Positions 1 through 64,000 of a DNA stretch of 64,000 nt are shown here, piece by piece. The notes beneath the pieces are model-generated. The model was not told the DNA's origin and made no database searches. It saw nothing but the letters and a program-made list of their open reading frames with translations. Source of the DNA: a virus; the IMG/VR virus record IMGVR_UViG_3300020172_006270, positions 1 through 64,000 of that record; one strand, written 5' to 3'. How positions within the stretch are numbered: position 1 is the first letter of the stretch; every line of letters starts with the position of its first letter. The translations under genes and the position numbers were made by a program.

Positions 1-96
1 ACAGAACCGGCTACTACAGAACCGGCTACTACAGAACCGGCTACTACAGAACCGGCTACTACAGAACCGGCTACTACAGAACCGGCTACTACAGAA
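1..96 (+). repeat. In-frame 15-bp tandem repeat (TEPAT)
   Basis: Six exact copies of the 15-base unit acagaaccggctact fill 1-90, and a seventh starts at 91 before diverging. The unit is five codons (Thr-Glu-Pro-Ala-Thr) in the frame of the downstream methyltransferase, so copy-number change would alter linker length without shifting the frame. The array probably continues to the left of the window. Confidence 0.97.
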
Positions 97-879
97 TCAG
101 ATTTTCAACAACTTCAAAAGCTGCTAAACAGTGATGTTTGGCCTGAAGCTGCGCCAGCTTTCTTGATTTGCAAAGAAACCGAAGAGGATAAATTCGAGCG
201 TGCCGAGGGCGTTATTGACGCAGTGAATGCTGATTTTGTCAACAAGAAGATTTTGGATTTTGGTTGTGGAGAAGGGCATGTCGTTAAAAAGCTCGCCGCC
301 CTGGGACACAATGTAGTTGGATTTGACATCAAGAAGCAGGGCGTGCTTGAATGGGATGAATCTAGCGATCCATTTTCTTGTAATGGACAGGGCCAACTGA
401 CAACTGATTGGCAGAAGATATTGGCTCAAGGACCATTTGATATGGTCATTTTGTATGATGTCATGGACCATTGTGTAGACCCGATTGCTGCGTTGCAAAG
501 CGTCAGACAAGTCTGCACATCCAGCACTCATGTTTTTTCTCGATGTCACCCATTCTGTGGCCCACACGGAGGACACCTATATCAGACAATCAACAAAGCA
601 TATGTCCATCTGTTCTTTACAGAAGATGAATTGAAACAAATGGGGGCCGAACCTGACTTTGCTCAAAAGGTGCTTTTCCCATTAGGTACTGTGGATGAAT
701 GGTTAAGGAAAAGCGGATTTGCTGTTGTCACTCATTCAATGGTAAGGGTTAACGTATCGCCATTCTTCAAAGATACAGCACTCGTCAGAAGTCGATTGCC
801 AAGTGCCTATGCTGGCCGTGAATTCCCGGAATGGCAAATGTCACAAGCATTCAATGACTATGTGTTAAAAGCAATATAA
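1..879 (+). CDS. SAM-dependent methyltransferase, 5' partial, with TEPAT-repeat linker
   Basis: The reading frame is open from base 1, so the start lies outside the window; an internal TTG at 163 is not needed as a start. The visible part has six TEPAT pentapeptides, a short linker and then a class I methyltransferase domain: the glycine-rich SAM loop ILDFGCGEGH, an acidic residue closing the next strand (VVGFDI) and DMVILYDVMDH as a motif-II-like strand. The C-terminal part is less typical. The Thr/Pro-rich repeat looks like a flexible tether between domains, so the full protein may carry another enzyme N-terminally. It leads a rightward cassette of sugar-nucleotide and glycosyltransferase genes, so a sugar methyltransferase is the likeliest role; the substrate is unknown. 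Confidence 0.85.
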   Translation, partial: TEPATTEPATTEPATTEPATTEPATTEPATTESDFQQLQKLLNSDVWPEAAPAFLICKETEEDKFERAEGVIDAVNADFVNKKILDFGCGEGHVVKKLAALGHNVVGFDIKKQGVLEWDESSDPFSCNGQGQLTTDWQKILAQGPFDMVILYDVMDHCVDPIAALQSVRQVCTSSTHVFSRCHPFCGPHGGHLYQTINKAYVHLFFTEDELKQMGAEPDFAQKVLFPLGTVDEWLRKSGFAVVTHSMVRVNVSPFFKDTALVRSRLPSAYAGREFPEWQMSQAFNDYVLKAI

Positions 880-891
880 AAGAGACGATAA

Positions 892-1542
892 ATGAAAATA
901 ATCATTCCTGTTAAATCAACATCAACTCGTGTTGAAAACAAAAACTTCAGGCCGTTCTATGGCGACCTTTCGTTGACAGAAATACTGTTGAAAAAACTTT
1001 TGTTTATGGGGTCAAACAACATATTCATAAGCTGTGATGATCCAGAAAAAGAATCACTAGCTCAGAAATACAATTGCAACTTTTCATTAAGAGATAAAAA
1101 GTATTGTGATAACGACACACCTTTGCCAGACGTAATCAGACAGGTGGTAAATCAAATTCCATATGACGAAGAAATAGCATGGTGTCAAGTGACCGATCCT
1201 ATGTTCAACGATCACGTCAAAGCGTTTGCTGAGTGGGAAATGAACAAGAAGAATCACGATAGCCTGTGCGTTGTTTATCCAATCAAAAAATATCTTTTGA
1301 ACACAGATCACATGCCAGTTAATTTTGGGTTTGGAAACTGGCATGTTAAGTCCCAAGACCTCAAAATGTTTTTTGATATGACATTTACTTTCTCAATACT
1401 AAAAAGAGAATCAATCGAAAGATGCGGATACCACATCGGCGCTAAGCCCTATTGGTTTAACGCATCTAACATGCACGTCGATATAGACACAATGGAAGAT
1501 TTTGAGTTGGCAAAATTCATATACGAAAGGAAGACAAAATGA
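892..1542 (+). CDS. CMP-sugar (acylneuraminate-type) cytidylyltransferase-like protein
   Basis: The 216-residue protein opens with IIPVKSTSTRVENKNFRPF, the nucleotide-binding signature of NeuA/KdsB-type enzymes (usual form IPARxGSxRxxxKNxRxF), with Lys and Arg replacing some loop residues. The length fits a single-domain NeuA. These enzymes activate sialic-acid-like nonulosonates with CTP for transfer to glycans. The C-terminal HVDIDTMEDFELA matches the usual ending, where an Asp-x-Asp helps bind metal. The gene follows the methyltransferase by 12 bases and overlaps the next gene through ATGA. Family is confident; the sugar is not known. Confidence 0.8.
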   Translation: MKIIIPVKSTSTRVENKNFRPFYGDLSLTEILLKKLLFMGSNNIFISCDDPEKESLAQKYNCNFSLRDKKYCDNDTPLPDVIRQVVNQIPYDEEIAWCQVTDPMFNDHVKAFAEWEMNKKNHDSLCVVYPIKKYLLNTDHMPVNFGFGNWHVKSQDLKMFFDMTFTFSILKRESIERCGYHIGAKPYWFNASNMHVDIDTMEDFELAKFIYERKTK

Positions 1543-2363
1543 AGCCTTTGTTCAGATGGGTCATAGGAGATGTAAACCCGGAAGGCTTTTGCGTTTTGTC
1601 GCAAGCGATAACAAACGCTTTAAGATTGTACAAAAATGATTTTGATTTCTTGATTTGTTCTAATGCAGTTAATTCTACATGCAAAAAAAAACTACAAGAG
1701 ATTTCTCGAAAATTCGACATCGAGGTATACGATCAATCTTGGATTGATTTGCCCCTCGATGAATCGTTGATATTGAAATCATCTGACCGCATTAGACAAG
1801 GTACGTTTTGGAAACTGTGTCCCACTCGCATGAGATTAGAAAGTCACGAAATAATATGTGACAATGACATTGTTTTTGCAAATCCAATAAATTCGATTTT
1901 GGAGTTCCTAGAAAACAAGAACATTCTAATGATGAAAGAAGACGCTTTTTGCGTAGGCAAATACTTCAAGCTATTCAAAGAAAAAGAAAACTACAACTCT
2001 GGACTTTATGGCTTGCCTCCTGGCTATGACTTTGAAGATGACTTAAAAGCCACTTGGTCTGAATCCAGGTACAGCGAACTTCTATGGAGAGACGAACAAG
2101 GTCTTGTAACAGGAACTCTAAAAAAACACGAACACATCACAATAGAGGCCGATGAAATAGTTCACTTGTTTGATGGCGGCAGATGCTCTGCATATGAATT
2201 TGAATTCATTCAAGAAAATGAAACAAAAGCTCGTGTGATGAGAAATATGAAATTCAACGAATTCAAATTTTCTAGCACAGACAAAGGCTATCATTTTCTA
2301 GGAGTAAACAGAAGCGTTCACAAAAAGTGGATTGAGTATAAGACAAGCAGAATGCTCTTATGA
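1539..2363 (+). CDS. Putative glycosyltransferase, MKPLFRW family, copy 1
   Basis: This 274-residue protein has no family I can name with certainty. It shares an N-terminal MKPLFRW, a central SHEIICDNDIVF (Asp-x-Asp-like, as in GT-A fold enzymes of the GT8 type), GLYGLPPGYDF, DEQGLV and a C-terminal HFLGVN with the leftward gene at 5045-5734, so the two are diverged paralogues. The acidic motif and the position between a cytidylyltransferase and a deacetylase suggest a nucleotide-sugar-dependent transferase. ATGA overlaps occur at both ends, and GGAAG precedes the start. Confidence 0.7.
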   Translation: MKPLFRWVIGDVNPEGFCVLSQAITNALRLYKNDFDFLICSNAVNSTCKKKLQEISRKFDIEVYDQSWIDLPLDESLILKSSDRIRQGTFWKLCPTRMRLESHEIICDNDIVFANPINSILEFLENKNILMMKEDAFCVGKYFKLFKEKENYNSGLYGLPPGYDFEDDLKATWSESRYSELLWRDEQGLVTGTLKKHEHITIEADEIVHLFDGGRCSAYEFEFIQENETKARVMRNMKFNEFKFSSTDKGYHFLGVNRSVHKKWIEYKTSRMLL

Positions 2364-2980
2364 GATATGTAACCTTTACGTTTGATGACGGTCTAATCAA
2401 TACAGCAAGAATAGTGGATAAACTAAATATTCCAGCCACTTTTTACATTGTGCTAGGCTGGGTGTTAAATGAAACGAAGATAAACGATTCATTCAATGTC
2501 GAACTGGATCATGGAACCATTGAAGAGTGGAAAAGCCTAAAATTGGACATAGGGTGCCACACTTATGACCATGAAAAATATTTCGATGAATATTTCAGCC
2601 ACAAGAGATTCTCTCAATTATTCATTGGTCCCAAAAATTTGGCAACGCCATATGGATTGAAATATGATTCAAAACTGTACGACAGTTGCAAGATAGGATT
2701 TTACGGCAAGTGCTACAACACACTGACCAGCGAGGACGTAAAGCAAATACACTCAATAAACCCATGCTATGACCTAGACAAAGAAGCTCTCAAGTCAACA
2801 ATACTAAATTGCCCAGACCAACAATGGATAGTATTGACTTTTCACGGCATCAATGAAGGCTGGATGCCGATCAGCTATGAAGAATTGAAATTCTGGATTG
2901 AGTTTTTTACTCAAAACAACTTCACATTTTTGACGATGACAGAAGGAGTTAAAAGATCATGCAAAAAATACTTGCTGTGA
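2360..2980 (+). CDS. Polysaccharide deacetylase-like protein (NodB fold, CE4)
   Basis: The 206-residue protein begins at once with the NodB motif TFDDG, whose two aspartates act in catalysis and metal binding, and has CHTYDH near residue 75, matching the second metal-binding motif H(S/T)xxH. Family members remove N- or O-acetyl groups from glycans such as chitooligosaccharide, peptidoglycan or capsule. It is short for CE4, and the later motifs are only loosely visible. No signal peptide is present, so it should act in the cytoplasm on glycan precursors. ATGA coupling links it to the gene before. Confidence 0.8.
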   Translation: MRYVTFTFDDGLINTARIVDKLNIPATFYIVLGWVLNETKINDSFNVELDHGTIEEWKSLKLDIGCHTYDHEKYFDEYFSHKRFSQLFIGPKNLATPYGLKYDSKLYDSCKIGFYGKCYNTLTSEDVKQIHSINPCYDLDKEALKSTILNCPDQQWIVLTFHGINEGWMPISYEELKFWIEFFTQNNFTFLTMTEGVKRSCKKYLL

Positions 2981-3774
2981 CGACATATAACCGACTATTG
3001 TTCTTGCAAGAAATGATTCATGGATTTTTTAGACACACAAAAAACATAAATGAATGGACCCTAATCATTGCCGATGATGGATCATCTGATGGCACAAAAG
3101 AGTTCATTGAAAAACTCGATTTTCCCAATGCCATAAAAATCTACAATAATAGGATTGGCATTTCCAACCAAACCAACTCAATCTTTTTAGAGTTGTCGAA
3201 ACTCAAAGAATTCGTCTGCTTCAAAGCAGATGACGATATGATGTTCATCAAAGATGGCTGGGACAGCCTATATTTGGAAGCAATGAATTCGAGTGGATTT
3301 CAACATTTATGCTTCGATCATTATCTGTTTAACCAATTCGGCGAGTTCAAGAAGAATGTGTTCTTGCATCCAATAATAAACAAATCTGTACTGGCTCGGA
3401 CTCCGACCATGTTCGCCAAAGGATGCTTCTATACCATAACCGATTCCATTTTGAAATCAGTTGGCTATATGGACTCAAACATTTTCTTTCATGGTCTTGA
3501 ACACGTTGATTATTCAATGCGATGCGCCCGTGCTGGATTTAATGACCCGAACCATATATTCGATGCCAAAGATTCAGATTTGTTTTTGAGCTATCGCTTC
3601 CCAATACTCGGCAGTGATCGACCTTGCTTGGAAAGAAGCACCTACAAAGCAAATGGCAATGGACAAACAGAAACAGAAATCAAAAAGACAACAATAATGA
3701 CACCCACAAGAATTTTTGTTGATTACAATCAAAACTCAAAAAGAATGAAAGACGCAATCAAAATTATGCTATAA
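2959..3774 (+). CDS. Family 2 glycosyltransferase
   Basis: The 271-residue protein shows a GT2 layout: an N-terminal strand with TTYNR, the nucleotide-binding DDGSSDGT around residue 40, and ADDDMMF near residue 90 as the metal-binding Asp-x-Asp. A conserved aromatic/acidic segment (HGLEHVDYSMRC) follows where GT2 enzymes hold the catalytic base. The start ATG lies 22 bases inside the deacetylase gene. It is the last gene of the rightward group and meets the leftward GT8-like gene with a 6-base overlap of stops. Acceptor unknown. Confidence 0.88.
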   Translation: MQKILAVTTYNRLLFLQEMIHGFFRHTKNINEWTLIIADDGSSDGTKEFIEKLDFPNAIKIYNNRIGISNQTNSIFLELSKLKEFVCFKADDDMMFIKDGWDSLYLEAMNSSGFQHLCFDHYLFNQFGEFKKNVFLHPIINKSVLARTPTMFAKGCFYTITDSILKSVGYMDSNIFFHGLEHVDYSMRCARAGFNDPNHIFDAKDSDLFLSYRFPILGSDRPCLERSTYKANGNGQTETEIKKTTIMTPTRIFVDYNQNSKRMKDAIKIML

Positions 3775-4455
3775 CAAGGGCGATGAAAGGTCACTAATCT
3801 CAGGCAAAAAACCATCTCCCCTTCCATGTATGATTGCCAAATCTTGGTGATAGTGAAATTTCTTAGGTCGCCAATTAAACTCAGGAGGTAAAATTGCGAA
3901 CCTCAAATCACAATCCCATAGAGTTTTTCTAAAGGATGGCTGATCGTGTGGTTGCGGCTGGATTGAAAAGTTGACTTCCCACGACTTAAAAAAATCATGC
4001 GTATCACTTTTCCTGTAAAAGACAAGCCCGCAATTTAAGTCAGGAAAACACAGTGGCACATTGAATGTATCGCTCCATTTGGTGGTTCTGCATGAGTCGT
4101 GAGCGACAACTATGCTAAACTTGTCGAGCATCGAAAACATACAATCAATGTCTACCAAGGTTTTTATATCGCCATCCAAATACAGATTTTTTTCAAACCT
4201 CGTTTCCGACAGAATCTTAATTTTTGATTCAAAATAGACTCTACCCTCGCTCCAACCAGGAGCGGTATAACCATTAGGTATGAGATTTGGAATCTTGACT
4301 ATTTCATCAAATGCCGAAGACGTAAAGTCAACATCTGTGTACAGAACAAAATGAACATCAGTAGAATGCTTCCTGAAGTTCGCCGCAGAAATTGCCGCTT
4401 CGATGCAATACTTTTTGCTATCACAAGCAATGTAGTGAATACACTTTTCAATCAT
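3769..4455 (-). CDS. GT8-like nucleotide-sugar transferase
   Basis: This 228-residue protein starts with a short strand (HYIACDSKKYC), followed by VHFVLYTDVDF, and has NLYLDGDIKT near residue 95, the Asp-x-Asp-type motif of GT-A fold glycosyltransferases acting on UDP-sugars. A later LNCGLVFYRK matches the 'FNaGvml' segment of GT8-like enzymes. It is the last gene of a three-gene leftward run whose members overlap by ATGA, so co-translation is expected. The sugar and acceptor are unknown. Confidence 0.72.
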   Translation of the reverse strand: MIEKCIHYIACDSKKYCIEAAISAANFRKHSTDVHFVLYTDVDFTSSAFDEIVKIPNLIPNGYTAPGWSEGRVYFESKIKILSETRFEKNLYLDGDIKTLVDIDCMFSMLDKFSIVVAHDSCRTTKWSDTFNVPLCFPDLNCGLVFYRKSDTHDFFKSWEVNFSIQPQPHDQPSFRKTLWDCDLRFAILPPEFNWRPKKFHYHQDLAIIHGRGDGFLPEISDLSSPLL

Positions 4456-5048
4456 AATGCAATTATTTCAACCCCTTCGGATAATTTTTTCATTAAGTCT
4501 AATTGTTCATCCAAGAACATGCCATTCCCTTTTGTGGCCTCAAAATCAGAATGATATTGTGTGCCACCATCAATTCCTAAAGTGAAAAGTTGTTTCATTT
4601 TCAATGATTGAGCCACCTGTATAATTAAAACGCCAAAAGCATACTTGAACAATAATTGGTTTTTTTGAAAAAGGTTAGTAGAAAAACCATCTGGCGTAAT
4701 TATGTCATAGGAGAACAGTCTCTTTTCTTTATAGAGCCTGCCCATTTCACGGTCCTCTTGAACCAATGATGTTAAGTCCTTTACTGTTCTGCACTGATAA
4801 TTCATGAAAGCAGAACAAATGACGAACTGAGAATGTTTTGTTTGATCTTGAAACATTTCATAGTCTGTAAAATGACTTATCGGCGTGTTGAAAACAGCCG
4901 CAGCGTGATTGGAGCCTACCACGTTAAAAGCATTCAAGTATTCTGGCTTCCATCGACTCGATGATGGACCTTTGCCTACAGCTAGAAGCTGCTTATCTTT
5001 AAGCAGGGGCAACTCTTCGATGTGTTGAATGTTAACAGTCTTTATCAT
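4452..5048 (-). CDS. DUF115/GT42-like protein, possible sialyltransferase-type enzyme
   Basis: The 198-residue protein has an early LLAVGKGPSSSRW loop like the nucleotide-binding G-x-GPS segment of DUF115 motility-accessory factors and GT42 sialyltransferases, a middle QFVICSAFMNY and a late LFTLGIDGG. These resemblances are by eye and weak. A CMP-sugar cytidylyltransferase in the same cassette makes a CMP-sugar-using transferase attractive, but that is inference. ATGA overlaps join it to both neighbours. Confidence 0.5.
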   Translation of the reverse strand: MIKTVNIQHIEELPLLKDKQLLAVGKGPSSSRWKPEYLNAFNVVGSNHAAAVFNTPISHFTDYEMFQDQTKHSQFVICSAFMNYQCRTVKDLTSLVQEDREMGRLYKEKRLFSYDIITPDGFSTNLFQKNQLLFKYAFGVLIIQVAQSLKMKQLFTLGIDGGTQYHSDFEATKGNGMFLDEQLDLMKKLSEGVEIIAL

Positions 5049-5734
5049 GACGAGGCCGCAAGATATTCATTCCAAAAAAAGCTATCACCTGAATTGAGGC
5101 CCACAAAATGTATGCCCGCCCTACCGAAACACAAATGTTCCGCAGCATCTTTACAAGCAATGTAAATATCAGAAATAGGGATGACCTTTACATTGCATTC
5201 TAACAATATCGAAGCAACTAAACCTTGTTCGTCAAAATGACCTTCCCAATTCCCTAACAACTTAGATTCAATCTTCTGACCAAAATCAAATTTGGGCGGC
5301 AAGCCAAATAATCCTGTGTTTAACTTTTGATTGCTTGCAATAGTGCTATCGTATTTTCCATATCTTCTTTTAAGCCCTTCTGTGCAGAATATCATGTCGT
5401 CAGAGTCAAAAAAACTATCAATTATTGGAAGTTGACCATAGACGATCAAATCATTGTCTATGAAAATTTCATGCGAGTCGCTCCTAATTCTAGGAGGATA
5501 TAACTTCCAAGAAGTCAAAAAAGGATCAACGGATATTGATCTCAAACAATCTCTCTGGTCTATAAAGTTTACGCCCTGCAATCCAATTGAATGAACATTG
5601 TCTCCACTGTGGCATACAAAATAATCGCATGATTCACCGTATCTTTTCTTCATTAAAGATATAGAGTAAATCAGGGATTGCAGTCCTTCCTTAGAAGAGT
5701 TGCGACCTATTGTCCATCTAAATAAAGGCTTCAT
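5045..5734 (-). CDS. Putative glycosyltransferase, MKPLFRW family, copy 2
   Basis: Paralogue of the gene at 1539: both have MKPLFRW, SHEIFIDNDL (Asp-x-Asp-like), a GLFGLPPKFDF segment, DEQGLV and a terminal HFVGLN. I place the start at the ATG at 5734 because it aligns with the paralogue; a TTG at 5746 would add four residues. It is first in a leftward three-gene unit, and the 84-base gap to the divergent gene at 5819 should hold both promoters. Two copies facing opposite ways suggest duplication within the cassette followed by divergence. Confidence 0.7.
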   Translation of the reverse strand: MKPLFRWTIGRNSSKEGLQSLIYSISLMKKRYGESCDYFVCHSGDNVHSIGLQGVNFIDQRDCLRSISVDPFLTSWKLYPPRIRSDSHEIFIDNDLIVYGQLPIIDSFFDSDDMIFCTEGLKRRYGKYDSTIASNQKLNTGLFGLPPKFDFGQKIESKLLGNWEGHFDEQGLVASILLECNVKVIPISDIYIACKDAAEHLCFGRAGIHFVGLNSGDSFFWNEYLAASS

Positions 5735-5818
5735 TGAACAACCCAATAAAAAGAAACCAAAACACTCGTTTATTCTTGATTCAAGTGACTTAAATAAGTA
5801 TCCAGGCGAGGAGAATAA

Positions 5819-6847
5819 TTGGTTGATTCAAAAATAAAAATAACCCATGTTAATGACCGCTACCTCAATAACGGAGGAGCAGAAATTTTCCTGCGAGAGC
5901 TATACCCACACCTGCGAGATGTTACCATCCGGCAGAGCATATGCGTTCGCCCTGATCGTATCGACCAAGATTTTGCCAGTACATTTCCCTTCCCGGTAAT
6001 CGCTGGAGGGAGGCAGGAAATCCAGCAGGCCATAGACGCCGACGATGTGATAATCTGTTGGGGAAATAACCAACTTAACAAACTGGTTGATCGAAAACCA
6101 AAAGTTTGCATTTACAATGCTTGCGCAGATGCACGTCAGCAATTGCTGGGATGCAATGAAATTGTTACCCATGTAATTGCATCAAACAGTCTGATATGCA
6201 AAACCGTTGCATTCGACTTCCCCCACACTCGAATTCTACCAGGGGTTAACCCTGACCGTCTAATCACTACAGAATCCAGGGATGAAACTCGCCGCCTCCT
6301 GAACTATACAAAAAATGATTTTGTAGTAGCAATGATCGCTCGAATTGACTTCGAGAAACAGCAAGACTGGCTAGTGCAGTGCCGCCGACAGCTACCTCCC
6401 CATGTTAAGGCGCTTTTTGTAGGGGATGGCCCTGACCGTGCCAAACTGGAAGAGGTCGCCGATGAAAATTGCCGTTTCGTAGGCCACCAGAAGGCAGTAG
6501 GCAATTGGTTTAATTGTATTGATGCCTACTGCCTACTCTCCTCCACAGAGGGTTGTCCGGCTGCTATGTTCGAGGCCATGTTTGCTAAAGTCCCAATTAT
6601 CGCTACTCCTGTAGGATCGGTGCCAGACCTTATCGAGCATGGAAAAAATGGAATGGTAGTCACCAACCACAAGGAACTCGTGGTTGCCATCAACACCCTT
6701 GCCGATAACCCAGAATACGGCAAGTCACTCGCTAATGAAGCCTATCAAACGGCAATTGCCAATGGCCATATAAAAGAAACAGCATCACAGTGGGAATCTT
6801 TAATCAAAAAACTAAAGAAAAGAGGAACATGGAAGTTGTACAAATAA
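5819..6847 (+). CDS. Family 4 glycosyltransferase
   Basis: This 342-residue protein has a GT-B fold GT4 pattern: N-terminal NNGGAEIFLRELYPHL where the acceptor-side domain starts, VVAMIARIDFEKQQDW opening the donor domain around residue 175, and STEGCPAAMFEAMFAKVPI near residue 245, the conserved E-x7-E donor-binding motif. The start is TTG at 5819, about six bases after GGCGAGGAG, a strong ribosome site. It heads a rightward four-gene operon running to 9348. Confidence 0.9.
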   Translation: MVDSKIKITHVNDRYLNNGGAEIFLRELYPHLRDVTIRQSICVRPDRIDQDFASTFPFPVIAGGRQEIQQAIDADDVIICWGNNQLNKLVDRKPKVCIYNACADARQQLLGCNEIVTHVIASNSLICKTVAFDFPHTRILPGVNPDRLITTESRDETRRLLNYTKNDFVVAMIARIDFEKQQDWLVQCRRQLPPHVKALFVGDGPDRAKLEEVADENCRFVGHQKAVGNWFNCIDAYCLLSSTEGCPAAMFEAMFAKVPIIATPVGSVPDLIEHGKNGMVVTNHKELVVAINTLADNPEYGKSLANEAYQTAIANGHIKETASQWESLIKKLKKRGTWKLYK

Positions 6848-7587
6848 AAAACGAGCGTCATCTAGGCGACACTATGACCATATTGAATTTGTTGCACAGC
6901 AGGGCTATTGTGACAAATGAAAAATTCAAAATTTTTGGGCCTGATTTTATACCCATGTTGTTTGAGATATTTGAATACAAAGGATTAAGTTACGAAGGGC
7001 CTATGATTGAAGACTTAAATATGACCACCCCAATCATCAGCCTATTTCCAAGACTTACAAATGGCGTATTGGCACAAAACTTAGCGACTGTGACATTCTT
7101 GAACGGCGTCATGTTTAGACCCGATTCGCCGCCTGACTACAAACTACAAGAAGTCTGTTTGCCACAGTGCAAGCTGCCCTCTCAGGTAGCAGAAAATATC
7201 GCCTGTTTCCAATTCGACAGTCGCTCAATACATGAAGACAAGATGCCAATGACAAGCGAAGAAAGCATCATGAATATCAAAAAGTTCCAGCCCGAAGGCG
7301 TCAAGGTAGTAGGAATTGGAGGCCACGATACTAAGCCATATTTAGACTATGAATTCCAACTAGGTGACTTAGTTCAGTTGTGCAAGACATTAAAGAAATG
7401 CAATAAATTCATTGGCTCCGATAGCGGCATTTCTCACCTTGCAGGTACAGCACGAATAAGTGGAGACATCATCATCATCCACTCAAGACAACGACACTTC
7501 GATGAACTCAAGGTCTTTTATAATATCATGTACCCTACACTGCGATGCCATCACCGTTACCATAATAGCAAGAAACTTTTCTTATGA
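6829..7587 (+). CDS. GT9-like (heptosyltransferase-type) glycosyltransferase
   Basis: The ATG at 6829 follows AAGAGGAAC and gives 252 residues; the longer frame from 6790 lacks a ribosome site and runs deep into the previous gene. The N-terminal RHLGDTMTILNLLHS is the GDxxxxxP/L loop of GT9, and FIGSDSGISHLAGTA near the C-terminus matches the donor-binding D(T/S)GxxHLA motif. Shorter than typical GT9 (about 330). It overlaps the end of the GT4 gene by 19 bases and the next start by ATGA. Confidence 0.78.
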   Translation: MEVVQIKNERHLGDTMTILNLLHSRAIVTNEKFKIFGPDFIPMLFEIFEYKGLSYEGPMIEDLNMTTPIISLFPRLTNGVLAQNLATVTFLNGVMFRPDSPPDYKLQEVCLPQCKLPSQVAENIACFQFDSRSIHEDKMPMTSEESIMNIKKFQPEGVKVVGIGGHDTKPYLDYEFQLGDLVQLCKTLKKCNKFIGSDSGISHLAGTARISGDIIIIHSRQRHFDELKVFYNIMYPTLRCHHRYHNSKKLFL

Positions 7588-8696
7588 TCCCATACTTAGT
7601 TCAGAGCAACCTATCCTCGGAACAACATAAAAACTGCTGCCAACGATTTGGCTACTCTGCGGAATGGGATCGCTCCGTCCGAGAGAATGTATGGAGACGC
7701 CACCAGGAGGATAAAAACAAAGAAGCATCAGGGTGGAAGATCGGCGATCACCGTCGCCGACTGGTTCACTTCAAAGACAAATATGGACTTCAAGGAAACG
7801 ATTTTTATCTTACCTCCACATACCTGTTCCTGTCACTGAAGTTGCCAAAAAAAGAACTCAGACTGTATCAGGAAAAAATATGTGACACTTGGCGACCGTC
7901 CAACACACTACAACTGAAAATGGTTGAAAGCAAAGTCCATATAGCGGACATACAGCATGGACGAGAAACGCCTCCTGATTATTCCAACCTAGACGTATGG
8001 TTGTATTCTGAACCTGTGTCTGACCGGGTATTAGACAAGCCTTGGAAAATTCTCAAAACGGGAATTAGAGAACGCCGCCCGGCAGGTCGCCCAACGACTA
8101 TAAACAGAGCCGATCTGGAACAATTCTTTCCGGCGCAAATTGAACTAGGCTGTGGGCCATCCATCGAAACTGGCATTCCACCACTGAACTACTTCCACAA
8201 CCTATTCTCACTGCAAAAAAACGGCAAGTTCGTATTCGCTGCGGACGACGATCAATTACTGGATGTTTTCAGCGACCCCGCTGAATGGTATTCCAGGGCG
8301 GTCGTCATGCACCGACAATGTTTACTGGCCGAGCCGTCGCCATTCTACCACAAGCTCAAATGCCTGCATGATGAGGGTCGAATCGTTGGACCGATATTGA
8401 ATAACAATTTTGACGGGCTACCGTTAAGTGTGGGGCTGGAAGAATTTTCACTTCGCCAGTACGACGAGGACGGCCTATATCCATCCATTAAATTCCACCC
8501 TAACGCCAAATCACTCCTGGTAATCGGATCACACGCTGACCGCCGCAATTGCCAAGCTCACGCCCGCAATCATGGACTCACGGTCGTCTATATTGACCCC
8601 GAAGGATATACAATCGGAGACAAATTCGCCCCGTACCCAGTCGAATCACCCCAAGACCAAGACTACATACTCCGCATCCCAGCATCGGAGTTATAA
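7584..8696 (+). CDS. Sirtuin-fold (SIR2-like) protein with unique N-terminal domain
   Basis: The 370-residue protein has about 185 N-terminal residues I cannot place, then a sirtuin-like Rossmann domain: GCGPSIETGIPP (189-200) for the usual GAGxSxxSGIPDFR, a helix DPAEWYSRAV leading to AEPSPFYHKL as in sirtuins (xxAEPNxxHxAL), NNNFDGLP (273-280) for TQNIDGLH, LLVIGSHADRR (311-321) for the VxGTSL loop and VVYIDPEG (334-341) for the final VxIN strand. The zinc-ribbon cysteines, the catalytic His of the ELHG motif and the DFR arginine are missing, so it may bind NAD or a related ligand without deacetylating. ATGA-coupled to the GT9-like gene and two bases before a cysteine-peptidase-like gene. 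Confidence 0.62.
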   Translation: MIPYLVQSNLSSEQHKNCCQRFGYSAEWDRSVRENVWRRHQEDKNKEASGWKIGDHRRRLVHFKDKYGLQGNDFYLTSTYLFLSLKLPKKELRLYQEKICDTWRPSNTLQLKMVESKVHIADIQHGRETPPDYSNLDVWLYSEPVSDRVLDKPWKILKTGIRERRPAGRPTTINRADLEQFFPAQIELGCGPSIETGIPPLNYFHNLFSLQKNGKFVFAADDDQLLDVFSDPAEWYSRAVVMHRQCLLAEPSPFYHKLKCLHDEGRIVGPILNNNFDGLPLSVGLEEFSLRQYDEDGLYPSIKFHPNAKSLLVIGSHADRRNCQAHARNHGLTVVYIDPEGYTIGDKFAPYPVESPQDQDYILRIPASEL

Positions 8697-8697
8697 T

Positions 8698-9348
8698 ATG
8701 TACACACCTTGTTTCATCGGCGAAGACTGTGAGGCATCCTATCGGTGGAAACAATTGGGACAAACCCCAACTGGCCCGTTCCATAAAAAAGGTATTACTT
8801 TAGCTAGGCTTATGCGTCTGTTGCAAGATGACTTCTTGAATATATGCAACAAGAATAACCTACGAATAGTCGATCCCCTTAAAGGGTACAAAAATTCACT
8901 AGGAGGTTGTCTACGGGTTACGGAAGTAATCGACAACCAAATCGGCATGGAACTGTGGCACGACTTTCCTGCTCATCTCCAATTTGATGAACAATACAAC
9001 AGATTCATTGATGGAATGAGTAAAGAAATGGCTGAATTCAAGAATCTTGTCTGCTACGACCTACGACCCATATTATTCATACACAAAAAAACAGACCTTT
9101 TGTCAATTGCCGATAATAGCGATCTGAAGAATCAGTATCGAATATTGCTATCCCAACTGAAGTACCACCGAGCGGGCAGAAGATTTCTATTGGTCGCCCT
9201 GGGTCACAACGACCAGTTCCGAGAGGACTGGAAAATGGAAAACCTTATGACCCTTCAGATTCACACCCCTAAATTGTGGGGACATGACTTGCCAGAAGAA
9301 TCATGGCGCAAAGTCTACTCTCTGTGCAATCAAGCTCGTCTATTGTAG
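8698..9348 (+). CDS. DUF1796-type putative papain-like cysteine peptidase
   Basis: I start at the ATG at 8698, one base after the previous stop, giving 216 residues; a longer frame from 8572 lies inside the sirtuin gene. The opening CFIGEDCEASYRWKQLG matches DUF1796 (usual form LGxxCxxAxxLRxxG), where the Cys is the presumed nucleophile. RPILFIHKKTD and RFLLVALGHNDQ follow the family's later strands. The usual PFDW element is altered to GPFHKK. In bacteria DUF1796 genes often lie in surface-glycan loci, which fits this operon. Activity is unproven for the family. Confidence 0.6.
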   Translation: MYTPCFIGEDCEASYRWKQLGQTPTGPFHKKGITLARLMRLLQDDFLNICNKNNLRIVDPLKGYKNSLGGCLRVTEVIDNQIGMELWHDFPAHLQFDEQYNRFIDGMSKEMAEFKNLVCYDLRPILFIHKKTDLLSIADNSDLKNQYRILLSQLKYHRAGRRFLLVALGHNDQFREDWKMENLMTLQIHTPKLWGHDLPEESWRKVYSLCNQARLL

Positions 9349-9356
9349 CAATAAAA

Positions 9357-9391
9357 AAGGGAACCAATACTATCGAGTAATTGATTCCCTT
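9357..9391 (-). terminator. Hairpin with U-tract on the minus strand
   Basis: AAGGGAA (9357-9363) pairs with TTCCCTT (9385-9391), extended by AAT/ATT after a two-base mismatch. Read leftward, the stem runs into CTTTTTTATTG, a good intrinsic terminator; read rightward the tail is only TTATCC, though it lies nine bases after the stop of the 8698 gene and may act weakly for it. No minus-strand protein gene lies upstream, which suggests a minus-strand RNA. Confidence 0.55.
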
Positions 9392-9570
9392 ATCCTTGGT
9401 CGAGGGATTTCCTCTGTTTGAACTTCGCCCGATCAGTGCCTTAAAGCATCCTGATCCTGCATTGGCTCTGCCCACTCGTGACCTCAGATCAAACTTCCAT
9501 GCAGACAGTCGGAACTGAGTTGGTGTCACGGACTGAAGTTAGGGAGTCAGTCAAGGACTCATTATCTATA
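9392..9570 (-). ncRNA. Candidate small structured RNA
   Basis: No convincing coding sequence lies here. Three hairpins stand in a row: GATCAGTGC/GCA-tc-CTGATC (9431-9456), CTGCAT/ATGCAG (9457-9504) and GACTGA/TCAGTC (9531-9552). The minus-strand reading ends at the terminator at 9357-9391. No known RNA family recognised and there is no tRNA T-loop. It could instead be a structured leader for the gene at 9608. Strand is inferred from the terminator only. Confidence 0.3.
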
Positions 9571-9572
9571 AT
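9567..9572 (+). promoter_or_regulatory. TATAAT -10-like box before the 9608 gene
   Basis: A perfect TATAAT lies 36 bases before the ATG at 9608. The bases 17 upstream (GAGTCA) are a poor -35 match, so this would be a weak or activator-dependent host-type promoter. Confidence 0.35.
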
Positions 9573-9607
9573 GCAGACAGAGAAATTTTAGAACAGGGTC
9601 AAAATAT

Positions 9608-10621
9608 ATGCTCAAGTTGGTGAAAAAGAAGGTGAAGAAGCCGGTATCGCTGCGAGATCACCAGGAAAGACGAAATAAAATACTCATCAAAAGACGCAGC
9701 GGCGGCTACGGCGACATCCTCATGCAAAGAATGCTATTTGAGGACTTTTCAAAGGCTTTTCCAGGCGCAGAAATCACATTTGCCTGCCCTGCAATGTACG
9801 TCGAAATGGCCAAAAATCACCCGTTCGCCAAAGCGATTGATCTTGGCTCCGTAAATGAGGATGAATATGGAGCCATATACGACCTATCAACCGCCTGTCG
9901 AGTTCACGAATCTCGCTTTGGAGAGAGAAATCAAGATCATAGAAGCGATATTTGGGCGGCACATTGCGGCATAGTTTTGAACAACCATAATATGATGCTG
10001 AAGCCAGACCCAATTGTGTTGGAGCAATGCCGAGAAGCATTCAAGCGATACAACAAGGAAGGAAAGCCAGCAGTATTGCTTGCTTCGACTTCCACTCCCG
10101 ATATGATAGGCACAGCCAAGAGCCTGACCTACAATCAAATCAGCGATGTAGTCAAAGCACTAAGAGATCAAGGCTGCTATGTGTTTACTATCCACACCGA
10201 CAAGCAAGTTGTGTACGACAACTTGGGAGTAGACCAAATATTCAGCATCCATCAACAAGCCTGGATTTCTATGGTCGAACTAGCTGATGCCGTCATCTCA
10301 GTAGATACTGCGACATTTCATATCGCAGGTGGGCTTCAAAAACCCTTAATTGGGATATTCGCTTTCACTGACGGCAAACTGTACGGCAAATACTACGATT
10401 TTGTCCTGGTTCAAAAACACAGAGACAATGGCGATTGGGACTGTGGCCCATGCTTCAACATGACGACTTGTCCGAAGTCAAAAGAAATTCAGAAGCCATG
10501 CCTGACAGAGCTATCTTCCTCCGACATTCTTCGGGGGTTCGCTGAGGCCGTAGAGAAGTGGCCGTCCTTAAAAAATAGTCTAAAAAATAAGCGAACCGAT
10601 CTGCTTGGTCATACATCATGA
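9608..10621 (+). CDS. GT9-type glycosyltransferase
   Basis: The 337-residue protein starts with a basic stretch (KLVKKKVKK), then RRSGGYGDILMQRMLFEDF, the GDxL loop of GT9 enzymes, and near residue 235 has VDTATFHIAGGLQKPLIGIF, the family's donor-binding segment with Asp, Thr and His in place. Length matches heptosyltransferases. CGPC and a further Cys near residue 280 may bind a metal or form a disulphide. It stands alone after the structured gap 9349-9607. Its last 167 bases overlap, antisense, the GT9-like gene at 10455. Confidence 0.85.
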   Translation: MLKLVKKKVKKPVSLRDHQERRNKILIKRRSGGYGDILMQRMLFEDFSKAFPGAEITFACPAMYVEMAKNHPFAKAIDLGSVNEDEYGAIYDLSTACRVHESRFGERNQDHRSDIWAAHCGIVLNNHNMMLKPDPIVLEQCREAFKRYNKEGKPAVLLASTSTPDMIGTAKSLTYNQISDVVKALRDQGCYVFTIHTDKQVVYDNLGVDQIFSIHQQAWISMVELADAVISVDTATFHIAGGLQKPLIGIFAFTDGKLYGKYYDFVLVQKHRDNGDWDCGPCFNMTTCPKSKEIQKPCLTELSSSDILRGFAEAVEKWPSLKNSLKNKRTDLLGHTS

Positions 10622-11312
10622 AGACGTTTTTGCTCTTAAACAACGGCTTCAGATACAAATCATGATTGTTGGGAGAATACAGATTGTGAAACAATAAATG
10701 ACTCGGACCTATGCACAAAGACGGCACGTTATGCACCCATGCAGCACACTGCATGGAACTATGGCTACCAACGAAAAAAGCCGCCCTCTCAACCAGCTTG
10801 GTTGCCAAACGTGGACTACCTTTGATGTGCTTCACATTGGATGATTCATATCCAAAGTCTTCTTGCCCCAGAACCACCATATTGACGCCAGACGCATCGG
10901 CGATCCATTGCACCATATTAGCCGTATTGAATGCCGTAACGAGGTTACGAGGGCCGTAGGAGGCAAATGGATGGAAAACACCATAAGGCCCGACCACATT
11001 AACCAAGATGTCTTCTTCGTCTGAATCTAGCCACAAAGGAGGAACCACTTTGGGGTAATCAGAAAGATTGGCGATATAAGAAATATCGTCTTTAAGACGG
11101 TTTTGGGCAAACTTCTTTTCTTGATAGACATGCTGGTGTCTGAAGTACGGTGAATTCTTCACCAAATCAATACCAGCAGGACATTGAGCAGAAACTCTGA
11201 ACTCAATGTCCTGCACTGACATCATAATGTAAGTAAGCCGGTTGCCCGGCTCACCCAGGTACTTGAGAATATAATCCCCAAGACCTCCACCTAAAGTAAA
11301 AGATAATTTCAT
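10455..11312 (-). CDS. GT9-like glycosyltransferase with antisense C-terminal extension
   Basis: The 285-residue protein has TLGGGLGDYILKYLGEPG at the N-terminus, corresponding to the GT9 GDxL loop, and FFVGSHSSMQCAAWVHNVPS near residue 185 in place of the donor motif (SxxxxxAA rather than DTGxxHLA). It is diverged and may have lost or changed donor specificity. The final ~55 residues are read from the strand opposite the end of the 9608 gene, an unusually long convergent overlap. It overlaps the next leftward gene start by four bases. Confidence 0.68.
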   Translation of the reverse strand: MKLSFTLGGGLGDYILKYLGEPGNRLTYIMMSVQDIEFRVSAQCPAGIDLVKNSPYFRHQHVYQEKKFAQNRLKDDISYIANLSDYPKVVPPLWLDSDEEDILVNVVGPYGVFHPFASYGPRNLVTAFNTANMVQWIADASGVNMVVLGQEDFGYESSNVKHIKGSPRLATKLVERAAFFVGSHSSMQCAAWVHNVPSLCIGPSHLLFHNLYSPNNHDLYLKPLFKSKNVFMMYDQADRFAYFLDYFLRTATSLRPQRTPEECRRKIALSGMASEFLLTSDKSSC

Positions 11313-11587
11313 TTGCCCAATTCAGTCAACCAGCCCATAGGGTTTCCTGCAAATTTAGCTGGAATACTACCGGGCAAGGTCACAAGTTTTGTGATAGACG
11401 CCCACGGGATCACGCCAAATTTTCTGCGTCCTTTTGAAAAGACAATGCCGCTGCCAGTCATAGTGACGGCAACCTCCCCTACAACGTCGTTAATATCCTT
11501 GATGTCAACAACTCTAGTTACTGGCTTTGTTAGCTTGGTTGCCACTGTCGTCTCCGTGTAAAAGAACCAATTCGACTCCGGCTTCAC
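11309..11587 (-). CDS. Hypothetical protein, 92 aa or shorter
   Basis: I do not recognise this protein. It is mostly beta-type sequence (VVGEVAVTMTGSGIVF, FGVIPWASITKLVTLP), perhaps a small barrel. The frame opens at a GTG (11587) 74 bases inside the dCMP deaminase gene; another GTG about 14 codons further in would shorten the overlap and is just as plausible. It is ATGA-linked to the GT9-like gene. Confidence 0.55.
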   Translation of the reverse strand: MKPESNWFFYTETTVATKLTKPVTRVVDIKDINDVVGEVAVTMTGSGIVFSKGRRKFGVIPWASITKLVTLPGSIPAKFAGNPMGWLTELGK

Positions 11588-12005
11588 TGAACAACTGCTC
11601 GGTGAGCTTAAAGTCTTCTACCCATCGAGGGTTGTCGCTGTATGGTGCGACAACCCTTCTGATGCCTGCCTGGATAACCATGCTGGCACAAGTTGCACAT
11701 GGCATGAATGGCGTCGTGTAAAGTGTGCAGCCCGTGACAGGCCGTCCAGCAAACAACAACGCATTACGCTCGCCGTGAACAATCATCTTGTATTTGATTT
11801 CACGATTGTTCAATCGCTCATCGGTGTCTTCGACGCCTTGTGGCAAGCCATTATATCCAGTGGATACAATGCGACGACTTTCATCAACAATGACCGCACC
11901 AACCTTGGTGGATGGGTCTTTGCTCCAACAAGAAATGAATTGAGCAAGTTCCAAGAACCTACGATCCCACTTCTCAACTCTACTTTTTTTCATTTTCCCT
12001 GACAT
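11514..12005 (-). CDS. Deoxycytidylate (dCMP) deaminase
   Basis: The 163-residue protein converts dCMP to dUMP, feeding dTMP synthesis, as in T4. Zinc ligands and proton shuttle are present: HGERNA (His77, Glu79) and PCATCA (Cys103, Cys106). The upstream DPSTKVGAVIV and STGYNGLP are the standard dCMP deaminase substrate segments, which distinguishes it from cytidine deaminase. It overlaps the acetyltransferase gene by 16 bases in a leftward run of nucleotide and DNA metabolism genes. Confidence 0.93.
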   Translation of the reverse strand: MSGKMKKSRVEKWDRRFLELAQFISCWSKDPSTKVGAVIVDESRRIVSTGYNGLPQGVEDTDERLNNREIKYKMIVHGERNALLFAGRPVTGCTLYTTPFMPCATCASMVIQAGIRRVVAPYSDNPRWVEDFKLTEQLFSEAGVELVLLHGDDSGNQANKASN

Positions 12006-12499
12006 GATTCATCCAGTTGTTTGCGTTTGTTTAATTTGTAAGGATTGCCGAGACGGTAAACAAAATTATATCCGTCATGCCCAGGCCCGAAAAAATTTCT
12101 CGTTATCGTTTCTGCCCTGAACCCCGTAGCACGGAAAAACAAATGAGCAGGAAGATTGTCATCACTCACTGTGAGACAAACTCTTTTGCAATTTAATTCT
12201 TCAATCGCATCTTCGCCCAACAACATAATGACGCCGATCCTTTTCCGACGCATGTGCGGGGCTACAGCCATGCTAATGATAGACATTTGAGCCTGTTCCG
12301 TATCCAATCGGTAAATGCAGTATCCAATCACTTCCTTGTTGATCTCAGCAAGAAACCCAATGTTGTCTTTTGAGCCAAGCGTATGACGAAAATCTTGAAC
12401 TTCCCAAGGGATTGGAAAACTAGCATTTTCAACCAAAACAACAGCAGGCAAATCACTCGGTTTGATTCTGCGAATTTTGACATCACGAATAATACTCAT
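11990..12499 (-). CDS. GNAT-family N-acetyltransferase (RimI-like)
   Basis: This 169-residue protein has the GNAT core: IRRIKPSDLPAVVLVENASF opens strand 1 and helix 1, the acetyl-CoA loop lies in ISMAVAPHMRRKRIG (the R/Q-x-x-G-x-G/A region, here RRKRIG), and LFFRATGFRAE is the typical end of strand 6. NASFPIPWEVQDF resembles RimI. The C-terminal ~35 residues are extra. Target unknown. It overlaps the glycosylase gene by four bases. Confidence 0.85.
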   Translation of the reverse strand: MSIIRDVKIRRIKPSDLPAVVLVENASFPIPWEVQDFRHTLGSKDNIGFLAEINKEVIGYCIYRLDTEQAQMSIISMAVAPHMRRKRIGVIMLLGEDAIEELNCKRVCLTVSDDNLPAHLFFRATGFRAETITRNFFGPGHDGYNFVYRLGNPYKLNKRKQLDESCQGK

Positions 12500-13098
12500 G
12501 CCGCTTTCCTATTCCGGTAGTCATTCCAAATCATTAAATCAAAGTCTGCCACGGTCATACCGGACTCGGCCACATACTTCAAAAACACCGTTTCTAAATC
12601 ACGATATTTTTTACCAGTGGGAGTAGACTTAGGAACCTCATGTCCCTTATCTCGGAGAAATTTCAGAACGTGAGTATCAAGACCAGCGTATTGCTGATTT
12701 GGGCGGCTGTGAATCAAGAAGCATCGGGCAGTCTTTGGACCAATGCCAGGAACGGACTCAAGGTCTTCCACAGTGCATTTCTTTAGGTCCATTGACTTGC
12801 CGACCAGATGAAGAAATGTTTTGGCCTTGGCGTTATAACAGCCAATTCCATGATTCTTCATTTCGTCGGCAAGATCGCCGACTTGAGAGATGTGTCGAAT
12901 GATGTCAAACGGCAACGGCTTCGGATTGACCTTGGATGCTCTCTCCCGCCAAGTCGAGAGAAGCCTGTCTAAGCATTTCGCTGCGGTCACGCCATTCTTG
13001 CCTGCTGCGCAAACCCAAAACAAAAGCACTTCTTCTGTCTTGGCTTGAGAAAGACGGTAGTTCGTAATCTTGGTAGGATCGACCATGAGAGACTTCAC
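12496..13098 (-). CDS. Endonuclease III-like HhH-GPD DNA glycosylase
   Basis: The 200-residue protein has the helix-hairpin-helix LESVPGIGPKTARCF (about 113-127) with Lys122 at the lyase position of endonuclease III, and GLDTHVLKFL with the catalytic Asp141, so a bifunctional base-excision enzyme is predicted. No C-terminal four-cysteine iron-sulphur motif is seen. It is shorter than E. coli Nth. Its first 194 bases overlap in another frame with the 108-codon gene at 12905; homology seems to begin around residue 22, so the true start may be later than 13098. Confidence 0.8.
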   Translation of the reverse strand: MKSLMVDPTKITNYRLSQAKTEEVLLFWVCAAGKNGVTAAKCLDRLLSTWRERASKVNPKPLPFDIIRHISQVGDLADEMKNHGIGCYNAKAKTFLHLVGKSMDLKKCTVEDLESVPGIGPKTARCFLIHSRPNQQYAGLDTHVLKFLRDKGHEVPKSTPTGKKYRDLETVFLKYVAESGMTVADFDLMIWNDYRNRKAA

Positions 13099-13231
13099 CC
13101 ATTGGATACCTGCGAATCAATTCGCCTATTGCAGCGTATTGATCTTCACCTTCTACATACAAATCAGGACGCAGATCGTGGTAGACACGATAATCATTAG
13201 TCAAAGAACGGTAAAGGGTAATTATTGACAT
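12905..13231 (-). CDS. Hypothetical protein, 108 aa, overlapping the glycosylase gene
   Basis: Not recognised. The start is well supported because its ATG forms TAATG with the stop of the 13231-13725 gene. The first ~45 residues (aromatic-rich, YRSLTNDYRVYHDLRPDLY) are encoded outside the glycosylase gene; the rest shares DNA with it in another frame and is Ser/Arg/Gln-rich. Either two genes truly overlap by 194 bases or the glycosylase starts later than assumed. Confidence 0.55.
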   Translation of the reverse strand: MSIITLYRSLTNDYRVYHDLRPDLYVEGEDQYAAIGELIRRYPMGEVSHGRSYQDYELPSFSSQDRRSAFVLGLRSRQEWRDRSEMLRQASLDLAGESIQGQSEAVAV

Positions 13232-13725
13232 TACTCCTCCTTGTTCAGAGCTTCCTCAAATGTGCAAGTCGCATCTTCGGGTGACACATAGATGTCCCGA
13301 TTGAGCTTGTCTAACTCTTTGCGAAGCGTATGGCCTCGGTTCTGAGCGTTTTCATGGTTCTTATCAAAGGCTTTCAAGTGAGCCTTGATGTGGCCGACAA
13401 CTTCTTTTCGTTCAGCCAGATACTTCCTTGCCGCAACCACATCATCACTGGAATTCGCAAAGGCTTTTGAATAACCTTCTGATTGTCCTTTGTCTTTTGC
13501 TTCCATATATCGCAAACCGAGTAGTCGGTCAGCTTCTATGTCGGCAAGCAAAACTTCTTTTTGGGCGTATTCAAGCTGTTTGCCGAGATAATCAACCCAA
13601 CCATACTCCTGGCTCATGTAGTCGCCCAAAGAGTTCTCGTTGTACTTCATGTTCTTGGGGTCGAGAACAATCTCTCGACCCTGAACAGTTACTTTCACAA
13701 TTTCAATGGGTGCGACTTGTGCCAT
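13231..13725 (-). CDS. UvsY-like recombination mediator candidate
   Basis: The 164-residue, highly charged and mostly helical protein is not certain by motif. Its layout resembles T4 UvsY and cyanophage relatives: a tyrosine/lysine-rich helical N-terminal half (LGKQLEYAQKEVLLADIEAD), then a helix pair with GYSKAFANSSDDVVAARKYL and a final HLKAFDKNHENAQNRGHTL where UvsY relatives have a conserved Ala-Phe/Arg-Lys segment. UvsY loads UvsX recombinase on gp32-coated DNA. The neighbouring repair and replication genes fit, but the call is by eye. Confidence 0.4.
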   Translation of the reverse strand: MAQVAPIEIVKVTVQGREIVLDPKNMKYNENSLGDYMSQEYGWVDYLGKQLEYAQKEVLLADIEADRLLGLRYMEAKDKGQSEGYSKAFANSSDDVVAARKYLAERKEVVGHIKAHLKAFDKNHENAQNRGHTLRKELDKLNRDIYVSPEDATCTFEEALNKEE

Positions 13726-13754
13726 AGTGTTTCGCCTTTAGGAATACTTTACCA

Positions 13755-13955
13755 TTACTCTCGGATGTAATCAACACAGTTGTTTTCTCTGTAGCTGTCT
13801 GCTGGAGCCACCTTCAATGGTCCTCGGTTCGGCCAACGTAAAGTAGCGAGCTTCTGAGCCTCTTCTTGACTGCTTGCTTCAATTTCATCAATTTTAACCT
13901 CAGTGGGATGATTAACATACTCGTTGAGCATCATTTCACAAATGCGATATTTCAT
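13755..13955 (-). CDS. Hypothetical small protein, 66 aa
   Basis: The ATG at 13955 overlaps the stop of the upstream gene as ATGA and is preceded by GAGGAAC at good spacing, so I use it rather than a longer frame starting at 14045 inside that gene. The protein (MKYRICEMMLNEYVNHPTEV...) is acidic and mixed alpha/beta. The central IEASSQEEAQKLATLRWP looks like a small motif for helix formation after a beta strand. No function assigned. Confidence 0.7.
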   Translation of the reverse strand: MKYRICEMMLNEYVNHPTEVKIDEIEASSQEEAQKLATLRWPNRGPLKVAPADSYRENNCVDYIRE

Positions 13956-14545
13956 TTTAAGTTCCTCAAAATAGATTCTGTCTTCGAGACAGACTGATCG
14001 GTTGCAGATTTGACCTGCTTGCGAGCGTAGTCTGCCATAAACCAAGGAACGAATCGTTTAAGCGTTATATTGCTACTCAACTCCACCTTGGTCGTTTGTC
14101 CGTCAGGATATATCACTATTTCCTGCCGCATGTTGGAGACGCCTATCGCCAATGGTTTGGCAAGCTGCGTCTTCACTTCAATTCTATTGGTGGCGAAAAA
14201 AATATCCTCCACCAATTCCACATCCATCTTTCCAGCCTGGGGATTATCTACCCGCACCTTGGCGAGCAGCCTGCCGGAAAACTCCCAATATCGGTCGGCC
14301 TTTAAGGGTCGTTGGATATTGAAATTCCTGTCTATCCATTGCTTTTGTAGCAATTCCGCATTGTTGATCTTCAAGGTTTCCTGTTCAAAATTCCCCTTTC
14401 GGATGGACTTCTGAACTTCCTTAAACGGGACGTTCAAAACAAATTGTGTAGCAGAGGATTCCTGAATAACTGTGTGCGGAAGATGAACAATTATCAAGAC
14501 CGTCATAATGACGATCCCCGCTACGAGAGCGACTTTCTTTACCAT
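13952..14545 (-). CDS. Membrane-anchored hypothetical protein
   Basis: The 197-residue protein begins with MVKK and a hydrophobic segment of about 20 residues (VALVAGIVIMTVLIIVHLP), an uncleaved N-terminal anchor or signal. The remainder is soluble and beta-rich, with alternating strands around FSGRLLAKVRV and RQEIVIYPDGQTTKVEL, and ends in a basic helix. An outer face or periplasmic location is likely. Family unknown. ATGA-coupled to the small gene downstream. Confidence 0.75.
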   Translation of the reverse strand: MVKKVALVAGIVIMTVLIIVHLPHTVIQESSATQFVLNVPFKEVQKSIRKGNFEQETLKINNAELLQKQWIDRNFNIQRPLKADRYWEFSGRLLAKVRVDNPQAGKMDVELVEDIFFATNRIEVKTQLAKPLAIGVSNMRQEIVIYPDGQTTKVELSSNITLKRFVPWFMADYARKQVKSATDQSVSKTESILRNLK

Positions 14546-14590
14546 ATCCTATGTAGTCAACGGGCCGAAACAATTGGAGTTCGGTTGGAG

Positions 14591-16138
14591 TTAAGCCTCA
14601 TAGGTATCTTCAATCGGATCGTCGCCCTTAAAGCCCCGCTTGCTCCTTTGTTTTTTCCCAGGCTGAGGAGCGCCAGTGTCAATGTTATCCATCGTGACCT
14701 CATCAGCCTTCTTTTCCTGGACAAGATTCATTTGCTCTCGATATTTCTCCTTCGAGATAGCAAACATATCGAGCGTTCCCAGCTTATAGTCAAAGCCGAT
14801 TTTGAACGGAAAGCGTGAGCGACCGTTACGGTGCTTGATAACGAAGACTCGACCAACTTCGGCGTCTTTCTCCAACACCTGCTGGTTGATACTCCAGAAG
14901 GCGTCCAGCGGCTTGAACTGGTCGAATGACGTGCCTATATTCGACTCGTCAATATACTGACCGAGTTCCAGCTTGGCGGCTGACGCATTGGGCTGCACAC
15001 AAGTCATTGTGCAGTGTCCACGACTCACGCCAAATCCACGGAGGTCACGAAGAATACGATATGCAGATTCGTACTTCTTGACGTTGGGATCGTCTTTCAT
15101 TTCACCAACATAGTCAACAATGATTAAGTTGGGTTTGAATTTTCGCAACTCAAGTTGAGCAACATATGCACGAATGCCATTAACATCCATTTCGCCACCA
15201 GGGAACTGCTTAACATGCAACAAGTTGGGATCATCATATCCCTTCTTGAATTCTTCCACGGTGCGATAAACTTCGTCTTTGACGCCTCGCAGGTTATTGA
15301 TGTCTAACTTGGCAAACTGCGATGTGAATCGCTGCATGATGCCAAGTTCATCCATTTCCATCGTGAGATAGAGAACCTTGTGGCCCAACAGGACGTTCTG
15401 CACAGCAGAACGGACGAGTGCCAAAGACTTACCCGTGCCGGGCAGTCCAATCCAGGAAGCGATCTGTCCGTTGAATAGACCGCCACCAGTGAGGGCATCA
15501 TCAATAGGAGCAAAACCAGAAGTGAATCGGTCCTTGCCTTCAAAGACCTGATCCATTCGCAGGAACATTTCATCCAAGTTCATGAAGTATTCAACGCCGG
15601 GTTCATAGCTCCGGTCGATGAGCATTGCTTTACGCATTTCCTCATAAACGGTGGCCCAGGTTTTTTCGGATTCTGGGGCTTCTGCCATCAATTCGAGAGA
15701 TTTATTGAAAGCTATTTTTACAGCTTGTACTTTTGCAAAGAACGTAATTTTATCAATTAAATATTCCCGTGTTTCCAAACCGGGAACATAGTAGTCATAC
15801 ACAGAATGCAATTCAGCCAAGTAGTGCAATTGAATACTGGCATCACGATCTTTGAGTTTTTCTCGAAGCTCATTTTCAATGATCCATTTTTCTGGAATTG
15901 CTTTGCGGACAGCAAAGTGTTTCAACAGAATATCGCAGATCAGCACATGAGCTTCGTTGCTGAAATATCCGGCTTCCAACTTGTCTATTGCCTGGATGAG
16001 CATGTATTGATCGGTCAATAACATGCCCATCAGCTTGCGCTGGAACGTGTCGTCCCAGGCAAATTTTACCTTCGCATTGGCCTGTGGATCGGTAATCGCT
16101 TCAAGTTTTGCCTGCTCCTCTGGGGTTAAGTCACGCAT
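14591..16138 (-). CDS. Replicative DNA helicase, DnaB/T4 gp41 type
   Basis: The 515-residue protein has an N-terminal helical domain (about 25-175), then a RecA-type motor: Walker A GLPGTGKS (231-238), the H1a-type glutamate segment LYLTMEMDE (257-265), Walker B LIIVDYVGE (338-346) and a C-terminal IKHRNGR (434-440) corresponding to the arginine-finger region. The last 50 residues are charged and unstructured. It should unwind DNA 5' to 3' at the fork as a hexamer. Spacing and lack of a zinc motif favour a gp41/DnaB role without fused primase; no primase gene was found in this window. Confidence 0.92.
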   Translation of the reverse strand: MRDLTPEEQAKLEAITDPQANAKVKFAWDDTFQRKLMGMLLTDQYMLIQAIDKLEAGYFSNEAHVLICDILLKHFAVRKAIPEKWIIENELREKLKDRDASIQLHYLAELHSVYDYYVPGLETREYLIDKITFFAKVQAVKIAFNKSLELMAEAPESEKTWATVYEEMRKAMLIDRSYEPGVEYFMNLDEMFLRMDQVFEGKDRFTSGFAPIDDALTGGGLFNGQIASWIGLPGTGKSLALVRSAVQNVLLGHKVLYLTMEMDELGIMQRFTSQFAKLDINNLRGVKDEVYRTVEEFKKGYDDPNLLHVKQFPGGEMDVNGIRAYVAQLELRKFKPNLIIVDYVGEMKDDPNVKKYESAYRILRDLRGFGVSRGHCTMTCVQPNASAAKLELGQYIDESNIGTSFDQFKPLDAFWSINQQVLEKDAEVGRVFVIKHRNGRSRFPFKIGFDYKLGTLDMFAISKEKYREQMNLVQEKKADEVTMDNIDTGAPQPGKKQRSKRGFKGDDPIEDTYEA

Positions 16139-16144
16139 TTGTTG

Positions 16145-16654
16145 TCATCCATTCACGAAAGGTTTATTTATACCCAAGGATACCATAACCTCGTGAGCAG
16201 GTACACCCAAAGACGACTTGTGGTCAGAGATAACCCAATCCGTGACGCCCATTTGCAACATCGGAATGACTAACCTTAAATTAGGCATAAGTCTTGGGTC
16301 GTCAAGCACTTCCAGAGGATACCAATCGACTTTTTCTGTTTCGCCTTCTCGTGGCTTGATTACTTTGTCATATACATCCACAGAGAAACAATAAATTAGA
16401 CAATCAACGCCTTTGATCGCCCCGCACAACTTAGGAATCGCCGGACTGCCAATGAGTCCCGACTCTTCAAGAAACTCTCGCATAGCGGCATGAGTAGGCG
16501 TTTCTCCAGGCTCAATTTTGCCGCCAACCAAATTCAAACGACCCTTCTGCCATGCTGGTCTGTCTTTGAGAACCAACAACAATTTTCCATCGGGATGACG
16601 AGCGTGAACGATAACGTAGCTTTTGAGTTCTACTTCGACACTCTTTTTCTTCAC
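16145..16654 (-). CDS. NUDIX hydrolase
   Basis: The 169-residue protein carries a full Nudix box (Gx5Ex7REUxEExGU) at about residues 45-67, beginning GKIEPGE and ending REFLEESGL. Nudix enzymes cleave a nucleoside diphosphate linked to another moiety, for example damaged dNTPs or nucleotide sugars. Nothing visible fixes the substrate. It overlaps the cobalamin adenosyltransferase gene by four bases, and a perfect late-promoter-like TATAAATA sits within its last codons ahead of the helicase gene. Confidence 0.9.
   Translation of the reverse strand: MKKKSVEVELKSYVIVHARHPDGKLLLVLKDRPAWQKGRLNLVGGKIEPGETPTHAAMREFLEESGLIGSPAIPKLCGAIKGVDCLIYCFSVDVYDKVIKPREGETEKVDWYPLEVLDDPRLMPNLRLVIPMLQMGVTDWVISDHKSSLGVPAHEVMVSLGINKPFVNG
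16167..16174 (-). promoter_or_regulatory. T4-type late promoter-like TATAAATA before the helicase gene
   Basis: An exact TATAAATA (T4 late consensus) reads leftward, ending 28 bases before the helicase ATG at 16138. It lies in the last codons of the Nudix gene. A helicase would not be expected to need a late promoter, so this could be chance in AT-rich sequence. Confidence 0.3.
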
Positions 16655-17241
16655 TTACTTGCCTCCGGTTTTGTGCCTTGCCATATAGTTTCTGTCTTCC
16701 CGGCAGAATAGCACAAATAGCGGGCCATGATGAAGAGATAATCGCTGAGGCGATTGATGTACGGCACGATAAATTTGAAGCCCTCAACATTTGGAATCTT
16801 GCTGGTTGGCATTTCTGAAAGGAGTCTTTCAGATTGCCGCATAAAAGTACACAGCTTGCGTTCCACACGACGGCATACCGCTCGTGCGATATGAACCTCA
16901 GAAGGATAATGAGGAAGAATAAAGTTCTTGAGTTCAGGCAAGTCTTTATCGAGTTCCAAAGACTTGACCTCCAACCAACGAACATCCTCAAGAGAAAGAG
17001 GAGAGCGATATTGAATGACGAATACGCCAAGCTCAAAAATATTGCCTTGAATCGTCTTCAGGTCTTCATCGAATTGTGGATACAACTCTCTAGTGCGACC
17101 CAACCAACAATTAAGTTCATCAAGGTCGCCCAGGGTGTCAATGACAAAATCATCTTTTGCACATTGCTTATGGATTCCGGCGTAAGTCCATCCATCATCG
17201 CCATATCCGGTAGTTATTGTAGGTCTTAATTTGGGTTCCAT
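16651..17241 (-). CDS. PduO-type ATP:cob(I)alamin adenosyltransferase
   Basis: This 196-residue protein fits the PduO/MMAB family, which makes adenosylcobalamin from ATP and cob(I)alamin. Visible signatures: TTGYGDDGWTYAG at the N-terminus (usual YTRTGDDGTT.L), an acidic LGDLDELNCWLG (usual GTVDELNxxLG), FILPHYPSEVHIARAVCRRV (usual FILPGG..A..LHxARxxxRRAER) and YINRLSDYLFIMAR (usual LNRLSDxLFxxAR). The PGG is changed to PHY, and KxxK phosphate-binding lysines are only partly kept. Unusual in a phage; may support B12-dependent host enzymes such as class II ribonucleotide reductase. Overlaps the Nudix gene by four bases. Confidence 0.85.
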   Translation of the reverse strand: MEPKLRPTITTGYGDDGWTYAGIHKQCAKDDFVIDTLGDLDELNCWLGRTRELYPQFDEDLKTIQGNIFELGVFVIQYRSPLSLEDVRWLEVKSLELDKDLPELKNFILPHYPSEVHIARAVCRRVERKLCTFMRQSERLLSEMPTSKIPNVEGFKFIVPYINRLSDYLFIMARYLCYSAGKTETIWQGTKPEASK

Positions 17242-17392
17242 CGGGACAACCTTCAGGAGAAAAGAAATAAGGAACGGCGTGTCGCATTACTAAGGCATGT
17301 TTTATAAAAAAACAAACATATCTAAAAATACAATCAAGTTGTATGCCCTCGGCGACAGACTACACCGTTCCCATTTCCATATTAAAAACCGA

Positions 17393-17950
17393 TTATACCG
17401 TACCCAAGTAATCGAATTCGGAAAGGCTTACTTGGCCAGATCGGATTGCTTTCTCTCTAGTTATCTTCTTGCCCATGCTTTTTTGCCCATTCCAGACAAT
17501 AGCCTTGCAATAAGTGGCGAACTTGGCGTCGATCTTCAAGTTCTCTTTCTTATTGGGCCTCTCCTCTTTCGGCACGATTTGCCGAACGATCTTCTGGAGA
17601 AGCTGTTCTTGGAACGTCCCGAACTTCTGGCGGTTTGCACCATGTCGAGTTCGGTTAGCCCACAAGTTCTCTAGCTCTTGTATGATATGCTGCATAAACT
17701 CATCGGTAGCATATTTCTTTGCTACGGCAAGACATTTTTCAATGTATATCTGCCGCTTGTAATAGCTACCGGCCCTGAGCATAGACATCTGGAGTTCTTG
17801 CTTGATGTCTTCGGGATCATCGGTGTAGTTGTTGCGAGAGTTCTTCTTCTTGAGTTCGTGTGCGGCGTGCCAACAAAGACGACCGAAACGCTGCTCAAGT
17901 TCAAGATATTCTTCTTCATTGATGCTGTAATTTGTGCAAATGTCTAACAT
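17393..17950 (-). CDS. Sigma-factor-like protein (gp55-like candidate)
   Basis: The 185-residue protein resembles region 2 of small sigma factors by eye: EQRFGRLCWHAAHEL, an acidic DDPEDIKQELQMSMLRA like the sigma (D/E)DLxQExxxxLxxA helix, and later KFATYCKAIVWNGQKS where sigma-70 proteins have FxTYxxxxIRxxI; SGQVSLSEFDYL follows as in sigma region 3. T4 gp55, the late sigma, has the same length. T4-late-like boxes elsewhere in the window support this, but the call is tentative; the CDS itself is secure. Confidence 0.45.
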   Translation of the reverse strand: MLDICTNYSINEEEYLELEQRFGRLCWHAAHELKKKNSRNNYTDDPEDIKQELQMSMLRAGSYYKRQIYIEKCLAVAKKYATDEFMQHIIQELENLWANRTRHGANRQKFGTFQEQLLQKIVRQIVPKEERPNKKENLKIDAKFATYCKAIVWNGQKSMGKKITREKAIRSGQVSLSEFDYLGTV

Positions 17951-17957
17951 TGGTCCT

Positions 17958-19268
17958 CTAGGTGCGGAGTAACTTCAGATCATCAAGGTTGCGACCAGCA
18001 CGGCAAGTTACTCTGAGCCGTAAACCGGGGCATAAATCTGACTCGCCAGTAAGAACATCTCGGCCAAGTTTTGCTATGGCTTTCCAGTTCTCCTTCGTTG
18101 CATACACAGCGTAACCGTCGTGAACGGTGTAGGCGAGGTCGGTTTTATCTTTGAGTGCGAAATATAGGTGGGATAACTTTTCCAAACACACGACGGATGC
18201 CGGTGATTGAACTGCGAAGTTTCTGACAGAATATTCTTTGCCTTCCTCGAAGCTGGAGCGGCGTTTGCCAAAGATGTCTTTGGCATATCCGAGTTCTTGA
18301 AGCTGCTTCTGATAACCCTCGATGAAGGCCAAAGCAACCGGAAACAAAGCGTCAATGCGTTCTGAAATAATCTCTGCGACATCTAAGGCGACACCGCAGC
18401 GTTGGCTTAATGAATAAGCCGACTGTCCATATATAACCGGCAGAAAGAATTTTTTCGCCATTTCACGATCATTTTTTCCTTCGCATTTCTTGCCGGTAAT
18501 CTTCTCGTAAAGAGCCACATAAATATCCGGCTCCCGACAAAGCTCCTGCAATAACGGGTCTTTGCTCATCCAAGCCAGCATGAAGACTTCCATGCCCTTG
18601 TAGTCAAAGACCATGAACAGATCGCTCTCAGAGCGAGGCTTGAGAGCCTGCCGTGTTTCCGGCTTCATGGCGTGCGGAACATAACCCTGCTGATATTCTC
18701 CAGAACATTTCAGACGGCCATTTTCCTGGCCGTTGATTTCGTAATACGCATAGACCCTATTGCCGATTTGCGTATTGAGAATACCAACAGTTTCGAGATG
18801 AGGAATGACCGTGGTAATGAGCGGTATATGGACCTTGCGATAAACAGTCTCAACCTCTCTCCACATGCCAGTGGTGATGAGGTCTTTCAATCTGTTCATC
18901 GCCTCGATCAGTGTCTTCGGAACATTGAACTTGCGCCCGCAATAAGTTTCGATTATCTTCAAGTCAATAATTGCCCCATCGACGGGATACGTCTTGCCAG
19001 TCTTGGCCAGAATGAAACTTACGAAGTTCTTCCAATTCCAAGCGACAATCTTGTTGCTCTTTCCAAAAATACTCAACCGCAACATCGGCAGGAGTATCGG
19101 CAAAACTTCATCCGTGAGCATGACTTTAATTTGCCCACTCGAACTGAATATTTGCAATTCCGGTACGACTGCCCGATCCGTGAAGTCAAGCACTTCCGGC
19201 TGGCAACAGATAAACACATTTGGCCCTACCGTATCGGCGAGAGCCTTTGCCAGTTGTGAGTGGTCCAT
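17958..19268 (-). CDS. polA: Family A DNA polymerase, exonuclease-reduced, Leu762 type
   Basis: About 436 residues, half the size of bacterial PolA: the polymerase domain plus a short remnant ahead of it, with no clear DEDDy exonuclease. Motif A is VFDYKGMEVFMLAW (catalytic Asp and Glu kept), motif B REMAKKFFLPVIYG with the conserved Arg, Lys, Tyr and Gly but Leu where E. coli has Phe762, and motif C VHDGY with Gly replacing the Glu of HDE. ATG at 19268 is preferred over a TTG nine bases upstream. Proofreading may come from the separate DEDDh exonuclease at 46327. A large structured non-coding stretch lies just upstream. Confidence 0.93.
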   Translation of the reverse strand: MDHSQLAKALADTVGPNVFICCQPEVLDFTDRAVVPELQIFSSSGQIKVMLTDEVLPILLPMLRLSIFGKSNKIVAWNWKNFVSFILAKTGKTYPVDGAIIDLKIIETYCGRKFNVPKTLIEAMNRLKDLITTGMWREVETVYRKVHIPLITTVIPHLETVGILNTQIGNRVYAYYEINGQENGRLKCSGEYQQGYVPHAMKPETRQALKPRSESDLFMVFDYKGMEVFMLAWMSKDPLLQELCREPDIYVALYEKITGKKCEGKNDREMAKKFFLPVIYGQSAYSLSQRCGVALDVAEIISERIDALFPVALAFIEGYQKQLQELGYAKDIFGKRRSSFEEGKEYSVRNFAVQSPASVVCLEKLSHLYFALKDKTDLAYTVHDGYAVYATKENWKAIAKLGRDVLTGESDLCPGLRLRVTCRAGRNLDDLKLLRT

Positions 19269-19277
19269 GTGCCTCAA

Positions 19278-20063
19278 TCATGCGGTTACTGCCAAGGATG
19301 TCGTTGTTGAAGTATAAGACTCAAACCCTTTGATTGCAAGACTGTTCGTTGTCACTTTGATTCTGAGTTGGGTGTACAACAAGCGCTTCTTATAAGTAAT
19401 TTATAAACTAAAAGAGCCTTCTTATTATTGGGATTAACTCTTGTACAAGTAACTGTAAATAGTCACTAATACAATAGCCGAAATTTTCGGCTGTAATCCC
19501 AACAATAAGTTAGCTCAAAGCTCTTTCTGATTTACACCCAACTTCCGTTGGAGCAATTATAGGTTCAGCGGATTATATCGGTTTCTTTGTGATTTATCCC
19601 AACCTCGTTTATCTGAGCGACGAGGCACGCCGTTGGTGGGTGTTGAATCCTAGCTCTTATTCAATCCTCGGAGATTGCTCTCCGACTAGCCGCTACACGT
19701 CGGCCCATTGCCACCTAAGACCTCTTTTGAGGAAGAAACCCTATCCAGTAAATCAGGCCCTCTGACCAATCCGGGGTTCTGGGGCTGTAGCATCAAAGGC
19801 TTTCCAAAATCTGAAGGGATATTTCTAACCCAGCAGCGATGACCTGTATGCCTTCTTGAAGGTTTTCACTCGGCTATTTGGATGCACTTATTTCACCGAG
19901 CGTCAATATCCTAGACATGGAATTCGTTTCGATCAAGCCAGATAGAACGTATTTTTACCGCTTCCGGCCATTCGATCCCAGGTTTTTTCTTTTAGTTTGG
20001 TTGTAGCGCATAAATACGGTAGACCCAGGTACGGGTATTTCTTTTTTACTATGGAAGGATTCC
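19278..20063 (-). ncRNA. Long gene-free structured region, candidate large RNA
   Basis: No coding frame is supported across 786 bases between divergent genes. Nested inverted repeats define a domain: 19366-19376 with 19533-19543 (11 bp, exact), 19411-19417 with 19520-19526 (7 bp), 19422-19436 with 19494-19508 (14 of 15) and hairpin 19476-19492. More hairpins follow at 19603-19625, 19682-19703, 19721-19732, 19851-19862 and 19869-19900. Two imperfect pairs (427/503 in the long stem; the 19448-19467 hairpin) are A-C on the plus strand but G-U on the minus strand, and 19538-19551 has a GGAA tetraloop on the minus strand, so a leftward RNA is favoured. Family not identified; it could be a polA leader, an origin or a stand-alone RNA. 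Confidence 0.45.
20018..20025 (+). promoter_or_regulatory. Late-promoter-like CATAAATA before the amine oxidase gene
   Basis: CATAAATA differs from the T4 late consensus by one base and lies about 40 bases before the ATG at 20064, with a good GGAAGG ribosome site in between. It is followed by an inverted repeat (AAATAC/GTATTT) and a T-run, so a hairpin role is also possible. Confidence 0.3.
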
Positions 20064-21350
20064 ATGAAAATAATTGTAATCGGAGCAGGATTCTCCGGCC
20101 TTGCTTGTGCATACGAGCTAATGACCGCTGGTCATACCGTTCAAGTTCTGGAAGCTCGCAACCGAGTTGGTGGCCGAGTATACAGCAAAGACGATTTCAT
20201 CTCTGGCATGAACGTCGAATTCGGTGGAGAGCTTATCGGCTCGAACCATTATTCCTTAATCGGCTACGCTCTTGAGTTTGGCCTCGAATTCTTGGAAGCC
20301 GAAGATAATGATGCTGAAACACCGATCATACTGAAGCAACAAAAGCTGTCGCAGGTAGAGTACGGAAATATCAAAACAGAAATATCCAAAATGCAAAATG
20401 CGTTGTCGGAAATGGCTGTTGATATTGATGCTAACCAACCTTGGTTGTCTCCACGAGCCGAATATCTGGATCAGATTTCGATGCGAGAATGGATTTACAC
20501 TCAAGATGCTTCGGCAATATCCAAATATCTTTTCGATATTCAGGTATCGAGTGACAATGGCGTAACCTCTGATAAGCAAAGTCTTTTGGGCAACTTAGTT
20601 TTAATTCGAGGCGGTGGCCTCGATAAATTCTGGAGTGATACCGAAAGCTACCGCACCAAGGGCGGCAACCAACAATTCGCTTTGAAGTTTGCTCAAAAAT
20701 TAGGCACTCGATTAACTTTGAATTGCCCGGTAACTCATATCATCACCGAGCCAAATGTTGTTGTTGTAGATGCTCATGGCGTAAATCACGAGGCCGATAT
20801 TGTCGTATTGGCAATTCCACCTTCACTGTGGTCTACCATTTATTTCACGCCGGAATTACCTGAAGATTTCATTCCTCAAATGGGAATGAATATCAAGCAT
20901 CTCTCGGCAGTTGAAAGCAAATATTGGATCAACAAAAACGTGTCGCAAAATGCCAAAGGCGACAGAAAGATTAACGAAACATGGAACGGCACAGAGGGCC
21001 AAGTCCAGGTTGATTATTCTGCCATCGTGATATTCAGTGGTGGCGAATCTGCAAAATCAGTAAATGCTGAGAAGGAATTGCTTGATGAGTTGGAGGAGTT
21101 TTATCCAAATATCAACCAGTCTATTGTTCGCAGTGAACTGGTTAATTGGATAACTGATCGCTGGACAAAGTGCGGATATTCTTTCCCGGCACCTGGAGAG
21201 ATCACAAAGCTCGGCCCAATTTTGAGACAGGGCATTGGGAACCTGCATTTTGCAGGTGAACATACATGCTATAAGTTCATTGGATACATGGAAGGCGCAG
21301 TCACATCTGGTTCGGACTTGGCTGCAAGAATCATCAAAGAATTAAAATAA
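20064..21350 (+). CDS. FAD-dependent amine oxidase
   Basis: This 428-residue protein is a flavin monoamine-oxidase family member: dinucleotide-binding VIGAGFSGLACAYEL at the N-terminus, EARNRVGGRV after the second strand (the motif that follows the FAD ribose contact), GGNQQFALKFAQKLG in the middle and LHFAGEHTCYKFIGYMEGA at the C-terminus, where the flavin sits. Members oxidise amines, polyamines or amino acids with release of hydrogen peroxide. Length is normal and nothing appears lost. ATG follows GGAAGGATTCC. It is unusual for a phage, and its ends touch the leftward gene at 21342 by nine bases. Confidence 0.9.
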   Translation: MKIIVIGAGFSGLACAYELMTAGHTVQVLEARNRVGGRVYSKDDFISGMNVEFGGELIGSNHYSLIGYALEFGLEFLEAEDNDAETPIILKQQKLSQVEYGNIKTEISKMQNALSEMAVDIDANQPWLSPRAEYLDQISMREWIYTQDASAISKYLFDIQVSSDNGVTSDKQSLLGNLVLIRGGGLDKFWSDTESYRTKGGNQQFALKFAQKLGTRLTLNCPVTHIITEPNVVVVDAHGVNHEADIVVLAIPPSLWSTIYFTPELPEDFIPQMGMNIKHLSAVESKYWINKNVSQNAKGDRKINETWNGTEGQVQVDYSAIVIFSGGESAKSVNAEKELLDELEEFYPNINQSIVRSELVNWITDRWTKCGYSFPAPGEITKLGPILRQGIGNLHFAGEHTCYKFIGYMEGAVTSGSDLAARIIKELK

Positions 21351-21623
21351 CGTGCCTTGAATTGGCGGTTTATCTTGAGGTAATTTTTCTTGAGGCGGTG
21401 GCTCTATTTGGGTCGCCGCCTTATTTTTTACCATTTCCTTAATCTTGTTCAAGGCAGTCCAAGGCTTAAAACGTGCCAATTTTTGAAGTTGACGATGGTA
21501 AAGAGCATCGGTCACGAAAACGTACCGGGTGCTGTCAATGTAGACGATTATTGTCCCATCTTTCCACCAACTGCCGAATCTAATGTTTTGCCCTTCGTTC
21601 AAGAGCCATTCTCTGAAGTTCAT
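21342..21623 (-). CDS. Small protein with head-targeting-like leader (FREWL)
   Basis: The ATG at 21623 gives MNFREWLLNEG at the N-terminus, a motif shared with several other genes here; a GTG at 21647 would add eight residues and hide it. The body of this 93-residue protein has two beta strands (GTIIVYIDSTRYVFVTD) and a basic helix, and ends with a Pro/Gln-rich tail (PPPQEKLPQDKPPIQ). TATAAATC lies right before the ATG on this strand. Function unknown. Confidence 0.7.
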   Translation of the reverse strand: MNFREWLLNEGQNIRFGSWWKDGTIIVYIDSTRYVFVTDALYHRQLQKLARFKPWTALNKIKEMVKNKAATQIEPPPQEKLPQDKPPIQGTLF

Positions 21624-21667
21624 GGATTTATATATTGGGCTTGGCACCTATTCAGATACGAGGTAAA

Positions 21668-22435
21668 ATGGCTGAAAACAAAAAAGAACACTTATTCTCG
21701 GAGAGTGATGTGCGACTCGAAGCAATTATCGACTACGAAATGGATGAACTTGAAGGCAAAGCGTATAAATTGTGCTTGCTCTGGCTCGATAGAAGTCGTA
21801 AAGTATTCCCTGAATATCAGCACACGACAATGAAGAAGGGCGACCCTCGAAAGTCGCTGATATTCAAAGTGTGCTACAAGCTGGCTCGTGAGACACAGGG
21901 CGTACTCGAAGAAAAAGACTACCCTTTGTATATCCGGGCGCAGCTTGATGTTCTCCGACACATCAATACCGGCAAGGGCCATCCTCTCATCGACGCAAAT
22001 TGTTTGGTGGGAGATAAAGCCTGGAAGCGGTGGAAATTATGGAAAAGAAAATATGATTCCATCTCTGCGAAGCCGTCCGAAGTATCCCAGCCTGTTGGTC
22101 CCGGCGTTATCAAAGCTCTCGAAGGACTTGAGCGAACCAAAGAGTTCTTCGCCAAAACCTTTGGAGCAAGTCCAAGTCTTGAAAAGTACCGGGAGTCCTA
22201 CATCAACAACAACCTCTTTCGCTGGGTTAATTTCGGCAAAATCAGCCCGTACTATATTGCAATGTCGCCGCACATTGCGGCAGTTATGAAGCCGGAAGAT
22301 TATAAGAGAATGAACTTCGATCCCGATCTGTACAAGCCCTGCATTACAGATGATGTAATTCGTAAGTTCAGGGAAATGTTTCCGCACGAGTTCGATAATT
22401 TTATTTCTGATTTCTCCACTGAGACAATAGGATAA
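21668..22435 (+). CDS. Hypothetical protein, 255 aa
   Basis: ATG at 21668 follows GAGGTAAA, a strong ribosome site; the longer frame from 21635 is unnecessary. The protein is helical and charged throughout, with aromatic-rich segments (KAWKRWKLWKRKYD; NNLFRWVNFGKISPYYIAM). It ends five bases before the next gene. I do not recognise the family; the basic aromatic helices would suit nucleic-acid binding but that is a guess. Confidence 0.75.
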   Translation: MAENKKEHLFSESDVRLEAIIDYEMDELEGKAYKLCLLWLDRSRKVFPEYQHTTMKKGDPRKSLIFKVCYKLARETQGVLEEKDYPLYIRAQLDVLRHINTGKGHPLIDANCLVGDKAWKRWKLWKRKYDSISAKPSEVSQPVGPGVIKALEGLERTKEFFAKTFGASPSLEKYRESYINNNLFRWVNFGKISPYYIAMSPHIAAVMKPEDYKRMNFDPDLYKPCITDDVIRKFREMFPHEFDNFISDFSTETIG

Positions 22436-22439
22436 GCAG

Positions 22440-22712
22440 ATGCTTTCTCCAAAAGAGTTTAGAACACTCATGGCAGAACAGGGACGTGAATACACTGTCG
22501 ATCAAGCGTCTAAAATACTACGCAATTTAATTTCGTTGAATAAAAAACTCAAGAAACAACCTGATTTGAGTTTGATGAGCCAACAAGAAAAGCAAAGATC
22601 GAGAATGGAAGCCGCAGAGCATGGCATGGAGATTTCTCCCGACGAATTTAATCAACTGCATGATCTAATGGTTGATATTCAACAATCAGATTTTGAGGAT
22701 TACAATTCATGA
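22440..22712 (+). CDS. Hypothetical small protein, 90 aa
   Basis: A helical, charged protein opening MLSPKEFRTLMAEQG, with a Lys-rich middle and an acidic end. No family recognised. It sits between the 255-residue unknown and a glycosyltransferase-like gene, and overlaps the latter through ATGA, so the three are probably one transcript. Confidence 0.7.
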   Translation: MLSPKEFRTLMAEQGREYTVDQASKILRNLISLNKKLKKQPDLSLMSQQEKQRSRMEAAEHGMEISPDEFNQLHDLMVDIQQSDFEDYNS

Positions 22713-23425
22713 ACTTAGTCTATCTTCCCCTTAGTAGAACAAACTGTGATTATGCTGATTTATGGTTTGGCAATAGTAAAAACTACGACATACTTGTGAA
22801 CAATTGGGGCGACCCTGGCTTTTTTCGGGATCGAAACCCTGAGTTATACTTTGAAATCAAAGAACATAAATTTCGCACATTGTTGAGTCTCTATGGACGT
22901 AATTTCAAGACGTTAAGCAAATACGACTATGTGATGTGTCCCGATCCTGATCTGAAAATTAAAGTTCAGGACATCAACAAATTGTTTGACATGGCAAAGC
23001 AATATGACTTAGATTTATGTCAACCATCTATCACGGGACACCTTAATCATCCGTGTTTAGCTCCAGTAGATAACAAAAACATTCTCATTAGGCATCTGAA
23101 CTTGATCGAGCCTATGTGTCCAATATTTTCTCGCAAAGCTATGCTCTCTTGCTTGTGGACGTTTTCTTTGTCATACTCTGCATGGGGCCTTGATTTTGTT
23201 TGGCCAGTTATTGTCAGTAATGAAAAGAGGTCTAATGTTGGCGTCATCAATGGTATAAGCATAGAGCATACACGACCATGTGTTTCAAAGGATATTGTGT
23301 TCCCAAATGGCAAAAAGGCATGGGATGAACACCAAGAGACACTTACTGCGTTTGGGCTTACAAACGCCGTTAAAATTTACCACACAACTTCTATGTTTTC
23401 TTCAAAATCAAATTTTATGTTGTGA
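22709..23425 (+). CDS. DUF707-like putative glycosyltransferase
   Basis: The 238-residue protein matches the DUF707 pattern by eye: YDYVMCPDPDLKI (an acidic D-x-D-x-D strand end), LFDMAKQYDLDLCQPSI, the RHLNLIEPMCPIFSRKAM core and SAWGLDFVWP followed by a late VNGISIEHTRP. DUF707 proteins are predicted GT-A fold transferases, common in surface-glycan loci. No signal or membrane segment. Overlaps genes on both sides by four bases or fewer. Confidence 0.72.
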   Translation: MNLVYLPLSRTNCDYADLWFGNSKNYDILVNNWGDPGFFRDRNPELYFEIKEHKFRTLLSLYGRNFKTLSKYDYVMCPDPDLKIKVQDINKLFDMAKQYDLDLCQPSITGHLNHPCLAPVDNKNILIRHLNLIEPMCPIFSRKAMLSCLWTFSLSYSAWGLDFVWPVIVSNEKRSNVGVINGISIEHTRPCVSKDIVFPNGKKAWDEHQETLTAFGLTNAVKIYHTTSMFSSKSNFML

Positions 23426-23427
23426 CC

Positions 23428-24102
23428 ATGAACCAATACAAACAATACCTCGATCAATGTAAGCTCGACGACAAATATCCATTTGAGTTTTTTGGCTCTA
23501 AACCATTTGATTCAATAGATGTTGGTCAAGAATACACATTGAATGAACGGGAAATTAAAGCTACGGAAATCTTAGGACCGAAAAGAACTCAAGCTGCACG
23601 AGCCAGTGGCAAAGTGAATATGATTCAGGCTGCGTCTGGTGGCTCTGATAAAGAGAAGTTCATGGAAATCAATGGACTTCAAGGCGAATTACTTTATGCC
23701 AAGATGTTCGACCTTTATCCAGGTGAGCAATTGGAGATTCGTCCAAGAGATGCCAAAGACGATTTCGGAGATATAGTGCATGATGGCCTCAAGATTGACA
23801 TCAAGGCCACTGAGTACCACACAGGAAGGCTCACGCTTTCTCATTGGAAACAAGCGGAACACATTGATGCACTGTGTCTATTTACTGGAAAGAATGGCAG
23901 GTTTACGTTCCGTGGCTTCTATTGGGCAAAGGAATTAGCCAAAGAAGAAAACTTCCGTTGTTTGCCAGGACGAGATAAGCCACAATACATCATGGAACAA
24001 AGAAACTTGTTGTCGTTCGACGCCCTGAAAAATAGAACACCACAACAGCCCAACATAATTCAGTCGGCGACATCAATTACTGATTTTGACTATCTCCAAT
24101 AA
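23428..24102 (+). CDS. PD-(D/E)XK-like nuclease candidate with leader-type N-terminus
   Basis: I start at the ATG at 23428 (MNQYKQYLDQC), two codons after an in-frame GTG, because the resulting N-terminus resembles the leader motif of other genes here. In the body, NGLQGELLYAKMF supplies a helix glutamate, then DDFGDIVHDGLKIDIKAT fits the D...(D/E)xK active site, with IDIK as the core. That arrangement is typical of PD-(D/E)XK endonucleases, but it also occurs in non-nuclease relatives. Substrate unknown. Confidence 0.55.
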   Translation: MNQYKQYLDQCKLDDKYPFEFFGSKPFDSIDVGQEYTLNEREIKATEILGPKRTQAARASGKVNMIQAASGGSDKEKFMEINGLQGELLYAKMFDLYPGEQLEIRPRDAKDDFGDIVHDGLKIDIKATEYHTGRLTLSHWKQAEHIDALCLFTGKNGRFTFRGFYWAKELAKEENFRCLPGRDKPQYIMEQRNLLSFDALKNRTPQQPNIIQSATSITDFDYLQ

Positions 24103-24111
24103 GGAAAAAGC

Positions 24112-24456
24112 ATGTGGTGTGTAGAAGACGAACGCAAGACTGGCCTCAAGAACGGCCTGCGACAATTAAGTGTAGAAGAGTTGCTGAAAGTGTTCTTGCA
24201 TCCTGAGCCAATGGTTCTGGACACATACAACTACGAAGATGGCAAGTTCTGCCCGTTGGCGGTAGCGTTGGGCCTGACCGATATGGCTGACCCTTCACAT
24301 GAGAAGGTGTATCAAGAATTGACCAGACTAGGCTATAAGGTCAACAACACTCGTGGGATCAAAGGTGACTTCTATACAATGAACCGCCTCGATGATCTGC
24401 TAGAGGCCACCGAGGAGGTTCTGTATGAGAAACTTCAAGACAAGAAAGCCGCTTAG
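24112..24456 (+). CDS. Hypothetical protein, 114 aa
   Basis: Starts MWCVEDERKTGLKNGLRQL after AAGGAA. Mixed alpha/beta with a FCPLAVALGL segment in the middle and a charged C-terminal helix. I know no family for it. It meets the leftward thioredoxin gene with a four-base overlap of stop codons. Confidence 0.75.
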   Translation: MWCVEDERKTGLKNGLRQLSVEELLKVFLHPEPMVLDTYNYEDGKFCPLAVALGLTDMADPSHEKVYQELTRLGYKVNNTRGIKGDFYTMNRLDDLLEATEEVLYEKLQDKKAA

Positions 24457-24998
24457 TATTTATCGTCAAGCAACGATACGTTCTTTGGTCGCAACCAAGT
24501 TAGCATATCATCCTTGCTCTTGAATCCAGAGTCACGGACAATAACAGTCTCAGATGTATCAATGACCATATAGGCAGGGATACCTGAGACTTTGTATTTT
24601 CTGGCCGTCGCACGATCTTTGTCGGTGTCGATGAGGCAAGTGACATATTCCTTGCCCAGCTTGTCCTTCACAGCCGCATCAGAAAGCGTTTCTGATTTCA
24701 TCTTCTTGCACCAACCGCACCACTCCGCACCGAAATACAAAAAGATTGGTCGATTGTGTTTCTTAGCGGCAGCTAACGCTTCTTGGTAGTTGCTGAAATT
24801 AGCCAGCACTTCTGGTGGTGCTACAGGTGGAGGAACCACAGGAGGCGTGACTGGCGGCGTCACAGGTGGAGCGACAGGATCAGTCATCTCAATAGGTGGT
24901 TTTACTGGCACAACATTATGTTTGCCGTATTTAACATACAAGGCACCGGCTCCAACTAAGAGCAGCGCAGCAATCAAGATTTTCTTTGAGTCCATCAT
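24453..24998 (-). CDS. Membrane-anchored thioredoxin-like protein
   Basis: The 181-residue protein has an N-terminal membrane segment (about residues 6-22), a Pro-rich spacer built of TPPV/PPPVAPP units (about 40-63) and a thioredoxin domain with active site CGWC (94-97) in the context EWCGWCKKM, as in DsbD-gamma and single-domain periplasmic thioredoxins. The cis-proline segment GIPAYMVID is present. The anchor should place the domain outside the cytoplasm, with the proline spacer crossing the cell wall or periplasm. Possible roles are disulphide handling for virion or lysis proteins. Confidence 0.88.
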   Translation of the reverse strand: MMDSKKILIAALLLVGAGALYVKYGKHNVVPVKPPIEMTDPVAPPVTPPVTPPVVPPPVAPPEVLANFSNYQEALAAAKKHNRPIFLYFGAEWCGWCKKMKSETLSDAAVKDKLGKEYVTCLIDTDKDRATARKYKVSGIPAYMVIDTSETVIVRDSGFKSKDDMLTWLRPKNVSLLDDKY

Positions 24999-25009
24999 TG
25001 TCCTCTGTT

Positions 25010-25828
25010 TTAATACTGTAAGAAGGTCTGAACTATACTGTCGATGATATTTTCGTGTTTCTGTTGAGGCGAATAATATTCATTGAACTCAGCAGGCTGA
25101 ACTTCCCACGAGTGTTGTCCAGTTGAAGAGTCAATATCGTAACCGAGACATCGGATCAATCCACGCTTTGGCTCCCAAACCATGTCGATGTTGAATTGTT
25201 CCGCACGACCTCCACCACTTCCGGCTTTTTGCCGATTTACTCCCTGTCCACGGAATTCAAATACGAGCTTGTAGTAATTTTCATTTTGCTGTCGCATCCC
25301 AATGGGGAACATGCAATATGACGGATGTTGACGTTTGGTTGCGGCCCATAGTTTCCACGACAACCGCTCTAATTCATCATACTCTTTGGCAGGCCCCGGA
25401 ACCATCTCATTGGAAACTTCCGTAAGCGTATCGTATACGTCGTGAGCAATGGCTGTTTCTTTATTTTCGGCTGCGTTATCGCCAAGTGGTATTACCTTGG
25501 TGCATATCCAAGTAGCCTCGCCGCATAGGTCTTTTGTCATTCTACGGACAACGACACGCATTGATCCTAGCGGCGTCACGCCCACCTGGATTGCCCCAGG
25601 ACCGACTCCCCATTCTACCACATCGTTCCATCGTTGAAGAGGACGATTAGGGCCAAGAGCCGGGAAACTCGCTAGTTCTGTGATGATTTTGCTGCCGTCT
25701 ACCGCTTTGAATAGAGTGTCCCCATCCATTGCCTCAATGCCGCCTTTCGGCTTGCCTCGTTGGTCATTGTCAAAGCCGAAATCGGCCATTTCGGATAACA
25801 TCCATTGCTTGAAAAGTAAACGGTTCAT
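25010..25828 (-). CDS. Unknown protein, 272 aa, with leader-type N-terminus
   Basis: Begins MNRLLFKQWMLSEMADFG, matching the shared leader pattern. The rest is a globular, beta-rich protein with clear strands (GAIQVGVTPLGSMRVVVRRM) and a Gly-rich turn (AGSGGG) near residue 200. No family recognised. TATAAAGT lies directly before the ATG. It is divergent from 25877 across a 48-base gap. Confidence 0.72.
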   Translation of the reverse strand: MNRLLFKQWMLSEMADFGFDNDQRGKPKGGIEAMDGDTLFKAVDGSKIITELASFPALGPNRPLQRWNDVVEWGVGPGAIQVGVTPLGSMRVVVRRMTKDLCGEATWICTKVIPLGDNAAENKETAIAHDVYDTLTEVSNEMVPGPAKEYDELERLSWKLWAATKRQHPSYCMFPIGMRQQNENYYKLVFEFRGQGVNRQKAGSGGGRAEQFNIDMVWEPKRGLIRCLGYDIDSSTGQHSWEVQPAEFNEYYSPQQKHENIIDSIVQTFLQY

Positions 25829-25876
25829 GACTTTATATATAGGAACAGACTCAATTACTGCAAGGGAAGAAATGGT

Positions 25877-26893
25877 ATGGGAGCATTTAGAAGTTGGCTC
25901 AATATGAATGAAATGGCCGTCAAAACGACGAGCAGATTCGGAAAACCGATTCCGAATCTGGATAGTCGTGACGATGCTGGCCTAAAACATATGTCCCGTC
26001 CAGGTTTCCGTGATGTGGATCGAAACCTAATTCATCGGGATTCTCCTGAAGTTGAACGCAAGTTAACCCAGGCCACTGAAAAATACGGTATCCATTGGGT
26101 GATTGGATATTTGGAGCCAAAAGAAGACGCTGAAGAGAATAACCCAGCCCATTGGGATCAATATGCAGCCCAGGCAAAGCAAGACGGCCAGCAAATGCTC
26201 CAGCAGTTCAGTCAGGAATACAATCCGTCACAGTCGGTAGTTCCCATTGAGCCGCCCAACCCAGAAAATACGATTGTCTATATCAAGCCGACATCTCGTG
26301 TTCACAGCTTGACCCCACATGAACAAGTCCATAATATCGGCCACGCCTTGTGGCTGAGGAACCCTGCGCAGATGGCTCGTGCCAAACAAGAGCTTATGCA
26401 GGCGGTTCATGTATTGCAACAGTCGGCACATGAAGCTGACCCGCAGTCGCCGCCACCAACTGAAGCTGAAGTCACCATCATCTTGGCTCGATTGATTGAC
26501 TTGCTCTCCTACCAAAGAACTCTTACCCTAAACCCTGGTGATTTAGGCAGTTCTGTTAAGACCGCATTGACGGCATTCAATTCATTTGACGAAGTTATTT
26601 TCGATTTGATTCCAGCATTCGTAAATGCAGGTGGTCAGATTAACCTCTATCCAAGAGGCCCTGGAAAGATCGCTAAATTCGACCGCACGGGAGCAATCCC
26701 GCCAAATCAGGAGGTCATCCAGCAAAAGGGTGTGCGTCCGTGGGTGTGGGAAAAGATGGCGGCTGACCGAAACGCTTGGGCAGAGGTTTCTAAGATCATC
26801 ACTGGCATCGTAATTGAATGTTTGCAAGCCTCGACTTGGGCCAAGAAAGGCGGTCCCATTTACCCTTACCAAAAGTTGACTACCAAGCCATGA
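25877..26893 (+). CDS. Unknown protein, 338 aa, with leader-type N-terminus and HEQVH motif
   Basis: Starts MGAFRSWLNMNEMAV, the leader pattern, with AAGGGAAG eight bases before. Near residue 155 it has SLTPHEQVHNIGHALW, which fits the zinc-protease HExxH core followed by a glycine and another His, although a third ligand is not certain. The sequence between is Pro/Gln-rich (QSPPPTEAE) and helical. If it is a head-packaged protease this would be notable; a chance HExxH is equally possible. ATGA overlap with the next gene. Confidence 0.6.
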   Translation: MGAFRSWLNMNEMAVKTTSRFGKPIPNLDSRDDAGLKHMSRPGFRDVDRNLIHRDSPEVERKLTQATEKYGIHWVIGYLEPKEDAEENNPAHWDQYAAQAKQDGQQMLQQFSQEYNPSQSVVPIEPPNPENTIVYIKPTSRVHSLTPHEQVHNIGHALWLRNPAQMARAKQELMQAVHVLQQSAHEADPQSPPPTEAEVTIILARLIDLLSYQRTLTLNPGDLGSSVKTALTAFNSFDEVIFDLIPAFVNAGGQINLYPRGPGKIAKFDRTGAIPPNQEVIQQKGVRPWVWEKMAADRNAWAEVSKIITGIVIECLQASTWAKKGGPIYPYQKLTTKP

Positions 26894-27027
26894 AAAACGA
26901 TAACACAGCATCATTACTTATCGGTTTGATCTTAGGGATCATTATCGGCTCTTTTCTCGGATATAAATATTCAGAACAACAACATGAACGTGACAATTCG
27001 TTTAAGATAAAAATAGGTGGTAATTGA
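26890..27027 (+). CDS. Small membrane protein, 45 aa
   Basis: ATG at 26890 overlaps the previous stop (ATGA). The protein is one hydrophobic segment with small-residue spacing (LLIGLILGIIIGSFLG, a glycine zipper) between a polar start MKNDNTA and a charged tail (YSEQQHERDNSFKIKIGG). Single-pass membrane topology is likely. Too short to assign a role. Confidence 0.6.
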   Translation: MKNDNTASLLIGLILGIIIGSFLGYKYSEQQHERDNSFKIKIGGN

Positions 27028-27311
27028 TGTTTAAGGTTTGGCTTACCGAAATGGAAAACAAAGGTTATGACTTCTACAAGAATATCCTTCTTGGTAAACT
27101 GAACCTTGACCGCACCCACGGCTTATCCCAAGGACTTGATGCTTGGGAACCAGAGCAGTTAATCAATGTTCTCAATGGACTTGGCGAGTTCAAAGAGTTG
27201 CGACAAGAAGTTCAAGATCAAGTCGTCGGGCAGATCAGAAGTCGGATGGGAACTCTTGGTGATCTCATCCGTATTATGTCTTCAACACCAACTTTAGGCA
27301 GCAATGGATGA
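27027..27311 (+). CDS. Small protein with leader-type N-terminus, 94 aa
   Basis: Starts at ATG 27027 (MFKVWLTEMENKG) after AGGTGG; an in-frame TTG one codon earlier is not needed. The leader pattern F-x-x-W-L-x-E is clear. The rest is helical with a Glu/Gln-rich middle (FKELRQEVQDQVVGQIRS). Ends in ATGA overlap with the DDAH-like gene. Function unknown. Confidence 0.7.
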   Translation: MFKVWLTEMENKGYDFYKNILLGKLNLDRTHGLSQGLDAWEPEQLINVLNGLGEFKELRQEVQDQVVGQIRSRMGTLGDLIRIMSSTPTLGSNG

Positions 27312-28132
27312 CCACAATACTTGTTTGCGACCCAACGCATTATGGGATTGAATATGAAATCAATCCTTGGATGAGTGTCCAAAATCAAGCGGATCGAGAA
27401 TTAGCAATTCGCCAGTGGCACGGCTTAGTCAAATTGTTGAATGAAATCGGGACTACTGTACTGACCATGCCAGGGCAACCCGGCCTGCCAGATATGGTCT
27501 TCACGGCCAATGCTGGACTGGTATTTCGAGATCAAAGCACAGTCATGCTCTCGAACTTTAAGCATCCTGAGCGACAAGCCGAAAAGAAATATTACCAAGC
27601 ATGGTTTGAGGCAAACGACTTTGAAACATTGGAGCTTGCCTCATATTTTCATTTTGAAGGCGCTGGGGACGCTTTATTCAAAGAGCAAAACAGCAAAGAG
27701 AATTTCGAGAACAAACTCTACTTTGGATATGGGTTTCGCAGCGACTATGAGTCCGTAACGCACTCAGATTGGAGTCCCCTCTGGAAATTCCGCACCCAAT
27801 ACATTAAGCTGGTTGATCCTTATTTTTATCATTTGGATACTTGCTTTTGTCCTCTCAAAGATGATTATGCTTTGATTTGGCCAGGAGCTTTTGACGAAGA
27901 CACTGTATACGCATTAGAAGTTGACCTAGAATTACTTAGAGTACCAGAAGAGGACGCTCGCAAATTTGCCTGTAATGCGGTTGCCGTTGGCAACAAGGTC
28001 ATTATTCCAGCCGGTTGCGAAGCGACTAAGACTCTTCTGACTGGTGCAGGCTTTGAAGTATTCGACACCGATATGAGCGAATTCATCAAAGCGGGTGGTG
28101 CCTGTAAATGTTTAACTTTGAGGTTGGAATGA
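27308..28132 (+). CDS. Amidinotransferase/DDAH-type guanidino-group-modifying enzyme
   Basis: This 274-residue protein fits the dimethylarginine dimethylaminohydrolase-like branch of the ADI/amidinotransferase superfamily: PDMVFTANAGLVF and FHFEGAGDAL carry the substrate carboxylate and guanidinium contacts (Asp, Glu), FYHLDTCF the catalytic His, and GGACKCLTL at the C-terminus the nucleophilic Cys. Such enzymes hydrolyse methylated arginine to citrulline or transfer the amidino group; which applies cannot be told. Length is normal. It is ATGA-coupled on both sides, in an operon with a phosphatase. Confidence 0.82.
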   Translation: MTTILVCDPTHYGIEYEINPWMSVQNQADRELAIRQWHGLVKLLNEIGTTVLTMPGQPGLPDMVFTANAGLVFRDQSTVMLSNFKHPERQAEKKYYQAWFEANDFETLELASYFHFEGAGDALFKEQNSKENFENKLYFGYGFRSDYESVTHSDWSPLWKFRTQYIKLVDPYFYHLDTCFCPLKDDYALIWPGAFDEDTVYALEVDLELLRVPEEDARKFACNAVAVGNKVIIPAGCEATKTLLTGAGFEVFDTDMSEFIKAGGACKCLTLRLE

Positions 28133-28701
28133 AAGAATTGATTTTGATCCGTCATGGCGAAAGCCAATATAACGCTTATCTGACGGATCACTTAGACAGC
28201 GAGCTTACGCCTAAAGGCATCGAACAAGCTCGTATAACAGGCAAGTTTCTCAAAGAGCAATTTGGTGATATTCACAATTTTGTGGGCATCACTTCTCCTT
28301 ATCTGCGATGCCTTCAAACGTCTCGCATTATTCGAGAAGAGACTGGCTTGGAATTTACCGTGAATCCCGGTCCACGGGAGATCATGATGAAATATCAGGC
28401 TGCTGAAGTAAAAAATCAACAAGAGAAATTTCCAGAGTTCATCTGGAATCACAATAATGATCTGTTTTTCAGCCAAGAGTCTGATACACAATTCATCGCT
28501 CGTATAAAAGCATTCCACGATAGTTTGAATCATGAAAAGCTCGTGGTGATTTCACACGGTACGCCAGTCAATACGATTTACGAGTTTGCTCTTGGGTTAA
28601 AAGCCAATGCAGATACAGTAAATTTTGTAAAGAACTGCTCTGTTAGCTATGTTCGCAATGGCGAAGGTATTTGGTTCGGAAAGGTAGTGTACGACGAGTA
28701 A
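28129..28701 (+). CDS. Histidine phosphatase (phosphoglycerate-mutase-like)
   Basis: Start ATG 28129 follows GAGGTTGG and overlaps the previous stop; an earlier in-frame ATG lies inside that gene. The 190-residue protein has the catalytic LIRHGES at residues 5-11, the second arginine in SPYLRCLQTS, a catalytic-type glutamate region (PREIMMKY) and the terminal VVISHGTPVN with the second His. Small-molecule phosphatases such as CobC and GpmB belong to this family, as do phosphoprotein phosphatases. The stop forms TAATG with the next gene. Confidence 0.9.
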   Translation: MKELILIRHGESQYNAYLTDHLDSELTPKGIEQARITGKFLKEQFGDIHNFVGITSPYLRCLQTSRIIREETGLEFTVNPGPREIMMKYQAAEVKNQQEKFPEFIWNHNNDLFFSQESDTQFIARIKAFHDSLNHEKLVVISHGTPVNTIYEFALGLKANADTVNFVKNCSVSYVRNGEGIWFGKVVYDE

Positions 28702-31085
28702 TGATTTTCAATAAGCGACCTCATGGCTTGTGGCATCTTCACAAAATCCCAAAGGTATTGCACCTTTATTGGGGCGGCGAGAATATGTCTTTTTTGAGGC
28801 ATCTTACCGTTGTTTCTTTTCGCCAATACAATCCTGATTGGCAAATCAAAATCCACACGCCGAAAAACATCTACAAAGGGAAGCCTACTTGGGATTCTCC
28901 TGAATACTCTCGTAGCTTCAAGATGTCAGGGAGATACCTGGAGCAACTGAAGAACTACGACGTTGAATTTGTCGAACATGATTTTGAATCATATGGTTTT
29001 CGGAGTGATGTTCCCGAAACCTTTAAGGCAGATTATCTGCGATACCGTCTCCTTTCTACAGAAGGCGGTGTTTGGTCAGACTTCGATATTTTGTATTTCC
29101 GACCTATGATAATGGCTGCATTCAACAATGCAGAGAATGCCGACGCCGACACTGGCCTATACATAGAAAATGGATTGCCACATATCTCTTTTCTATTTAG
29201 CAGTGCCAATAATCCTATGTATGCTAAGTTGGAAGCTCTGGCAAAAGATAAACTGGACCTATCAAGGTATCAGTCTATTGGTGCCGAGTTGTTTGCCCTG
29301 CCTGAGATGCAGGTCGATCAGTTGCCAATCAATTTGTGTAAGATTGACAAAAACTCTATTTACTATTTTGAGTGGCAGCGACTTACTGACATCTTCGTTA
29401 ACGAAGCCGTATATCCAGACGACGCCGTAGGCATTCATTGGTTTGCTGGTACTCCTATCTCTCAAGACTTTGATTCTCAAATTAGCATCGAGAATGTCTT
29501 TCGATTCAACAGTACATTGTGCAAAATTATCGTTAAAGCCTTGAATCTCGGTATTGATTATTCAGCAGATTATTTACCTCAATGGCATTTGACTCGCATC
29601 CCCAAAGTTCTTCATTTGTATTGGGGCGGGCAAAATCTGTCCTACCTCAGATACCTTACAGTTGTGTCTTTTAGACAACAAAATCCTGATTGGAAAATCA
29701 AGATTCATCGACCGTTTTTTCCATATGATGGCGAAATCACTTGGGGAGATTTACCTCATTCCCAAAAGGGATTGGCGACGGCAGGCGAGTATGCTTACAT
29801 TGAAAAATTAGAAGACTCCTATGTGGAGTTTGTTGGCCATGACTTTGAAAAATATGGCTTCCATAACAATATTCCAGAGACATACAAGGCTGATTATCTT
29901 CGCTACTTGTTGCTTTCAACTGAAGGTGGCGTGTGGTCAGACTTCGATATTCTGTACTTCCGGTCCATGAATTCTGTCGCTCTTAACAAGCGAGAGAACG
30001 GGAACGTAGACACCGGCATCTGCATCTTTGAAGATGGTTTGGTCCCTATTGGTTTTTTGTTTAGCTGCCCAGGCAACCCTGTGTATGCTAAATTAGAAAT
30101 TCTGGCGAAGCAAAGATTGAATTTGAAGAAGTATCAATCTATTGGTGCCGATCTATTCTTTCTTCCTGAAATGCGACTCAATAAGTTTCCAATCAATGTC
30201 GGGTTGATTTCTAAAGACACTGTATACGCATTGGATTGGAGTCGCACCAAAGACATTTTCATCAACAACGTGCCTCTTGAACAAGACACTATTGGCATCC
30301 ACTGGTACGCAGGAGATTTGATCGCTCAACAGTTTAATGATCGCATCACGCCGGACAATGTTGCCTATGGCAACAGCACGTTGTCTAATACGATCATGAA
30401 GCATCTTGACATCAAAAGAAAGCCCAAGTCAGTCTCAGTATTGATTCCATCTTTCAAACGAGCCGAACAACTGCGTTGGAATTTATTCTCATTGGCAAAC
30501 CAACAAACTGAGTTCGATTTTGAAGTTATCGTTTTGAACGATGGGTTCAACGACGACGAGACAGAACATATTTGTCGCTTGTACAACAAGCGTTTGCAGC
30601 TTCGATACCTGTTTACAGGGCAAAGAAACAACGGCACCCTAGCTAGGAAGCTCAAGCACCAAGGAGCCAAGGAAGCATTGGCTGTGGGTCTTGACCAAGC
30701 AGTTGGAGAAACCATAGTGATTGCAGGAGCAGAAATGTTTCTGCCTCAACGTGACACTTTGGATAAGTTGATTAAAGCGGCTAAAGCTGATTCAACTGCG
30801 GTAGCGGTGACTCACGTTGTTGACGATCTTGATGGTTCTTTATTGAAAGAACTGAATGACAATTTCGGCACTTTGGGAGACTTCAAAAAAGACAAACAAA
30901 TGGTTGTCTTTAGAGATGTGTCTGATGTTTTTGATAAGCCATATTTGATTGCTTATCAAAAAGACCTCGATAGATCAAAGGCACACATGGTACAAGTCGA
31001 AGCTGAAGCCATCCACTTGTACCACGGGCAGTCCAATGCTAAACGAAGTTATCATGTGATTGAGGCTCTGCAAGCAACTGATTGA
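28701..31085 (+). CDS. Three-domain glycosyltransferase (duplicated GT32-like plus GT2)
   Basis: The 794-residue protein contains a tandem duplication: domains at about 16-285 and 299-570 both start IPKVLHLYWGG, continue VVSFRQxNPDW and hold STEGGVWSDFDILYFR with the Asp-x-Asp of GT32-like capsule enzymes. At about 577 a GT2-like domain starts (SVLIPSFKRAEQLRWNLFS, then LNDGFNDDETE). Two repeat domains about 284 residues apart imply a ~852-base duplication. A single chain could add several sugars in order. TAATG coupling to the phosphatase; the 3' end overlaps the antisense radical SAM gene by 47 bases. Confidence 0.88.
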   Translation: MIFNKRPHGLWHLHKIPKVLHLYWGGENMSFLRHLTVVSFRQYNPDWQIKIHTPKNIYKGKPTWDSPEYSRSFKMSGRYLEQLKNYDVEFVEHDFESYGFRSDVPETFKADYLRYRLLSTEGGVWSDFDILYFRPMIMAAFNNAENADADTGLYIENGLPHISFLFSSANNPMYAKLEALAKDKLDLSRYQSIGAELFALPEMQVDQLPINLCKIDKNSIYYFEWQRLTDIFVNEAVYPDDAVGIHWFAGTPISQDFDSQISIENVFRFNSTLCKIIVKALNLGIDYSADYLPQWHLTRIPKVLHLYWGGQNLSYLRYLTVVSFRQQNPDWKIKIHRPFFPYDGEITWGDLPHSQKGLATAGEYAYIEKLEDSYVEFVGHDFEKYGFHNNIPETYKADYLRYLLLSTEGGVWSDFDILYFRSMNSVALNKRENGNVDTGICIFEDGLVPIGFLFSCPGNPVYAKLEILAKQRLNLKKYQSIGADLFFLPEMRLNKFPINVGLISKDTVYALDWSRTKDIFINNVPLEQDTIGIHWYAGDLIAQQFNDRITPDNVAYGNSTLSNTIMKHLDIKRKPKSVSVLIPSFKRAEQLRWNLFSLANQQTEFDFEVIVLNDGFNDDETEHICRLYNKRLQLRYLFTGQRNNGTLARKLKHQGAKEALAVGLDQAVGETIVIAGAEMFLPQRDTLDKLIKAAKADSTAVAVTHVVDDLDGSLLKELNDNFGTLGDFKKDKQMVVFRDVSDVFDKPYLIAYQKDLDRSKAHMVQVEAEAIHLYHGQSNAKRSYHVIEALQATD

Positions 31086-32133
31086 TCGCCCTGTTCTTGT
31101 CGTTGAACATGCAACGAGTGCAATTTCTGGCGTCGAAGCCACCAAAGAATTCTTGTTTGTGTTGACTATCCCAAAGGTCTTTGAAGCTCATCTCTTTGAT
31201 GCTGCCGATCTGACCTTTTTTGTTGTAGGCATTCACACAGCATGTGTAGACATGCTGATCTCCACCAATGTATGTTGTGAAACTCATATAGCCACATCTT
31301 TGGTAGTCAGGCGTGCCTTGTTCTAGGTCAGCATATCGAGAGTTAAAGTTGTTGAACACTCTGAATTTATCATCGTTCAAATAGGAGATGGTTTCTATCT
31401 GTTCTACTATTTCATCATGTATTCCATCATAGAATCGTTCTTCGTCGTTTTGAAACACAGCAGATAGCCTTACGTTGTCAACGCCCCAGGCTTTGAACTG
31501 CTTCATGGCAATCGCTATTTCTTTGTAGTTTTCTTTTGTAACCACAAAGCCTATACCGACAGTAGCACGCCGATTGGGAATTGATGTAAGATACCGGACG
31601 TTCTTCTCGACAATGCCAAATTCTTGTTTAGGCACATTTCTGATGCCCGAATAAGTCTCAGGTGTTCCAGCATCAACAGAGATTCTGGTCCAGGTGGCTT
31701 TGGCTATGATGTCGGCCCGCTTCTGATTTAATAGAAGACCATTGCTGACAAGAGCTAGATCAATGTTCTTTGAAAGAATCATTTCACATAGTTCATTGAA
31801 GTTAGGGTGGAGCGTCGGTTCACCACCGCCAGTAATCTGAATTGCTCGCACGCCCATTTTTGCGCAGTCTTCTACTACTTCTTGTAGTTTAGGCCACGGG
31901 ATCATTCGTCTGGGGTTGTTGTTTACCTTGCCGTTATCGTCAATAATCTTGAATAGCTCGTTGCTGCTATACCCACTCATGCGGTACGCACAAAAGCTGC
32001 AATCTTGGTTGCAGTAATCAGACACGATCAGTTGAACGTGAACAGGATAGGGCTGCTTGTTTTCACGCAGTTGGACTAATTGGTTCAGGTGCAGGCTCGC
32101 TTTGTTGCTTGCGTATGGTTCCATTGATGGCAT
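31039..32133 (-). CDS. Radical SAM protein with SPASM-like C-terminus
   Basis: The 364-residue protein has the iron-sulphur cysteines CNQDCSFC (41-48, CxxxCxxC), the SAM-contact ITGGGEPTLHP, and C-terminal cysteines (YTCCVNAYNKKG ... NCTRCMF) like a SPASM/twitch domain that binds additional clusters. Radical SAM/SPASM enzymes modify peptides, sugars or aminoglycosides. The start is within the last 71 bases of the GT2 gene; ATGs at 32133 and 32124 are both possible. With a glycosyltransferase on each side, a sugar- or peptide-modifying role is likely; the substrate is unknown. Confidence 0.88.
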   Translation of the reverse strand: MPSMEPYASNKASLHLNQLVQLRENKQPYPVHVQLIVSDYCNQDCSFCAYRMSGYSSNELFKIIDDNGKVNNNPRRMIPWPKLQEVVEDCAKMGVRAIQITGGGEPTLHPNFNELCEMILSKNIDLALVSNGLLLNQKRADIIAKATWTRISVDAGTPETYSGIRNVPKQEFGIVEKNVRYLTSIPNRRATVGIGFVVTKENYKEIAIAMKQFKAWGVDNVRLSAVFQNDEERFYDGIHDEIVEQIETISYLNDDKFRVFNNFNSRYADLEQGTPDYQRCGYMSFTTYIGGDQHVYTCCVNAYNKKGQIGSIKEMSFKDLWDSQHKQEFFGGFDARNCTRCMFNDKNRAINQLLAEPQSHDNFV

Positions 32134-33121
32134 CCTTATATCGCTGTTCGTATTCTGGAACTAATTCTGGGTCTAGCGTCCATTTGTCGCCGACAACTGG
32201 ACACTTTATTTTATCTTTAAGAGAGTCGGGCATTACACCCCAAAGAATTACCACGTCACATTCTTTGAGAATCTCTTCTATTCTTTCGTCGTGTTCGCCG
32301 ATTGTGAAATCATGCCTACGTTCGTAGGTGATGTGGCGATAAGCGAAATCGTCGGTGACTTTGTTCATCATATCGACGAACTTCCAGCCTTCTGAAGTAT
32401 AGGTCTGGGAAATGTATGCAGCTTTATATTTGCAAACTTTCCATCGAGCCATTGCTCGTGCCACGGCTGATTGAGTCCAACCCTCTGGGTTATTGACTCT
32501 GTTGGTCAGGTTTTCAGCATGATTTCGCCATGTTCCCAATGTTTTAGGCACATGAACGAAATCACCTTGCTCGGACAAAAGCAGGTGCATGTAATAGTCT
32601 TCACATATTTCAGCACAATATTCTCCTGCTTTGTCCTTGGCTTCTTTTCTCCAAAGCCAACTTGGTCCCAGAAAACAAAAGTCTTGTAGAGCTTTTTTGT
32701 TGTACTTGGGATTTTTGTGTTCTTTGACGAAGTTAAAAACATCATCAATCTGAAGCCAATCGGCGTAAGCTAATGCTATTTCTGGCCCTGTTTTATCCAG
32801 AGCAGTCACAAGATACTCAATGGCGTCATCCATGACCCAGCTATCCCCACTAAGCCACGTTTGATATTTCCCAACGGCCTCCCTGAATCCTGTGTTTAAT
32901 GCCGTGCCAGTCCCAGAGTTTTTTGGCAATCGTATGCTTCGGAACCGTGGATCAAGTGTTTCAAAATACTTGATGATATTGGGCGTGCGGTCGGTCGAAC
33001 AATCATCTACGATAATGACCTCAAAATCTTCAAAGGTCTGGCATCGTATTGTGTCTAATGATTTTTCGAGGTATTTCTCTTCGTTCCACACTGGAACTAC
33101 GATGCTTACTTTTGGGGTCAT
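32063..33121 (-). CDS. Family 2 glycosyltransferase
   Basis: This 352-residue protein is a standard GT2: SIVVPVWNEEKYLEKSLDTI at the N-terminus, VDDCSTDRTPNI near residue 40, GTGTALNTGFREA before the Asp-x-Asp region (here SGDSWVMDD) and CEDYYMHLLLSEQG as the catalytic-base segment. The C-terminal ~100 residues are unusual (acidic, with a VVILWGVMPDSL strand) and may be a second module. It shares 71 bases with the radical SAM gene downstream, so the two are probably co-expressed. Divergent from the PNKP gene at 33242. Confidence 0.87.
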   Translation of the reverse strand: MTPKVSIVVPVWNEEKYLEKSLDTIRCQTFEDFEVIIVDDCSTDRTPNIIKYFETLDPRFRSIRLPKNSGTGTALNTGFREAVGKYQTWLSGDSWVMDDAIEYLVTALDKTGPEIALAYADWLQIDDVFNFVKEHKNPKYNKKALQDFCFLGPSWLWRKEAKDKAGEYCAEICEDYYMHLLLSEQGDFVHVPKTLGTWRNHAENLTNRVNNPEGWTQSAVARAMARWKVCKYKAAYISQTYTSEGWKFVDMMNKVTDDFAYRHITYERRHDFTIGEHDERIEEILKECDVVILWGVMPDSLKDKIKCPVVGDKWTLDPELVPEYEQRYKDAINGTIRKQQSEPAPEPISPTA

Positions 33122-33179
33122 ATTGCCTTTCCTTGATTCTGTCGCTGTAAAAGAGATACTTCGGGCCGTTTTTCGTTGC

Positions 33180-33208
33180 TTTACACGGGAAGACTTCCGT
33201 GGTACAGT
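33180..33208 (+). promoter_or_regulatory. Sigma-70-type promoter before PNKP
   Basis: TTTACA (33180-33185), a 17-base spacer and TACAGT (33203-33208) stand 34 bases before the PNKP ATG, in the divergent gap 33122-33241. The -35 is identical to that of the better promoter at 34833, which supports it; the -10 matches only four of six. Confidence 0.4.
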
Positions 33209-33241
33209 TTTAGGTCTTTACAACCTCAAAAGGAGCAATTC

Positions 33242-34177
33242 ATGGCAGAAGTCGTTTTGGTCGGTGGAATGCCTGCGGGTGGAAAAACTACAGTCACGAA
33301 ACGCTTTGTGGACCAGGGATACACCCGATTGAACCGGGATACCTTGGGCGGCAAGGTGGATGATCTCATTTCGCCCATGCTGGCTGCTCTCCGTGCGGGC
33401 AAGAATGTCGTCATGGACAACTTGTATGCCACCAAAGCGAGTCGTGCCGAAGTGCTTAAAGCGGCCAAGAATGCTGGCGTTGATGTTCATTTCGTCTTGA
33501 TGGATACTTCCCTCGAAGACGCCCAATTCAACGCTTGTTGCCGCATGATGGAACGCTGTGGCAAAGTCTTGCATCCCGAAGATCACAAAGACCCTAAATA
33601 CAAGAACGATCCGAATCTCTTCCCTGTTGCCGTCCTGTACAAATATCGCAAAGAGTTCGAGAAGCCATCGGTGGACGAGGGATTCGCATCCGTCAAAACC
33701 GAGAAGTTCGTGCGGGTATATCCTGCCGATTGGGTAAATGGTGCCGTTATTTTCGATTTCGACGGTACACTTCGCACCCATGTCGGCGATGAGAAATATC
33801 CTGTCTCCCCCGATCAGGTTCGTGCAATCAAAGAGCGAAGTGCCAAACTCAAGTCGCTCACAACGCCGCTACTTGGAGCCAGCAATCAATCTGGTATTGC
33901 CAAGGGCAAACTTACTGCTGAAGACGCCGAGGCGTGCTTTGCTGAAACCACGAAGCAGTTGGGTGTGGAGTTCGAGGAAATCCTGTATTGTCCTCATAAG
34001 GTTCCTCCGATCACCTGTTATTGTCGGAAGCCCGGTCCTGGCATGGGCGTGGAGTTGATCTTCAAGTACAAGCTGGACCCCAGGAAATGCACCTACGTTG
34101 GTGATATGACGACCGACAAAACCTTTGCCGCTCGCTGTGGGTTCAAATTTGTGGATCACACGGAGTATTTTCGATGA
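33242..34177 (+). CDS. Polynucleotide kinase-phosphatase (T4 PseT type)
   Basis: ATG 33242 follows AAAAGGAG; an upstream in-frame start at 33176 has no ribosome site. The 311-residue protein has an N-terminal P-loop kinase (GGMPAGGKTT, residues 8-17) and a C-terminal HAD phosphatase with VIFDFDGTLR (about 169-178) and VGDMTTDKTFA near the end. That order, kinase then phosphatase, is the T4 arrangement: 5' phosphorylation and 3' dephosphorylation of broken RNA ends. A cluster of cysteines (CPHKVPPITCYCRK) near residue 265 is extra. With the RNA ligase at 34870 it forms an RNA-repair pair. Confidence 0.9.
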   Translation: MAEVVLVGGMPAGGKTTVTKRFVDQGYTRLNRDTLGGKVDDLISPMLAALRAGKNVVMDNLYATKASRAEVLKAAKNAGVDVHFVLMDTSLEDAQFNACCRMMERCGKVLHPEDHKDPKYKNDPNLFPVAVLYKYRKEFEKPSVDEGFASVKTEKFVRVYPADWVNGAVIFDFDGTLRTHVGDEKYPVSPDQVRAIKERSAKLKSLTTPLLGASNQSGIAKGKLTAEDAEACFAETTKQLGVEFEEILYCPHKVPPITCYCRKPGPGMGVELIFKYKLDPRKCTYVGDMTTDKTFAARCGFKFVDHTEYFR

Positions 34178-34542
34178 ACGACAGTGACGAAAGGTTATTG
34201 ATCCATCATGGGTGGACTGTTGAATGCCAGTCTCCATTTGAAATTCGCCATGAAGATGGATCATTTGCAACAGGACAAGCTGCCGATTATGTTCTTTCTT
34301 CTCTCCGAGAAGAATCTGTGGTGATGAAATTTACCGAATTGGCTCTAGGAGCAAGATTCAAATATCTCGTTGGCAAGAAGCTAGACAGAGTGTGGATCAA
34401 AATCAACGATGAAGGCTGTGGACTGGTCGCACAATACGATCCAGAATACATCCAACACCGCAATTGGATGGGCCAGTCAATTTGCAGCTTTGCCGATACG
34501 CCGGAACAGTTGAAAGAACTTGACGTAATTCTCATGGAGTAG
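34174..34542 (+). CDS. Hypothetical protein, 122 aa
   Basis: ATGA-linked to PNKP. The N-terminal third (LLIHHGWTVECQSPFEIRH) and the rest (MKFTELALGARFKYL, WIKINDEGCGLVAQYD, WMGQSICSFAD) look like two small modules; the second resembles a short beta-barrel type found in many bacterial and phage unknowns. No function can be given. Confidence 0.7.
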   Translation: MNDSDERLLIHHGWTVECQSPFEIRHEDGSFATGQAADYVLSSLREESVVMKFTELALGARFKYLVGKKLDRVWIKINDEGCGLVAQYDPEYIQHRNWMGQSICSFADTPEQLKELDVILME

Positions 34543-34544
34543 CC

Positions 34545-34829
34545 ATGTTATTGGAAATACACGATTCTGAAGTAGGTAATTCGCACGTCGCCTCTGTCAA
34601 GAATATTGACTACGACTACATGGCCGAACAATGGGTTCAGGATGCCATCAACGATGAGGTTAATCGTCCTCATTCCAAGTTTCCGCTCAGAGAGTTCATT
34701 CTCAAAGACGATCAAGGCGTTCGAGCAACGTGGCAGGTCCATGAAAACCTGGACGTTGAACTCGTTCACAAGTCGGAAAGATTTACTGGCGAGTGGGTTC
34801 TGAACCATCGGTTTACGCCACGCCGATAG
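34545..34829 (+). CDS. Hypothetical protein, 94 aa
   Basis: Starts two bases after the previous stop. Mixed alpha/beta, acidic, with a REFILKDDQGVRATWQVHEN central hairpin. Not recognised. It ends just before the promoter at 34833. Confidence 0.65.
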   Translation: MLLEIHDSEVGNSHVASVKNIDYDYMAEQWVQDAINDEVNRPHSKFPLREFILKDDQGVRATWQVHENLDVELVHKSERFTGEWVLNHRFTPRR

Positions 34830-34832
34830 CAT

Positions 34833-34861
34833 TTTACAAATATGCTCCGATATGGTATAAT
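34833..34861 (+). promoter_or_regulatory. Consensus-like sigma-70 promoter before the RNA ligase gene
   Basis: TTTACA (34833-34838), exactly 17 bases, then perfect TATAAT (34856-34861) precede the ATG at 34870 by eight bases. The spacing puts transcription start at about the ATG, so the message would have a very short or no leader. This is the best host-type promoter in the window and should give early or middle expression. Confidence 0.7.
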
Positions 34862-34869
34862 CCGTCACT

Positions 34870-35571
34870 ATGAAACCATCATTCAAAGACGTGCTGCCAG
34901 AATATCCGGCGACTCGCCATCTTCCTTGGAAGCCCAATAACAAGGGCGACAAGCTGGCGACTCTTCAGGAAGCCGCCGTAATTTTTGATGGCGAAAGAAC
35001 TTGCGTCCAAGAGAAGATCGACGGTGCCAACTGCGGCATGGCCTATCTGAATGGCCATCCCGTGGTCCGAAATCGGACGAAGATATTGCGTAAGGGTCAG
35101 GAAATGAAGAACCCTTCGCAGGCACAGTTTGCGTCAGCCTGGAACTGGATGCACCAGAACAAGTCGATGTTTGACGTTCTGGACGAGCATGGCCCATATT
35201 CCGTATACGGCGAATGGATGATCCAACAGCACGGCATGGAATACGATGCCTTGCCGGAGTGGTTTATCGCTTTTGATGTGTACGATTGGGAGAAGGATCA
35301 CTATATCGACCCAAAGAAGGCCGATAATATTCTCCGGGCATGTGGTTTTTCTGTTATTCCGACATTGCTTTACGGCAAGCTGGATTCCTACGAGACTTTA
35401 GAGGAACTTGCCAACGGCCCGTCCATCTTTACGCTGGGAGCAAAGCGGGAAGGAATTATCGTGAAAGTCTCTAATGGGGAGTCGATCACGACGAAATTCA
35501 AGATGGTGCGGCAAGGTTTCGAGCAAGGCTGTTTGCTCGGAGACGAAATCAAACGAAACAAGAAGGTGTGA
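34870..35571 (+). CDS. RNA ligase, T4 Rnl2-like
   Basis: The 233-residue protein has the nucleotidyl-lysine motif EKIDG (48-52, Lys49), motif IIIa-like SVYGEWM, motif IV REGIIVKV (about 200) and motif V TKFKMVR (about 215). Those are the ligase-superfamily landmarks and the short length fits the catalytic domain of Rnl2-type enzymes without a large C-terminal module. It seals 3'-OH/5'-phosphate RNA ends, in partnership with the PNKP 0.7 kb upstream, perhaps reversing host tRNA cleavage. Confidence 0.9.
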   Translation: MKPSFKDVLPEYPATRHLPWKPNNKGDKLATLQEAAVIFDGERTCVQEKIDGANCGMAYLNGHPVVRNRTKILRKGQEMKNPSQAQFASAWNWMHQNKSMFDVLDEHGPYSVYGEWMIQQHGMEYDALPEWFIAFDVYDWEKDHYIDPKKADNILRACGFSVIPTLLYGKLDSYETLEELANGPSIFTLGAKREGIIVKVSNGESITTKFKMVRQGFEQGCLLGDEIKRNKKV

Positions 35572-35573
35572 AC

Positions 35574-36383
35574 ATGGCGAATGCTGATCGTCACTGGTTG
35601 GACAATCCTACGGCCCGTGAATATGACGGACCACGAGTTTGGGGTGGCGAAGCCACCTTCACTGTGCAAGGGGCGGCGTTCAAATCGCTGTTCTTACTTG
35701 CAATCCTAGCGTGTACCTTTGCCTACACTTGGCAACTGACCACACAAGGCTATGCAGAAGCATTTACTGCTGATGCCGCAGGCAAAATTCCTGACTCCAT
35801 TAGCATTCCCAGCAACGTGATTGGACTGGCCCTCCTGGGCTGTTTTGGCGGCTTTATAGTCGCTATGGTGATTATCTTCGCCAAGCATACGGCTCCCTAT
35901 TTGAGTCCCGTATACGCTGCCCTAGAGGGTCTAGCGCTGGGTGCTATCTCAGCCGGATTCGAGGCCAAGTATCCTGGTATTGCCTTGCAAGCTACGGGTT
36001 CGACTATTGGCGTTACTTTGGGGATGTTGACCTTGTACTCGCTGGGCATTTTGAGGCCCACCGAGAAGTTCATGGTCGGTCTATTGGCTGCAATGTTCGG
36101 TATTGTGGTGCTATATCTGGTCGATACGATCATGATTGCCTTCGGGAGTTATGTCCCGGTCGTGCATAGTGCCGGACCCTGGGGTATTGCACTTCAGGTG
36201 TTCATTGTCTTAATTGCCGCCCTGAACCTGATTCCTGACTTCGGCTTGATCGCTGAGTCCGCAGAGAATAAGGCTCCTAAGTCATACGAGTGGTATGCAG
36301 GATTCTCTCTTCTCGTGACTCTTGTGTGGCTGTACTTGGAAATTCTCAAGTTGTTGGCAAAACTCCGGTCCAATAATGACTGA
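35574..36383 (+). CDS. Bax inhibitor-1/YccA family membrane protein
   Basis: The ATG at 35574 (MANADRHW) is used; a GTG two codons earlier overlaps the ligase stop. About seven membrane segments are visible over 269 residues. Family marks: YAALEGLALGAISAGFEAKYPGI, LGMLTLYSLGILRPTEKF, LNLIPDFGLIAESAENKAPKSYEWYAGF and the closing VWLYLEILKLLAKL. BI-1 proteins are pH-sensitive calcium channels or, in E. coli YccA, inhibitors of the FtsH protease. A phage copy could limit FtsH attack or host death signalling (inference). Rare in phages as far as I know. Confidence 0.9.
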   Translation: MANADRHWLDNPTAREYDGPRVWGGEATFTVQGAAFKSLFLLAILACTFAYTWQLTTQGYAEAFTADAAGKIPDSISIPSNVIGLALLGCFGGFIVAMVIIFAKHTAPYLSPVYAALEGLALGAISAGFEAKYPGIALQATGSTIGVTLGMLTLYSLGILRPTEKFMVGLLAAMFGIVVLYLVDTIMIAFGSYVPVVHSAGPWGIALQVFIVLIAALNLIPDFGLIAESAENKAPKSYEWYAGFSLLVTLVWLYLEILKLLAKLRSNND

Positions 36384-36391
36384 GGGCAATA

Positions 36392-36625
36392 ATGGCACGG
36401 CCACGCTTTAAGGGCCAGAAGGTCATCACGGACTACTGGCTCCAATATTATTGTGGAAATCTCTGTACGTTGTGCGGAAACAGTGGTATCATTGATACAC
36501 GACGTACAGCAGTTTCCGCTGCCGGTGTGAATTCTGGTCGGCTGAACTGGTGTATTTGCCCAAATGGTCAGTGCATGAGGGCAGGCTACAAAGGTGAACT
36601 GCCACCAGCAGAGGCTCGACAATAA
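36392..36625 (+). CDS. Small cysteine-rich zinc-finger-like protein
   Basis: 77 residues with NLCTLCGNSG and NWCICPNGQC, so a CxxC...CxCx4C arrangement that could bind one zinc. The N-terminus is basic (MARPRFKGQKV). Its TAATG with the P-loop gene indicates co-translation. Likely a small nucleic-acid- or protein-binding factor. Confidence 0.75.
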   Translation: MARPRFKGQKVITDYWLQYYCGNLCTLCGNSGIIDTRRTAVSAAGVNSGRLNWCICPNGQCMRAGYKGELPPAEARQ

Positions 36626-37218
36626 TGAACAGCGCATTCCAGTGGATGTTCAGCCCGGACAACGATAAGGTTTTGATCTTGATGCGTGGGGTTCCCGCAT
36701 CAGGCAAGAGCCATCGTGCGCTTGAATTGGCTGGCGATGATCCTTCTGTGATCCACTCTGCCGACCACTTTTTCGGCGAAACCCCGGAAGAGTACGTCGC
36801 CAACTGGTCCATTGAAAAGCTGGGCATGGCTCACAAGCAGTGCCAGAAGAACATCCGTATGCGAATGCAGCGGCAGCTTCCTTTGGCTATTGTAGACAAT
36901 ACCAATACGATGGTTCGGGAAATCATGCCATACTTCGAGATGGCGGTTCAGTACCAATATCGTGTTCAAATCGAAGAACCGACTTCGCCTTGGTGGGTCA
37001 ACGATATTGCTCCATACCTGGAGAACAAAGAAAAGAACCGTGGTCAACTGGAGAAGATGGCTAAGTTCCTTTGGGAAAAGAACCAGTTGACTCATAAGGT
37101 GCCGTTGGAAAGTATCAAGAAGATGCTGTTCCGGTATCACTACAACGTCACTGTTGAGCAATTGGCAACCATGTATGCTCGGAATGCTGGTATTCCGAAG
37201 GACGAGCCGCATGAGTAA
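36625..37218 (+). CDS. P-loop kinase (AAA_33/N4BP2L1-like)
   Basis: This 197-residue protein has a Walker A LMRGVPASGKSHRALEL near residue 20, then HSADHFFGE where this family has HSTDDYF, and IVDNTNTMVREIMPY, the family's VDNTNT signature. Such proteins resemble polynucleotide and small-molecule kinases; the phage versions are poorly studied. It is part of the PNKP-ligase operon, so an RNA- or nucleotide-phosphorylating role is plausible. Confidence 0.85.
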   Translation: MNSAFQWMFSPDNDKVLILMRGVPASGKSHRALELAGDDPSVIHSADHFFGETPEEYVANWSIEKLGMAHKQCQKNIRMRMQRQLPLAIVDNTNTMVREIMPYFEMAVQYQYRVQIEEPTSPWWVNDIAPYLENKEKNRGQLEKMAKFLWEKNQLTHKVPLESIKKMLFRYHYNVTVEQLATMYARNAGIPKDEPHE

Positions 37219-37429
37219 AATCAAAACCACCAATGTTGATTTGAACAGCTTGGAGCCAACATATTTCAAGCTGGTGTTGACCACTTCGTTCTCGCCTGAA
37301 GAAATTCAGAAGTTGAATGAATTGGGCGGTGAACTCAAATACGATGGTGGATTGACCGCTCTCATTTTGATTCCACCCTTCAGAATTGAAGAATTCGCTC
37401 AGATCGAATCCATTCTTGAAGTTCGATAA
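37211..37429 (+). CDS. Hypothetical small protein, 72 aa
   Basis: ATG at 37211 overlaps the previous stop region (ATGAGTAA). Two beta strands around YFKLVLTTSF and LTALILIPPF flank a helix (SPEEIQKLNELGG). Last gene before the terminator hairpin at 37434. No family recognised. Confidence 0.7.
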   Translation: MSKIKTTNVDLNSLEPTYFKLVLTTSFSPEEIQKLNELGGELKYDGGLTALILIPPFRIEEFAQIESILEVR

Positions 37430-37433
37430 AACT

Positions 37434-37471
37434 AATCCCATGCGGGCTAAATACTCGCATGGGATTATCTT
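37434..37471 (+). terminator. Intrinsic terminator overlapping the next gene's start
   Basis: AATCCCATGCG (37434-37444) pairs exactly with CGCATGGGATT (37456-37466), an 11-bp stem with an 11-base loop, followed by ATCTTTTTCT. It should end the operon from 34870. The start codon at 37459 lies in the 3' arm and the U-run is codons 4-6 of that gene. The loop contains CTAAATA. Confidence 0.82.
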
Positions 37472-38232
37472 TTTCTAAGTGGTTGGTCGTCAGCGAGGTC
37501 TTTAGACTCGATCTAGGCCACGTTTTAACGCTCGCAGAAGCCCTGGAACTCTCTCCAGAGGCCCAGGCACGCATTGATAAGACCAAATCAGGCTATCAGC
37601 CAGGACCGCACTCCAGCGATCACCTTGTCGCTGCAATCCTTGGCTACAAGCCTGCCGCCATCGTTCTCTATGCTCATCATCCCGAAAGCCCCGCTGCGGC
37701 TATCGTCACGGATGCACTCAAAAAGGGCGATTCAGGCCGCATTCAGGCCGAGCTTCTTGCTCATGGAATTAAGGTTAGACCTGATTTTCACATTATCCAT
37801 ATGAATCTTCCTGGATATTCAACTGCAAATATCATGGTGGGCGGCAAAGCAGCAGTTGAAGAGTTATGGAAAGTCTACCAATGTCAGTTTTATTTGGATC
37901 AAATAAGTTCTGACGACCATTCTGCTGTTACTCCTGAAATGATGGCCAAAGTAAACAATGTTATGCGTGGCAGATGCGAAGTTCTCTGCAAGAGGGGTTA
38001 TGGCGGCATGAATTGCCAACCAATTCATAAAAGAATTGGGGAATTACTCGGATACACAGACCAGCAAGTTGATGACTTCCTAAAATCAATGGGAGGGTTT
38101 AAGCACATGCCGGATGTAGAATACCCGTTTGAATTACCACCAGCTTTGGCTGCTGCACCAAAGAAAAAAGGCTTTGAACCTCATGAGTCAAGAAACCACT
38201 TTATTCGATCTAAAGCCCCCTCGTTTATTTGA
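37459..38232 (+). CDS. Unknown protein, 257 aa, with leader-type N-terminus
   Basis: Starts MGLSFSKWLVVSEVFRL, matching the shared leader. Sequence then turns to a helical LTLAEALELSPEAQARID and a domain with SDHLVAAILGYKPAAIVLYAH. A cysteine-containing stretch (GRCEVLCKRGYGGMNC) near 175-190 might be structural. ATG overlaps the 37434 hairpin and has no usual ribosome site; the late-like CTAAATA is just upstream. It overlaps the GT4 gene by 50 bases. Confidence 0.7.
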   Translation: MGLSFSKWLVVSEVFRLDLGHVLTLAEALELSPEAQARIDKTKSGYQPGPHSSDHLVAAILGYKPAAIVLYAHHPESPAAAIVTDALKKGDSGRIQAELLAHGIKVRPDFHIIHMNLPGYSTANIMVGGKAAVEELWKVYQCQFYLDQISSDDHSAVTPEMMAKVNNVMRGRCEVLCKRGYGGMNCQPIHKRIGELLGYTDQQVDDFLKSMGGFKHMPDVEYPFELPPALAAAPKKKGFEPHESRNHFIRSKAPSFI

Positions 38233-39196
38233 CTATTCTGTTAAACCCAAAGTTCTTTATGTGGCCGACGTTCCTAACTGGAGTTTCGACATCAAAGGAC
38301 ATCAATACAGAAAGTATCTTCCTCAGTTTGAAATAGACATCGGTTATGCTCGTCGTGATCTCGCCCCGGAATATGGGTATTGGGAAGACATGATGAGGAA
38401 AAAGAAGTACGATGTTGTCTGGCACCTTCACGGCTACAATGTGCCGAGCTATGACCGCTGGTCCTCTTTTGTCCACGATCAAAATAGACGTGGCACACAA
38501 ATCATTCTTACTCAAAACGAGGTCACTCCATTGGAGTCAATCAAGAATGACTTGCGACGATATGCTGTCTTCAATGCTCTATCTGTCAATAATCCCTGGG
38601 CGCATGAGAACTTCACCAAAGCTGGCTTCAGTAATGTTTACACAACATTTGACGGCGTAGATTTGCATGTCTTTGGTCACGACATTCCAATTCAAAAAAG
38701 AAAGTTCAAGGTGTTCTTTTCATCGAGCATCGTCCGCCTCGATCACAAAGGCTATCCAATTTGGCAACGAGTGAAAGAGTTGCTTTCGCATAGAACTGAC
38801 ATCGAGTTTGTCGAGCTTCTTACTGACTCATTTAACAATAAGCGAACGCCGGAAGAAATGAATGCTTTGTACAATGAATGTCAGGTGTTCGTATGTTTGT
38901 CTATTTCTGAAGGTGGACCATGCACTCTGCACGAGGCCGCAGCTTGTGGGTGCGTCCCCATTATGACAAAGGTTGGTTATTGCGATTACTTCAAAAATCT
39001 ATTCATCATTGATCGCAACGCTGAAGCCTGTGTGGAGAAGATCGTCTTCTTGAAAGACAACCCAAATATTTTGGTCAAGATGTCACGAGGTATCAGCAAG
39101 GAAATATTGCCCTGGCACGATAAGTTCATGTCCCAACATTGGGGAAACTTTGTTCAACAATCTTTGTTGAAAAAGAAGGGCATTAAGTTGCCATGA
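38183..39196 (+). CDS. Family 4-type glycosyltransferase
   Basis: ATG at 38183 (MSQETTLFDLK) is taken; the longer frame from 38129 lies in the previous gene. The 337-residue protein fits a GT-B enzyme: KVLYVADVPNWSFD opens the first Rossmann domain, VFFSSSIVRLDHKGYPIW begins the donor domain and SEGGPCTLHEAAACGCVPI is the E-x7-E donor motif. Conserved GVD near residue 185 follows the pattern. Overlaps the next gene by four bases. Confidence 0.85.
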   Translation: MSQETTLFDLKPPRLFDYSVKPKVLYVADVPNWSFDIKGHQYRKYLPQFEIDIGYARRDLAPEYGYWEDMMRKKKYDVVWHLHGYNVPSYDRWSSFVHDQNRRGTQIILTQNEVTPLESIKNDLRRYAVFNALSVNNPWAHENFTKAGFSNVYTTFDGVDLHVFGHDIPIQKRKFKVFFSSSIVRLDHKGYPIWQRVKELLSHRTDIEFVELLTDSFNNKRTPEEMNALYNECQVFVCLSISEGGPCTLHEAAACGCVPIMTKVGYCDYFKNLFIIDRNAEACVEKIVFLKDNPNILVKMSRGISKEILPWHDKFMSQHWGNFVQQSLLKKKGIKLP

Positions 39197-40098
39197 AAAG
39201 TGCCATTGTAAGTATTGTTCGTAATGAATCTGACATTATTGAGTTGTTTGTTAGGTATCATGCCAGAATATTCGATCATGTATTCATTATCGACCATCTA
39301 AGCAAAGACGGCACATCAGAGATACTTGCATCTTTGGTCAAAGAAGGCTTGCCTCTTACAGTAACGCAATCGACTTCTTTCTATCATGCTCAAGGCGAGG
39401 CAATTACTGTGCTTCTTAAAGAAATCCGACAGAAGCATAAGCCATCCGTTTTAATGGCCATTGATGCCGATGAATTTGTTGTGGGAGACATCCGACAGGC
39501 TGCTCACGATTTGCCTCGAAACTTCCCTTGTACGCTGTCTGCTTTATGGTGGAACTACGCTCCAACCAAAGATTTGAATCTCCATGTGCTAAGAGACATC
39601 TGTTATCGAAATAAACAGATCAACCCAAACCAGCATAAGACTTTAATTCCAGGTCCGATATTGGATATGAATGTTCACATGCGAGAAGGTTGTCATGAGG
39701 TATATTTTGGAGATGTTGTATTGCGAATGGTGATTTCGCCTCATCTTCATTTGGCTCATTTCCCAATTCGCTCGGCAGAACAGTTCATGAAAAAAGCCCT
39801 GGTTGGCTGGACGGCAAAACTAGCTAATCCAGCCAATCGAGGGCTACGACCAGATTGGTCACATTGGAAGATGTTCTTTGATCGTGCTAAGAAAGGGATC
39901 GCTCTCTCACTAACTGAGTTGCAGAATTTGGCACTCGGCTACACGGTTGACCATCTTGCAACTGAGAGTGATCTGGTGCTTGACCCGGTAGCAAGTGACG
40001 GACTTGACATAAAATACCCATGCGACGACAAATACCTGCCATTTGAAGCCCTGGCTGACGCCGCTGAATTGCTGGCCGCTGAACTTGGACGGGCTTAG
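39193..40098 (+). CDS. Family 2-type glycosyltransferase
   Basis: The 301-residue protein starts IVSIVRNESDIIELFVRYH, typical of GT2/GT92-like enzymes (Glyco_tranf_2_4 type), followed by VFIIDHLSKDGTSEIL and MAIDADEFV, the Asp-x-Asp. A His-rich HLHLAHFPIRS in the C-terminal half matches the acceptor-side catalytic region. Its 3' 212 bases are overlapped on the opposite strand by the GT32-like gene. Confidence 0.85.
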   Translation: MKSAIVSIVRNESDIIELFVRYHARIFDHVFIIDHLSKDGTSEILASLVKEGLPLTVTQSTSFYHAQGEAITVLLKEIRQKHKPSVLMAIDADEFVVGDIRQAAHDLPRNFPCTLSALWWNYAPTKDLNLHVLRDICYRNKQINPNQHKTLIPGPILDMNVHMREGCHEVYFGDVVLRMVISPHLHLAHFPIRSAEQFMKKALVGWTAKLANPANRGLRPDWSHWKMFFDRAKKGIALSLTELQNLALGYTVDHLATESDLVLDPVASDGLDIKYPCDDKYLPFEALADAAELLAAELGRA

Positions 40099-40777
40099 GG
40101 TTAAGACCCACAAATCGCTCATAGCCGCCTTCGTATGTCACTCCCCATAGGTGATCGCAATATACTGGCCCCGGTCCAGTATACATCGACCCAGCATAGT
40201 GCTTGGGAATGAAATAATGTGAAGGATGCACCTTAATGGGATACTTGTTTGATTGAACAATATGAGTAAAGTAAGCAGGGCCGACATACCACCATGCTGG
40301 ACTCGCCACCTTATCAATCCCCTCAATACATAGGTTCATCAATTCGCATCGAGGCTGACAAGCCATAAAGCCACAGGCAATCAGACCACCACGTTGCTTC
40401 TCTCCTTCATAGACCGACATGCAATCATACTCGAACAATTTGTTTTCTAATGGCCTAATGCAAATTGTGTCGGCGTCTACGAAAAATCCACCCATGCGGT
40501 GAAGTATTTCGTATCGCATTATGTCGCACTTCCCATTAGGCTCAGACATATAGTCAAGTTTTTCTTGATTGCGAAACTTCCATTCCTTGAGTGTTTTGTC
40601 TGTCCACAATATGTGTTTCCACCCAGGATTCTGTTCTTTCCAGGTGTTAATCAGGTTCATTGGAGGATTTTCGCCAATCCACATTTGGTGAATGATCTTA
40701 GGGATCATCTTGCTTTTCTTCGGTGTATTTTCACCCAGCGGCCACCATAAATGGTCTGGATTGTAATTTGGCATCAT
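39887..40777 (-). CDS. GT32-like glycosyltransferase with antisense tail
   Basis: The first ~230 residues are a GT32/OCH1-like domain: MIPKIIHQMWIGENPPM, then LHRMGGFFVDADTICIRPL with the Asp-x-Asp, as in mannosyltransferases and capsule enzymes. After GYERFVGLNPKPVQ the sequence turns into low-complexity Arg/Gln/Pro text read opposite the end of the GT2 gene, unlikely to be ancestral. So the gene probably lost its own stop when it came to rest against its neighbour. An in-frame ATG 23 codons in (MIPKIIHQ) is an alternative start. Confidence 0.75.
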   Translation of the reverse strand: MMPNYNPDHLWWPLGENTPKKSKMIPKIIHQMWIGENPPMNLINTWKEQNPGWKHILWTDKTLKEWKFRNQEKLDYMSEPNGKCDIMRYEILHRMGGFFVDADTICIRPLENKLFEYDCMSVYEGEKQRGGLIACGFMACQPRCELMNLCIEGIDKVASPAWWYVGPAYFTHIVQSNKYPIKVHPSHYFIPKHYAGSMYTGPGPVYCDHLWGVTYEGGYERFVGLNPKPVQVQRPAIQRRQPGLQMAGICRRMGILCQVRHLLPGQAPDHSQLQDGQPCSRVPNSATQLVRERSLS

Positions 40778-40790
40778 TTTTTCCGAACTC

Positions 40791-40799
40791 CACTATATA
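40791..40799 (+). promoter_or_regulatory. TATA-rich late-promoter-like element before the fibre genes
   Basis: The TATATAAAA run at about 40791-40799 sits some 45 bases before the ATG at 40845, with GGAG close to the start codon. It resembles the T4 late box. It is placed where a virion operon promoter would be expected. Confidence 0.35.
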
Positions 40800-40844
40800 A
40801 AACGACTGCTTGACGCTGCTTTAAGAGAGTGGAGAAACAAAAGA

Positions 40845-42323
40845 ATGCCAATAGTAATAACGAAACCAGTGCTTACAGCAACCTATTTAGTGGTTGATGA
40901 GAATGGCACTGTTATTTCGTCTCACCCTCAAAATATCGAGATCGAGTCAGTAGACGCCGATAGTTTTTTGCAAGCTCTAAGTGATTTGATGCTGGCAAAA
41001 GACGGCCTTGAACTCACCGCTAGTGAAGTTCATATGTTGATACGCACTGGCAATATGATTTCTCTCGGTAACGTCCAAGCTGCCACTCTCGGCGTTCAGA
41101 GCCAATATCAATTCCCCACAGCGGTTGGATCGACCGGGCAGGTTATTGGGTATCAAGGCACGAGCCAGTTGGCATGGGTTAACTCAGGTAGTGGCGCTCA
41201 AGGCTTTCAAGGAAACCAAGGCGCACAGGGCAATCAAGGCGCACAAGGAAATCAAGGCAATCAAGGAAACCAGGGGTTTGCAGGCTCGGTTGGTTCACAA
41301 GGTTTTCAGGGCAATCAAGGCAATCAGGGAAATCAAGGCACACAAGGCAACCAAGGGAACCAGGGATTCCAAGGTTCTGCCGGTACTGTCGGAAATCAAG
41401 GATTTCAAGGTAATCAAGGTAATCAGGGAAACCAAGGAACACTAGGAAACCAAGGCAACCAGGGATTACAAGGTTCTGCTGGTACGGTTGGTTCACAAGG
41501 ATTCCAGGGAAACCAAGGCAATCAGGGTAATCAAGGCACTCAAGGCAACCAAGGAAACCAAGGCAACCAAGGAAACCAAGGAACCGCTGGATCACAGGGT
41601 TTTCAAGGCAACCAAGGCGCACAAGGTAATCAGGGAAATCAGGGCAACCAAGGCACACAAGGTTTCCAAGGCAATCAGGGTAATCAAGGAACTGCTGGCG
41701 CACAAGGATTCCAGGGCAACCAAGGCAATCAGGGAAATCAGGGCAACCAAGGCACGCAAGGTTTCCAAGGCAATCAGGGCAACCAAGGAACTGCTGGCGC
41801 ACAAGGATTCCAGGGAGTTCAAGGCGCACAAGGAAATCAAGGATCACAAGGAAACCAGGGCATTTCTGGCTTAGGGTTTAGTGTTCCTTATACATTCAAC
41901 ACAAGCACAGTGATGTCGGCGGCTTCTGGAGAAGTTCGATTCAATAATGCTACGATTGCATCTATTACCAATATCGACATCTCAAGAACAGATCGCAATG
42001 GTGCTGGTCAGCAAGCTGTGTTGGATCGCATGTCATCTGGCACATTGTTTAGATTCTCTGCCGAAGCTAGTGCTACACAATACAACTTCTTCCAAGCCAA
42101 TAGCGTAACGAAGAATGCTCAAGATTATAACTTTGCTGTTGCATACTTGTCGAACAATGGATCGTTGTTCTCTAACTCAGCAAATATTGGTTTGGGAATT
42201 GCCATGATCGGCTACCAGGGCAATCAGGGCGCTCAAGGCTTCCAGGGCTACCAAGGCTTCCAGGGCGCTCAAGGCGCACAAGGACACCAGGGCAACCAAG
42301 GTAATCAAGGAGGAGGCATATAA
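40845..42323 (+). CDS. Collagen-like Gly-X-Gln fibre protein, copy 1
   Basis: 492 residues: an N-terminal domain (1-116, ending GQVIGYQGTSQLAW, a pattern of phage tail-fibre joints), a Gly-X-Gln stalk of about 230 residues with GNQ, GAQ, GTQ and GFQ triplets, a globular beta domain (about 348-455, starting PYTFNTSTVMSAA) and a second short Gly-X-Gln stalk to the end. The stalk has no proline; Gln holds the Y position in nearly every triplet, interrupted by GFAGSV and GSAGTV. Triple-helix stability would have to come from side-chain bonds. Probably a virion fibre or whisker. SD GGAG at usual distance. Confidence 0.9.
   Translation: MPIVITKPVLTATYLVVDENGTVISSHPQNIEIESVDADSFLQALSDLMLAKDGLELTASEVHMLIRTGNMISLGNVQAATLGVQSQYQFPTAVGSTGQVIGYQGTSQLAWVNSGSGAQGFQGNQGAQGNQGAQGNQGNQGNQGFAGSVGSQGFQGNQGNQGNQGTQGNQGNQGFQGSAGTVGNQGFQGNQGNQGNQGTLGNQGNQGLQGSAGTVGSQGFQGNQGNQGNQGTQGNQGNQGNQGNQGTAGSQGFQGNQGAQGNQGNQGNQGTQGFQGNQGNQGTAGAQGFQGNQGNQGNQGNQGTQGFQGNQGNQGTAGAQGFQGVQGAQGNQGSQGNQGISGLGFSVPYTFNTSTVMSAASGEVRFNNATIASITNIDISRTDRNGAGQQAVLDRMSSGTLFRFSAEASATQYNFFQANSVTKNAQDYNFAVAYLSNNGSLFSNSANIGLGIAMIGYQGNQGAQGFQGYQGFQGAQGAQGHQGNQGNQGGGI
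41190..41867 (+). repeat. 9-base-phased Gly-X-Gln repeat, gene 1
   Basis: DNA of low complexity made of ggc/gga/ggt-aac/aat-caa/cag codons for Gly-Asn-Gln and variants. Near-identical runs of 30-60 bases recur, so recombination could change stalk length in steps of three residues. It also creates false long open frames in the other readings. Confidence 0.9.
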
Positions 42324-42324
42324 A

Positions 42325-43929
42325 TTGATAATCACGATTAAACCACAAATATCGGTTAGACTTCTTAAAGCAGATGGTGATACCATCCTGTCTGCTCATG
42401 ATAAATCTATCGACGTTGATTTGGTTGCCGATGATTTCATCTCTGCATTCAATACTTTGTTTGCCGACAAAGACGATTATCAACTTGTTGAAAGACCTAT
42501 TGTTTCGACCAATTTCTTATTGGTAAACAATAATGATGTTGTTGTGGCAACTCATCCACAAAGAATTGAACTTGGATTGAACATCGAGAGCTTTTTGGAT
42601 GGCATGAATAAGCTGATCGAAATTCGAGATGGCTTAGGCGGCGTGAATGCGTTGCTCACAATGGGCAATATCATTTCACTCGGCAATGTGCAGGCTGTAT
42701 CTCTTGGCATTCAAAGCCAGTATACGTTTCCAACGACAGCCGGAGTGACTGGACAAGTCATTGGCTATCAAGGCACATCTCAATTGGAATGGATCAGTGG
42801 TGCTACTGGTTTGCAAGGCCCTCTTGGTCTTCAGGGTCGGCAAGGAAATCAGGGGAATCAAGGCAACCAAGGCACGCAGGGCTTCCAGGGCGTTGGATCG
42901 CAAGGCTCGCAAGGCTTTCAAGGCAACCAAGGTCGTCAAGGAAACCAGGGCAACCAAGGCAATCAAGGCAACCAAGGATTTCAAGGTGTTGGATCGCAAG
43001 GCTCTCAAGGCGCACAGGGAAACCAAGGTCGTCAAGGAAACCAGGGGAATCAAGGCAACCAAGGTACACAAGGTTTTCAAGGGTCTGGCTCGCAAGGTCT
43101 GCAAGGCGCTCAGGGAAACCAAGGCAACCAAGGTGTACAAGGCAACCAAGGAACGCAAGGCAACCAAGGCCGACAAGGAAATCAGGGAGCCGGTCTGCAA
43201 GGCGCACAGGGAAACCAAGGTCGTCAAGGCAACCAAGGAAATCAAGGCAATAGAGGCTTACAGGGTCCGCAGGGCCGACAAGGAAATCAGGGAGCCGGTC
43301 TGCAAGGTCGGCAAGGCAACCAAGGAACACAAGGAAGACAAGGCAACCAAGGCAATCAAGGCTTTCAAGGTCGCCAAGGCAACCAAGGTTTAGGACTTCA
43401 GGGGCGACAAGGCTTTCAAGGCAACCAGGGGAATCAAGGCTTTCAAGGCAATCAGGGAGTTATCGCTCCTGGGTTTGTGTTGCCGCTCGCATTCAACACA
43501 AGCACCGTAATGTCGGCGGCATCTGGAGAGTTGAGATTCAACAACGCTACTGTTGCATCTGTGACCAATATTGACGTGTCGAGAACCGATAGAAATGGTT
43601 CTGGTCAACAGGGCGTGCTTGATAAATTTGGTAATGGCACTTTGTTTTTCTTTACGTCTGAAGCGGTAGCTTCTCAGTATAGTTTTTTCACTACTACTGG
43701 CGTGACGAAGAATGCAAGTGACTATAACTTCAGCGTTAGCTATATTTCTAATGCTGGTACTTTGTTTGCTAACTCACAAAATGTGAGTATGGGTGTTGCT
43801 CTGCTTGGATTCCAAGGAATCAGCTTGCAGGGCGCTCAAGGCTTCCAAGGACGCCAAGGCTCTCAAGGCTTCCAAGGACACCAAGGCAACCAAGGCGATC
43901 CTGGTGGTCCGGTTATTGAAGACCCTTAA
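42325..43929 (+). CDS. Collagen-like Gly-X-Gln fibre protein, copy 2
   Basis: Tandem paralogue of 40845 with 534 residues. The N-terminal region is longer (about 160 residues, again with GNIISLGNVQAVSLGIQSQY and GQVIGYQGTSQLEW), the stalk has many GRQ triplets besides GNQ, and the same C-terminal beta domain and short tail follow. The start is TTG at 42325, 12-15 bases after AAGGAGGAGG. GRQ makes this stalk basic, so the two products could pair with each other in a mixed fibre. Confidence 0.88.
   Translation: MIITIKPQISVRLLKADGDTILSAHDKSIDVDLVADDFISAFNTLFADKDDYQLVERPIVSTNFLLVNNNDVVVATHPQRIELGLNIESFLDGMNKLIEIRDGLGGVNALLTMGNIISLGNVQAVSLGIQSQYTFPTTAGVTGQVIGYQGTSQLEWISGATGLQGPLGLQGRQGNQGNQGNQGTQGFQGVGSQGSQGFQGNQGRQGNQGNQGNQGNQGFQGVGSQGSQGAQGNQGRQGNQGNQGNQGTQGFQGSGSQGLQGAQGNQGNQGVQGNQGTQGNQGRQGNQGAGLQGAQGNQGRQGNQGNQGNRGLQGPQGRQGNQGAGLQGRQGNQGTQGRQGNQGNQGFQGRQGNQGLGLQGRQGFQGNQGNQGFQGNQGVIAPGFVLPLAFNTSTVMSAASGELRFNNATVASVTNIDVSRTDRNGSGQQGVLDKFGNGTLFFFTSEAVASQYSFFTTTGVTKNASDYNFSVSYISNAGTLFANSQNVSMGVALLGFQGISLQGAQGFQGRQGSQGFQGHQGNQGDPGGPVIEDP
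42810..43464 (+). repeat. Gly-X-Gln repeat, gene 2
   Basis: Same type of codon-level repeat as at 41190 with interspersed cga/cgt-caa (Arg-Gln) codons. Homologous tracts could drive unequal recombination between the two fibre genes. Confidence 0.88.
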
Positions 43930-43930
43930 A

Positions 43931-44143
43931 TCATGGGCTTTTGGTATTAGTTGCATCAACTGGCGTGTCATCGGCCTTGCCGACATCGGCATTTTCCAAT
44001 ACTTTGTTGATGTAGATGATGTAGTCTTCTTGCCCTGCTTTATATCCTTGGTGATAACCAACGACATAGCCGCAAGTGATGTACACGAGTGCCAACAGCA
44101 TAAACAATAATACTGATGGTATTTTCTTAATGAATCTCATCAT
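43931..44143 (-). CDS. Single-pass membrane protein, 70 aa
   Basis: Starts MMRFIKKIPS, then one hydrophobic segment (VLLFMLLALVYITCGYVVG) and a polar tail of 40 residues. Basic start and acidic end suggest the N-terminus inside. ATG overlaps the stop of the upstream gene. It could be a small holin- or spanin-type protein, but no evidence beyond topology. Confidence 0.65.
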   Translation of the reverse strand: MMRFIKKIPSVLLFMLLALVYITCGYVVGYHQGYKAGQEDYIIYINKVLENADVGKADDTPVDATNTKSP

Positions 44144-44445
44144 AGTGATTTCACATAATCTTGGATTTTGAAGTAATCGCCGACGATACGTCTAATGCGT
44201 TCGTCGGCATCTTTGTAAAGGCGATTACGGCGACCCCGTTCTTCATCGCCTTGTTCTTGCACGAACTTCTCGAAGCCGCACAAATAGCACCACACCCAAT
44301 ATCGTTTGTTTCTCAGTTTTTCAATGACATAGCTGTGGTATGCGTCCCAACTGAGATTCCATTTCTTGAATAATTTGGAGTAGCGTTCCTCCATCATCTT
44401 GATTTGGTTCTCGTAAAACTCTGGCTCGTAATCAGGAGTATCCAT
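44140..44445 (-). CDS. Hypothetical protein, 101 aa
   Basis: Charged, aromatic-rich and helical (ERYSKLFKKWNLSWDAYHSY, KRYWVWCYLCGFEKF). Starts in TAATG overlap with the UvsW gene. A CYLC pair could bind metal but there is no second pair. Unknown. Confidence 0.7.
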   Translation of the reverse strand: MDTPDYEPEFYENQIKMMEERYSKLFKKWNLSWDAYHSYVIEKLRNKRYWVWCYLCGFEKFVQEQGDEERGRRNRLYKDADERIRRIVGDYFKIQDYVKSL

Positions 44446-45893
44446 TAGAAATCAATTTCCTTAATTTTGACTTCGTGACCTTCCTCAGTCAGAATTTTAA
44501 TTCTTTTCTTTGAGTGATCCTGGAGATAATCGTTGATTTCAAACAGGAAGTCATAATAGTTCAAATCTTCTTTGTCATCAGCGGTACGAAGACCTCGACC
44601 CATTCTTTGAATAATCAAGTGGTCGGCCTGACCGCCAGCAGCGTTAATCAAATTATGAACAAATACGTTGATGCCGGTATTGAAAATTTGTTGCGTAGCA
44701 ATCGCTATACATTCTTTATCCTTTTGAAGTTGCTTCACAACACTCTTTCGGGTTGCCTGAGTATCTTTTCCCTGAACCCAGATACTTCCCGGCAGCAGGT
44801 TATGTAGGGCATCTCCGTGAGCAATTCGATCCACCAAGATCAAAGTTCTGCCAGTCTGCTTCTTGGCCAATCTAGTTACAATTTTATGGAAGTGATAGCT
44901 TTCAGCAATACCTCTGGTTACGGCATCAATATAGATGTCGTGAGGAATCATTGGTTCTCTGATCGGATAAAACGTACAATTCGAGTTAGAAAGAATGCCT
45001 CTGCCTTGAAGCTCGGCAGTGGTCAATACGCCTGTCGCCGCACTCTTTACCTTGAGGATAGGGCCAAAGAATCCTCGAACGTGGAACTTCTGCACGTTGT
45101 CTTTGCCGCCGAATTTGAATGGTGTGGCACTAACGGCGACTCGCACATCGCAGGCTTTTAGACGACGATATACAGCTTTTGGCAAAGCACTCATCATATC
45201 GTGAATTTCGTCTACGATAAGCACTTTGATCTTAGGCAAAAGTTTTTCAATTTTGGCAACACTTTGAACGCTGGCAACCGTGATAATATTTGGATTGGCC
45301 GCACCGCCCCAAAGAGTGCCTACATTATTGAATCCCCAATTTTTGATTTCATCGTAGTTTTGTTGAGCCAACGTAACCCGGTTTTGCAAAACAAGAGTAG
45401 GTGTCCCAGGCGGGATAGATTTTAGAATGCCCAACATGATGAATGTTTTACCAGCACTCGTCGGAGCATAAATGACTCCACGACGATGCTTGAGGACTTG
45501 ATTGACCAATTCGACTTGGTAATCATGTAATATAACTGGCTTCATTGGGTCGCCGCCCAATGTTGTAGCTGGTAGCCATTGATTCAAAAAGTTTTGGTCG
45601 ATTGAATCAAAAAGGAAAGGAGTCTTTTTTCGGTTATCTTCTACAGTGAAGTCAACTTTGAAATGTCTGAGAACAGCGGTGACTTCAGGAAGTAAACCTG
45701 TGAGAAACTTACCTGTTTCGAGAGCGAAGAATTGGATATAACCGTCCCACTTCCGCATTTTGTATGCACGGTTATGGAAGTAGTTCCGGTCCCTGAATCT
45801 CAGACGATCCCAAATCTCGTGCTTCGTCTGTAGGTCTTCCGACAGGAAATACGAGTAATCGTTCTCTATTCTCAATATGTTCGTGTTGCTCAT
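44445..45893 (-). CDS. uvsW: UvsW-like SF2 DNA helicase
   Basis: 482 residues with an N-terminal ~115-residue module as in T4 UvsW (RNYFHNRAYKMRKWDGYI), then SF2 motifs: LHDYQVE (Q-type), Walker A APTSAGKT (143-150), DEIH (228-231), SATP (255-258) and C-terminal QRMGRGLR. UvsW unwinds recombination and R-loop structures and helps switch replication from origins to recombination. Length fits T4 UvsW (about 500). The start at 45893 has no strong ribosome site. Confidence 0.92.
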   Translation of the reverse strand: MSNTNILRIENDYSYFLSEDLQTKHEIWDRLRFRDRNYFHNRAYKMRKWDGYIQFFALETGKFLTGLLPEVTAVLRHFKVDFTVEDNRKKTPFLFDSIDQNFLNQWLPATTLGGDPMKPVILHDYQVELVNQVLKHRRGVIYAPTSAGKTFIMLGILKSIPPGTPTLVLQNRVTLAQQNYDEIKNWGFNNVGTLWGGAANPNIITVASVQSVAKIEKLLPKIKVLIVDEIHDMMSALPKAVYRRLKACDVRVAVSATPFKFGGKDNVQKFHVRGFFGPILKVKSAATGVLTTAELQGRGILSNSNCTFYPIREPMIPHDIYIDAVTRGIAESYHFHKIVTRLAKKQTGRTLILVDRIAHGDALHNLLPGSIWVQGKDTQATRKSVVKQLQKDKECIAIATQQIFNTGINVFVHNLINAAGGQADHLIIQRMGRGLRTADDKEDLNYYDFLFEINDYLQDHSKKRIKILTEEGHEVKIKEIDF

Positions 45894-46018
45894 TTTTTGT
45901 GTCTATCGCCTGAGTTTGTATCGTCTTCCTGGCACGGGTTATTCTACCAGATTTACTGCCTCTTGTACCACTCCGTTTTGACCCACAACACATGGCATTT
46001 CCTCACTTAAAATAACTT

Positions 46019-46330
46019 ATGTCAAGTATATATGCCCCTGAAATCGTGTTGAACATACAATCACATCAAATTGTTCCACAGCAGCGTAAGCTAAAAGCTG
46101 TATGGTCAGTAGAGGCAGCACAAGATTTACAGTCTTGGAATACACCAGAACAAGAATTGGCTGATTTGATGGCGCAAGAAATTGCGAACGAGATCGACAA
46201 GGAAATCCTTGAAGACCTCGCTCGCAATGCACGGGAAGCCGCTGAAGAGGAATTACGGTTTAAGAACCGGAAAAAGAAAATCCTGCCAAGGTCTATCAAT
46301 GACGATTGGCAGGTTTCAAGGTTTGATTAA
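46019..46330 (+). CDS. Small protein with gp23-type capsid motif
   Basis: 103 residues. Positions about 8-71 match a conserved stretch of T4-type major capsid proteins: PEIVLNIQSHQI, RKLKAVWSVEAAQDLQSW, EQELADLMAQEIANEID and KEILEDL (usual form RKLKAxWTxExAQDL... EIxxEIDREI). A full gp23 has about 500 residues, so this is either a stand-alone fragment of the capsid protein or a new small protein that borrows its helix to join the capsid. The C-terminal ~30 residues are basic. The stop overlaps the next gene by four bases. Confidence 0.7.
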   Translation: MSSIYAPEIVLNIQSHQIVPQQRKLKAVWSVEAAQDLQSWNTPEQELADLMAQEIANEIDKEILEDLARNAREAAEEELRFKNRKKKILPRSINDDWQVSRFD

Positions 46331-46929
46331 GCTGGCAATAGTTTGTGTCGCACGAGTTTGACGACCATCAGGGCGTCCTCAAGTGCAGTATGGGCCACTT
46401 CTCCGGCCATTCCTGCTCGTTCCAGACACGTTGCCGAGTCTGGCAGAGTCTTATCCCCAGGCTGGTAATACAAGATCGCTGGGTCAATAACACGATGCAG
46501 GATCGTAATGTCGCCCCAATGCTTCTTGAGCTTCTTGTTCAAGAATGGCAGATCGAACATGGCGGCATTCTTCCCAGCCACAGTAATCTTGACTCGACCA
46601 CTCTTAGGGTCTTCAGGAACGCCGTTTTGAGTCAAGAAATTCTTGAATGCGAATGGCAAGTCAAGAATGTGCATAAATCGGTCGCCGAATTCGTTCTCTT
46701 CAATACGCTTCTTTTGGGCGTCGGCGATTTTCTTGAATATTTGAGGGTGCATACCCAGGGCATATGGCTCGCCAGTATATGTTGGCTGGGTGAAATGGGT
46801 CTGAAACTTAGGGAGCTTTTCAAGTGGCTGTGGATTAGACAGATCGTCAATCACGGCTGCAAACTGGACAATATCGCAGGTTTTTGGATTGAGTCCCGTG
46901 GTTTCAATGTCAATTGAGCAGTAAAGCAT
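46327..46929 (-). CDS. DEDDh 3'-5' exonuclease (DnaQ-like)
   Basis: The 200-residue protein has SIDIETTGLNP (Asp-x-Glu, residues 6-8), AGKNAAMFDLPFL with the second Asp and HTALEDA with the catalytic His and final Asp, so all four acidic residues and the His of the DEDDh type are present. It could proofread for the PolA gene at 17958, whose own exonuclease is missing, or act in repair or RNA trimming. Confidence 0.9.
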   Translation of the reverse strand: MLYCSIDIETTGLNPKTCDIVQFAAVIDDLSNPQPLEKLPKFQTHFTQPTYTGEPYALGMHPQIFKKIADAQKKRIEENEFGDRFMHILDLPFAFKNFLTQNGVPEDPKSGRVKITVAGKNAAMFDLPFLNKKLKKHWGDITILHRVIDPAILYYQPGDKTLPDSATCLERAGMAGEVAHTALEDALMVVKLVRHKLLPA

Positions 46930-47028
46930 AGTTTATTCCTTGGTTTTGAATGGCTGGCAAAATATCAGAATAGCAGGATCATTTGTTTCGAGCCAGAGAT
47001 ATTTGTAGTTTGCAACCTAAATAAAGGC

Positions 47029-47298
47029 ATGAAAACCTTTACCCAATATCTCCGTGACACCAATAGACTCGATGAGGGTCTAATGGATTTCTTCCGTGGC
47101 AAGAAGCACGTTGAGCCGACACCACCAGCCGATGACCCTGTATCCAAATGGAAGGCCATGCGCCAAAAGTCCACTCTGGGACAGTTTGATAAAACCGGCC
47201 CAGATCAGGACGCTCCAGCAGACGACGGCGAAGCAGATGTTATGGCAGCAATGAGCCGCAAACCAATGCGTTCTCGTAAAATGTCAAACAAGCGTTAA
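47029..47298 (+). CDS. Small protein with T4-CTS-like leader, 89 aa
   Basis: MKTFTQYLRDTNRLDEGLM closely resembles the T4 internal-protein capsid-targeting sequence (MKTYxEFIAE-type). The rest is acidic/Pro-rich (PTPPADDPVS, DQDAPADDGEADV) ending in a basic tail (KPMRSRKMSNKR). Charge and disorder would suit a protein packed with DNA. CTAAATA lies five bases before the ATG. This is the best match of the group to the T4 leader. Confidence 0.7.
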   Translation: MKTFTQYLRDTNRLDEGLMDFFRGKKHVEPTPPADDPVSKWKAMRQKSTLGQFDKTGPDQDAPADDGEADVMAAMSRKPMRSRKMSNKR

Positions 47299-47684
47299 GC
47301 AGACTGCAAGGTTCGTTTACGATATAGCGGTTCGATTAAAACTGGAATTTGATCCGATTTCAAATCGAATGGCGAAACGTAAAACATTCCTTGGGTAAGC
47401 TCGTCGCCTTGTTTCCACAACATGATCTTCACGTTGCAGTAATCTCTGCTCCGATACTCGATATACGGCGAAGCCGCATTACCGATACGCCACTTTTGTG
47501 TATCAGGCACATAGATGTTGTCCTTGTTCATCCTTGATTCTGAAAACTCGATATAAGGAGTTTTTCCGTTGAAAACAACACGCTCGTATCCAGTGGCCAC
47601 TTCCAATCCGATTGAAGTGGAAAATCTAATGTCGTCTGAGCCTTCGACGGGAAGTTTGAGACGATCTGTGTATTTTGTCGGCAT
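47295..47684 (-). CDS. Hypothetical protein, 129 aa
   Basis: Beta-rich: FSTSIGLEVATGYERVVF, TPYIEFSESRM, YCNVKIMLW and GMFYVSPFDL. Could be a small virion or head-completion type protein, but no family was recognised. Convergent with 47029 by four bases. Confidence 0.7.
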   Translation of the reverse strand: MPTKYTDRLKLPVEGSDDIRFSTSIGLEVATGYERVVFNGKTPYIEFSESRMNKDNIYVPDTQKWRIGNAASPYIEYRSRDYCNVKIMLWKQGDELTQGMFYVSPFDLKSDQIPVLIEPLYRKRTLQSA

Positions 47685-47786
47685 GGCGAATTCTCCTAGA
47701 ATTGCAGGTGATATTGAAAGTTAACCGATTTCAGCCAGAGAATCTAGTGAAGTTTCTATTCCTTGCACATATTGAAGCAGTGAGCC

Positions 47787-47793
47787 TAAATAC
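47787..47793 (+). promoter_or_regulatory. Late-promoter-like CTAAATA before the 47809 gene
   Basis: CTAAATA, followed by GGAGAGGT and the ATG at 47809. The same CTAAATA core precedes 47029 and 37459. It could be this phage's late promoter signal; TSS placement would give a short leader containing the ribosome site. Confidence 0.35.
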
Positions 47794-47808
47794 AAGGAGA
47801 GGTAAATA

Positions 47809-48345
47809 ATGGCTGACGACTTCACAATTTTGAACCCAGGAAGTGGCGGCGACACAATGGACGAAACAGGTGTCGTCTATCCGTCTGCGCCTGTGCTTCG
47901 TAAACGTCCCAGAGTAGTCATCACGGGAGAGGGGATTGATGATATTGTTCCCGCTCTTGCCAGTTCGCCAACAGGTTCAGAGTTCGGCATGGTTACTCGG
48001 CCTGTTATGGGCTATTCAGGCGAGGCGATCACTGTTTTCAATCTAACAACTTTGGTTCCCACAAACACTGAAACAACAGTCACCACATACACCGTTCCTG
48101 CTGGTAAAACCTTCAATTTCCTTGGTTTTGTGGCATCAGGCAATGCCAATGCTCTCTTTAAGCTGTATGTGGCAAGTAGCCCTGTTTTGGCAGGCAGAAG
48201 CTCGGTGGCCAACCTCACAGTTCAAATGACTTATGCCATGTCTCCGTTCCAAGTTCTCGAAGGCGACACTATTGTACTGAGGGTCATCCATCAAGCAAAT
48301 ATCGGCTGTGATTTTGAGGGGACCATCCTTGGATTCAATCTATGA
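47809..48345 (+). CDS. Probable virion protein, 178 aa
   Basis: Starts MADDFTILNPGSGGD, a Gly/Ser-rich head typical of structural proteins, then a beta-sandwich-like domain (TETTVTTYTVPAGKTFNFLG, VLEGDTIVLRVIHQ) similar to small receptor-binding or fibre-type domains. ATGA overlap links it to the GT4 gene. The strong ribosome site (GGAGAGGT) argues for high expression. Confidence 0.7.
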   Translation: MADDFTILNPGSGGDTMDETGVVYPSAPVLRKRPRVVITGEGIDDIVPALASSPTGSEFGMVTRPVMGYSGEAITVFNLTTLVPTNTETTVTTYTVPAGKTFNFLGFVASGNANALFKLYVASSPVLAGRSSVANLTVQMTYAMSPFQVLEGDTIVLRVIHQANIGCDFEGTILGFNL

Positions 48346-49400
48346 TTTTTCTTGTTTTACCGTGTAACTGCAATAGTGGCTGGGGCGTCTGCTCGACCAA
48401 TCTCGCTAGGGAACTTTCGCAAAAAACCAAAATCAGATACGTCTCTTGTGAACTTAACAACCCAACTGCAACAAGAAATCCAATTGAATTGGCTTATTTC
48501 AAATCTTGCGAATTCACAAACTTAGATTACCTGAAGTCTCAAACACAACATCCTTTGATCCAAGCCATTCAGCACGACTTGTCAGATTATCTGGGTGACT
48601 TCAACGGCTCACGCAAGATTGCCATCACTTTTGCCGATAGAAAAATCCCTACCGCCCTCGCTCTCAGATCGAAGAAGTTCGACGTGATCGTAGCTGGCTC
48701 AGTGTGGTGTAAAGAACTACTGGAAGAGTATGGTGTAAAGTCCCAAGTTGTTCTTCAGGGTATTGATCCGCTTATATTCAATAAGTCTCGGTCCAAAAAA
48801 CAAATTTTCTTGGATGACTTCATGGTTTTCTCAGGCGGCAAGTTTGAACACCGAAAAGGTCAGGATATTACCCTGAAGGCATATAAAGTCCTCCAGGATC
48901 GTTATCCTGATGTCAAATTGGTTTGTGCCTGGACGAACCCATATACAGATGAATCAGGCGTGAAGGCCCTTCAAGAAAGCGGCGTGGATATGAATCGGGT
49001 CATCATGATTCCGAATATGCCCAACTTCATGATGGCTCAGATATATCAAAATACCGATGTGGGCATGTTTCCCAGCCGATGTGAAGCCGGAACCAATTTG
49101 GTCATGATGGAATATATGGCGTGCGGCAAACCGGCAATTGCCACTATCGGTACAGGCCAGCGAGATTTGATTTCAGATAAAACTGGCATCGCTTTAGAGA
49201 ACAGCGGAATATGCGATCTCGTGGAAAACGGACAAGTTGTCAGCAAATGGGAAGAACCGAATGTTGACTCGGCGATAGACAAACTTGATTGGGCATATAA
49301 CCACCGGGCAAAAATAAAGCCCCTTGGGTTACAAGGGGCCAAATTACTTTCTGAATATACCTGGGAGCGAATGGCCCAGCAACTCTTGAGCTTTATGTGA
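48342..49400 (+). CDS. Family 4 glycosyltransferase coupled to a virion gene
   Basis: 352 residues: N-terminal VLPCNCNSGWGVCSTNLA (a GGxG-like substrate loop), donor-domain start FMVFSGGKFEHRKGQDI (the classic GRxxxxKG position) and CEAGTNLVMMEYMACGKP, the E-x7-E motif. Clearly GT4. Translationally coupled to the 47809 virion protein, so it may glycosylate that product. A terminator for leftward transcription lies inside its 3' end (49311-49340). Confidence 0.9.
   Translation: MIFLVLPCNCNSGWGVCSTNLARELSQKTKIRYVSCELNNPTATRNPIELAYFKSCEFTNLDYLKSQTQHPLIQAIQHDLSDYLGDFNGSRKIAITFADRKIPTALALRSKKFDVIVAGSVWCKELLEEYGVKSQVVLQGIDPLIFNKSRSKKQIFLDDFMVFSGGKFEHRKGQDITLKAYKVLQDRYPDVKLVCAWTNPYTDESGVKALQESGVDMNRVIMIPNMPNFMMAQIYQNTDVGMFPSRCEAGTNLVMMEYMACGKPAIATIGTGQRDLISDKTGIALENSGICDLVENGQVVSKWEEPNVDSAIDKLDWAYNHRAKIKPLGLQGAKLLSEYTWERMAQQLLSFM
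49311..49340 (-). terminator. Leftward intrinsic terminator inside the GT4 gene
   Basis: GCCCCTTG (49319-49326) pairs exactly with CAAGGGGC (49332-49339) over a five-base loop; read leftward the stem is followed by TTTATTTTTG. It lies about 55 bases past the stop of the leftward gene at 49393, so it should end the 51155-49393 operon although embedded in an opposing coding sequence. Confidence 0.75.
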
Positions 49401-49722
49401 ACTTAACGCAGCCGTTTACGATTGTGAATTCATAAGGCGACGTATATTCTTCTGGCTGCAAACAAGTAGGGTCTATCGTCAAAAGAATCTGAAGAATCAT
49501 TGCACCAAAATTGAATGCTTCTGCGGACTGACCAGTTCGTACTGAGTCCATGACATCACAAATTGCTTGCAACTCTTCTTTGCTTCTTGTAATGCCATTT
49601 TTTAACCAAAACTTATCTCGTTGGTCTTTATGGAATTGAAGCAAATATTTGAACATTTCATTTCCTGTGTTCAAAATTCTGTTTGCTTCTTTTTCACTTT
49701 CTAAATCATGTATCTCAAACAT
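49393..49722 (-). CDS. Hypothetical protein, 109 aa
   Basis: Acidic and helical (MFEIHDLESEKEANRILN; FKYLLQFHKDQRDKFW), ending in a short beta stretch. Lies 11 bases after the 49734 structural gene and overlaps the GT4 stop by eight bases. Function unknown; may be a chaperone for the fibre products upstream in the operon. Confidence 0.7.
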   Translation of the reverse strand: MFEIHDLESEKEANRILNTGNEMFKYLLQFHKDQRDKFWLKNGITRSKEELQAICDVMDSVRTGQSAEAFNFGAMILQILLTIDPTCLQPEEYTSPYEFTIVNGCVKFT

Positions 49723-49733
49723 ATTGTCTCCTG

Positions 49734-51155
49734 TTACTCGAAGTATCCATCGACAGTAACCATGCCAGCAATAACCTGCGAGGCCGTCGCCGTTCCTACT
49801 GGTATTCTGAGGATGATATGGAAGAATCGACCAGATGGAACAACCAGTGGGGTCGTGAAGATTTTAGATATTCTCTGAGCGGAAGCACCAATAGCAGCAG
49901 CCACCGGGAAACTTTGCACTCCGAGAGGTATGCGGCATACCGTGGCCGTCGCTAAAGAAACGGCAGTCGAACCCACGCCCGCACCCCAAACCAACAAGTG
50001 TGGAGTAGTGGCAACGGCTGCACCCGTGTTGTATGCTTCGATGTCGATGCCCGTAACGACTAAGTTGCTGTTCGCTGGAACGGTAAAACCAAACAATGCG
50101 AAGTCAGTAGCGGCACCGGCAACAGCAGCGAACTGCCATAGTCCACCCAGGGTCGTATAACCAGCAGCCGTGTTGGACAAGGTTGCCGAAGTAGCAGCAG
50201 CAGAGTTGGCATAGTTAGTCAACTGCGCACCCGTGAATGGGTGAATGGGATTGGACCTAAAGTTGGCAGCATTGACTTGCGCCCAACTTTTGTTCTGCAC
50301 GTTGTCCAGAGCCAAAGCATAAATGTCCGTCAGGATCATCTGAGGGGCGGTCGTAGGTGCGACACCAGAGTTGTAAAGACGTGCCAAGACCTGAATTTGA
50401 GTAGCGCTCAACAATCTTGCAGCAGTCAAAGGCAACTTGATTGATTGCTCAGAAATAATCTGTCCGGTAGAAGTGTTTTGGCAAACAAATACTGCTTCGT
50501 CGTCATCCATGAACACGTCGAATGTGTAGTAGTTTGTCGTGTTGATGGAGCTTCTAATGTCTGAACCTGTAATATCAACGCTGTTGATAGTCACAACAGG
50601 CTGCAATACACCGGAAGATGTCATTTGCCAGTAAGCACCCGTGGTGTTCGCACCGTTAAACGTGGCTGCATCGCCAAATCCAATCTCCATCACCGAGTTG
50701 TTGTAATGGTTAAGTCTGGCTCTGGCCTTAACCTGGAGTGCCGACCTTTGGTTCTTCATGAAAGTCATTGCCGACTTAATCATGTAACCAGTCGTAACCG
50801 TCGTGATTGTACCGGAGTTGAACAAAAGGCCGGTTATCGTGGCCTGCGTTGCAGCCATCGTCGTGTTGGTAATAAGCCAACGCTGAGGGCTGGTCACAGT
50901 CGATTCAAAAGCATCGTGCAACAACAATGTATGACCAGCACTACCCACACTACCGAGTCTGTCCATTCGGATTGGGTGAACGGCTTCATCGTTTAGCCCA
51001 AGGACCATAATGCCTCGTGGCGTAGCTGGTTGGTCGCCGTGGGTGTAGGCCATATTCTGGCCGATACCGTCGTACAGACTCATACGACCAGCTTTGCTTG
51101 TTGGATCGACTGTCAGCATATCGCTGCTGGCACCACTCTTAATTGCTACGCTCAT
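49734..51155 (-). CDS. Probable virion/fibre protein, 473 aa
   Basis: Ala/Thr/Gly-rich, with repeated beta strands and few charged residues; starts MSVAIKSGASSDMLTVDPTSKAGRM, as many tail or baseplate decoration proteins do. A concanavalin-like region seems to run from LLHDAFESTVTSPQRW through about residue 290, and a second beta domain with ATDFALFGFTVPANSNL follows. No signal peptide. Part of a leftward series of structural genes. Confidence 0.75.
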   Translation of the reverse strand: MSVAIKSGASSDMLTVDPTSKAGRMSLYDGIGQNMAYTHGDQPATPRGIMVLGLNDEAVHPIRMDRLGSVGSAGHTLLLHDAFESTVTSPQRWLITNTTMAATQATITGLLFNSGTITTVTTGYMIKSAMTFMKNQRSALQVKARARLNHYNNSVMEIGFGDAATFNGANTTGAYWQMTSSGVLQPVVTINSVDITGSDIRSSINTTNYYTFDVFMDDDEAVFVCQNTSTGQIISEQSIKLPLTAARLLSATQIQVLARLYNSGVAPTTAPQMILTDIYALALDNVQNKSWAQVNAANFRSNPIHPFTGAQLTNYANSAAATSATLSNTAAGYTTLGGLWQFAAVAGAATDFALFGFTVPANSNLVVTGIDIEAYNTGAAVATTPHLLVWGAGVGSTAVSLATATVCRIPLGVQSFPVAAAIGASAQRISKIFTTPLVVPSGRFFHIILRIPVGTATASQVIAGMVTVDGYFE

Positions 51156-51156
51156 A

Positions 51157-51477
51157 TTAAACTCCGATTATGTTGAAATTGTATTTTCCGAATGTAGTGT
51201 CATGGCATCCTGCTCTCAATGTAAAACCCACCCCATCTACAATAAGATCAGGCACGCCGAAGACGCCTTCCAACACATAATCCTCTGGATCATGATCTGC
51301 TGTTGCGGCTCCTGAAGGAGACACAATAAGTTTAGTTGTGGAAGTTACCCACGTCGCAGAGACAATTACTTCAGCGGCCCCAGCTTCGGTTGCGCCAGGA
51401 GCGCCAAAATCAACTTCTACGGATACGTCGTAGACAGTTGTGCCGGTGCCGGTGCTTGCTGGATAATATACTGGCAT
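51157..51477 (-). CDS. Probable small virion protein, 106 aa
   Basis: Beta-rich (DVSVEVDFGAPGATEAGAAEVIV, split here for brevity), acidic, opening MPVYYPASTGTGTTVYDVSV. One base before the next leftward gene. Composition and neighbours indicate a structural or decoration protein; no domain recognised. Confidence 0.68.
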   Translation of the reverse strand: MPVYYPASTGTGTTVYDVSVEVDFGAPGATEAGAAEVIVSATWVTSTTKLIVSPSGAATADHDPEDYVLEGVFGVPDLIVDGVGFTLRAGCHDTTFGKYNFNIIGV

Positions 51478-51480
51478 GGA

Positions 51481-52125
51481 TTAAATCTCCGTCACTCGAA
51501 TAATGTTTGTTCCGGTTGAGGAGATAGCTTCTATTGCTCCTGTATATGCAGGAAGGTGCATTTCGTAAAAACCATTCGTAAATAATTCTATTGTGTGACT
51601 TGTCGCACTCGCAGCAGTTCCCCACTTGATGTAAACTGAATTGGCTCCACTATTGAAAAATGTTGCCAAATGTCTAGCAGAATTTGCTGCCAATAATTGA
51701 ATACTTACGCCGTTTGTGACAGTAACATTGCTCAATGTTGAGGTTGCCGACCCCAGATGGTCAACCGTATAAGTGCCACTTGGAACGGCAGTAACCGTTC
51801 CAGCTACCGTATAAGTTCCTGTTGGAGTTGCCGTGACGGTTCCAGACACAGCTTGTGTGCCAGATGGCACAATGGTCATAGATGTAGATGTGACCGTGTA
51901 TGTGCCACTTGGAACCGCTGTGGTGGTTCCTGCGACCGTATAAGTGCCGCTTGGAACTGCCGTGGTCGTGCCTACGACCGTATGGGTGCCGGACGGCAAA
52001 GTTCGGACGATTAGCCCGCTTTCGGTGCCTGATGGTGCAACGGTTGATATATCGCAAACCAAAAGGTCGTTTGCGTCAACAAGTTGCACAGGCTGTGAGT
52101 TTTGTATTCTTGTTAGGTCTGGCAT
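51481..52125 (-). CDS. Repeat-containing virion protein, 214 aa
   Basis: After MPDLTRIQNSQPVQLVDAND come about six copies of a 14-residue unit built on PSGTYTVAGTTTAV (positions ~45-130), then a C-terminal domain (LLAANSARHLATFFNSG) like a small beta-sandwich. The repeat matches those in the next gene, so both likely form beta-solenoid or extended stalks. Follows the 52157 terminator and a TATATAAG box before its ATG. Confidence 0.78.
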   Translation of the reverse strand: MPDLTRIQNSQPVQLVDANDLLVCDISTVAPSGTESGLIVRTLPSGTHTVVGTTTAVPSGTYTVAGTTTAVPSGTYTVTSTSMTIVPSGTQAVSGTVTATPTGTYTVAGTVTAVPSGTYTVDHLGSATSTLSNVTVTNGVSIQLLAANSARHLATFFNSGANSVYIKWGTAASATSHTIELFTNGFYEMHLPAYTGAIEAISSTGTNIIRVTEI

Positions 52126-52156
52126 ATCAGACTTATATAGAGTTTGCTTTGTTCAA

Positions 52157-52200
52157 AAACAAAAAAAAGGCCCCGCAAACCTTTCGATCTGCGGGGCCTA
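52157..52200 (-). terminator. Strong leftward intrinsic terminator
   Basis: AGGCCCCGCA pairs with TGCGGGGCCT over a 13-base loop, and leftward transcription then meets eight Ts. It lies right after the stop of the 52216 gene and separates it from the 51481 gene, which therefore needs its own promoter. Confidence 0.9.
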
Positions 52201-52215
52201 AGTTGAAACTAGAAA

Positions 52216-53901
52216 TTAGACTCGTTCTTCACCCATTAAGGTGCAATAAACATCTTGAGCAGCACCAGCATTGTTCTGAATTTTGATATTCACAACAGTT
52301 GAAGCTGTAATGGCAGGTGGCTGGGTAAAATTGATTGCTAAAAATGGCATAGAAGCTGAATAGAAACCAACTGCGGCCACAGTCGGGCCAGCACCATAAT
52401 CTACTTGAACTCGACAAGGAGCGCCAGAAGAAGAAGCCATAATCCCCTTGAGATACAGGGTTCTACCGGCAGTGACCGTATAGGACAATGTGGCTGTCGA
52501 AGCATTTGCCAAAGAAGCCTGAGTTTGGTAGTTGACAACGATGCCAGTCTGAGCCAAATGGCTGACGTTTAGCGGAGTCGCATTGTTGATACCCTGGACG
52601 CTCAAAACGCCAGCGTTAGCGGTTCCAGCCGTTCCTGCACCAACAATTTCAGCTTTCAAGTTGGCAGCAGTAGACTGAACAACAGTCATGGATGTTGCGG
52701 TTACTGTGTATGTTCCACTTGGAACAGCCGTCACGGTTCCAGATACAGGCTGTGTGCCAGATGGAACATTTGTTACCGTACCAGCAACCGTATAGGTGCC
52801 AGTTGGAGTAGCATTCACAGTACCAGCAACCGTATAGGTGCCAGTTGGAGTAGCGGTGGTTGTGCCAGAGACGCTGATTGGCGTCATCGAGGCAATACCC
52901 TGAATGGTCAGCACTCCAGCGTCAGCAGTTCCCGCCGTTCCCGCACCAACAACTTGAGCTTTCAAGTTGGCCGCTGTCGGGTTCACGACAGTCATGGATG
53001 TTGCGGTTACTGTATAGGTTCCACTTGGAACAGCCGTTACGGTTCCAGACACAGGTTGTGTGCCGGATGACACGCTCGTTACCGTACCAGCAACCGTATA
53101 GGTGCCAGTTGGAGTAGCATTCACAGTACCGGCGACAGTGTAAGTGCCAGTTGGTGTAGCAGTGGTTGTGCCAGAGACGCTAATTGGCGTCATCGAGGCG
53201 ATACCCTGAATAGTCAGCACTCCAGCGTCAGCCGTTCCAGCAGTACCAGCACCAACAACCTGAGCTTTCAAGTTGGCAGCAGTTGGGTTCACAACGGTCA
53301 TAGACGTTGCTGTTACAGTGTAAGTGCCAGTCGGCGTTGCCGTCACGGTTCCAGACACAGGCTGTGTGCCGGATGGAACATTTGTTACCGTACCAGCAAC
53401 CGTATAGGTTCCGGTCGGAGTTGAGTTAACAGTACCAGCAACCGTATAGGTGCCTGTTGGAGTAGCGGTGGTCGTGCCAGAGACGCTAATTGGCGTCATC
53501 GAGGCAATACCTTGAATAGTCACAACGCCTGCGTCAGCAGTACCAGCCGTTCCTGCACCAACAACTTGAGCTTTCAAGTTGGCCGCTGTTGGGTTCACAA
53601 CAGTCATGGATGCGGCGGTTACTGTGTATGTGCCAGTTGGAGTCGATGTTACTGTTCCAGAAACAGCCTGTGTGCCAGATGGTACATTCGTCACCGTACC
53701 AGCAACCGTATAGGTTCCGGTCGGAGTTGAGTTAACAGTACCAGCAACCGTATAGGTGCCTGTTGGCGAAGATGTAATCGTACCGGAAACAGGCTGCGTT
53801 ACAGCAGAACCGTCGATTCTCAAAGCCGAACCAGCGGTAATACCAGCGGTGTTGGTATTGTCCGTTAGTTTAACCGGCATCTGTGTTTGAATATCAGCCA
53901 T
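52216..53901 (-). CDS. Large repeat virion/fibre protein, 561 aa
   Basis: Built from four ~102-residue units, each with the 14-residue subrepeat PTGTYTVAGTVN(A/S)T several times and then VTATSMTVVNPTAANLKAQV and a Gly/Ala stretch. The C-terminal ~110 residues (YQTQASLANASTATLSYTV ...) form a distinct beta domain that may bind the target. N-terminus MADIQTQMPVKLTDNTN resembles the 51481 product. Long repeats of this kind suit a stalk whose length changes by recombination. Ends just before a strong terminator. Confidence 0.8.
   Translation of the reverse strand: MADIQTQMPVKLTDNTNTAGITAGSALRIDGSAVTQPVSGTITSSPTGTYTVAGTVNSTPTGTYTVAGTVTNVPSGTQAVSGTVTSTPTGTYTVTAASMTVVNPTAANLKAQVVGAGTAGTADAGVVTIQGIASMTPISVSGTTTATPTGTYTVAGTVNSTPTGTYTVAGTVTNVPSGTQPVSGTVTATPTGTYTVTATSMTVVNPTAANLKAQVVGAGTAGTADAGVLTIQGIASMTPISVSGTTTATPTGTYTVAGTVNATPTGTYTVAGTVTSVSSGTQPVSGTVTAVPSGTYTVTATSMTVVNPTAANLKAQVVGAGTAGTADAGVLTIQGIASMTPISVSGTTTATPTGTYTVAGTVNATPTGTYTVAGTVTNVPSGTQPVSGTVTAVPSGTYTVTATSMTVVQSTAANLKAEIVGAGTAGTANAGVLSVQGINNATPLNVSHLAQTGIVVNYQTQASLANASTATLSYTVTAGRTLYLKGIMASSSGAPCRVQVDYGAGPTVAAVGFYSASMPFLAINFTQPPAITASTVVNIKIQNNAGAAQDVYCTLMGEERV
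52562..53780 (-). repeat. Four tandem ~306-bp repeats
   Basis: The sequence GTCAT(G/A)GATG-type landmark recurs at 52685, 52991, 53297 and 53603, exactly 306 bases (102 codons) apart, and 42-base subrepeats lie within each unit. Copies differ at scattered positions, so the array is diverged enough to be old but close enough to recombine. Confidence 0.9.
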
Positions 53902-53922
53902 TTAAGTGTCTCCTTACGAGTA

Positions 53923-54168
53923 TTATGCCTTTGGTGCTAAAGCCGCTTCTTGCTTCTTTTCTTCGGCTTCCAATTGAATCTTGATGTTTTTGTCCTGCTC
54001 GACAATCACCTTTTTCTGTGCTTCTATATCTAGGTTGCATCGCTCAATTTCTTCCTGAAGTTCAAGGATGCGAATATGCCGTGCCTGGATATTGGCCTGT
54101 GCTACAATCTTCTGATGTTCAAGCCTCATAATTGTGAGGTTATTGTTGGTGCTAAATAGATCAGCCAT
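53923..54168 (-). CDS. Coiled-coil protein, 81 aa
   Basis: Starts MADLFSTNNNLTIM, then a continuous heptad-rich helix (RLEHQKIVAQANIQARHIRI, LELQEEIERCNLDI...) to an Ala-rich end. AAAGGAG precedes the ATG, and ATAAATAA lies 25 bases upstream. A trimeric or dimeric coiled coil would suit a fibre connector. Confidence 0.75.
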   Translation of the reverse strand: MADLFSTNNNLTIMRLEHQKIVAQANIQARHIRILELQEEIERCNLDIEAQKKVIVEQDKNIKIQLEAEEKKQEAALAPKA

Positions 54169-54227
54169 AGTGTTTTTGCTCCTTTCACACTTATTTATGT
54201 TCGGATGAACCGTTTTGGAGCTTATAG

Positions 54228-55592
54228 ATGAACTTAGACAAAATATTGATTGGTATGCACGAAGAATCCTGCCGTTTGCACGCAGAGGGAAGAGATTCAG
54301 AGGCTTTATTTACCTGCGAACAACTGGCAGTACAATCTCTCAATACATTGGGGCTTGCTTATTGCGGTTATTTGCCCAATTACGACAAGGCAATAAATTG
54401 CTTTTTCGATGCTCTTAAAATCGAGCCAAGTAACTGGTTGTTGTGGTCAAACATTTGTCACGTTCGCAGTCTCCAAGAGCGTCATAAAGAAGCCCTGTCT
54501 GCCGCCATTCAGTCAATCAAGTTTTCAGACGGAATCGCCTTTGATCCTTACTACAACGCTGGCGTGACTTTAACTGCTCTCGGCAGATGCAAAGAAGCCG
54601 TCGAGATGTACCGAGCCGCCTTGCAGATCAGCCCGGAACACAGCCAAATCAATTACAATCTGGGACTGTGCTTGTTGAGAATTGGCGAATGGAAAGACGG
54701 TTGGGAGAAATACGAATACAGGTTCAAGACCAGTGAATTGACGGGTCGATTCAAAGATAGATTCATTCAAGATCAGTGGGACGGCAGGAAGTTCAAAAAG
54801 AAAAGCCTTGCCGTCTATAGCGAGCAAGGCTTGGGCGACTTCATATTTTTCGCTAGATTTTTACCAATGGTAAAAGCCCTCGGTGGTAAGGTGATATGTG
54901 AAGTACAAGAACCATTGAAGGATGTTATTGGAAAGAATCTCAAAATTGATGAATTGGTTTCCCGTCCCAATAATACTGAGTGGCCCGCACCGCCAGATTC
55001 AGATTACGCCGTTTCGATTTCTAGTCTTCCAAGAATTTTGAAAATCGACTCTTTGGACAAGGTGCCGAATCGTCCGTATATTGCCGCCCCCAATAAACCA
55101 AGGCCACGGGGTTTCTCGAACAAGAAGTTCAACATTGGCTTGTGCTGGGCGGGTAACTCAGATCATCAACGAGATTACACCCGATCAATGTTTTTGAATC
55201 ACTTCAAGCCGCTCGCTGACAATCCAAAAGTTCAACTTTTTGGTTTGGTGAAGGGCGTCCGAAATCAAAGGAAGTGGCCGGAAGGAGTGGTTGATTTGAA
55301 CTATGGCATTGATGATTTTCCAATGGTCAATTTAGAAAATCAAATCAATGGATTTGGCGACTTGGCTCATTACATCAATCATCTGGACTTAGTGCTGACT
55401 GTAGACACAGGATTAGCACACTTGGCAGGAGCGATGGGCAAGCCTGTATGGGTTCTGTTGGGCAAAGAAACAGATTGGCGATGGGGAGACGATGCAACAA
55501 CCTCAGCTTGGTATCCCAGCATGAGGTTGTTTCGTCGCCAAGATACTTGGGAAAATCTTGTTTCCGAAGTGATTACTCAACTGCCGTCATAG
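54228..55592 (+). CDS. TPR-glycosyltransferase (GT9/GT41-like)
   Basis: 454 residues: TPR helices over about 1-190 (YDKAINCFFDALKIEPSNW, CKEAVEMYRAALQISPEHSQ), then a GT-B domain with KSLAVYSEQGLGDFIFFARF (the GDxxxF loop) and VDTGLAHLAGAMGKPVWVLL, the donor motif. TPR plus this domain is the layout of protein O-glycosyltransferases such as those acting on flagellins and adhesins; the TPR part is expected to bind the protein acceptor. Neighbouring fibre genes make virion proteins the natural target (inference). Confidence 0.88.
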   Translation: MNLDKILIGMHEESCRLHAEGRDSEALFTCEQLAVQSLNTLGLAYCGYLPNYDKAINCFFDALKIEPSNWLLWSNICHVRSLQERHKEALSAAIQSIKFSDGIAFDPYYNAGVTLTALGRCKEAVEMYRAALQISPEHSQINYNLGLCLLRIGEWKDGWEKYEYRFKTSELTGRFKDRFIQDQWDGRKFKKKSLAVYSEQGLGDFIFFARFLPMVKALGGKVICEVQEPLKDVIGKNLKIDELVSRPNNTEWPAPPDSDYAVSISSLPRILKIDSLDKVPNRPYIAAPNKPRPRGFSNKKFNIGLCWAGNSDHQRDYTRSMFLNHFKPLADNPKVQLFGLVKGVRNQRKWPEGVVDLNYGIDDFPMVNLENQINGFGDLAHYINHLDLVLTVDTGLAHLAGAMGKPVWVLLGKETDWRWGDDATTSAWYPSMRLFRRQDTWENLVSEVITQLPS

Positions 55593-56379
55593 CGAATTTG
55601 GTTGGATCAATCGGGCAATCCACATCCTTGTGATGGCAGAATAGATTGCCTGATACAATCTGCGTATATTGTCCTTCGTCTACTTTGCTCAAGAAGACAT
55701 TTTCAGGATCGCCGAAGAAGTTGTTCGGGTTATACAATGGACCCAAATGCTTATAGATCACATAGCCCATTGATTTAATCGTTTCAATCAAAGCGGCAGA
55801 TTTTTCTTCTCTGTCATCTTCGATATAGAGAATTGGCTTAAATTTTTCAATAGTTTCCTTGGCTCCTTCTAAAGCCAATTTTTCCATTCCTTCAACATCC
55901 ATTTTAATGAAGTCCAATCGAAGGAACTGTTGTTCGTCGATAGTAATCAACGGAACTGGATAGCTTGGAGCGCCAGAATAGTCTTCACACAGCGAAAGGC
56001 CACCCCAATTAACGGTTCTCTCTTGATCGAGTTCTGGGACGGCGATGAATCCTGGAGATGAGCCAAGGGCTTTTTGGAATGGGTAGACGTTTAGCAAATT
56101 GTTGATAGAGACGTTGCCTGCCAAGGTATTGAAGTTGATCCGTTCTGGCTCGTATGCGAAAACGACGCCCGCAGGCCCGACCAGACGAGAAAATGCTACC
56201 GTGTGACAGCCTATGTTCGCCCCCACATCCAAAACAACACTCCCCGGCTTGATTGCATCCCGGAAAACCTGGACTTCTGACTCCGAGAATTCCCCGTATT
56301 TTTCGAGAGATCGTCCGACCCAAATATCCTTGTTGTTATAGATCATCAGTCCATAACGGCACTTCTTCAATAGATTCAT
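55573..56379 (-). CDS. FkbM-family methyltransferase
   Basis: ATG 56379 follows GGAG; the longer frame to 56583 runs opposite the 56450 gene. The 268-residue protein has SVVLDVGANIGCHTVAFSRL, the SAM-binding motif of FkbM enzymes, FAYEPERINFNTL with the acidic residue contacting SAM, and DFIKMDVEGMEKLALEGA, a strong FkbM signature. These methylate sugars or small molecules in glycan pathways. Its stop overlaps the convergent TPR-glycosyltransferase by 20 bases, so it fits the glycan theme. Confidence 0.9.
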   Translation of the reverse strand: MNLLKKCRYGLMIYNNKDIWVGRSLEKYGEFSESEVQVFRDAIKPGSVVLDVGANIGCHTVAFSRLVGPAGVVFAYEPERINFNTLAGNVSINNLLNVYPFQKALGSSPGFIAVPELDQERTVNWGGLSLCEDYSGAPSYPVPLITIDEQQFLRLDFIKMDVEGMEKLALEGAKETIEKFKPILYIEDDREEKSAALIETIKSMGYVIYKHLGPLYNPNNFFGDPENVFLSKVDEGQYTQIVSGNLFCHHKDVDCPIDPTKFAMTAVE

Positions 56380-56449
56380 TTGTTTCTCCAAATTGTTCTG
56401 GCTGTGTTGGTAAGAGAGTAACGATTTCAATATATACCACGGAGGGAAT

Positions 56450-57037
56450 ATGCCTTTAGTACAGTGGATCATGCAGAATCTTTCGACTCCCAATGCCCAA
56501 GGCGGGGCAGTGGGTGGCGGTACTGCGCTCGTACAGCAAACCTCTTTTGTAATTGCCACAGGTGGCGCAAACGCAAGTGGCACATCCTTCTATGAAAAAA
56601 TATCCAGCATCATAGCCACAGGTGGTGCTGTTGCTGGTGGCGAAGCATATGTCAATGAGCAAGCAGCCAACATCAAAAAGGTTCGCCATCTACCCGGAGA
56701 CACGGTTTACGACAAGTGCAATAAGAGTTGGGTTGTCATTAGTTTTGAGTTTGCATCTTCTGGCGAACAGAAACTTCGTTTGTCCAACAATGTAAAACAA
56801 AAAGTTTTGTTTGAAAGTGAAATATCTAATCAACCAATTTATGTAATGGGCGAGGGGTTTAGAGATTGTTCTCTGGCTAATTTGCCAATATTTGTGGGCC
56901 GGAGGATAGTCAAATTTGGAAGTTTAGACCCCATTGAAGGACAGGCAGCAATAGCCAACTCCAAGATTATTGCACTAAAGGCACAGTCCTTGGCTAATTT
57001 GCCAGTTTACTCAGGAAGAAGGAAGGTTAAAGTATGA
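56450..57037 (+). CDS. Glycine-rich virion-type protein, 195 aa
   Basis: Follows GGAGGGAAT, a very strong site. The N-terminal part has repeated ATGGA-x-A-x-G units (SFVIATGGANASGTSFYEK, SSIIATGGAVAGGEAYVNE), and the C-terminal part repeats SLANLPIFVGRRIVK / SLANLPVYSGRRKVKV. Two short repeats suggest a self-assembling small structural protein. ATGA-linked to the next gene. Confidence 0.7.
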   Translation: MPLVQWIMQNLSTPNAQGGAVGGGTALVQQTSFVIATGGANASGTSFYEKISSIIATGGAVAGGEAYVNEQAANIKKVRHLPGDTVYDKCNKSWVVISFEFASSGEQKLRLSNNVKQKVLFESEISNQPIYVMGEGFRDCSLANLPIFVGRRIVKFGSLDPIEGQAAIANSKIIALKAQSLANLPVYSGRRKVKV

Positions 57038-57366
57038 CTTTATATTACACTGGCAGTGGAGGAGCAACGACGGGCGGCTGCGCTTTAACTTCTCGATATG
57101 TCTACATTGAATACAAATGGGGTGAAAACTCTGTATTGTATATCAAACACAAAGCAGTCAAAGGCATCTTGGAAAGAATAGCAATAAAACGAGTTATACT
57201 TAACAGTGGGCCAAAAACTGGCAATCAAATTGTTCCAATTTATCAAGACACACTCAATAGTCTATGGAACGAAGATGATCTGATTATTGAATCAGAGGCT
57301 AGAGATTTAGCCTTAGCTTATTGGGAAGCTCGTGAGGCTCAGATCGCTGCCGCTCAATGCAAATAA
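57034..57366 (+). CDS. Hypothetical protein, 110 aa
   Basis: Starts MTLYYTGSGGATTGGCAL, sharing a Gly/Thr-rich head with the preceding protein, then beta strands (YVYIEYKWGENSVLYIKHKAV) and an acidic helical end (EARDLALAYWEAREAQIAAA). Probably a partner structural protein. Ends at the terminator at 57367. Confidence 0.7.
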   Translation: MTLYYTGSGGATTGGCALTSRYVYIEYKWGENSVLYIKHKAVKGILERIAIKRVILNSGPKTGNQIVPIYQDTLNSLWNEDDLIIESEARDLALAYWEAREAQIAAAQCK

Positions 57367-57396
57367 AAATAGCCAGGGTTTAATCCCTGGCTATTT
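57367..57396. terminator. Bidirectional intrinsic terminator
   Basis: AAATAGCCAGGG (57367-57378) pairs exactly with CCCTGGCTATTT (57385-57396) over a six-base loop. Rightward the tail is CGTGTTTCG; leftward it is ATTTTTATTTG. It lies between convergent genes ending at 57366 and 57415 and probably serves both. Confidence 0.85.
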
Positions 57397-57414
57397 CGTG
57401 TTTCGCCTTCAGAG

Positions 57415-58284
57415 TTATGCAACTTTGGACTTCAATTCCTTGAAGATTTCCGCAAGCGGCTTAATTTCCGCAGGGCCACTATCTTGGCGGGAACGCTCGT
57501 ATCCTGAGATAGAGTGTTTGATGGCGAGGGATCGGAACTGCTGCTCATTATTTAGGATGAGTAGATACCTCATAATGAGCGAGTCAGTAGGTGGGAAGCT
57601 GCCCTGAAGGACGACGCACAAGCGATCAACCAAGTTCCCTTGGTCGAACACATGGGTTATACCATGTCCCGTGAAGATTTGGTAGACGAGTCCGCTACGT
57701 CCCTTCACTGAGATAAACCCATGCTTGATGAAGTTGATATACTTCTGGTCCCCAATGACCCTTCGCAGCGTTTCCCTTGCCCGCTGCTCTCGAATATCCG
57801 CAGGGATCGGCAATGGTTGCCGCTTCGTATTTTGCCGAATAGCAATATTCGGCGCACATCGCCCCTGGATGATTTGAGAGAACCTATCTTTGAGTCGCTT
57901 CTCTTCGTAAGCCTTCTTCTCTTCAGCCGACATGGGCTTGGCTGCAACACCTTGCCATTCATATTCGACCGAACACTCGTCATCGCCCCACATGCCCCAT
58001 TGGATAGTGCAAGCCGTGGAAGCCGCAGAGCCAACACGCCAGACGTTCCCGGTGGAAGGCCAGCCGCAATTCGTGCTTTCGTCAATGATCTTGTATGACG
58101 TTGACGCATATGCTGCGCCTGCTCTATAAGCCTTCACTTTGATGCGAGGAATAGCTGTCGTAGCGGTGCCGTATTGGACCCATGTGCTACCCAAGGAGGT
58201 AGTAGCAGGTGATTCATACGTCACTTCGCAACTACCAACCGTGTATTTGTCGCTGCCGATTATCATATAGCCTCCTGGAGCCAT
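57415..58284 (-). CDS. Hypothetical two-part protein, 289 aa
   Basis: The N-terminal ~115 residues are beta-rich and Cys/Trp-containing (CTIQWGMWGDDECSVEYEW), the C-terminal part from about 165 is helical, with ARETLRRVIGDQKYINFIKH and VYQIFTGHGITHVFDQGN, a pattern seen in several phage-encoded unknowns. An internal ATG at 58266 preceded by AGGAGG could be the real start. No function inferred. Confidence 0.7.
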   Translation of the reverse strand: MAPGGYMIIGSDKYTVGSCEVTYESPATTSLGSTWVQYGTATTAIPRIKVKAYRAGAAYASTSYKIIDESTNCGWPSTGNVWRVGSAASTACTIQWGMWGDDECSVEYEWQGVAAKPMSAEEKKAYEEKRLKDRFSQIIQGRCAPNIAIRQNTKRQPLPIPADIREQRARETLRRVIGDQKYINFIKHGFISVKGRSGLVYQIFTGHGITHVFDQGNLVDRLCVVLQGSFPPTDSLIMRYLLILNNEQQFRSLAIKHSISGYERSRQDSGPAEIKPLAEIFKELKSKVA

Positions 58285-58286
58285 GT

Positions 58287-58661
58287 TTAACCCCCTGCGA
58301 CCATTGCTACGGGGAGGAAGATGATTTCCTCAGCGTATGGATCGAACTCAGCCATGACTTCAGATGAAGCCCGGCCATTTACGCCCACACAATACGGAAC
58401 GAGTCCTTGAACGACCAGTTCATCGAACATTGCTTTTGCTTCGCTGATTTGAGCGAAGTCACGGCTATCCCACACCACTCGCTTGTCGCCATCCTTCGGC
58501 GTCATGATGCGGAAGCAACCGAATCCTTCGGGAGCCTTCTGAGCCGGATCGTCCATGATTCCCAGGTTGTCGGGAATTCTGAGCTTGGCCGATAAGTTGC
58601 CGGGGGTTTTTCCAACCCTCAACATTGCAACGTCAATCTCACGTTCTGCCGTAGCAGGCAT
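58287..58661 (-). CDS. Hypothetical protein, 124 aa
   Basis: Opens MPATAEREIDVAMLRVG after GGAGACAATC; the preceding TACAAATA is late-promoter-like. Mixed alpha/beta with PDNLGIMDDPAQKAPEGFG and an acidic-hydrophobic C-terminus. Ends two bases from the next leftward gene. Unknown. Confidence 0.7.
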   Translation of the reverse strand: MPATAEREIDVAMLRVGKTPGNLSAKLRIPDNLGIMDDPAQKAPEGFGCFRIMTPKDGDKRVVWDSRDFAQISEAKAMFDELVVQGLVPYCVGVNGRASSEVMAEFDPYAEEIIFLPVAMVAGG

Positions 58662-58672
58662 GATTGTCTCCT

Positions 58673-58954
58673 TTATTTGTAACGAATGACTCGAAATGAG
58701 TGCTTTGGAAAATCCTCTGCACCGCCTTCACCTTCGGTCAACATTAGACCGATATATTCTTTGTGATCTTCTGCCTTTGCGTCACCGAAGGTTCCATCGG
58801 CCACTAAAGTATTGGCGGCATCTTGGATGATCCTGACAGCATCAGGAACTTCCATTTCTTTTCCATCGAGTCCTCTCGCTACGAGAAGCACGATTTCTGG
58901 CAATGCAATGCTCGCACCAGCACGACCAGGATGGGGATCATAGAAAGTCTTCAT
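58673..58954 (-). CDS. Hypothetical protein, 93 aa
   Basis: Starts MKTFYDPHPGRAGASIALPEI; a helical middle (EVPDAVRIIQDAANTLV) and a basic end (HSFRVIRYK). Overlaps the start of the downstream gene's neighbour by four bases. Unknown. Confidence 0.65.
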   Translation of the reverse strand: MKTFYDPHPGRAGASIALPEIVLLVARGLDGKEMEVPDAVRIIQDAANTLVADGTFGDAKAEDHKEYIGLMLTEGEGGAEDFPKHSFRVIRYK

Positions 58955-59328
58955 CCAATGTTACCTCCATACAACTCGAACCAGCGTTCCTTAATCATCG
59001 CATCGGCGATTGGACTGCGTGCATTGAGGTCTTCTTCTTTCTCAATCTTCACGCCATCTCGTCGCCCGCCCCAGCCCGTAGCTGATTTCATCTTGGCCGT
59101 CAGTGGTTCTTTGCTGTAGGCCGACAAAGGTGGGCAGATTTCTTCTTTGGCACCGTTCTCGCTACGGCCATTTTCGTAAATCACACCATCCTTGATGAAG
59201 CGATGGTGTTTATGTTTACATTTAGGGCAGACGATTTCCACGCCGATGGTGAGAGCCATATTCAGTCTTACTCGAAAATAGCCCGAACACTCACCGCAGT
59301 AAAACTCCTGCCATACTTTGTTATCCAT
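58951..59328 (-). CDS. Zinc-ribbon-type hypothetical protein, 125 aa
   Basis: FYCGECSGYF and IVCPKCKHKHHRF form two CxxC knuckles about 20 residues apart, a zinc-ribbon layout, followed by a charged tail. Starts in TAATG overlap with the LysRS stop. Could bind nucleic acid; not assigned. Confidence 0.72.
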   Translation of the reverse strand: MDNKVWQEFYCGECSGYFRVRLNMALTIGVEIVCPKCKHKHHRFIKDGVIYENGRSENGAKEEICPPLSAYSKEPLTAKMKSATGWGGRRDGVKIEKEEDLNARSPIADAMIKERWFELYGGNIG

Positions 59329-60719
59329 TAGTCCCTCGGCCTCAATAGGGGGAATGCAATTACGTCTCGAATGGTAGCCTGATTGGTCAGGATAGCCACA
59401 AGACGGTCGATGCCAAGTCCAAGACCGCCAGCCGGAGGCATACCTGTCTTGATGGCATCTACGAAGTCTTGATCCATAACGTGACCGTCCTTGGCTTGCT
59501 TTTGGAAATTCTCCAATTGAATATCCGGGTCGTTCAACTCGGTATATCCTGGCGCAATTTCCATGCCGCCAATGACCAGTTCAAATGTCTCTGCGTATCC
59601 TTGGTTTCCATCATACTTGCCGAATGGTCGTGCCAATGGCACTGCACTAGCAGGCATGTGCATAACGAAGGTTGGCTGAATCAGCGTTGATTCAATCGTG
59701 TCTTCGTATACCTGGAAGCGATATTCGGGCGAGCCGTCTCCGACCACCAGTTCTTGCAAGGATACTCGCTTGAATGGTGGAGTGAAGTTTAGCAGATGTT
59801 CCTTGTAGGGAATATCCATAAGGCGACCGTGAATCTTTTCCACTTGGTTGACGATAAGAGCCTCAACCAGCTTCATCATCGTCTCGTAGTTGCCAAAGGC
59901 TTGGTAAGCCTCCATAGACGTGAATTCAGGGTTGTGGCGAGGGCTGATGCCTTCATTGCGGAAGTTCTTGCCGATCTCGAAGACCTTGTTCATGCCGCCA
60001 ATGAGCAACTTCTTCAGATATAGCTCAGGGGCAATACGAAGGAACATGCCAATGTCGAGGGCATTGTGGTGCGTCATGAATGGCTTGGCGATAGCACCAC
60101 CAGCCGACGCTTGCAGAATCGGAGTTTCGACTTCATCAAAGCCACGATCATACATCATCGTGCGAATATCACGAATGATATTGGCTCGCTGCCGAAACAC
60201 CTTCATGGTGTCCGGGTTGGTCCACATATCAACGTGGCGAAGACGATACTTGAGTTCCGGGTCATTTAGCCCGTGAACCTTGTCTGGTGGTGGCGTGAGA
60301 GCCTTAGATACAATACGAAACGTATCGGCCCAAATAGTGATCTCGCCACGCTGAGTAGCGGCCAGACGACCCCGGACAGCGACAATATCGCCCAGGTCCA
60401 ATGCTTCGTATTGTGGCCAATCCCATCGTTGAGCTACAGGACCAGCAAACTTAGACTGGTCGATGGCAACTTGGATTTGCCCATCCTCACTTGTGATGGT
60501 GAGGAAGGACAACTTTCCATGACCCCGCTTGAGCGCACACCGACCAACAATAACAAACTCCGGGCCGTCTTCCTTGGTGAAAGAGGCATCAAAGCTGTCA
60601 CGAACAATATCAATGTTCGTTGGTGCTGGATCAATAATGGACATATCGAAAGGCCGGTGTCCCTTGGCCTTTAGATCGTCTAACTTGGCTCGGCGTTCAT
60701 CAACAGGGTTGTTGCTCAT
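59328..60719 (-). CDS. lysS: Lysyl-tRNA synthetase, class II
   Basis: 463 residues with an N-terminal OB-fold anticodon-binding domain (GRCALKRGHGKLSFLTI, GDIVAVRGRLAATQRGE) and the class II core: motif 2 as FEIGKNFRNEGISPRHNPEF and motif 3 as GGLGLGIDRLVAIL. The MEAYQAFGNYETMM region and APELYLKKLLIGGM are typical LysRS. About 40 residues shorter than E. coli LysS, mainly at the N-terminus. A phage-borne LysRS may keep translation going if the host's is limited or tRNA is modified. Confidence 0.95.
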   Translation of the reverse strand: MSNNPVDERRAKLDDLKAKGHRPFDMSIIDPAPTNIDIVRDSFDASFTKEDGPEFVIVGRCALKRGHGKLSFLTITSEDGQIQVAIDQSKFAGPVAQRWDWPQYEALDLGDIVAVRGRLAATQRGEITIWADTFRIVSKALTPPPDKVHGLNDPELKYRLRHVDMWTNPDTMKVFRQRANIIRDIRTMMYDRGFDEVETPILQASAGGAIAKPFMTHHNALDIGMFLRIAPELYLKKLLIGGMNKVFEIGKNFRNEGISPRHNPEFTSMEAYQAFGNYETMMKLVEALIVNQVEKIHGRLMDIPYKEHLLNFTPPFKRVSLQELVVGDGSPEYRFQVYEDTIESTLIQPTFVMHMPASAVPLARPFGKYDGNQGYAETFELVIGGMEIAPGYTELNDPDIQLENFQKQAKDGHVMDQDFVDAIKTGMPPAGGLGLGIDRLVAILTNQATIRDVIAFPLLRPRD

Positions 60720-60721
60720 GA

Positions 60722-61186
60722 TTATCTCTTGCCAGTGACGGCATTCATATCGTTGAAACGAGGCCCGATTTCAATCGGAGCCAGTTCAATGGCGACCTCG
60801 AATAGACCGCCATGAACGTAAGGGCGTAAATACGCCACGCACTTGTTTTCTGCATCGACAAAGGTGAACGGATTCAGGGAACGCAGGTGTCGCATGATGA
60901 CGAACCATTCGGCGACAGGCACAGCAGCCTTGAGTGGCTGTGGTGCATCCACATGCAAATGGACTTGTCCATTATTCATGTGTTGTCGAATGGCCTGGGT
61001 CTGCATAGGAACACCAGTTCCCTGCAAATTAAGCGGTGGTGGCGGCACTACGTTCGTCGGTGGTTGAACATAGTCCGGCGCAAGGATGGTTCCTGGCGAG
61101 CCGCCCATGCTAGGACTTGCAGCCCCGGCATCTTTTTTCTTTTTGCCCTTATCGGACTCAAGAACGGATTCGTTGATCCCGCCCAT
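60722..61186 (-). CDS. Hypothetical protein, 154 aa, with Pro-rich linker
   Basis: ATG at 61186 follows AGGAG; a frame to 61213 would add nine residues. After a Lys/Ala-rich start it has a proline-rich linker (VPPPPLNLQGTGV), then a globular domain (AEWFVIMRHLRSLNPFTFVD...). No family recognised. Confidence 0.7.
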   Translation of the reverse strand: MGGINESVLESDKGKKKKDAGAASPSMGGSPGTILAPDYVQPPTNVVPPPPLNLQGTGVPMQTQAIRQHMNNGQVHLHVDAPQPLKAAVPVAEWFVIMRHLRSLNPFTFVDAENKCVAYLRPYVHGGLFEVAIELAPIEIGPRFNDMNAVTGKR

Positions 61187-61215
61187 TTTCTTTCTCCTGT
61201 TAAAAGGCCACATTG

Positions 61216-61590
61216 TTATTCCTGATATTCAGGCCACTCTATTTCGCCTTCGGTAGCAGCACGAAGTTTATCCATGTCCATATATCCGTCGAAACAAAGG
61301 GGTTCGCCCTCGGAATATGCTCGGATGTTTTTGAATGTTTCAGCCATCTGAGCGATACGTTCCTCGCTCACTCCGGCTTTTCGCATTTTGTCAATTTCTT
61401 CTTCGTCATTTTGATCTACACCAATTTGCTTAGTGAAGACAATATCACGCTCGCCGTTCTCGTGGGTTATTTCGACTCTAAGTCGTCCCCAACGATAACG
61501 TGCGTATATTTCTTCACCCTGTTCGGTCTTGCCTTCAACTTGGAAAGGGCAGGCACCGCCAGCATGTAGGATTTCTTTCACCACAATCAT
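61216..61590 (-). CDS. Hypothetical protein, 124 aa
   Basis: Two-strand hairpin-rich start (GACPFQVEGKTEQGEEIYAR, YRWGRLRVEITHENG) and an acidic helical second half. Follows the next leftward gene after a 51-base gap. Unknown. Confidence 0.7.
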   Translation of the reverse strand: MIVVKEILHAGGACPFQVEGKTEQGEEIYARYRWGRLRVEITHENGERDIVFTKQIGVDQNDEEEIDKMRKAGVSEERIAQMAETFKNIRAYSEGEPLCFDGYMDMDKLRAATEGEIEWPEYQE

Positions 61591-61641
61591 GACAAGCCGC
61601 CTTTCTTGAGGTTCGTATTGTACAGCAAATAAAAAGAAGCG

Positions 61642-62559
61642 TCAAGACTCGTCGTCACGGATGATCTCTTTGTCATCCAGTGGGATGCTGTCAGGATCAC
61701 AGCCGAAAAAGCGTGCCACGTCCGGGTGCATCAGAACCTTCATTTTTGGTTCGTCTTCCTCGGATGCGTTGTCTGGCGTTTCTTCTTTCATATCGGTGAA
61801 GACTTGCTCGATAGGGATCATTGGCACTTGGCCGCTTTTAATCTGATCCATCGTTTCGTTCATCTGTTCGATGAAATTGGCGTTGTCCTCTGGACCGCCC
61901 ATGAAGGAAATATCCCAATAGATGGCGTCGAGGACTTCCAACAAGGTATATTCACGAGTGGCCGTCAACAGCTTCTCTGGACGTTTCTTGGGGTTGTTGG
62001 TATCGAATGGTTCGTAAACGTCAAAGGTCTTATTGAGTCTGACGGGCAGATCGGCCAACTTCCACATAGGGCTGTAGGATACAGAATAGTTGATATTTCC
62101 ATCTGGTCGTGCGGCACTCTTCATGTCCTCTTTTGCAGGACCGATGCCGTGGAAGCCAACTGAAGTATCGAAGTCAACAGTGATGGTACGCTCACGCATA
62201 CCGCCAGGGTGTTTCTTCTTCTCGGTCAACTTGTGAACTTCTGGATGATGATAGAGTTCCAGATATTCAAGAGGATCGGTATCGTCAGGATCGAATCGTT
62301 GTGGCTCTTGAGCCTGTGCGTGAAACTCATCCAGTTGACGGCACCATGAATATTGGGAAATCACCAACTTCAATAGTTTGTATTTGTCCACCGCCTCGAA
62401 GATTTGTTTCAGGGTGGTCCCTTCAGCAATCTCGCAGCGGGAGCGAAGATGGGTAATGATGCTCAGTTTTTTGGGACGCTTGCGAAGAAACATACGCTTC
62501 TTGCCGTTCCACTTGTGAAGCACGAGTCCATTGGGAGTGAACTCAATATGCTCTGACAT
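61642..62559 (-). CDS. Hypothetical protein, 305 aa
   Basis: Starts MSEHIEFTPNGLVLHKWNG with basic residues following (KKRMFLRKRPKK); then mostly helical, acidic in its last third, with a late KMKVLMHPDVARFFGCDPDSI. Only two bases from the next leftward gene. I do not recognise it; it is not one of the T4 core proteins I can check by eye. Confidence 0.7.
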   Translation of the reverse strand: MSEHIEFTPNGLVLHKWNGKKRMFLRKRPKKLSIITHLRSRCEIAEGTTLKQIFEAVDKYKLLKLVISQYSWCRQLDEFHAQAQEPQRFDPDDTDPLEYLELYHHPEVHKLTEKKKHPGGMRERTITVDFDTSVGFHGIGPAKEDMKSAARPDGNINYSVSYSPMWKLADLPVRLNKTFDVYEPFDTNNPKKRPEKLLTATREYTLLEVLDAIYWDISFMGGPEDNANFIEQMNETMDQIKSGQVPMIPIEQVFTDMKEETPDNASEEDEPKMKVLMHPDVARFFGCDPDSIPLDDKEIIRDDES

Positions 62560-62561
62560 GA

Positions 62562-62843
62562 TTAGTCTCTTTCTATGAGTCGGGAACGGGTGCTGACAAC
62601 GCCAGCTTTGTATTCTTCGGAAACCAACTCTGCGACGTTGATGTATCCTTCGCTTTCTAAGAAAGCGTTCAAGCCCCTAACGATTGAGTCGGGGCTTGAA
62701 TTTTTGGACGTAGCACTAAAGGTGCGTAGGTCCGCTCGGAAATCGTCGTCATGCTTGAACCGATGAATCCAATACTGTGCAGTTCCATCTACTTCCAACA
62801 AGTATATTCGGAAGGGTAAACTTTGAATAATGTCGTGCCTCAT
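62562..62843 (-). CDS. Hypothetical protein, 93 aa
   Basis: Opens MRHDIIQSLPFRIYLLEVDG; mixed alpha/beta, with a DSIVRGLNAFLESEGYINVAE segment. The gene carries two adjacent exact palindromes (62651-62667 and 62668-62705), the second followed by TTTTT on the opposite strand. Unknown. Confidence 0.68.
   Translation of the reverse strand: MRHDIIQSLPFRIYLLEVDGTAQYWIHRFKHDDDFRADLRTFSATSKNSSPDSIVRGLNAFLESEGYINVAELVSEEYKAGVVSTRSRLIERD
62651..62705 (+). terminator. Two adjacent hairpins inside a minus-strand gene
   Basis: CGCTTTCT/AGAAAGCG (62651-62667) is followed by TTCAAGCCCC (62668-62677) pairing exactly with GGGGCTTGAA (62691-62700), then TTTTT. On the plus strand this has the form of an intrinsic terminator, although no plus-strand gene lies here; it could limit antisense reading into the leftward operon. 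Confidence 0.5.
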
Positions 62844-62871
62844 ACAACATTATGTACTGTTTGCCCACGGC

Positions 62872-64000
62872 TTACTCGTTTGTCATCATGCCCATCTTGG
62901 GGAGGAATACTTCCAAAGGCAAGGTTTCCTGATCGCCCGAAGTTGATCTCATTTGCTTGAGAGTCACAGTCCTTGCGGTCTTTTCTTTTTCTCCCAAGAT
63001 GACCATATACGGTACTTTTTTCTCATACCCGATGGCAATCTTTTGTTGTAGCGTCCGATTCGAGTGATCGCATTCACACCGAATCCCTTGAGCGAGCAAG
63101 GCTTCTTTGACTTCGTTGGCGTAATCAGCAACCTTGTCGCTGATTGGTGCAATAGTAACACCGACCGGAGCCAACCACATTGGTAAATTCCCATCAGTGT
63201 GTTCTAACAGCACACCGATGAAACGCTCGAAGCTGCCATATATCGCTCGGTGAATAACAATCGGAGTTTGTTCTTTGTCTTCCTTGTCGGTGTAAGTGCA
63301 ACCGAATCGCTGCGGCAATTGGAAGTCTAACTGGATAGTAGCAGTTTGCCATTCACGACCCAGGGAGTCAGTTACAATGAAGTCGATTTTCGGTCCATAA
63401 AAAGCACCGTCTTTATGAGCCACGTCAAACTTCAAATTATTTTCACACAAGGCGTCTTCAAGGCTTGCTTCAGCATTATCCCAAGTCAATATATCGCCCA
63501 TGAAGTTATCGGGACGAGTGCTGAGTACGGATCGGAACTTCATTCCGAACCAGCCGTATACTCTGCCGATCATAATGAGAATTCGCTTGATCTCGCTTTG
63601 CAGGTTGTCCGGCGAAACGAAAATATGGGCATCATCTTGGCAGAACGCACGACAACGAGTAAGTCCACCCAAGGCACCGGAAACCTCGTTTCGATGCAAT
63701 GGGCCATACTCGGCGAACCGCACGGGCAAATCTCGATAGCTCCACTGCTTTGAGCGGAATATCTCCATATGCCCAGGGCAGTTCATTGGCTTCAAACAAC
63801 AATCTTCATGTTCTTCGTCTTGCTTCTCGCCAGTTGGCTTATCGCTGACGAAGAACATATTTTTCGCATAGTGGTCCAGATGCCCGCTGGTTGCATAAAG
63901 TTCGGACTTCCAGACGAGTGGGGTCCGAACTTCTTGGCAACCATTGGCTTCATTGAGTTGGCGAATGCGATTCAGCAATGATTGATAAAGGACAACTCCC
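62872..64000 (-). CDS. thrS: Threonyl-tRNA synthetase, 5' partial
   Basis: The frame is open to the right edge, so the N-terminus is outside; a TTG at 63978 is only an internal codon. The visible class II core includes QEVRTPLVWKSELYATSGH, LKPMNCPGHMEIF with the zinc-ligand Cys, RFAEYGPLHRNEVSGALGGL (motif 2), DDAHIF, and TPIVIHRAIYGSFERFIGVL (motif 3), then the anticodon-binding domain from about VTIAPISDKVADYANEVKEA to the end. A separate editing or TGS region cannot be assessed. Second aminoacyl-tRNA synthetase in this leftward block. Confidence 0.95.
   Translation of the reverse strand, partial: GVVLYQSLLNRIRQLNEANGCQEVRTPLVWKSELYATSGHLDHYAKNMFFVSDKPTGEKQDEEHEDCCLKPMNCPGHMEIFRSKQWSYRDLPVRFAEYGPLHRNEVSGALGGLTRCRAFCQDDAHIFVSPDNLQSEIKRILIMIGRVYGWFGMKFRSVLSTRPDNFMGDILTWDNAEASLEDALCENNLKFDVAHKDGAFYGPKIDFIVTDSLGREWQTATIQLDFQLPQRFGCTYTDKEDKEQTPIVIHRAIYGSFERFIGVLLEHTDGNLPMWLAPVGVTIAPISDKVADYANEVKEALLAQGIRCECDHSNRTLQQKIAIGYEKKVPYMVILGEKEKTARTVTLKQMRSTSGDQETLPLEVFLPKMGMMTNE

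Follow-up and report, generated by a model that had tools for sequence, protein, structure and literature searches.

A conserved phage gene block places a TPR-glycosyltransferase and an FkbM methyltransferase beside Thr-rich fibre genes and suggests glycosylation of virion proteins

We analyzed a window of 64,000 nucleotides at the start of a 223,268-bp contig from a large, uncultured phage, in which genes for glycan enzymes lie among probable fibre genes. Because the enzymes adjoin these genes and distant relatives share the arrangement, the phage probably attaches sugars to its own particles. The sequences and structural models favor such phage-encoded glycosylation on four grounds: gene blocks conserved among relatives, linkage of homologues to capsid or fibre genes elsewhere, a TPR plus GT-B enzyme architecture, and Thr-rich fibres. 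The protein-directed part of the virion glycosylation proposed in the initial annotation thereby gains strong comparative support, whereas the donor role given to a cassette at 1-11 kb does not. The genes concerned are the following:

163-11312, strand not assigned: glycan gene cassette (methyltransferase, PseF-like cytidylyltransferase, deacetylase-like, GT2, GT4, GT9 and unassigned genes)
40845-43929, plus strand: two paralogous collagen-like tail-fibre genes (40845-42323, PHROG tail fibre 2.9e-58, and 42325-43929; products 64% identical)
47809-48345, plus strand: probable virion appendage protein of 178 aa, with a conserved N-terminal segment (about residues 1-64) and a C-terminal beta-sandwich
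48342-49400, plus strand: GT4 glycosyltransferase (PF00534), in ATGA overlap with the preceding stop
49734-51155, minus strand: probable fibre protein of 473 aa, judged by position, S+T content (20%, rank 7 of 266) and fast evolution; no match in family searches
51481-52125, minus strand: Thr/Ser-rich PSGTYTV repeat protein, probable fibre (S+T 30.8%, rank 1 of 266 proteins)
52216-53901, minus strand: Thr-rich TPTGTYTVAGTV repeat protein, probable fibre and candidate acceptor (S+T 30.5%, T 22.5%, rank 2 of 266)
53923-54168, minus strand: coiled-coil protein of 81 aa, heading the fibre operon and divergent from the TPR-glycosyltransferase
54228-55592, plus strand: TPR-glycosyltransferase (TPR-GT) of 454 aa, with TPRs at about 1-170 and a GT-B domain at about 186-454 (Pfam and model)
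55573-56379, minus strand: FkbM-family methyltransferase (TIGR01444), convergent with TPR-GT
56450-57037, plus strand: conserved protein, divergent from FkbM, with a homologue at the equivalent place in L045, L055, L056 and L058-L060; no match in a family search

As the initial annotation had stated, the GT4 gene starts within the stop of the 178-aa gene: the ORF at 47809-48345 ends in ...CTATGA, and GT4 begins at 48342 on that ATGA. This overlap is unremarkable alone, because 25 of 191 same-strand neighbouring pairs overlap by 4 bp, and it was rejected as special evidence. TPR-GT likewise does adjoin the coiled-coil fibre gene, though the two are divergent. The FkbM gene had been described as following TPR-GT; its stop indeed lies at 55573, but on the opposite strand, so that the tails of the two genes overlap by 20 bp (55573-55592) and FkbM, being convergent, is not downstream in a TPR-GT operon. 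Its start is most likely the ATG at 56379, since that N-terminus is kept in relatives, and a longer GTG-start ORF is unsupported. Promoter-like sites were discarded as a transcription signal because they showed no excess (11 versus 14.8 in shuffles).

The two fibres encoded opposite TPR-GT, at 51481 and 52216, have repeats in common and are the most S+T-rich of the 266 proteins, at 31% against a median of 10.6%. Homologues of the 52216 product maintain a Thr content of 21-28%. Thr-rich beta fibres commonly carry no sugar. The cluster lies outside the main structural region, the tail sheath being located at about 117-120 kb, and most neighbours of the enzyme genes had no match in family searches. 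Only the collagen-like genes at 40845-43929 clearly match tail-fibre families; the glycosyltransferase genes are therefore phage-encoded and linked to virion genes insofar as the virion status that we infer for their neighbours is correct.

The order and orientation of FkbM, TPR-GT, the coiled coil and the Thr-rich fibre are retained in L045/L057, L055, L056, L059, L060 and L061, with TPR-GT identity falling to 32%. FkbM identity amounts to 69-75% across six divergent contigs and drops to 46% in L061, and the coiled coil adjoins TPR-GT in every relative whose sequence covers this place (45-78% identity, a near-identical contig excluded). In L061, the deepest relative, the block persists in a changed neighbourhood, and a distance of 12 bp separates FkbM from an upstream gene of equal orientation for a homologue of the 178-aa protein, in the slot that GT4 occupies here. 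The genes inserted between FkbM and TPR-GT vary among relatives and include caspase-like and sulfotransferase-like genes. General synteny partly accounts for the conservation of the block. GT4, TPR-GT and FkbM are all under strong purifying selection, with dN/dS of 0.04-0.06 (0.037, 0.064 and 0.057, respectively). None of the papers searched describes a phage TPR-GT/FkbM fibre block.

GT4 belongs to its family by profile (PF00534, 59 bits against a cut-off of 26.4, 5.5e-16) and carries the conserved GTNLVMMEYMACGK motif. Its pairing with the 178-aa gene, including the identical ATGA overlap, recurs in five other contigs, L011 (99%) and L012-L015 (54-59%). GT4 is nevertheless optional, because many relatives (L019-L027 and L029) keep the 178-aa gene without it, and its presence does not track the similarity of the 178-aa protein. 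The latter appears to be modular: L030 and L031 retain its N-terminal 64 aa with a different C-terminus, followed by a collagen-like fibre, and LR756511 has the C-terminal domain alone (45%) behind a different N-terminus. Its C-terminus was modeled mostly at pLDDT 74-89, and BFVD matches of the model include tail fibre and collagen-head proteins. Against the PDB there was no match at E<=1e-3, only mixed beta-sandwiches, so we dropped a specific structural identity and claim the fold class. The 47809-48345 product is a probable virion appendage protein.

One could explain the clustering by general phage mosaicism and gene packing, with mobile appendage and glycan genes sharing hypervariable places and having no functional pairing. 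Common 4-bp overlaps, the variable inserts between FkbM and TPR-GT, and the presence or absence of GT4 among relatives all fit this explanation. We consider it improbable, as the block holds together at identities as low as 32% and in the altered surroundings of L061, the enzymes are under strong purifying selection, and linkage of a glycosyltransferase and a methyltransferase to capsid or fibre genes has arisen repeatedly and independently.

The latter linkage is observed directly in unrelated phages, where GT4 or TPR-GT homologues stand beside major-capsid or tail-fibre genes, often with methyltransferases. In L016, a distant GT4 homologue forms part of a GT9-methyltransferase-GT4-GT9 series, downstream of the gene for the major head protein. 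The podovirus ctDrO704 has a TPR-GT homologue just downstream of its major capsid gene, and Synechococcus phage S-SRM01, BUCT-ZZ01 and a marine virus have theirs amid tail-fibre genes. The ctDrO704 neighbour is labelled FkbM in its record; our scan identified a generic Methyltransf_23 with no match to the FkbM of the window, and it is counted as a methyltransferase only. GT4 homologues of Streptomyces phages were not used to support fibre linkage, being sited between lysis/tRNA and nucleotide-metabolism genes.

TPR-GT combines a TPR_1 match (42.6 bits) with Glyco_transf_9 (PF01075, 28.9 bits, cut-off 22), and its AlphaFold model (mean pLDDT 87.5) is that of a TPR domain joined to a GT9/TibC-like GT-B domain. 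The profile score above the cut-off and the GT-B fold place the catalytic half in the GT9 fold family: its best fold match is 3tov (GT9, Z 17.4), and the autotransporter heptosyltransferase TibC, an enzyme that acts on protein, also matches (Z 16.6). TibC shares the GT-B fold with the catalytic half; the match spans that half only, at 10-16% identity over aligned residues. O-GlcNAc transferases are also among the structures nearest to the TPR plus GT-B arrangement. Those of GT41 (human OGT, XCC0866, T. terrenum OGT and SPINDLY) likewise join TPRs to a GT-B domain, but sequence similarity is limited to the TPRs and the phage GT half is nearer to GT9. The FkbM assignment is secure by profile (PF05050, 63.9 bits, cut-off 22.7; TIGR01444, 86.7 bits, cut-off 37.7).

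The statement in the initial annotation that TPR-GT proteins modify proteins directly proved too general, because the GT domain most resembles GT9 heptosyltransferases, LPS enzymes among them (1psw, Z 16.5; WaaC, about 15.9). The enzymes might change host surface glycans (LPS/O-chain or capsule) in the course of infection to counter superinfection or the sticking of progeny to debris, their proximity to fibres marking a hypervariable host-recognition region. The genome also encodes many more glycosyltransferases. In host-recognition clusters of pelagimyophages and cyanophages, several glycosyltransferases are interleaved with tail-fibre genes, as here, and were interpreted by the authors as modifying host LPS or its O-chain (PMC7029224); here, in contrast, a fixed TPR-GT and FkbM block is kept across the lineage. 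A TPR half is unusual among LPS enzymes, and homologues that immediately follow the major capsid gene in each of two unrelated phages lie beyond host-recognition regions. The scanned enzymes have no membrane segment (maximum KD19 <=1.51), a point tempered by the solubility of core heptosyltransferases. Modification of host glycans is, on balance, unlikely.

Far less probable still is that one or more of the glycosyltransferases act on phage DNA bases, as hypermodification against restriction. The thymidylate-synthase family is that of the known hydroxymethylases, and no enzyme of this family was found in the contig (controls positive), which argues against a T4-type hydroxymethylated base; a search for Tet/JBP oxygenases gave no match in the contig or in its own controls. 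A DNA target would also leave the TPR domain and the fibre and capsid linkage unexplained. A GT4-conflict Pfam model matches weakly, under its cut-off, and virus-encoded DNA-hypermodifying glycosyltransferases are known, at least as summarized by a citing paper (Pyle 2024, cited in PMC12619734).

Glycosylation of virion proteins has parallels in known systems. The mycobacteriophages Che8, Corndog and Myrna, as summarized in papers citing the original work, use phage-encoded glycosyltransferases to sugar their own capsid and tail-tube proteins (Freeman 2023, cited in PMC12619734 and PMC12363180), which resembles our proposal; the present case differs in that appendage fibres are the likely targets, a TPR-GT takes part, and FkbM belongs to a conserved block. 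Neither GT4 nor TPR-GT had a mycobacteriophage match at E<=1e-5 in a tblastn search of a phage collection, so that kinship to virion glycosyltransferases of the Che8 gp110/Corndog gp38 type is analogous at most. The other parallel is FlmG of Caulobacter, a TPR and GT-B flagellin O-glycosyltransferase (PMC7591256). FlmG is soluble, with an N-terminal substrate-binding TPR half and a C-terminal GT-B half, and acts in the cytoplasm on a surface appendage protein; the profiles and model of TPR-GT give the same architecture. Among cellular relatives of TPR-GT, 6 of 79 lie no more than 4 kb from a flagellin-like gene, which fits the FlmG precedent. A second TPR-GT in the contig (142599-144305) was also considered for an S/T-rich acceptor beside it; the candidate at 141038-141457, third in S+T, is Lys/Ala-rich and histone-like and was dropped.

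The sugar used by FlmG is pseudaminic acid, whose synthesis involves NeuB among other enzymes, whereas NeuB (PF03102) is absent from the whole contig by a profile search with positive controls. The 1-11 kb cassette, which the initial annotation regarded as the supply of sugar donors, has a single PseF-like cytidylyltransferase, whose 55.8 bits fall far short of the family cut-off of 205.7; transferases and methyltransferases, with a deacetylase-like protein, make up most of the remainder. It looks like an additional set of genes for assembling or modifying glycans, the donors coming from the host, which could supply an FlmG-type donor despite the lack of NeuB in the contig.

If the phage glycosylates its virion proteins, the appendage proteins would be modified in the host cytoplasm ahead of assembly. 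The TPR half of TPR-GT would grip a freshly synthesized fibre encoded across the divergent junction, most probably the Thr-rich 52216 product, the 51481 product or both, and the GT-B half would attach a sugar to Thr/Ser, which FkbM might then cap by O-methylation. GT4, which would be co-expressed with the beta-sandwich protein 47809, may add or extend a glycan on that protein. The acceptors, the sugar, the order of these steps and the virion location are as we infer them, and the product could shield or retune the fibre. More tentatively, the block may be a dedicated viral counterpart of FlmG: within the cytoplasm, TPR-GT would dock on the Thr-rich fibre of the same phage and O-glycosylate its stalk of repeats, with FkbM adding the methyl cap, and exchange of enzymes (GT4, FkbM or none) beside a constant anchor gene would let the lineage switch the glycan coat of its adhesins.

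Phages encode many glycosyltransferases, whose targets have mostly been assigned to DNA or host LPS. The conserved block names both an enzyme pair, TPR-GT and FkbM, and a candidate acceptor, the Thr-rich fibre, and sugar-coating of fibres by non-mycobacterial phages therefore becomes directly testable. If it is true, fibre glycans would be an extra layer of host-range tuning or shielding, one that sequence-based host prediction ignores.

The contig (223,268 bp, the window being its initial 64 kb) belongs to a contractile-tailed phage, with tail sheath genes at about 117-120 kb. We rechecked the open reading frames around the glycan enzymes, and the gene coordinates of the initial annotation were correct; the single run of genes that it described was not borne out, because the genes alternate between strands.

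Genes of the locus (window positions)
47809-48345, plus strand, 178-aa gene, its stop within ATGA
48342-49400, plus strand, GT4 gene, starting on the same ATGA
53923-54168, then 52216, 51481, 51157 and 49734, minus strand, fibre operon led by the coiled-coil gene
54228-55592, plus strand, TPR-GT, the sole plus-strand gene between the minus-strand fibre operon and minus-strand FkbM
55573-56379, minus strand, FkbM methyltransferase, overlapping the TPR-GT end tail to tail by 20 bp

The family assignments of GT4, TPR-GT and FkbM are secure, and their dN/dS values (0.037, 0.064 and 0.057, respectively) indicate strong purifying selection. Four-bp overlaps occur in 25 of the 191 same-strand neighbour pairs of this genome, and the ATGA overlap of the 178-aa gene and GT4 is, by itself, no more than chance.

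Gene order in relatives is stronger evidence than this overlap for linkage beyond chance; that mere mosaicism explains the clustering seems to us improbable. The 178-aa/GT4 pair, with the identical overlap, recurs in the related stretch L011 and, at 54-59% identity, in four further contigs, and a second contig group carries the 178-aa gene at about 68% identity without GT4. The order and orientation of FkbM, TPR-GT, coiled coil and Thr-rich fibre are retained in L045/L057 (one 225-kb contig), L055, L056, L059, L060 and L061, across which TPR-GT identity falls from 68% to 32% and that of the coiled coil is 45-78%; the L058 block is incomplete at a contig end, and L017/L054 represent a near-identical population. 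L061 has different sequence flanking the block, and there a homologue of the 178-aa gene precedes FkbM by 12 bp on a shared strand, so that what follows the 178-aa gene is GT4 in one branch and FkbM in another. Several relatives carry a caspase-like gene (~297 aa; Peptidase_C14 26.2 bits, cut-off 21.4) between FkbM and TPR-GT, absent there in the window (L045:9605-10498, L056:8802-9683, L058 and L059:8792-9685).

The fibre genes opposite TPR-GT (52216-53901 and 51481-52125) encode TPTGTYTVAGTV repeats, and their products are the top two in Ser+Thr among 266 proteins (31% vs a median of 10.6%), with a Thr content of 21-28% maintained in homologues. These proteins are presumably located in the virion. 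Elsewhere in the window (40845-43929) lie two tandem collagen-like fibre paralogues, 64% identical; the collagen-like fibre genes of relatives are much longer (up to about 1,700 aa) and lie downstream of the 178-aa gene instead.

The conserved N-terminal segment of the 178-aa protein carries another C-terminal domain in L030/L031, where a collagen-like fibre is next, and LR756511 shares with the 178-aa protein the C-terminal domain alone. The structure model is a beta-sandwich; tail fibre and collagen-head proteins are among its viral matches, and PDB matches are weak. This module swapping, together with the modelled fold and its matches, suggests a virion appendage protein.

The TPR-GT model is good (mean pLDDT 87.5), and the EQGxGD and DTxxAHLxGAM motifs contain the residues that do not vary among eight divergent members. 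In predicted structure comparisons, the N-terminal half resembles the TPRs of OGT/SPY, and the C-terminal half is nearest to GT9 (3tov, Z 17.4), TibC (Z 16.6) and the LPS heptosyltransferases of E. coli (Z about 16). TibC is a protein heptosyltransferase. The LPS enzymes among these matches would fit modification of host LPS, the reading favoured in published work on similar fibre regions of pelagimyophages (PMC7029224); for the present enzymes we consider it rather unlikely. DNA glycosylation by the phage glycosyltransferases is also unlikely: a search of the contig found no thymidylate-synthase-family enzyme. The TPR-GT family is widespread in bacteria, and at 6 of 79 cellular loci a flagellin-like gene (motif-defined) lies within 4 kb, against fewer than one expected by a rough estimate that takes each genome to have one or two flagellin loci. 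Experimental precedent exists in FlmG, a TPR and GT-B protein that O-glycosylates flagellin (PMC7591256). A second TPR-GT paralogue lies at contig 142599-144305, outside the window, near a sugar epimerase-like gene (146484-147395); the 225-kb relative has a homologue of this paralogue in the matching neighbourhood.

Similar enzymes accompany virion genes in unrelated phages. L016 has a distant GT4 homologue after a major head protein gene (order GT9, methyltransferase, GT4, GT9), and podovirus ctDrO704 has a TPR-GT homologue just downstream of its major capsid gene, with a methyltransferase nearby. In the cyanophages S-SRM01 and BUCT-ZZ01 and in one marine virus, TPR-GT homologues stand among genes for tail fibres. 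In Synechococcus phage BUCT-ZZ01, an apparent single-ORF fusion (L153:6851-8563) of a GT9-like part to a methyltransferase-like part (PHROG 1.8e-8, Pfam under cut-off) sits between a BNR-repeat protein and a VrlC-like gene. In the 225-kb relative and the marine virus, TPR-GT, sulfotransferase and GT25-family genes cluster close to fibre genes, and S-SRM01 groups a TPR-GT with a sulfotransferase (these genes lie at L048:4924-8475, L154:9667-11225 and L152:11949-12731); in the marine virus a 2OG-Fe(II) oxygenase follows TPR-GT.

The 1-11 kb cassette, initially proposed to supply the sugar donors, carries, besides glycosyltransferase genes of GT2, GT4 and GT9, a methyltransferase gene and one resembling polysaccharide deacetylases. 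Its single cytidylyltransferase has PseF as top model, at a score far under the PseF cut-off. A profile search of the whole contig found no NeuB. A donor-synthesis role is thus unsupported, and donors are more likely supplied by the host. Because further GT9-like genes lie at the opposite contig end (219-223 kb), the assembly may be broken inside one glycan cassette. The contig opens (window 1-110) in a tandem repeat, ACAGAACCGGCTACT, which is translated as TEPAT repeats and precedes a methyltransferase gene. The phage further encodes a probable lysyl-tRNA synthetase (window 59328-60719), a nicotinamide phosphoribosyltransferase (contig 130181-131602; PHROG 2e-161) and, by sequence, a subtilisin-like protease (153091-154047). 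A short histone-like protein rich in Ser, Thr, Lys and Ala (141038-141457) also has a conserved counterpart in the 225-kb relative.

Known systems offer analogies in mode of working. A tblastn search of the phage collection at E<=1e-5 found no homology of GT4 or TPR-GT to the mycobacteriophage virion enzymes; FlmG is likened by its TPR and GT-B architecture, and NeuB, part of the donor pathway of FlmG, was not found in the phage contig. The system would be akin to mycobacteriophage virion glycosylation and to FlmG, and is not an established member of either. On balance, the best explanation is that the phage probably glycosylates its own appendages, and in its testable core TPR-GT plus FkbM would act on the Thr-rich fibre.
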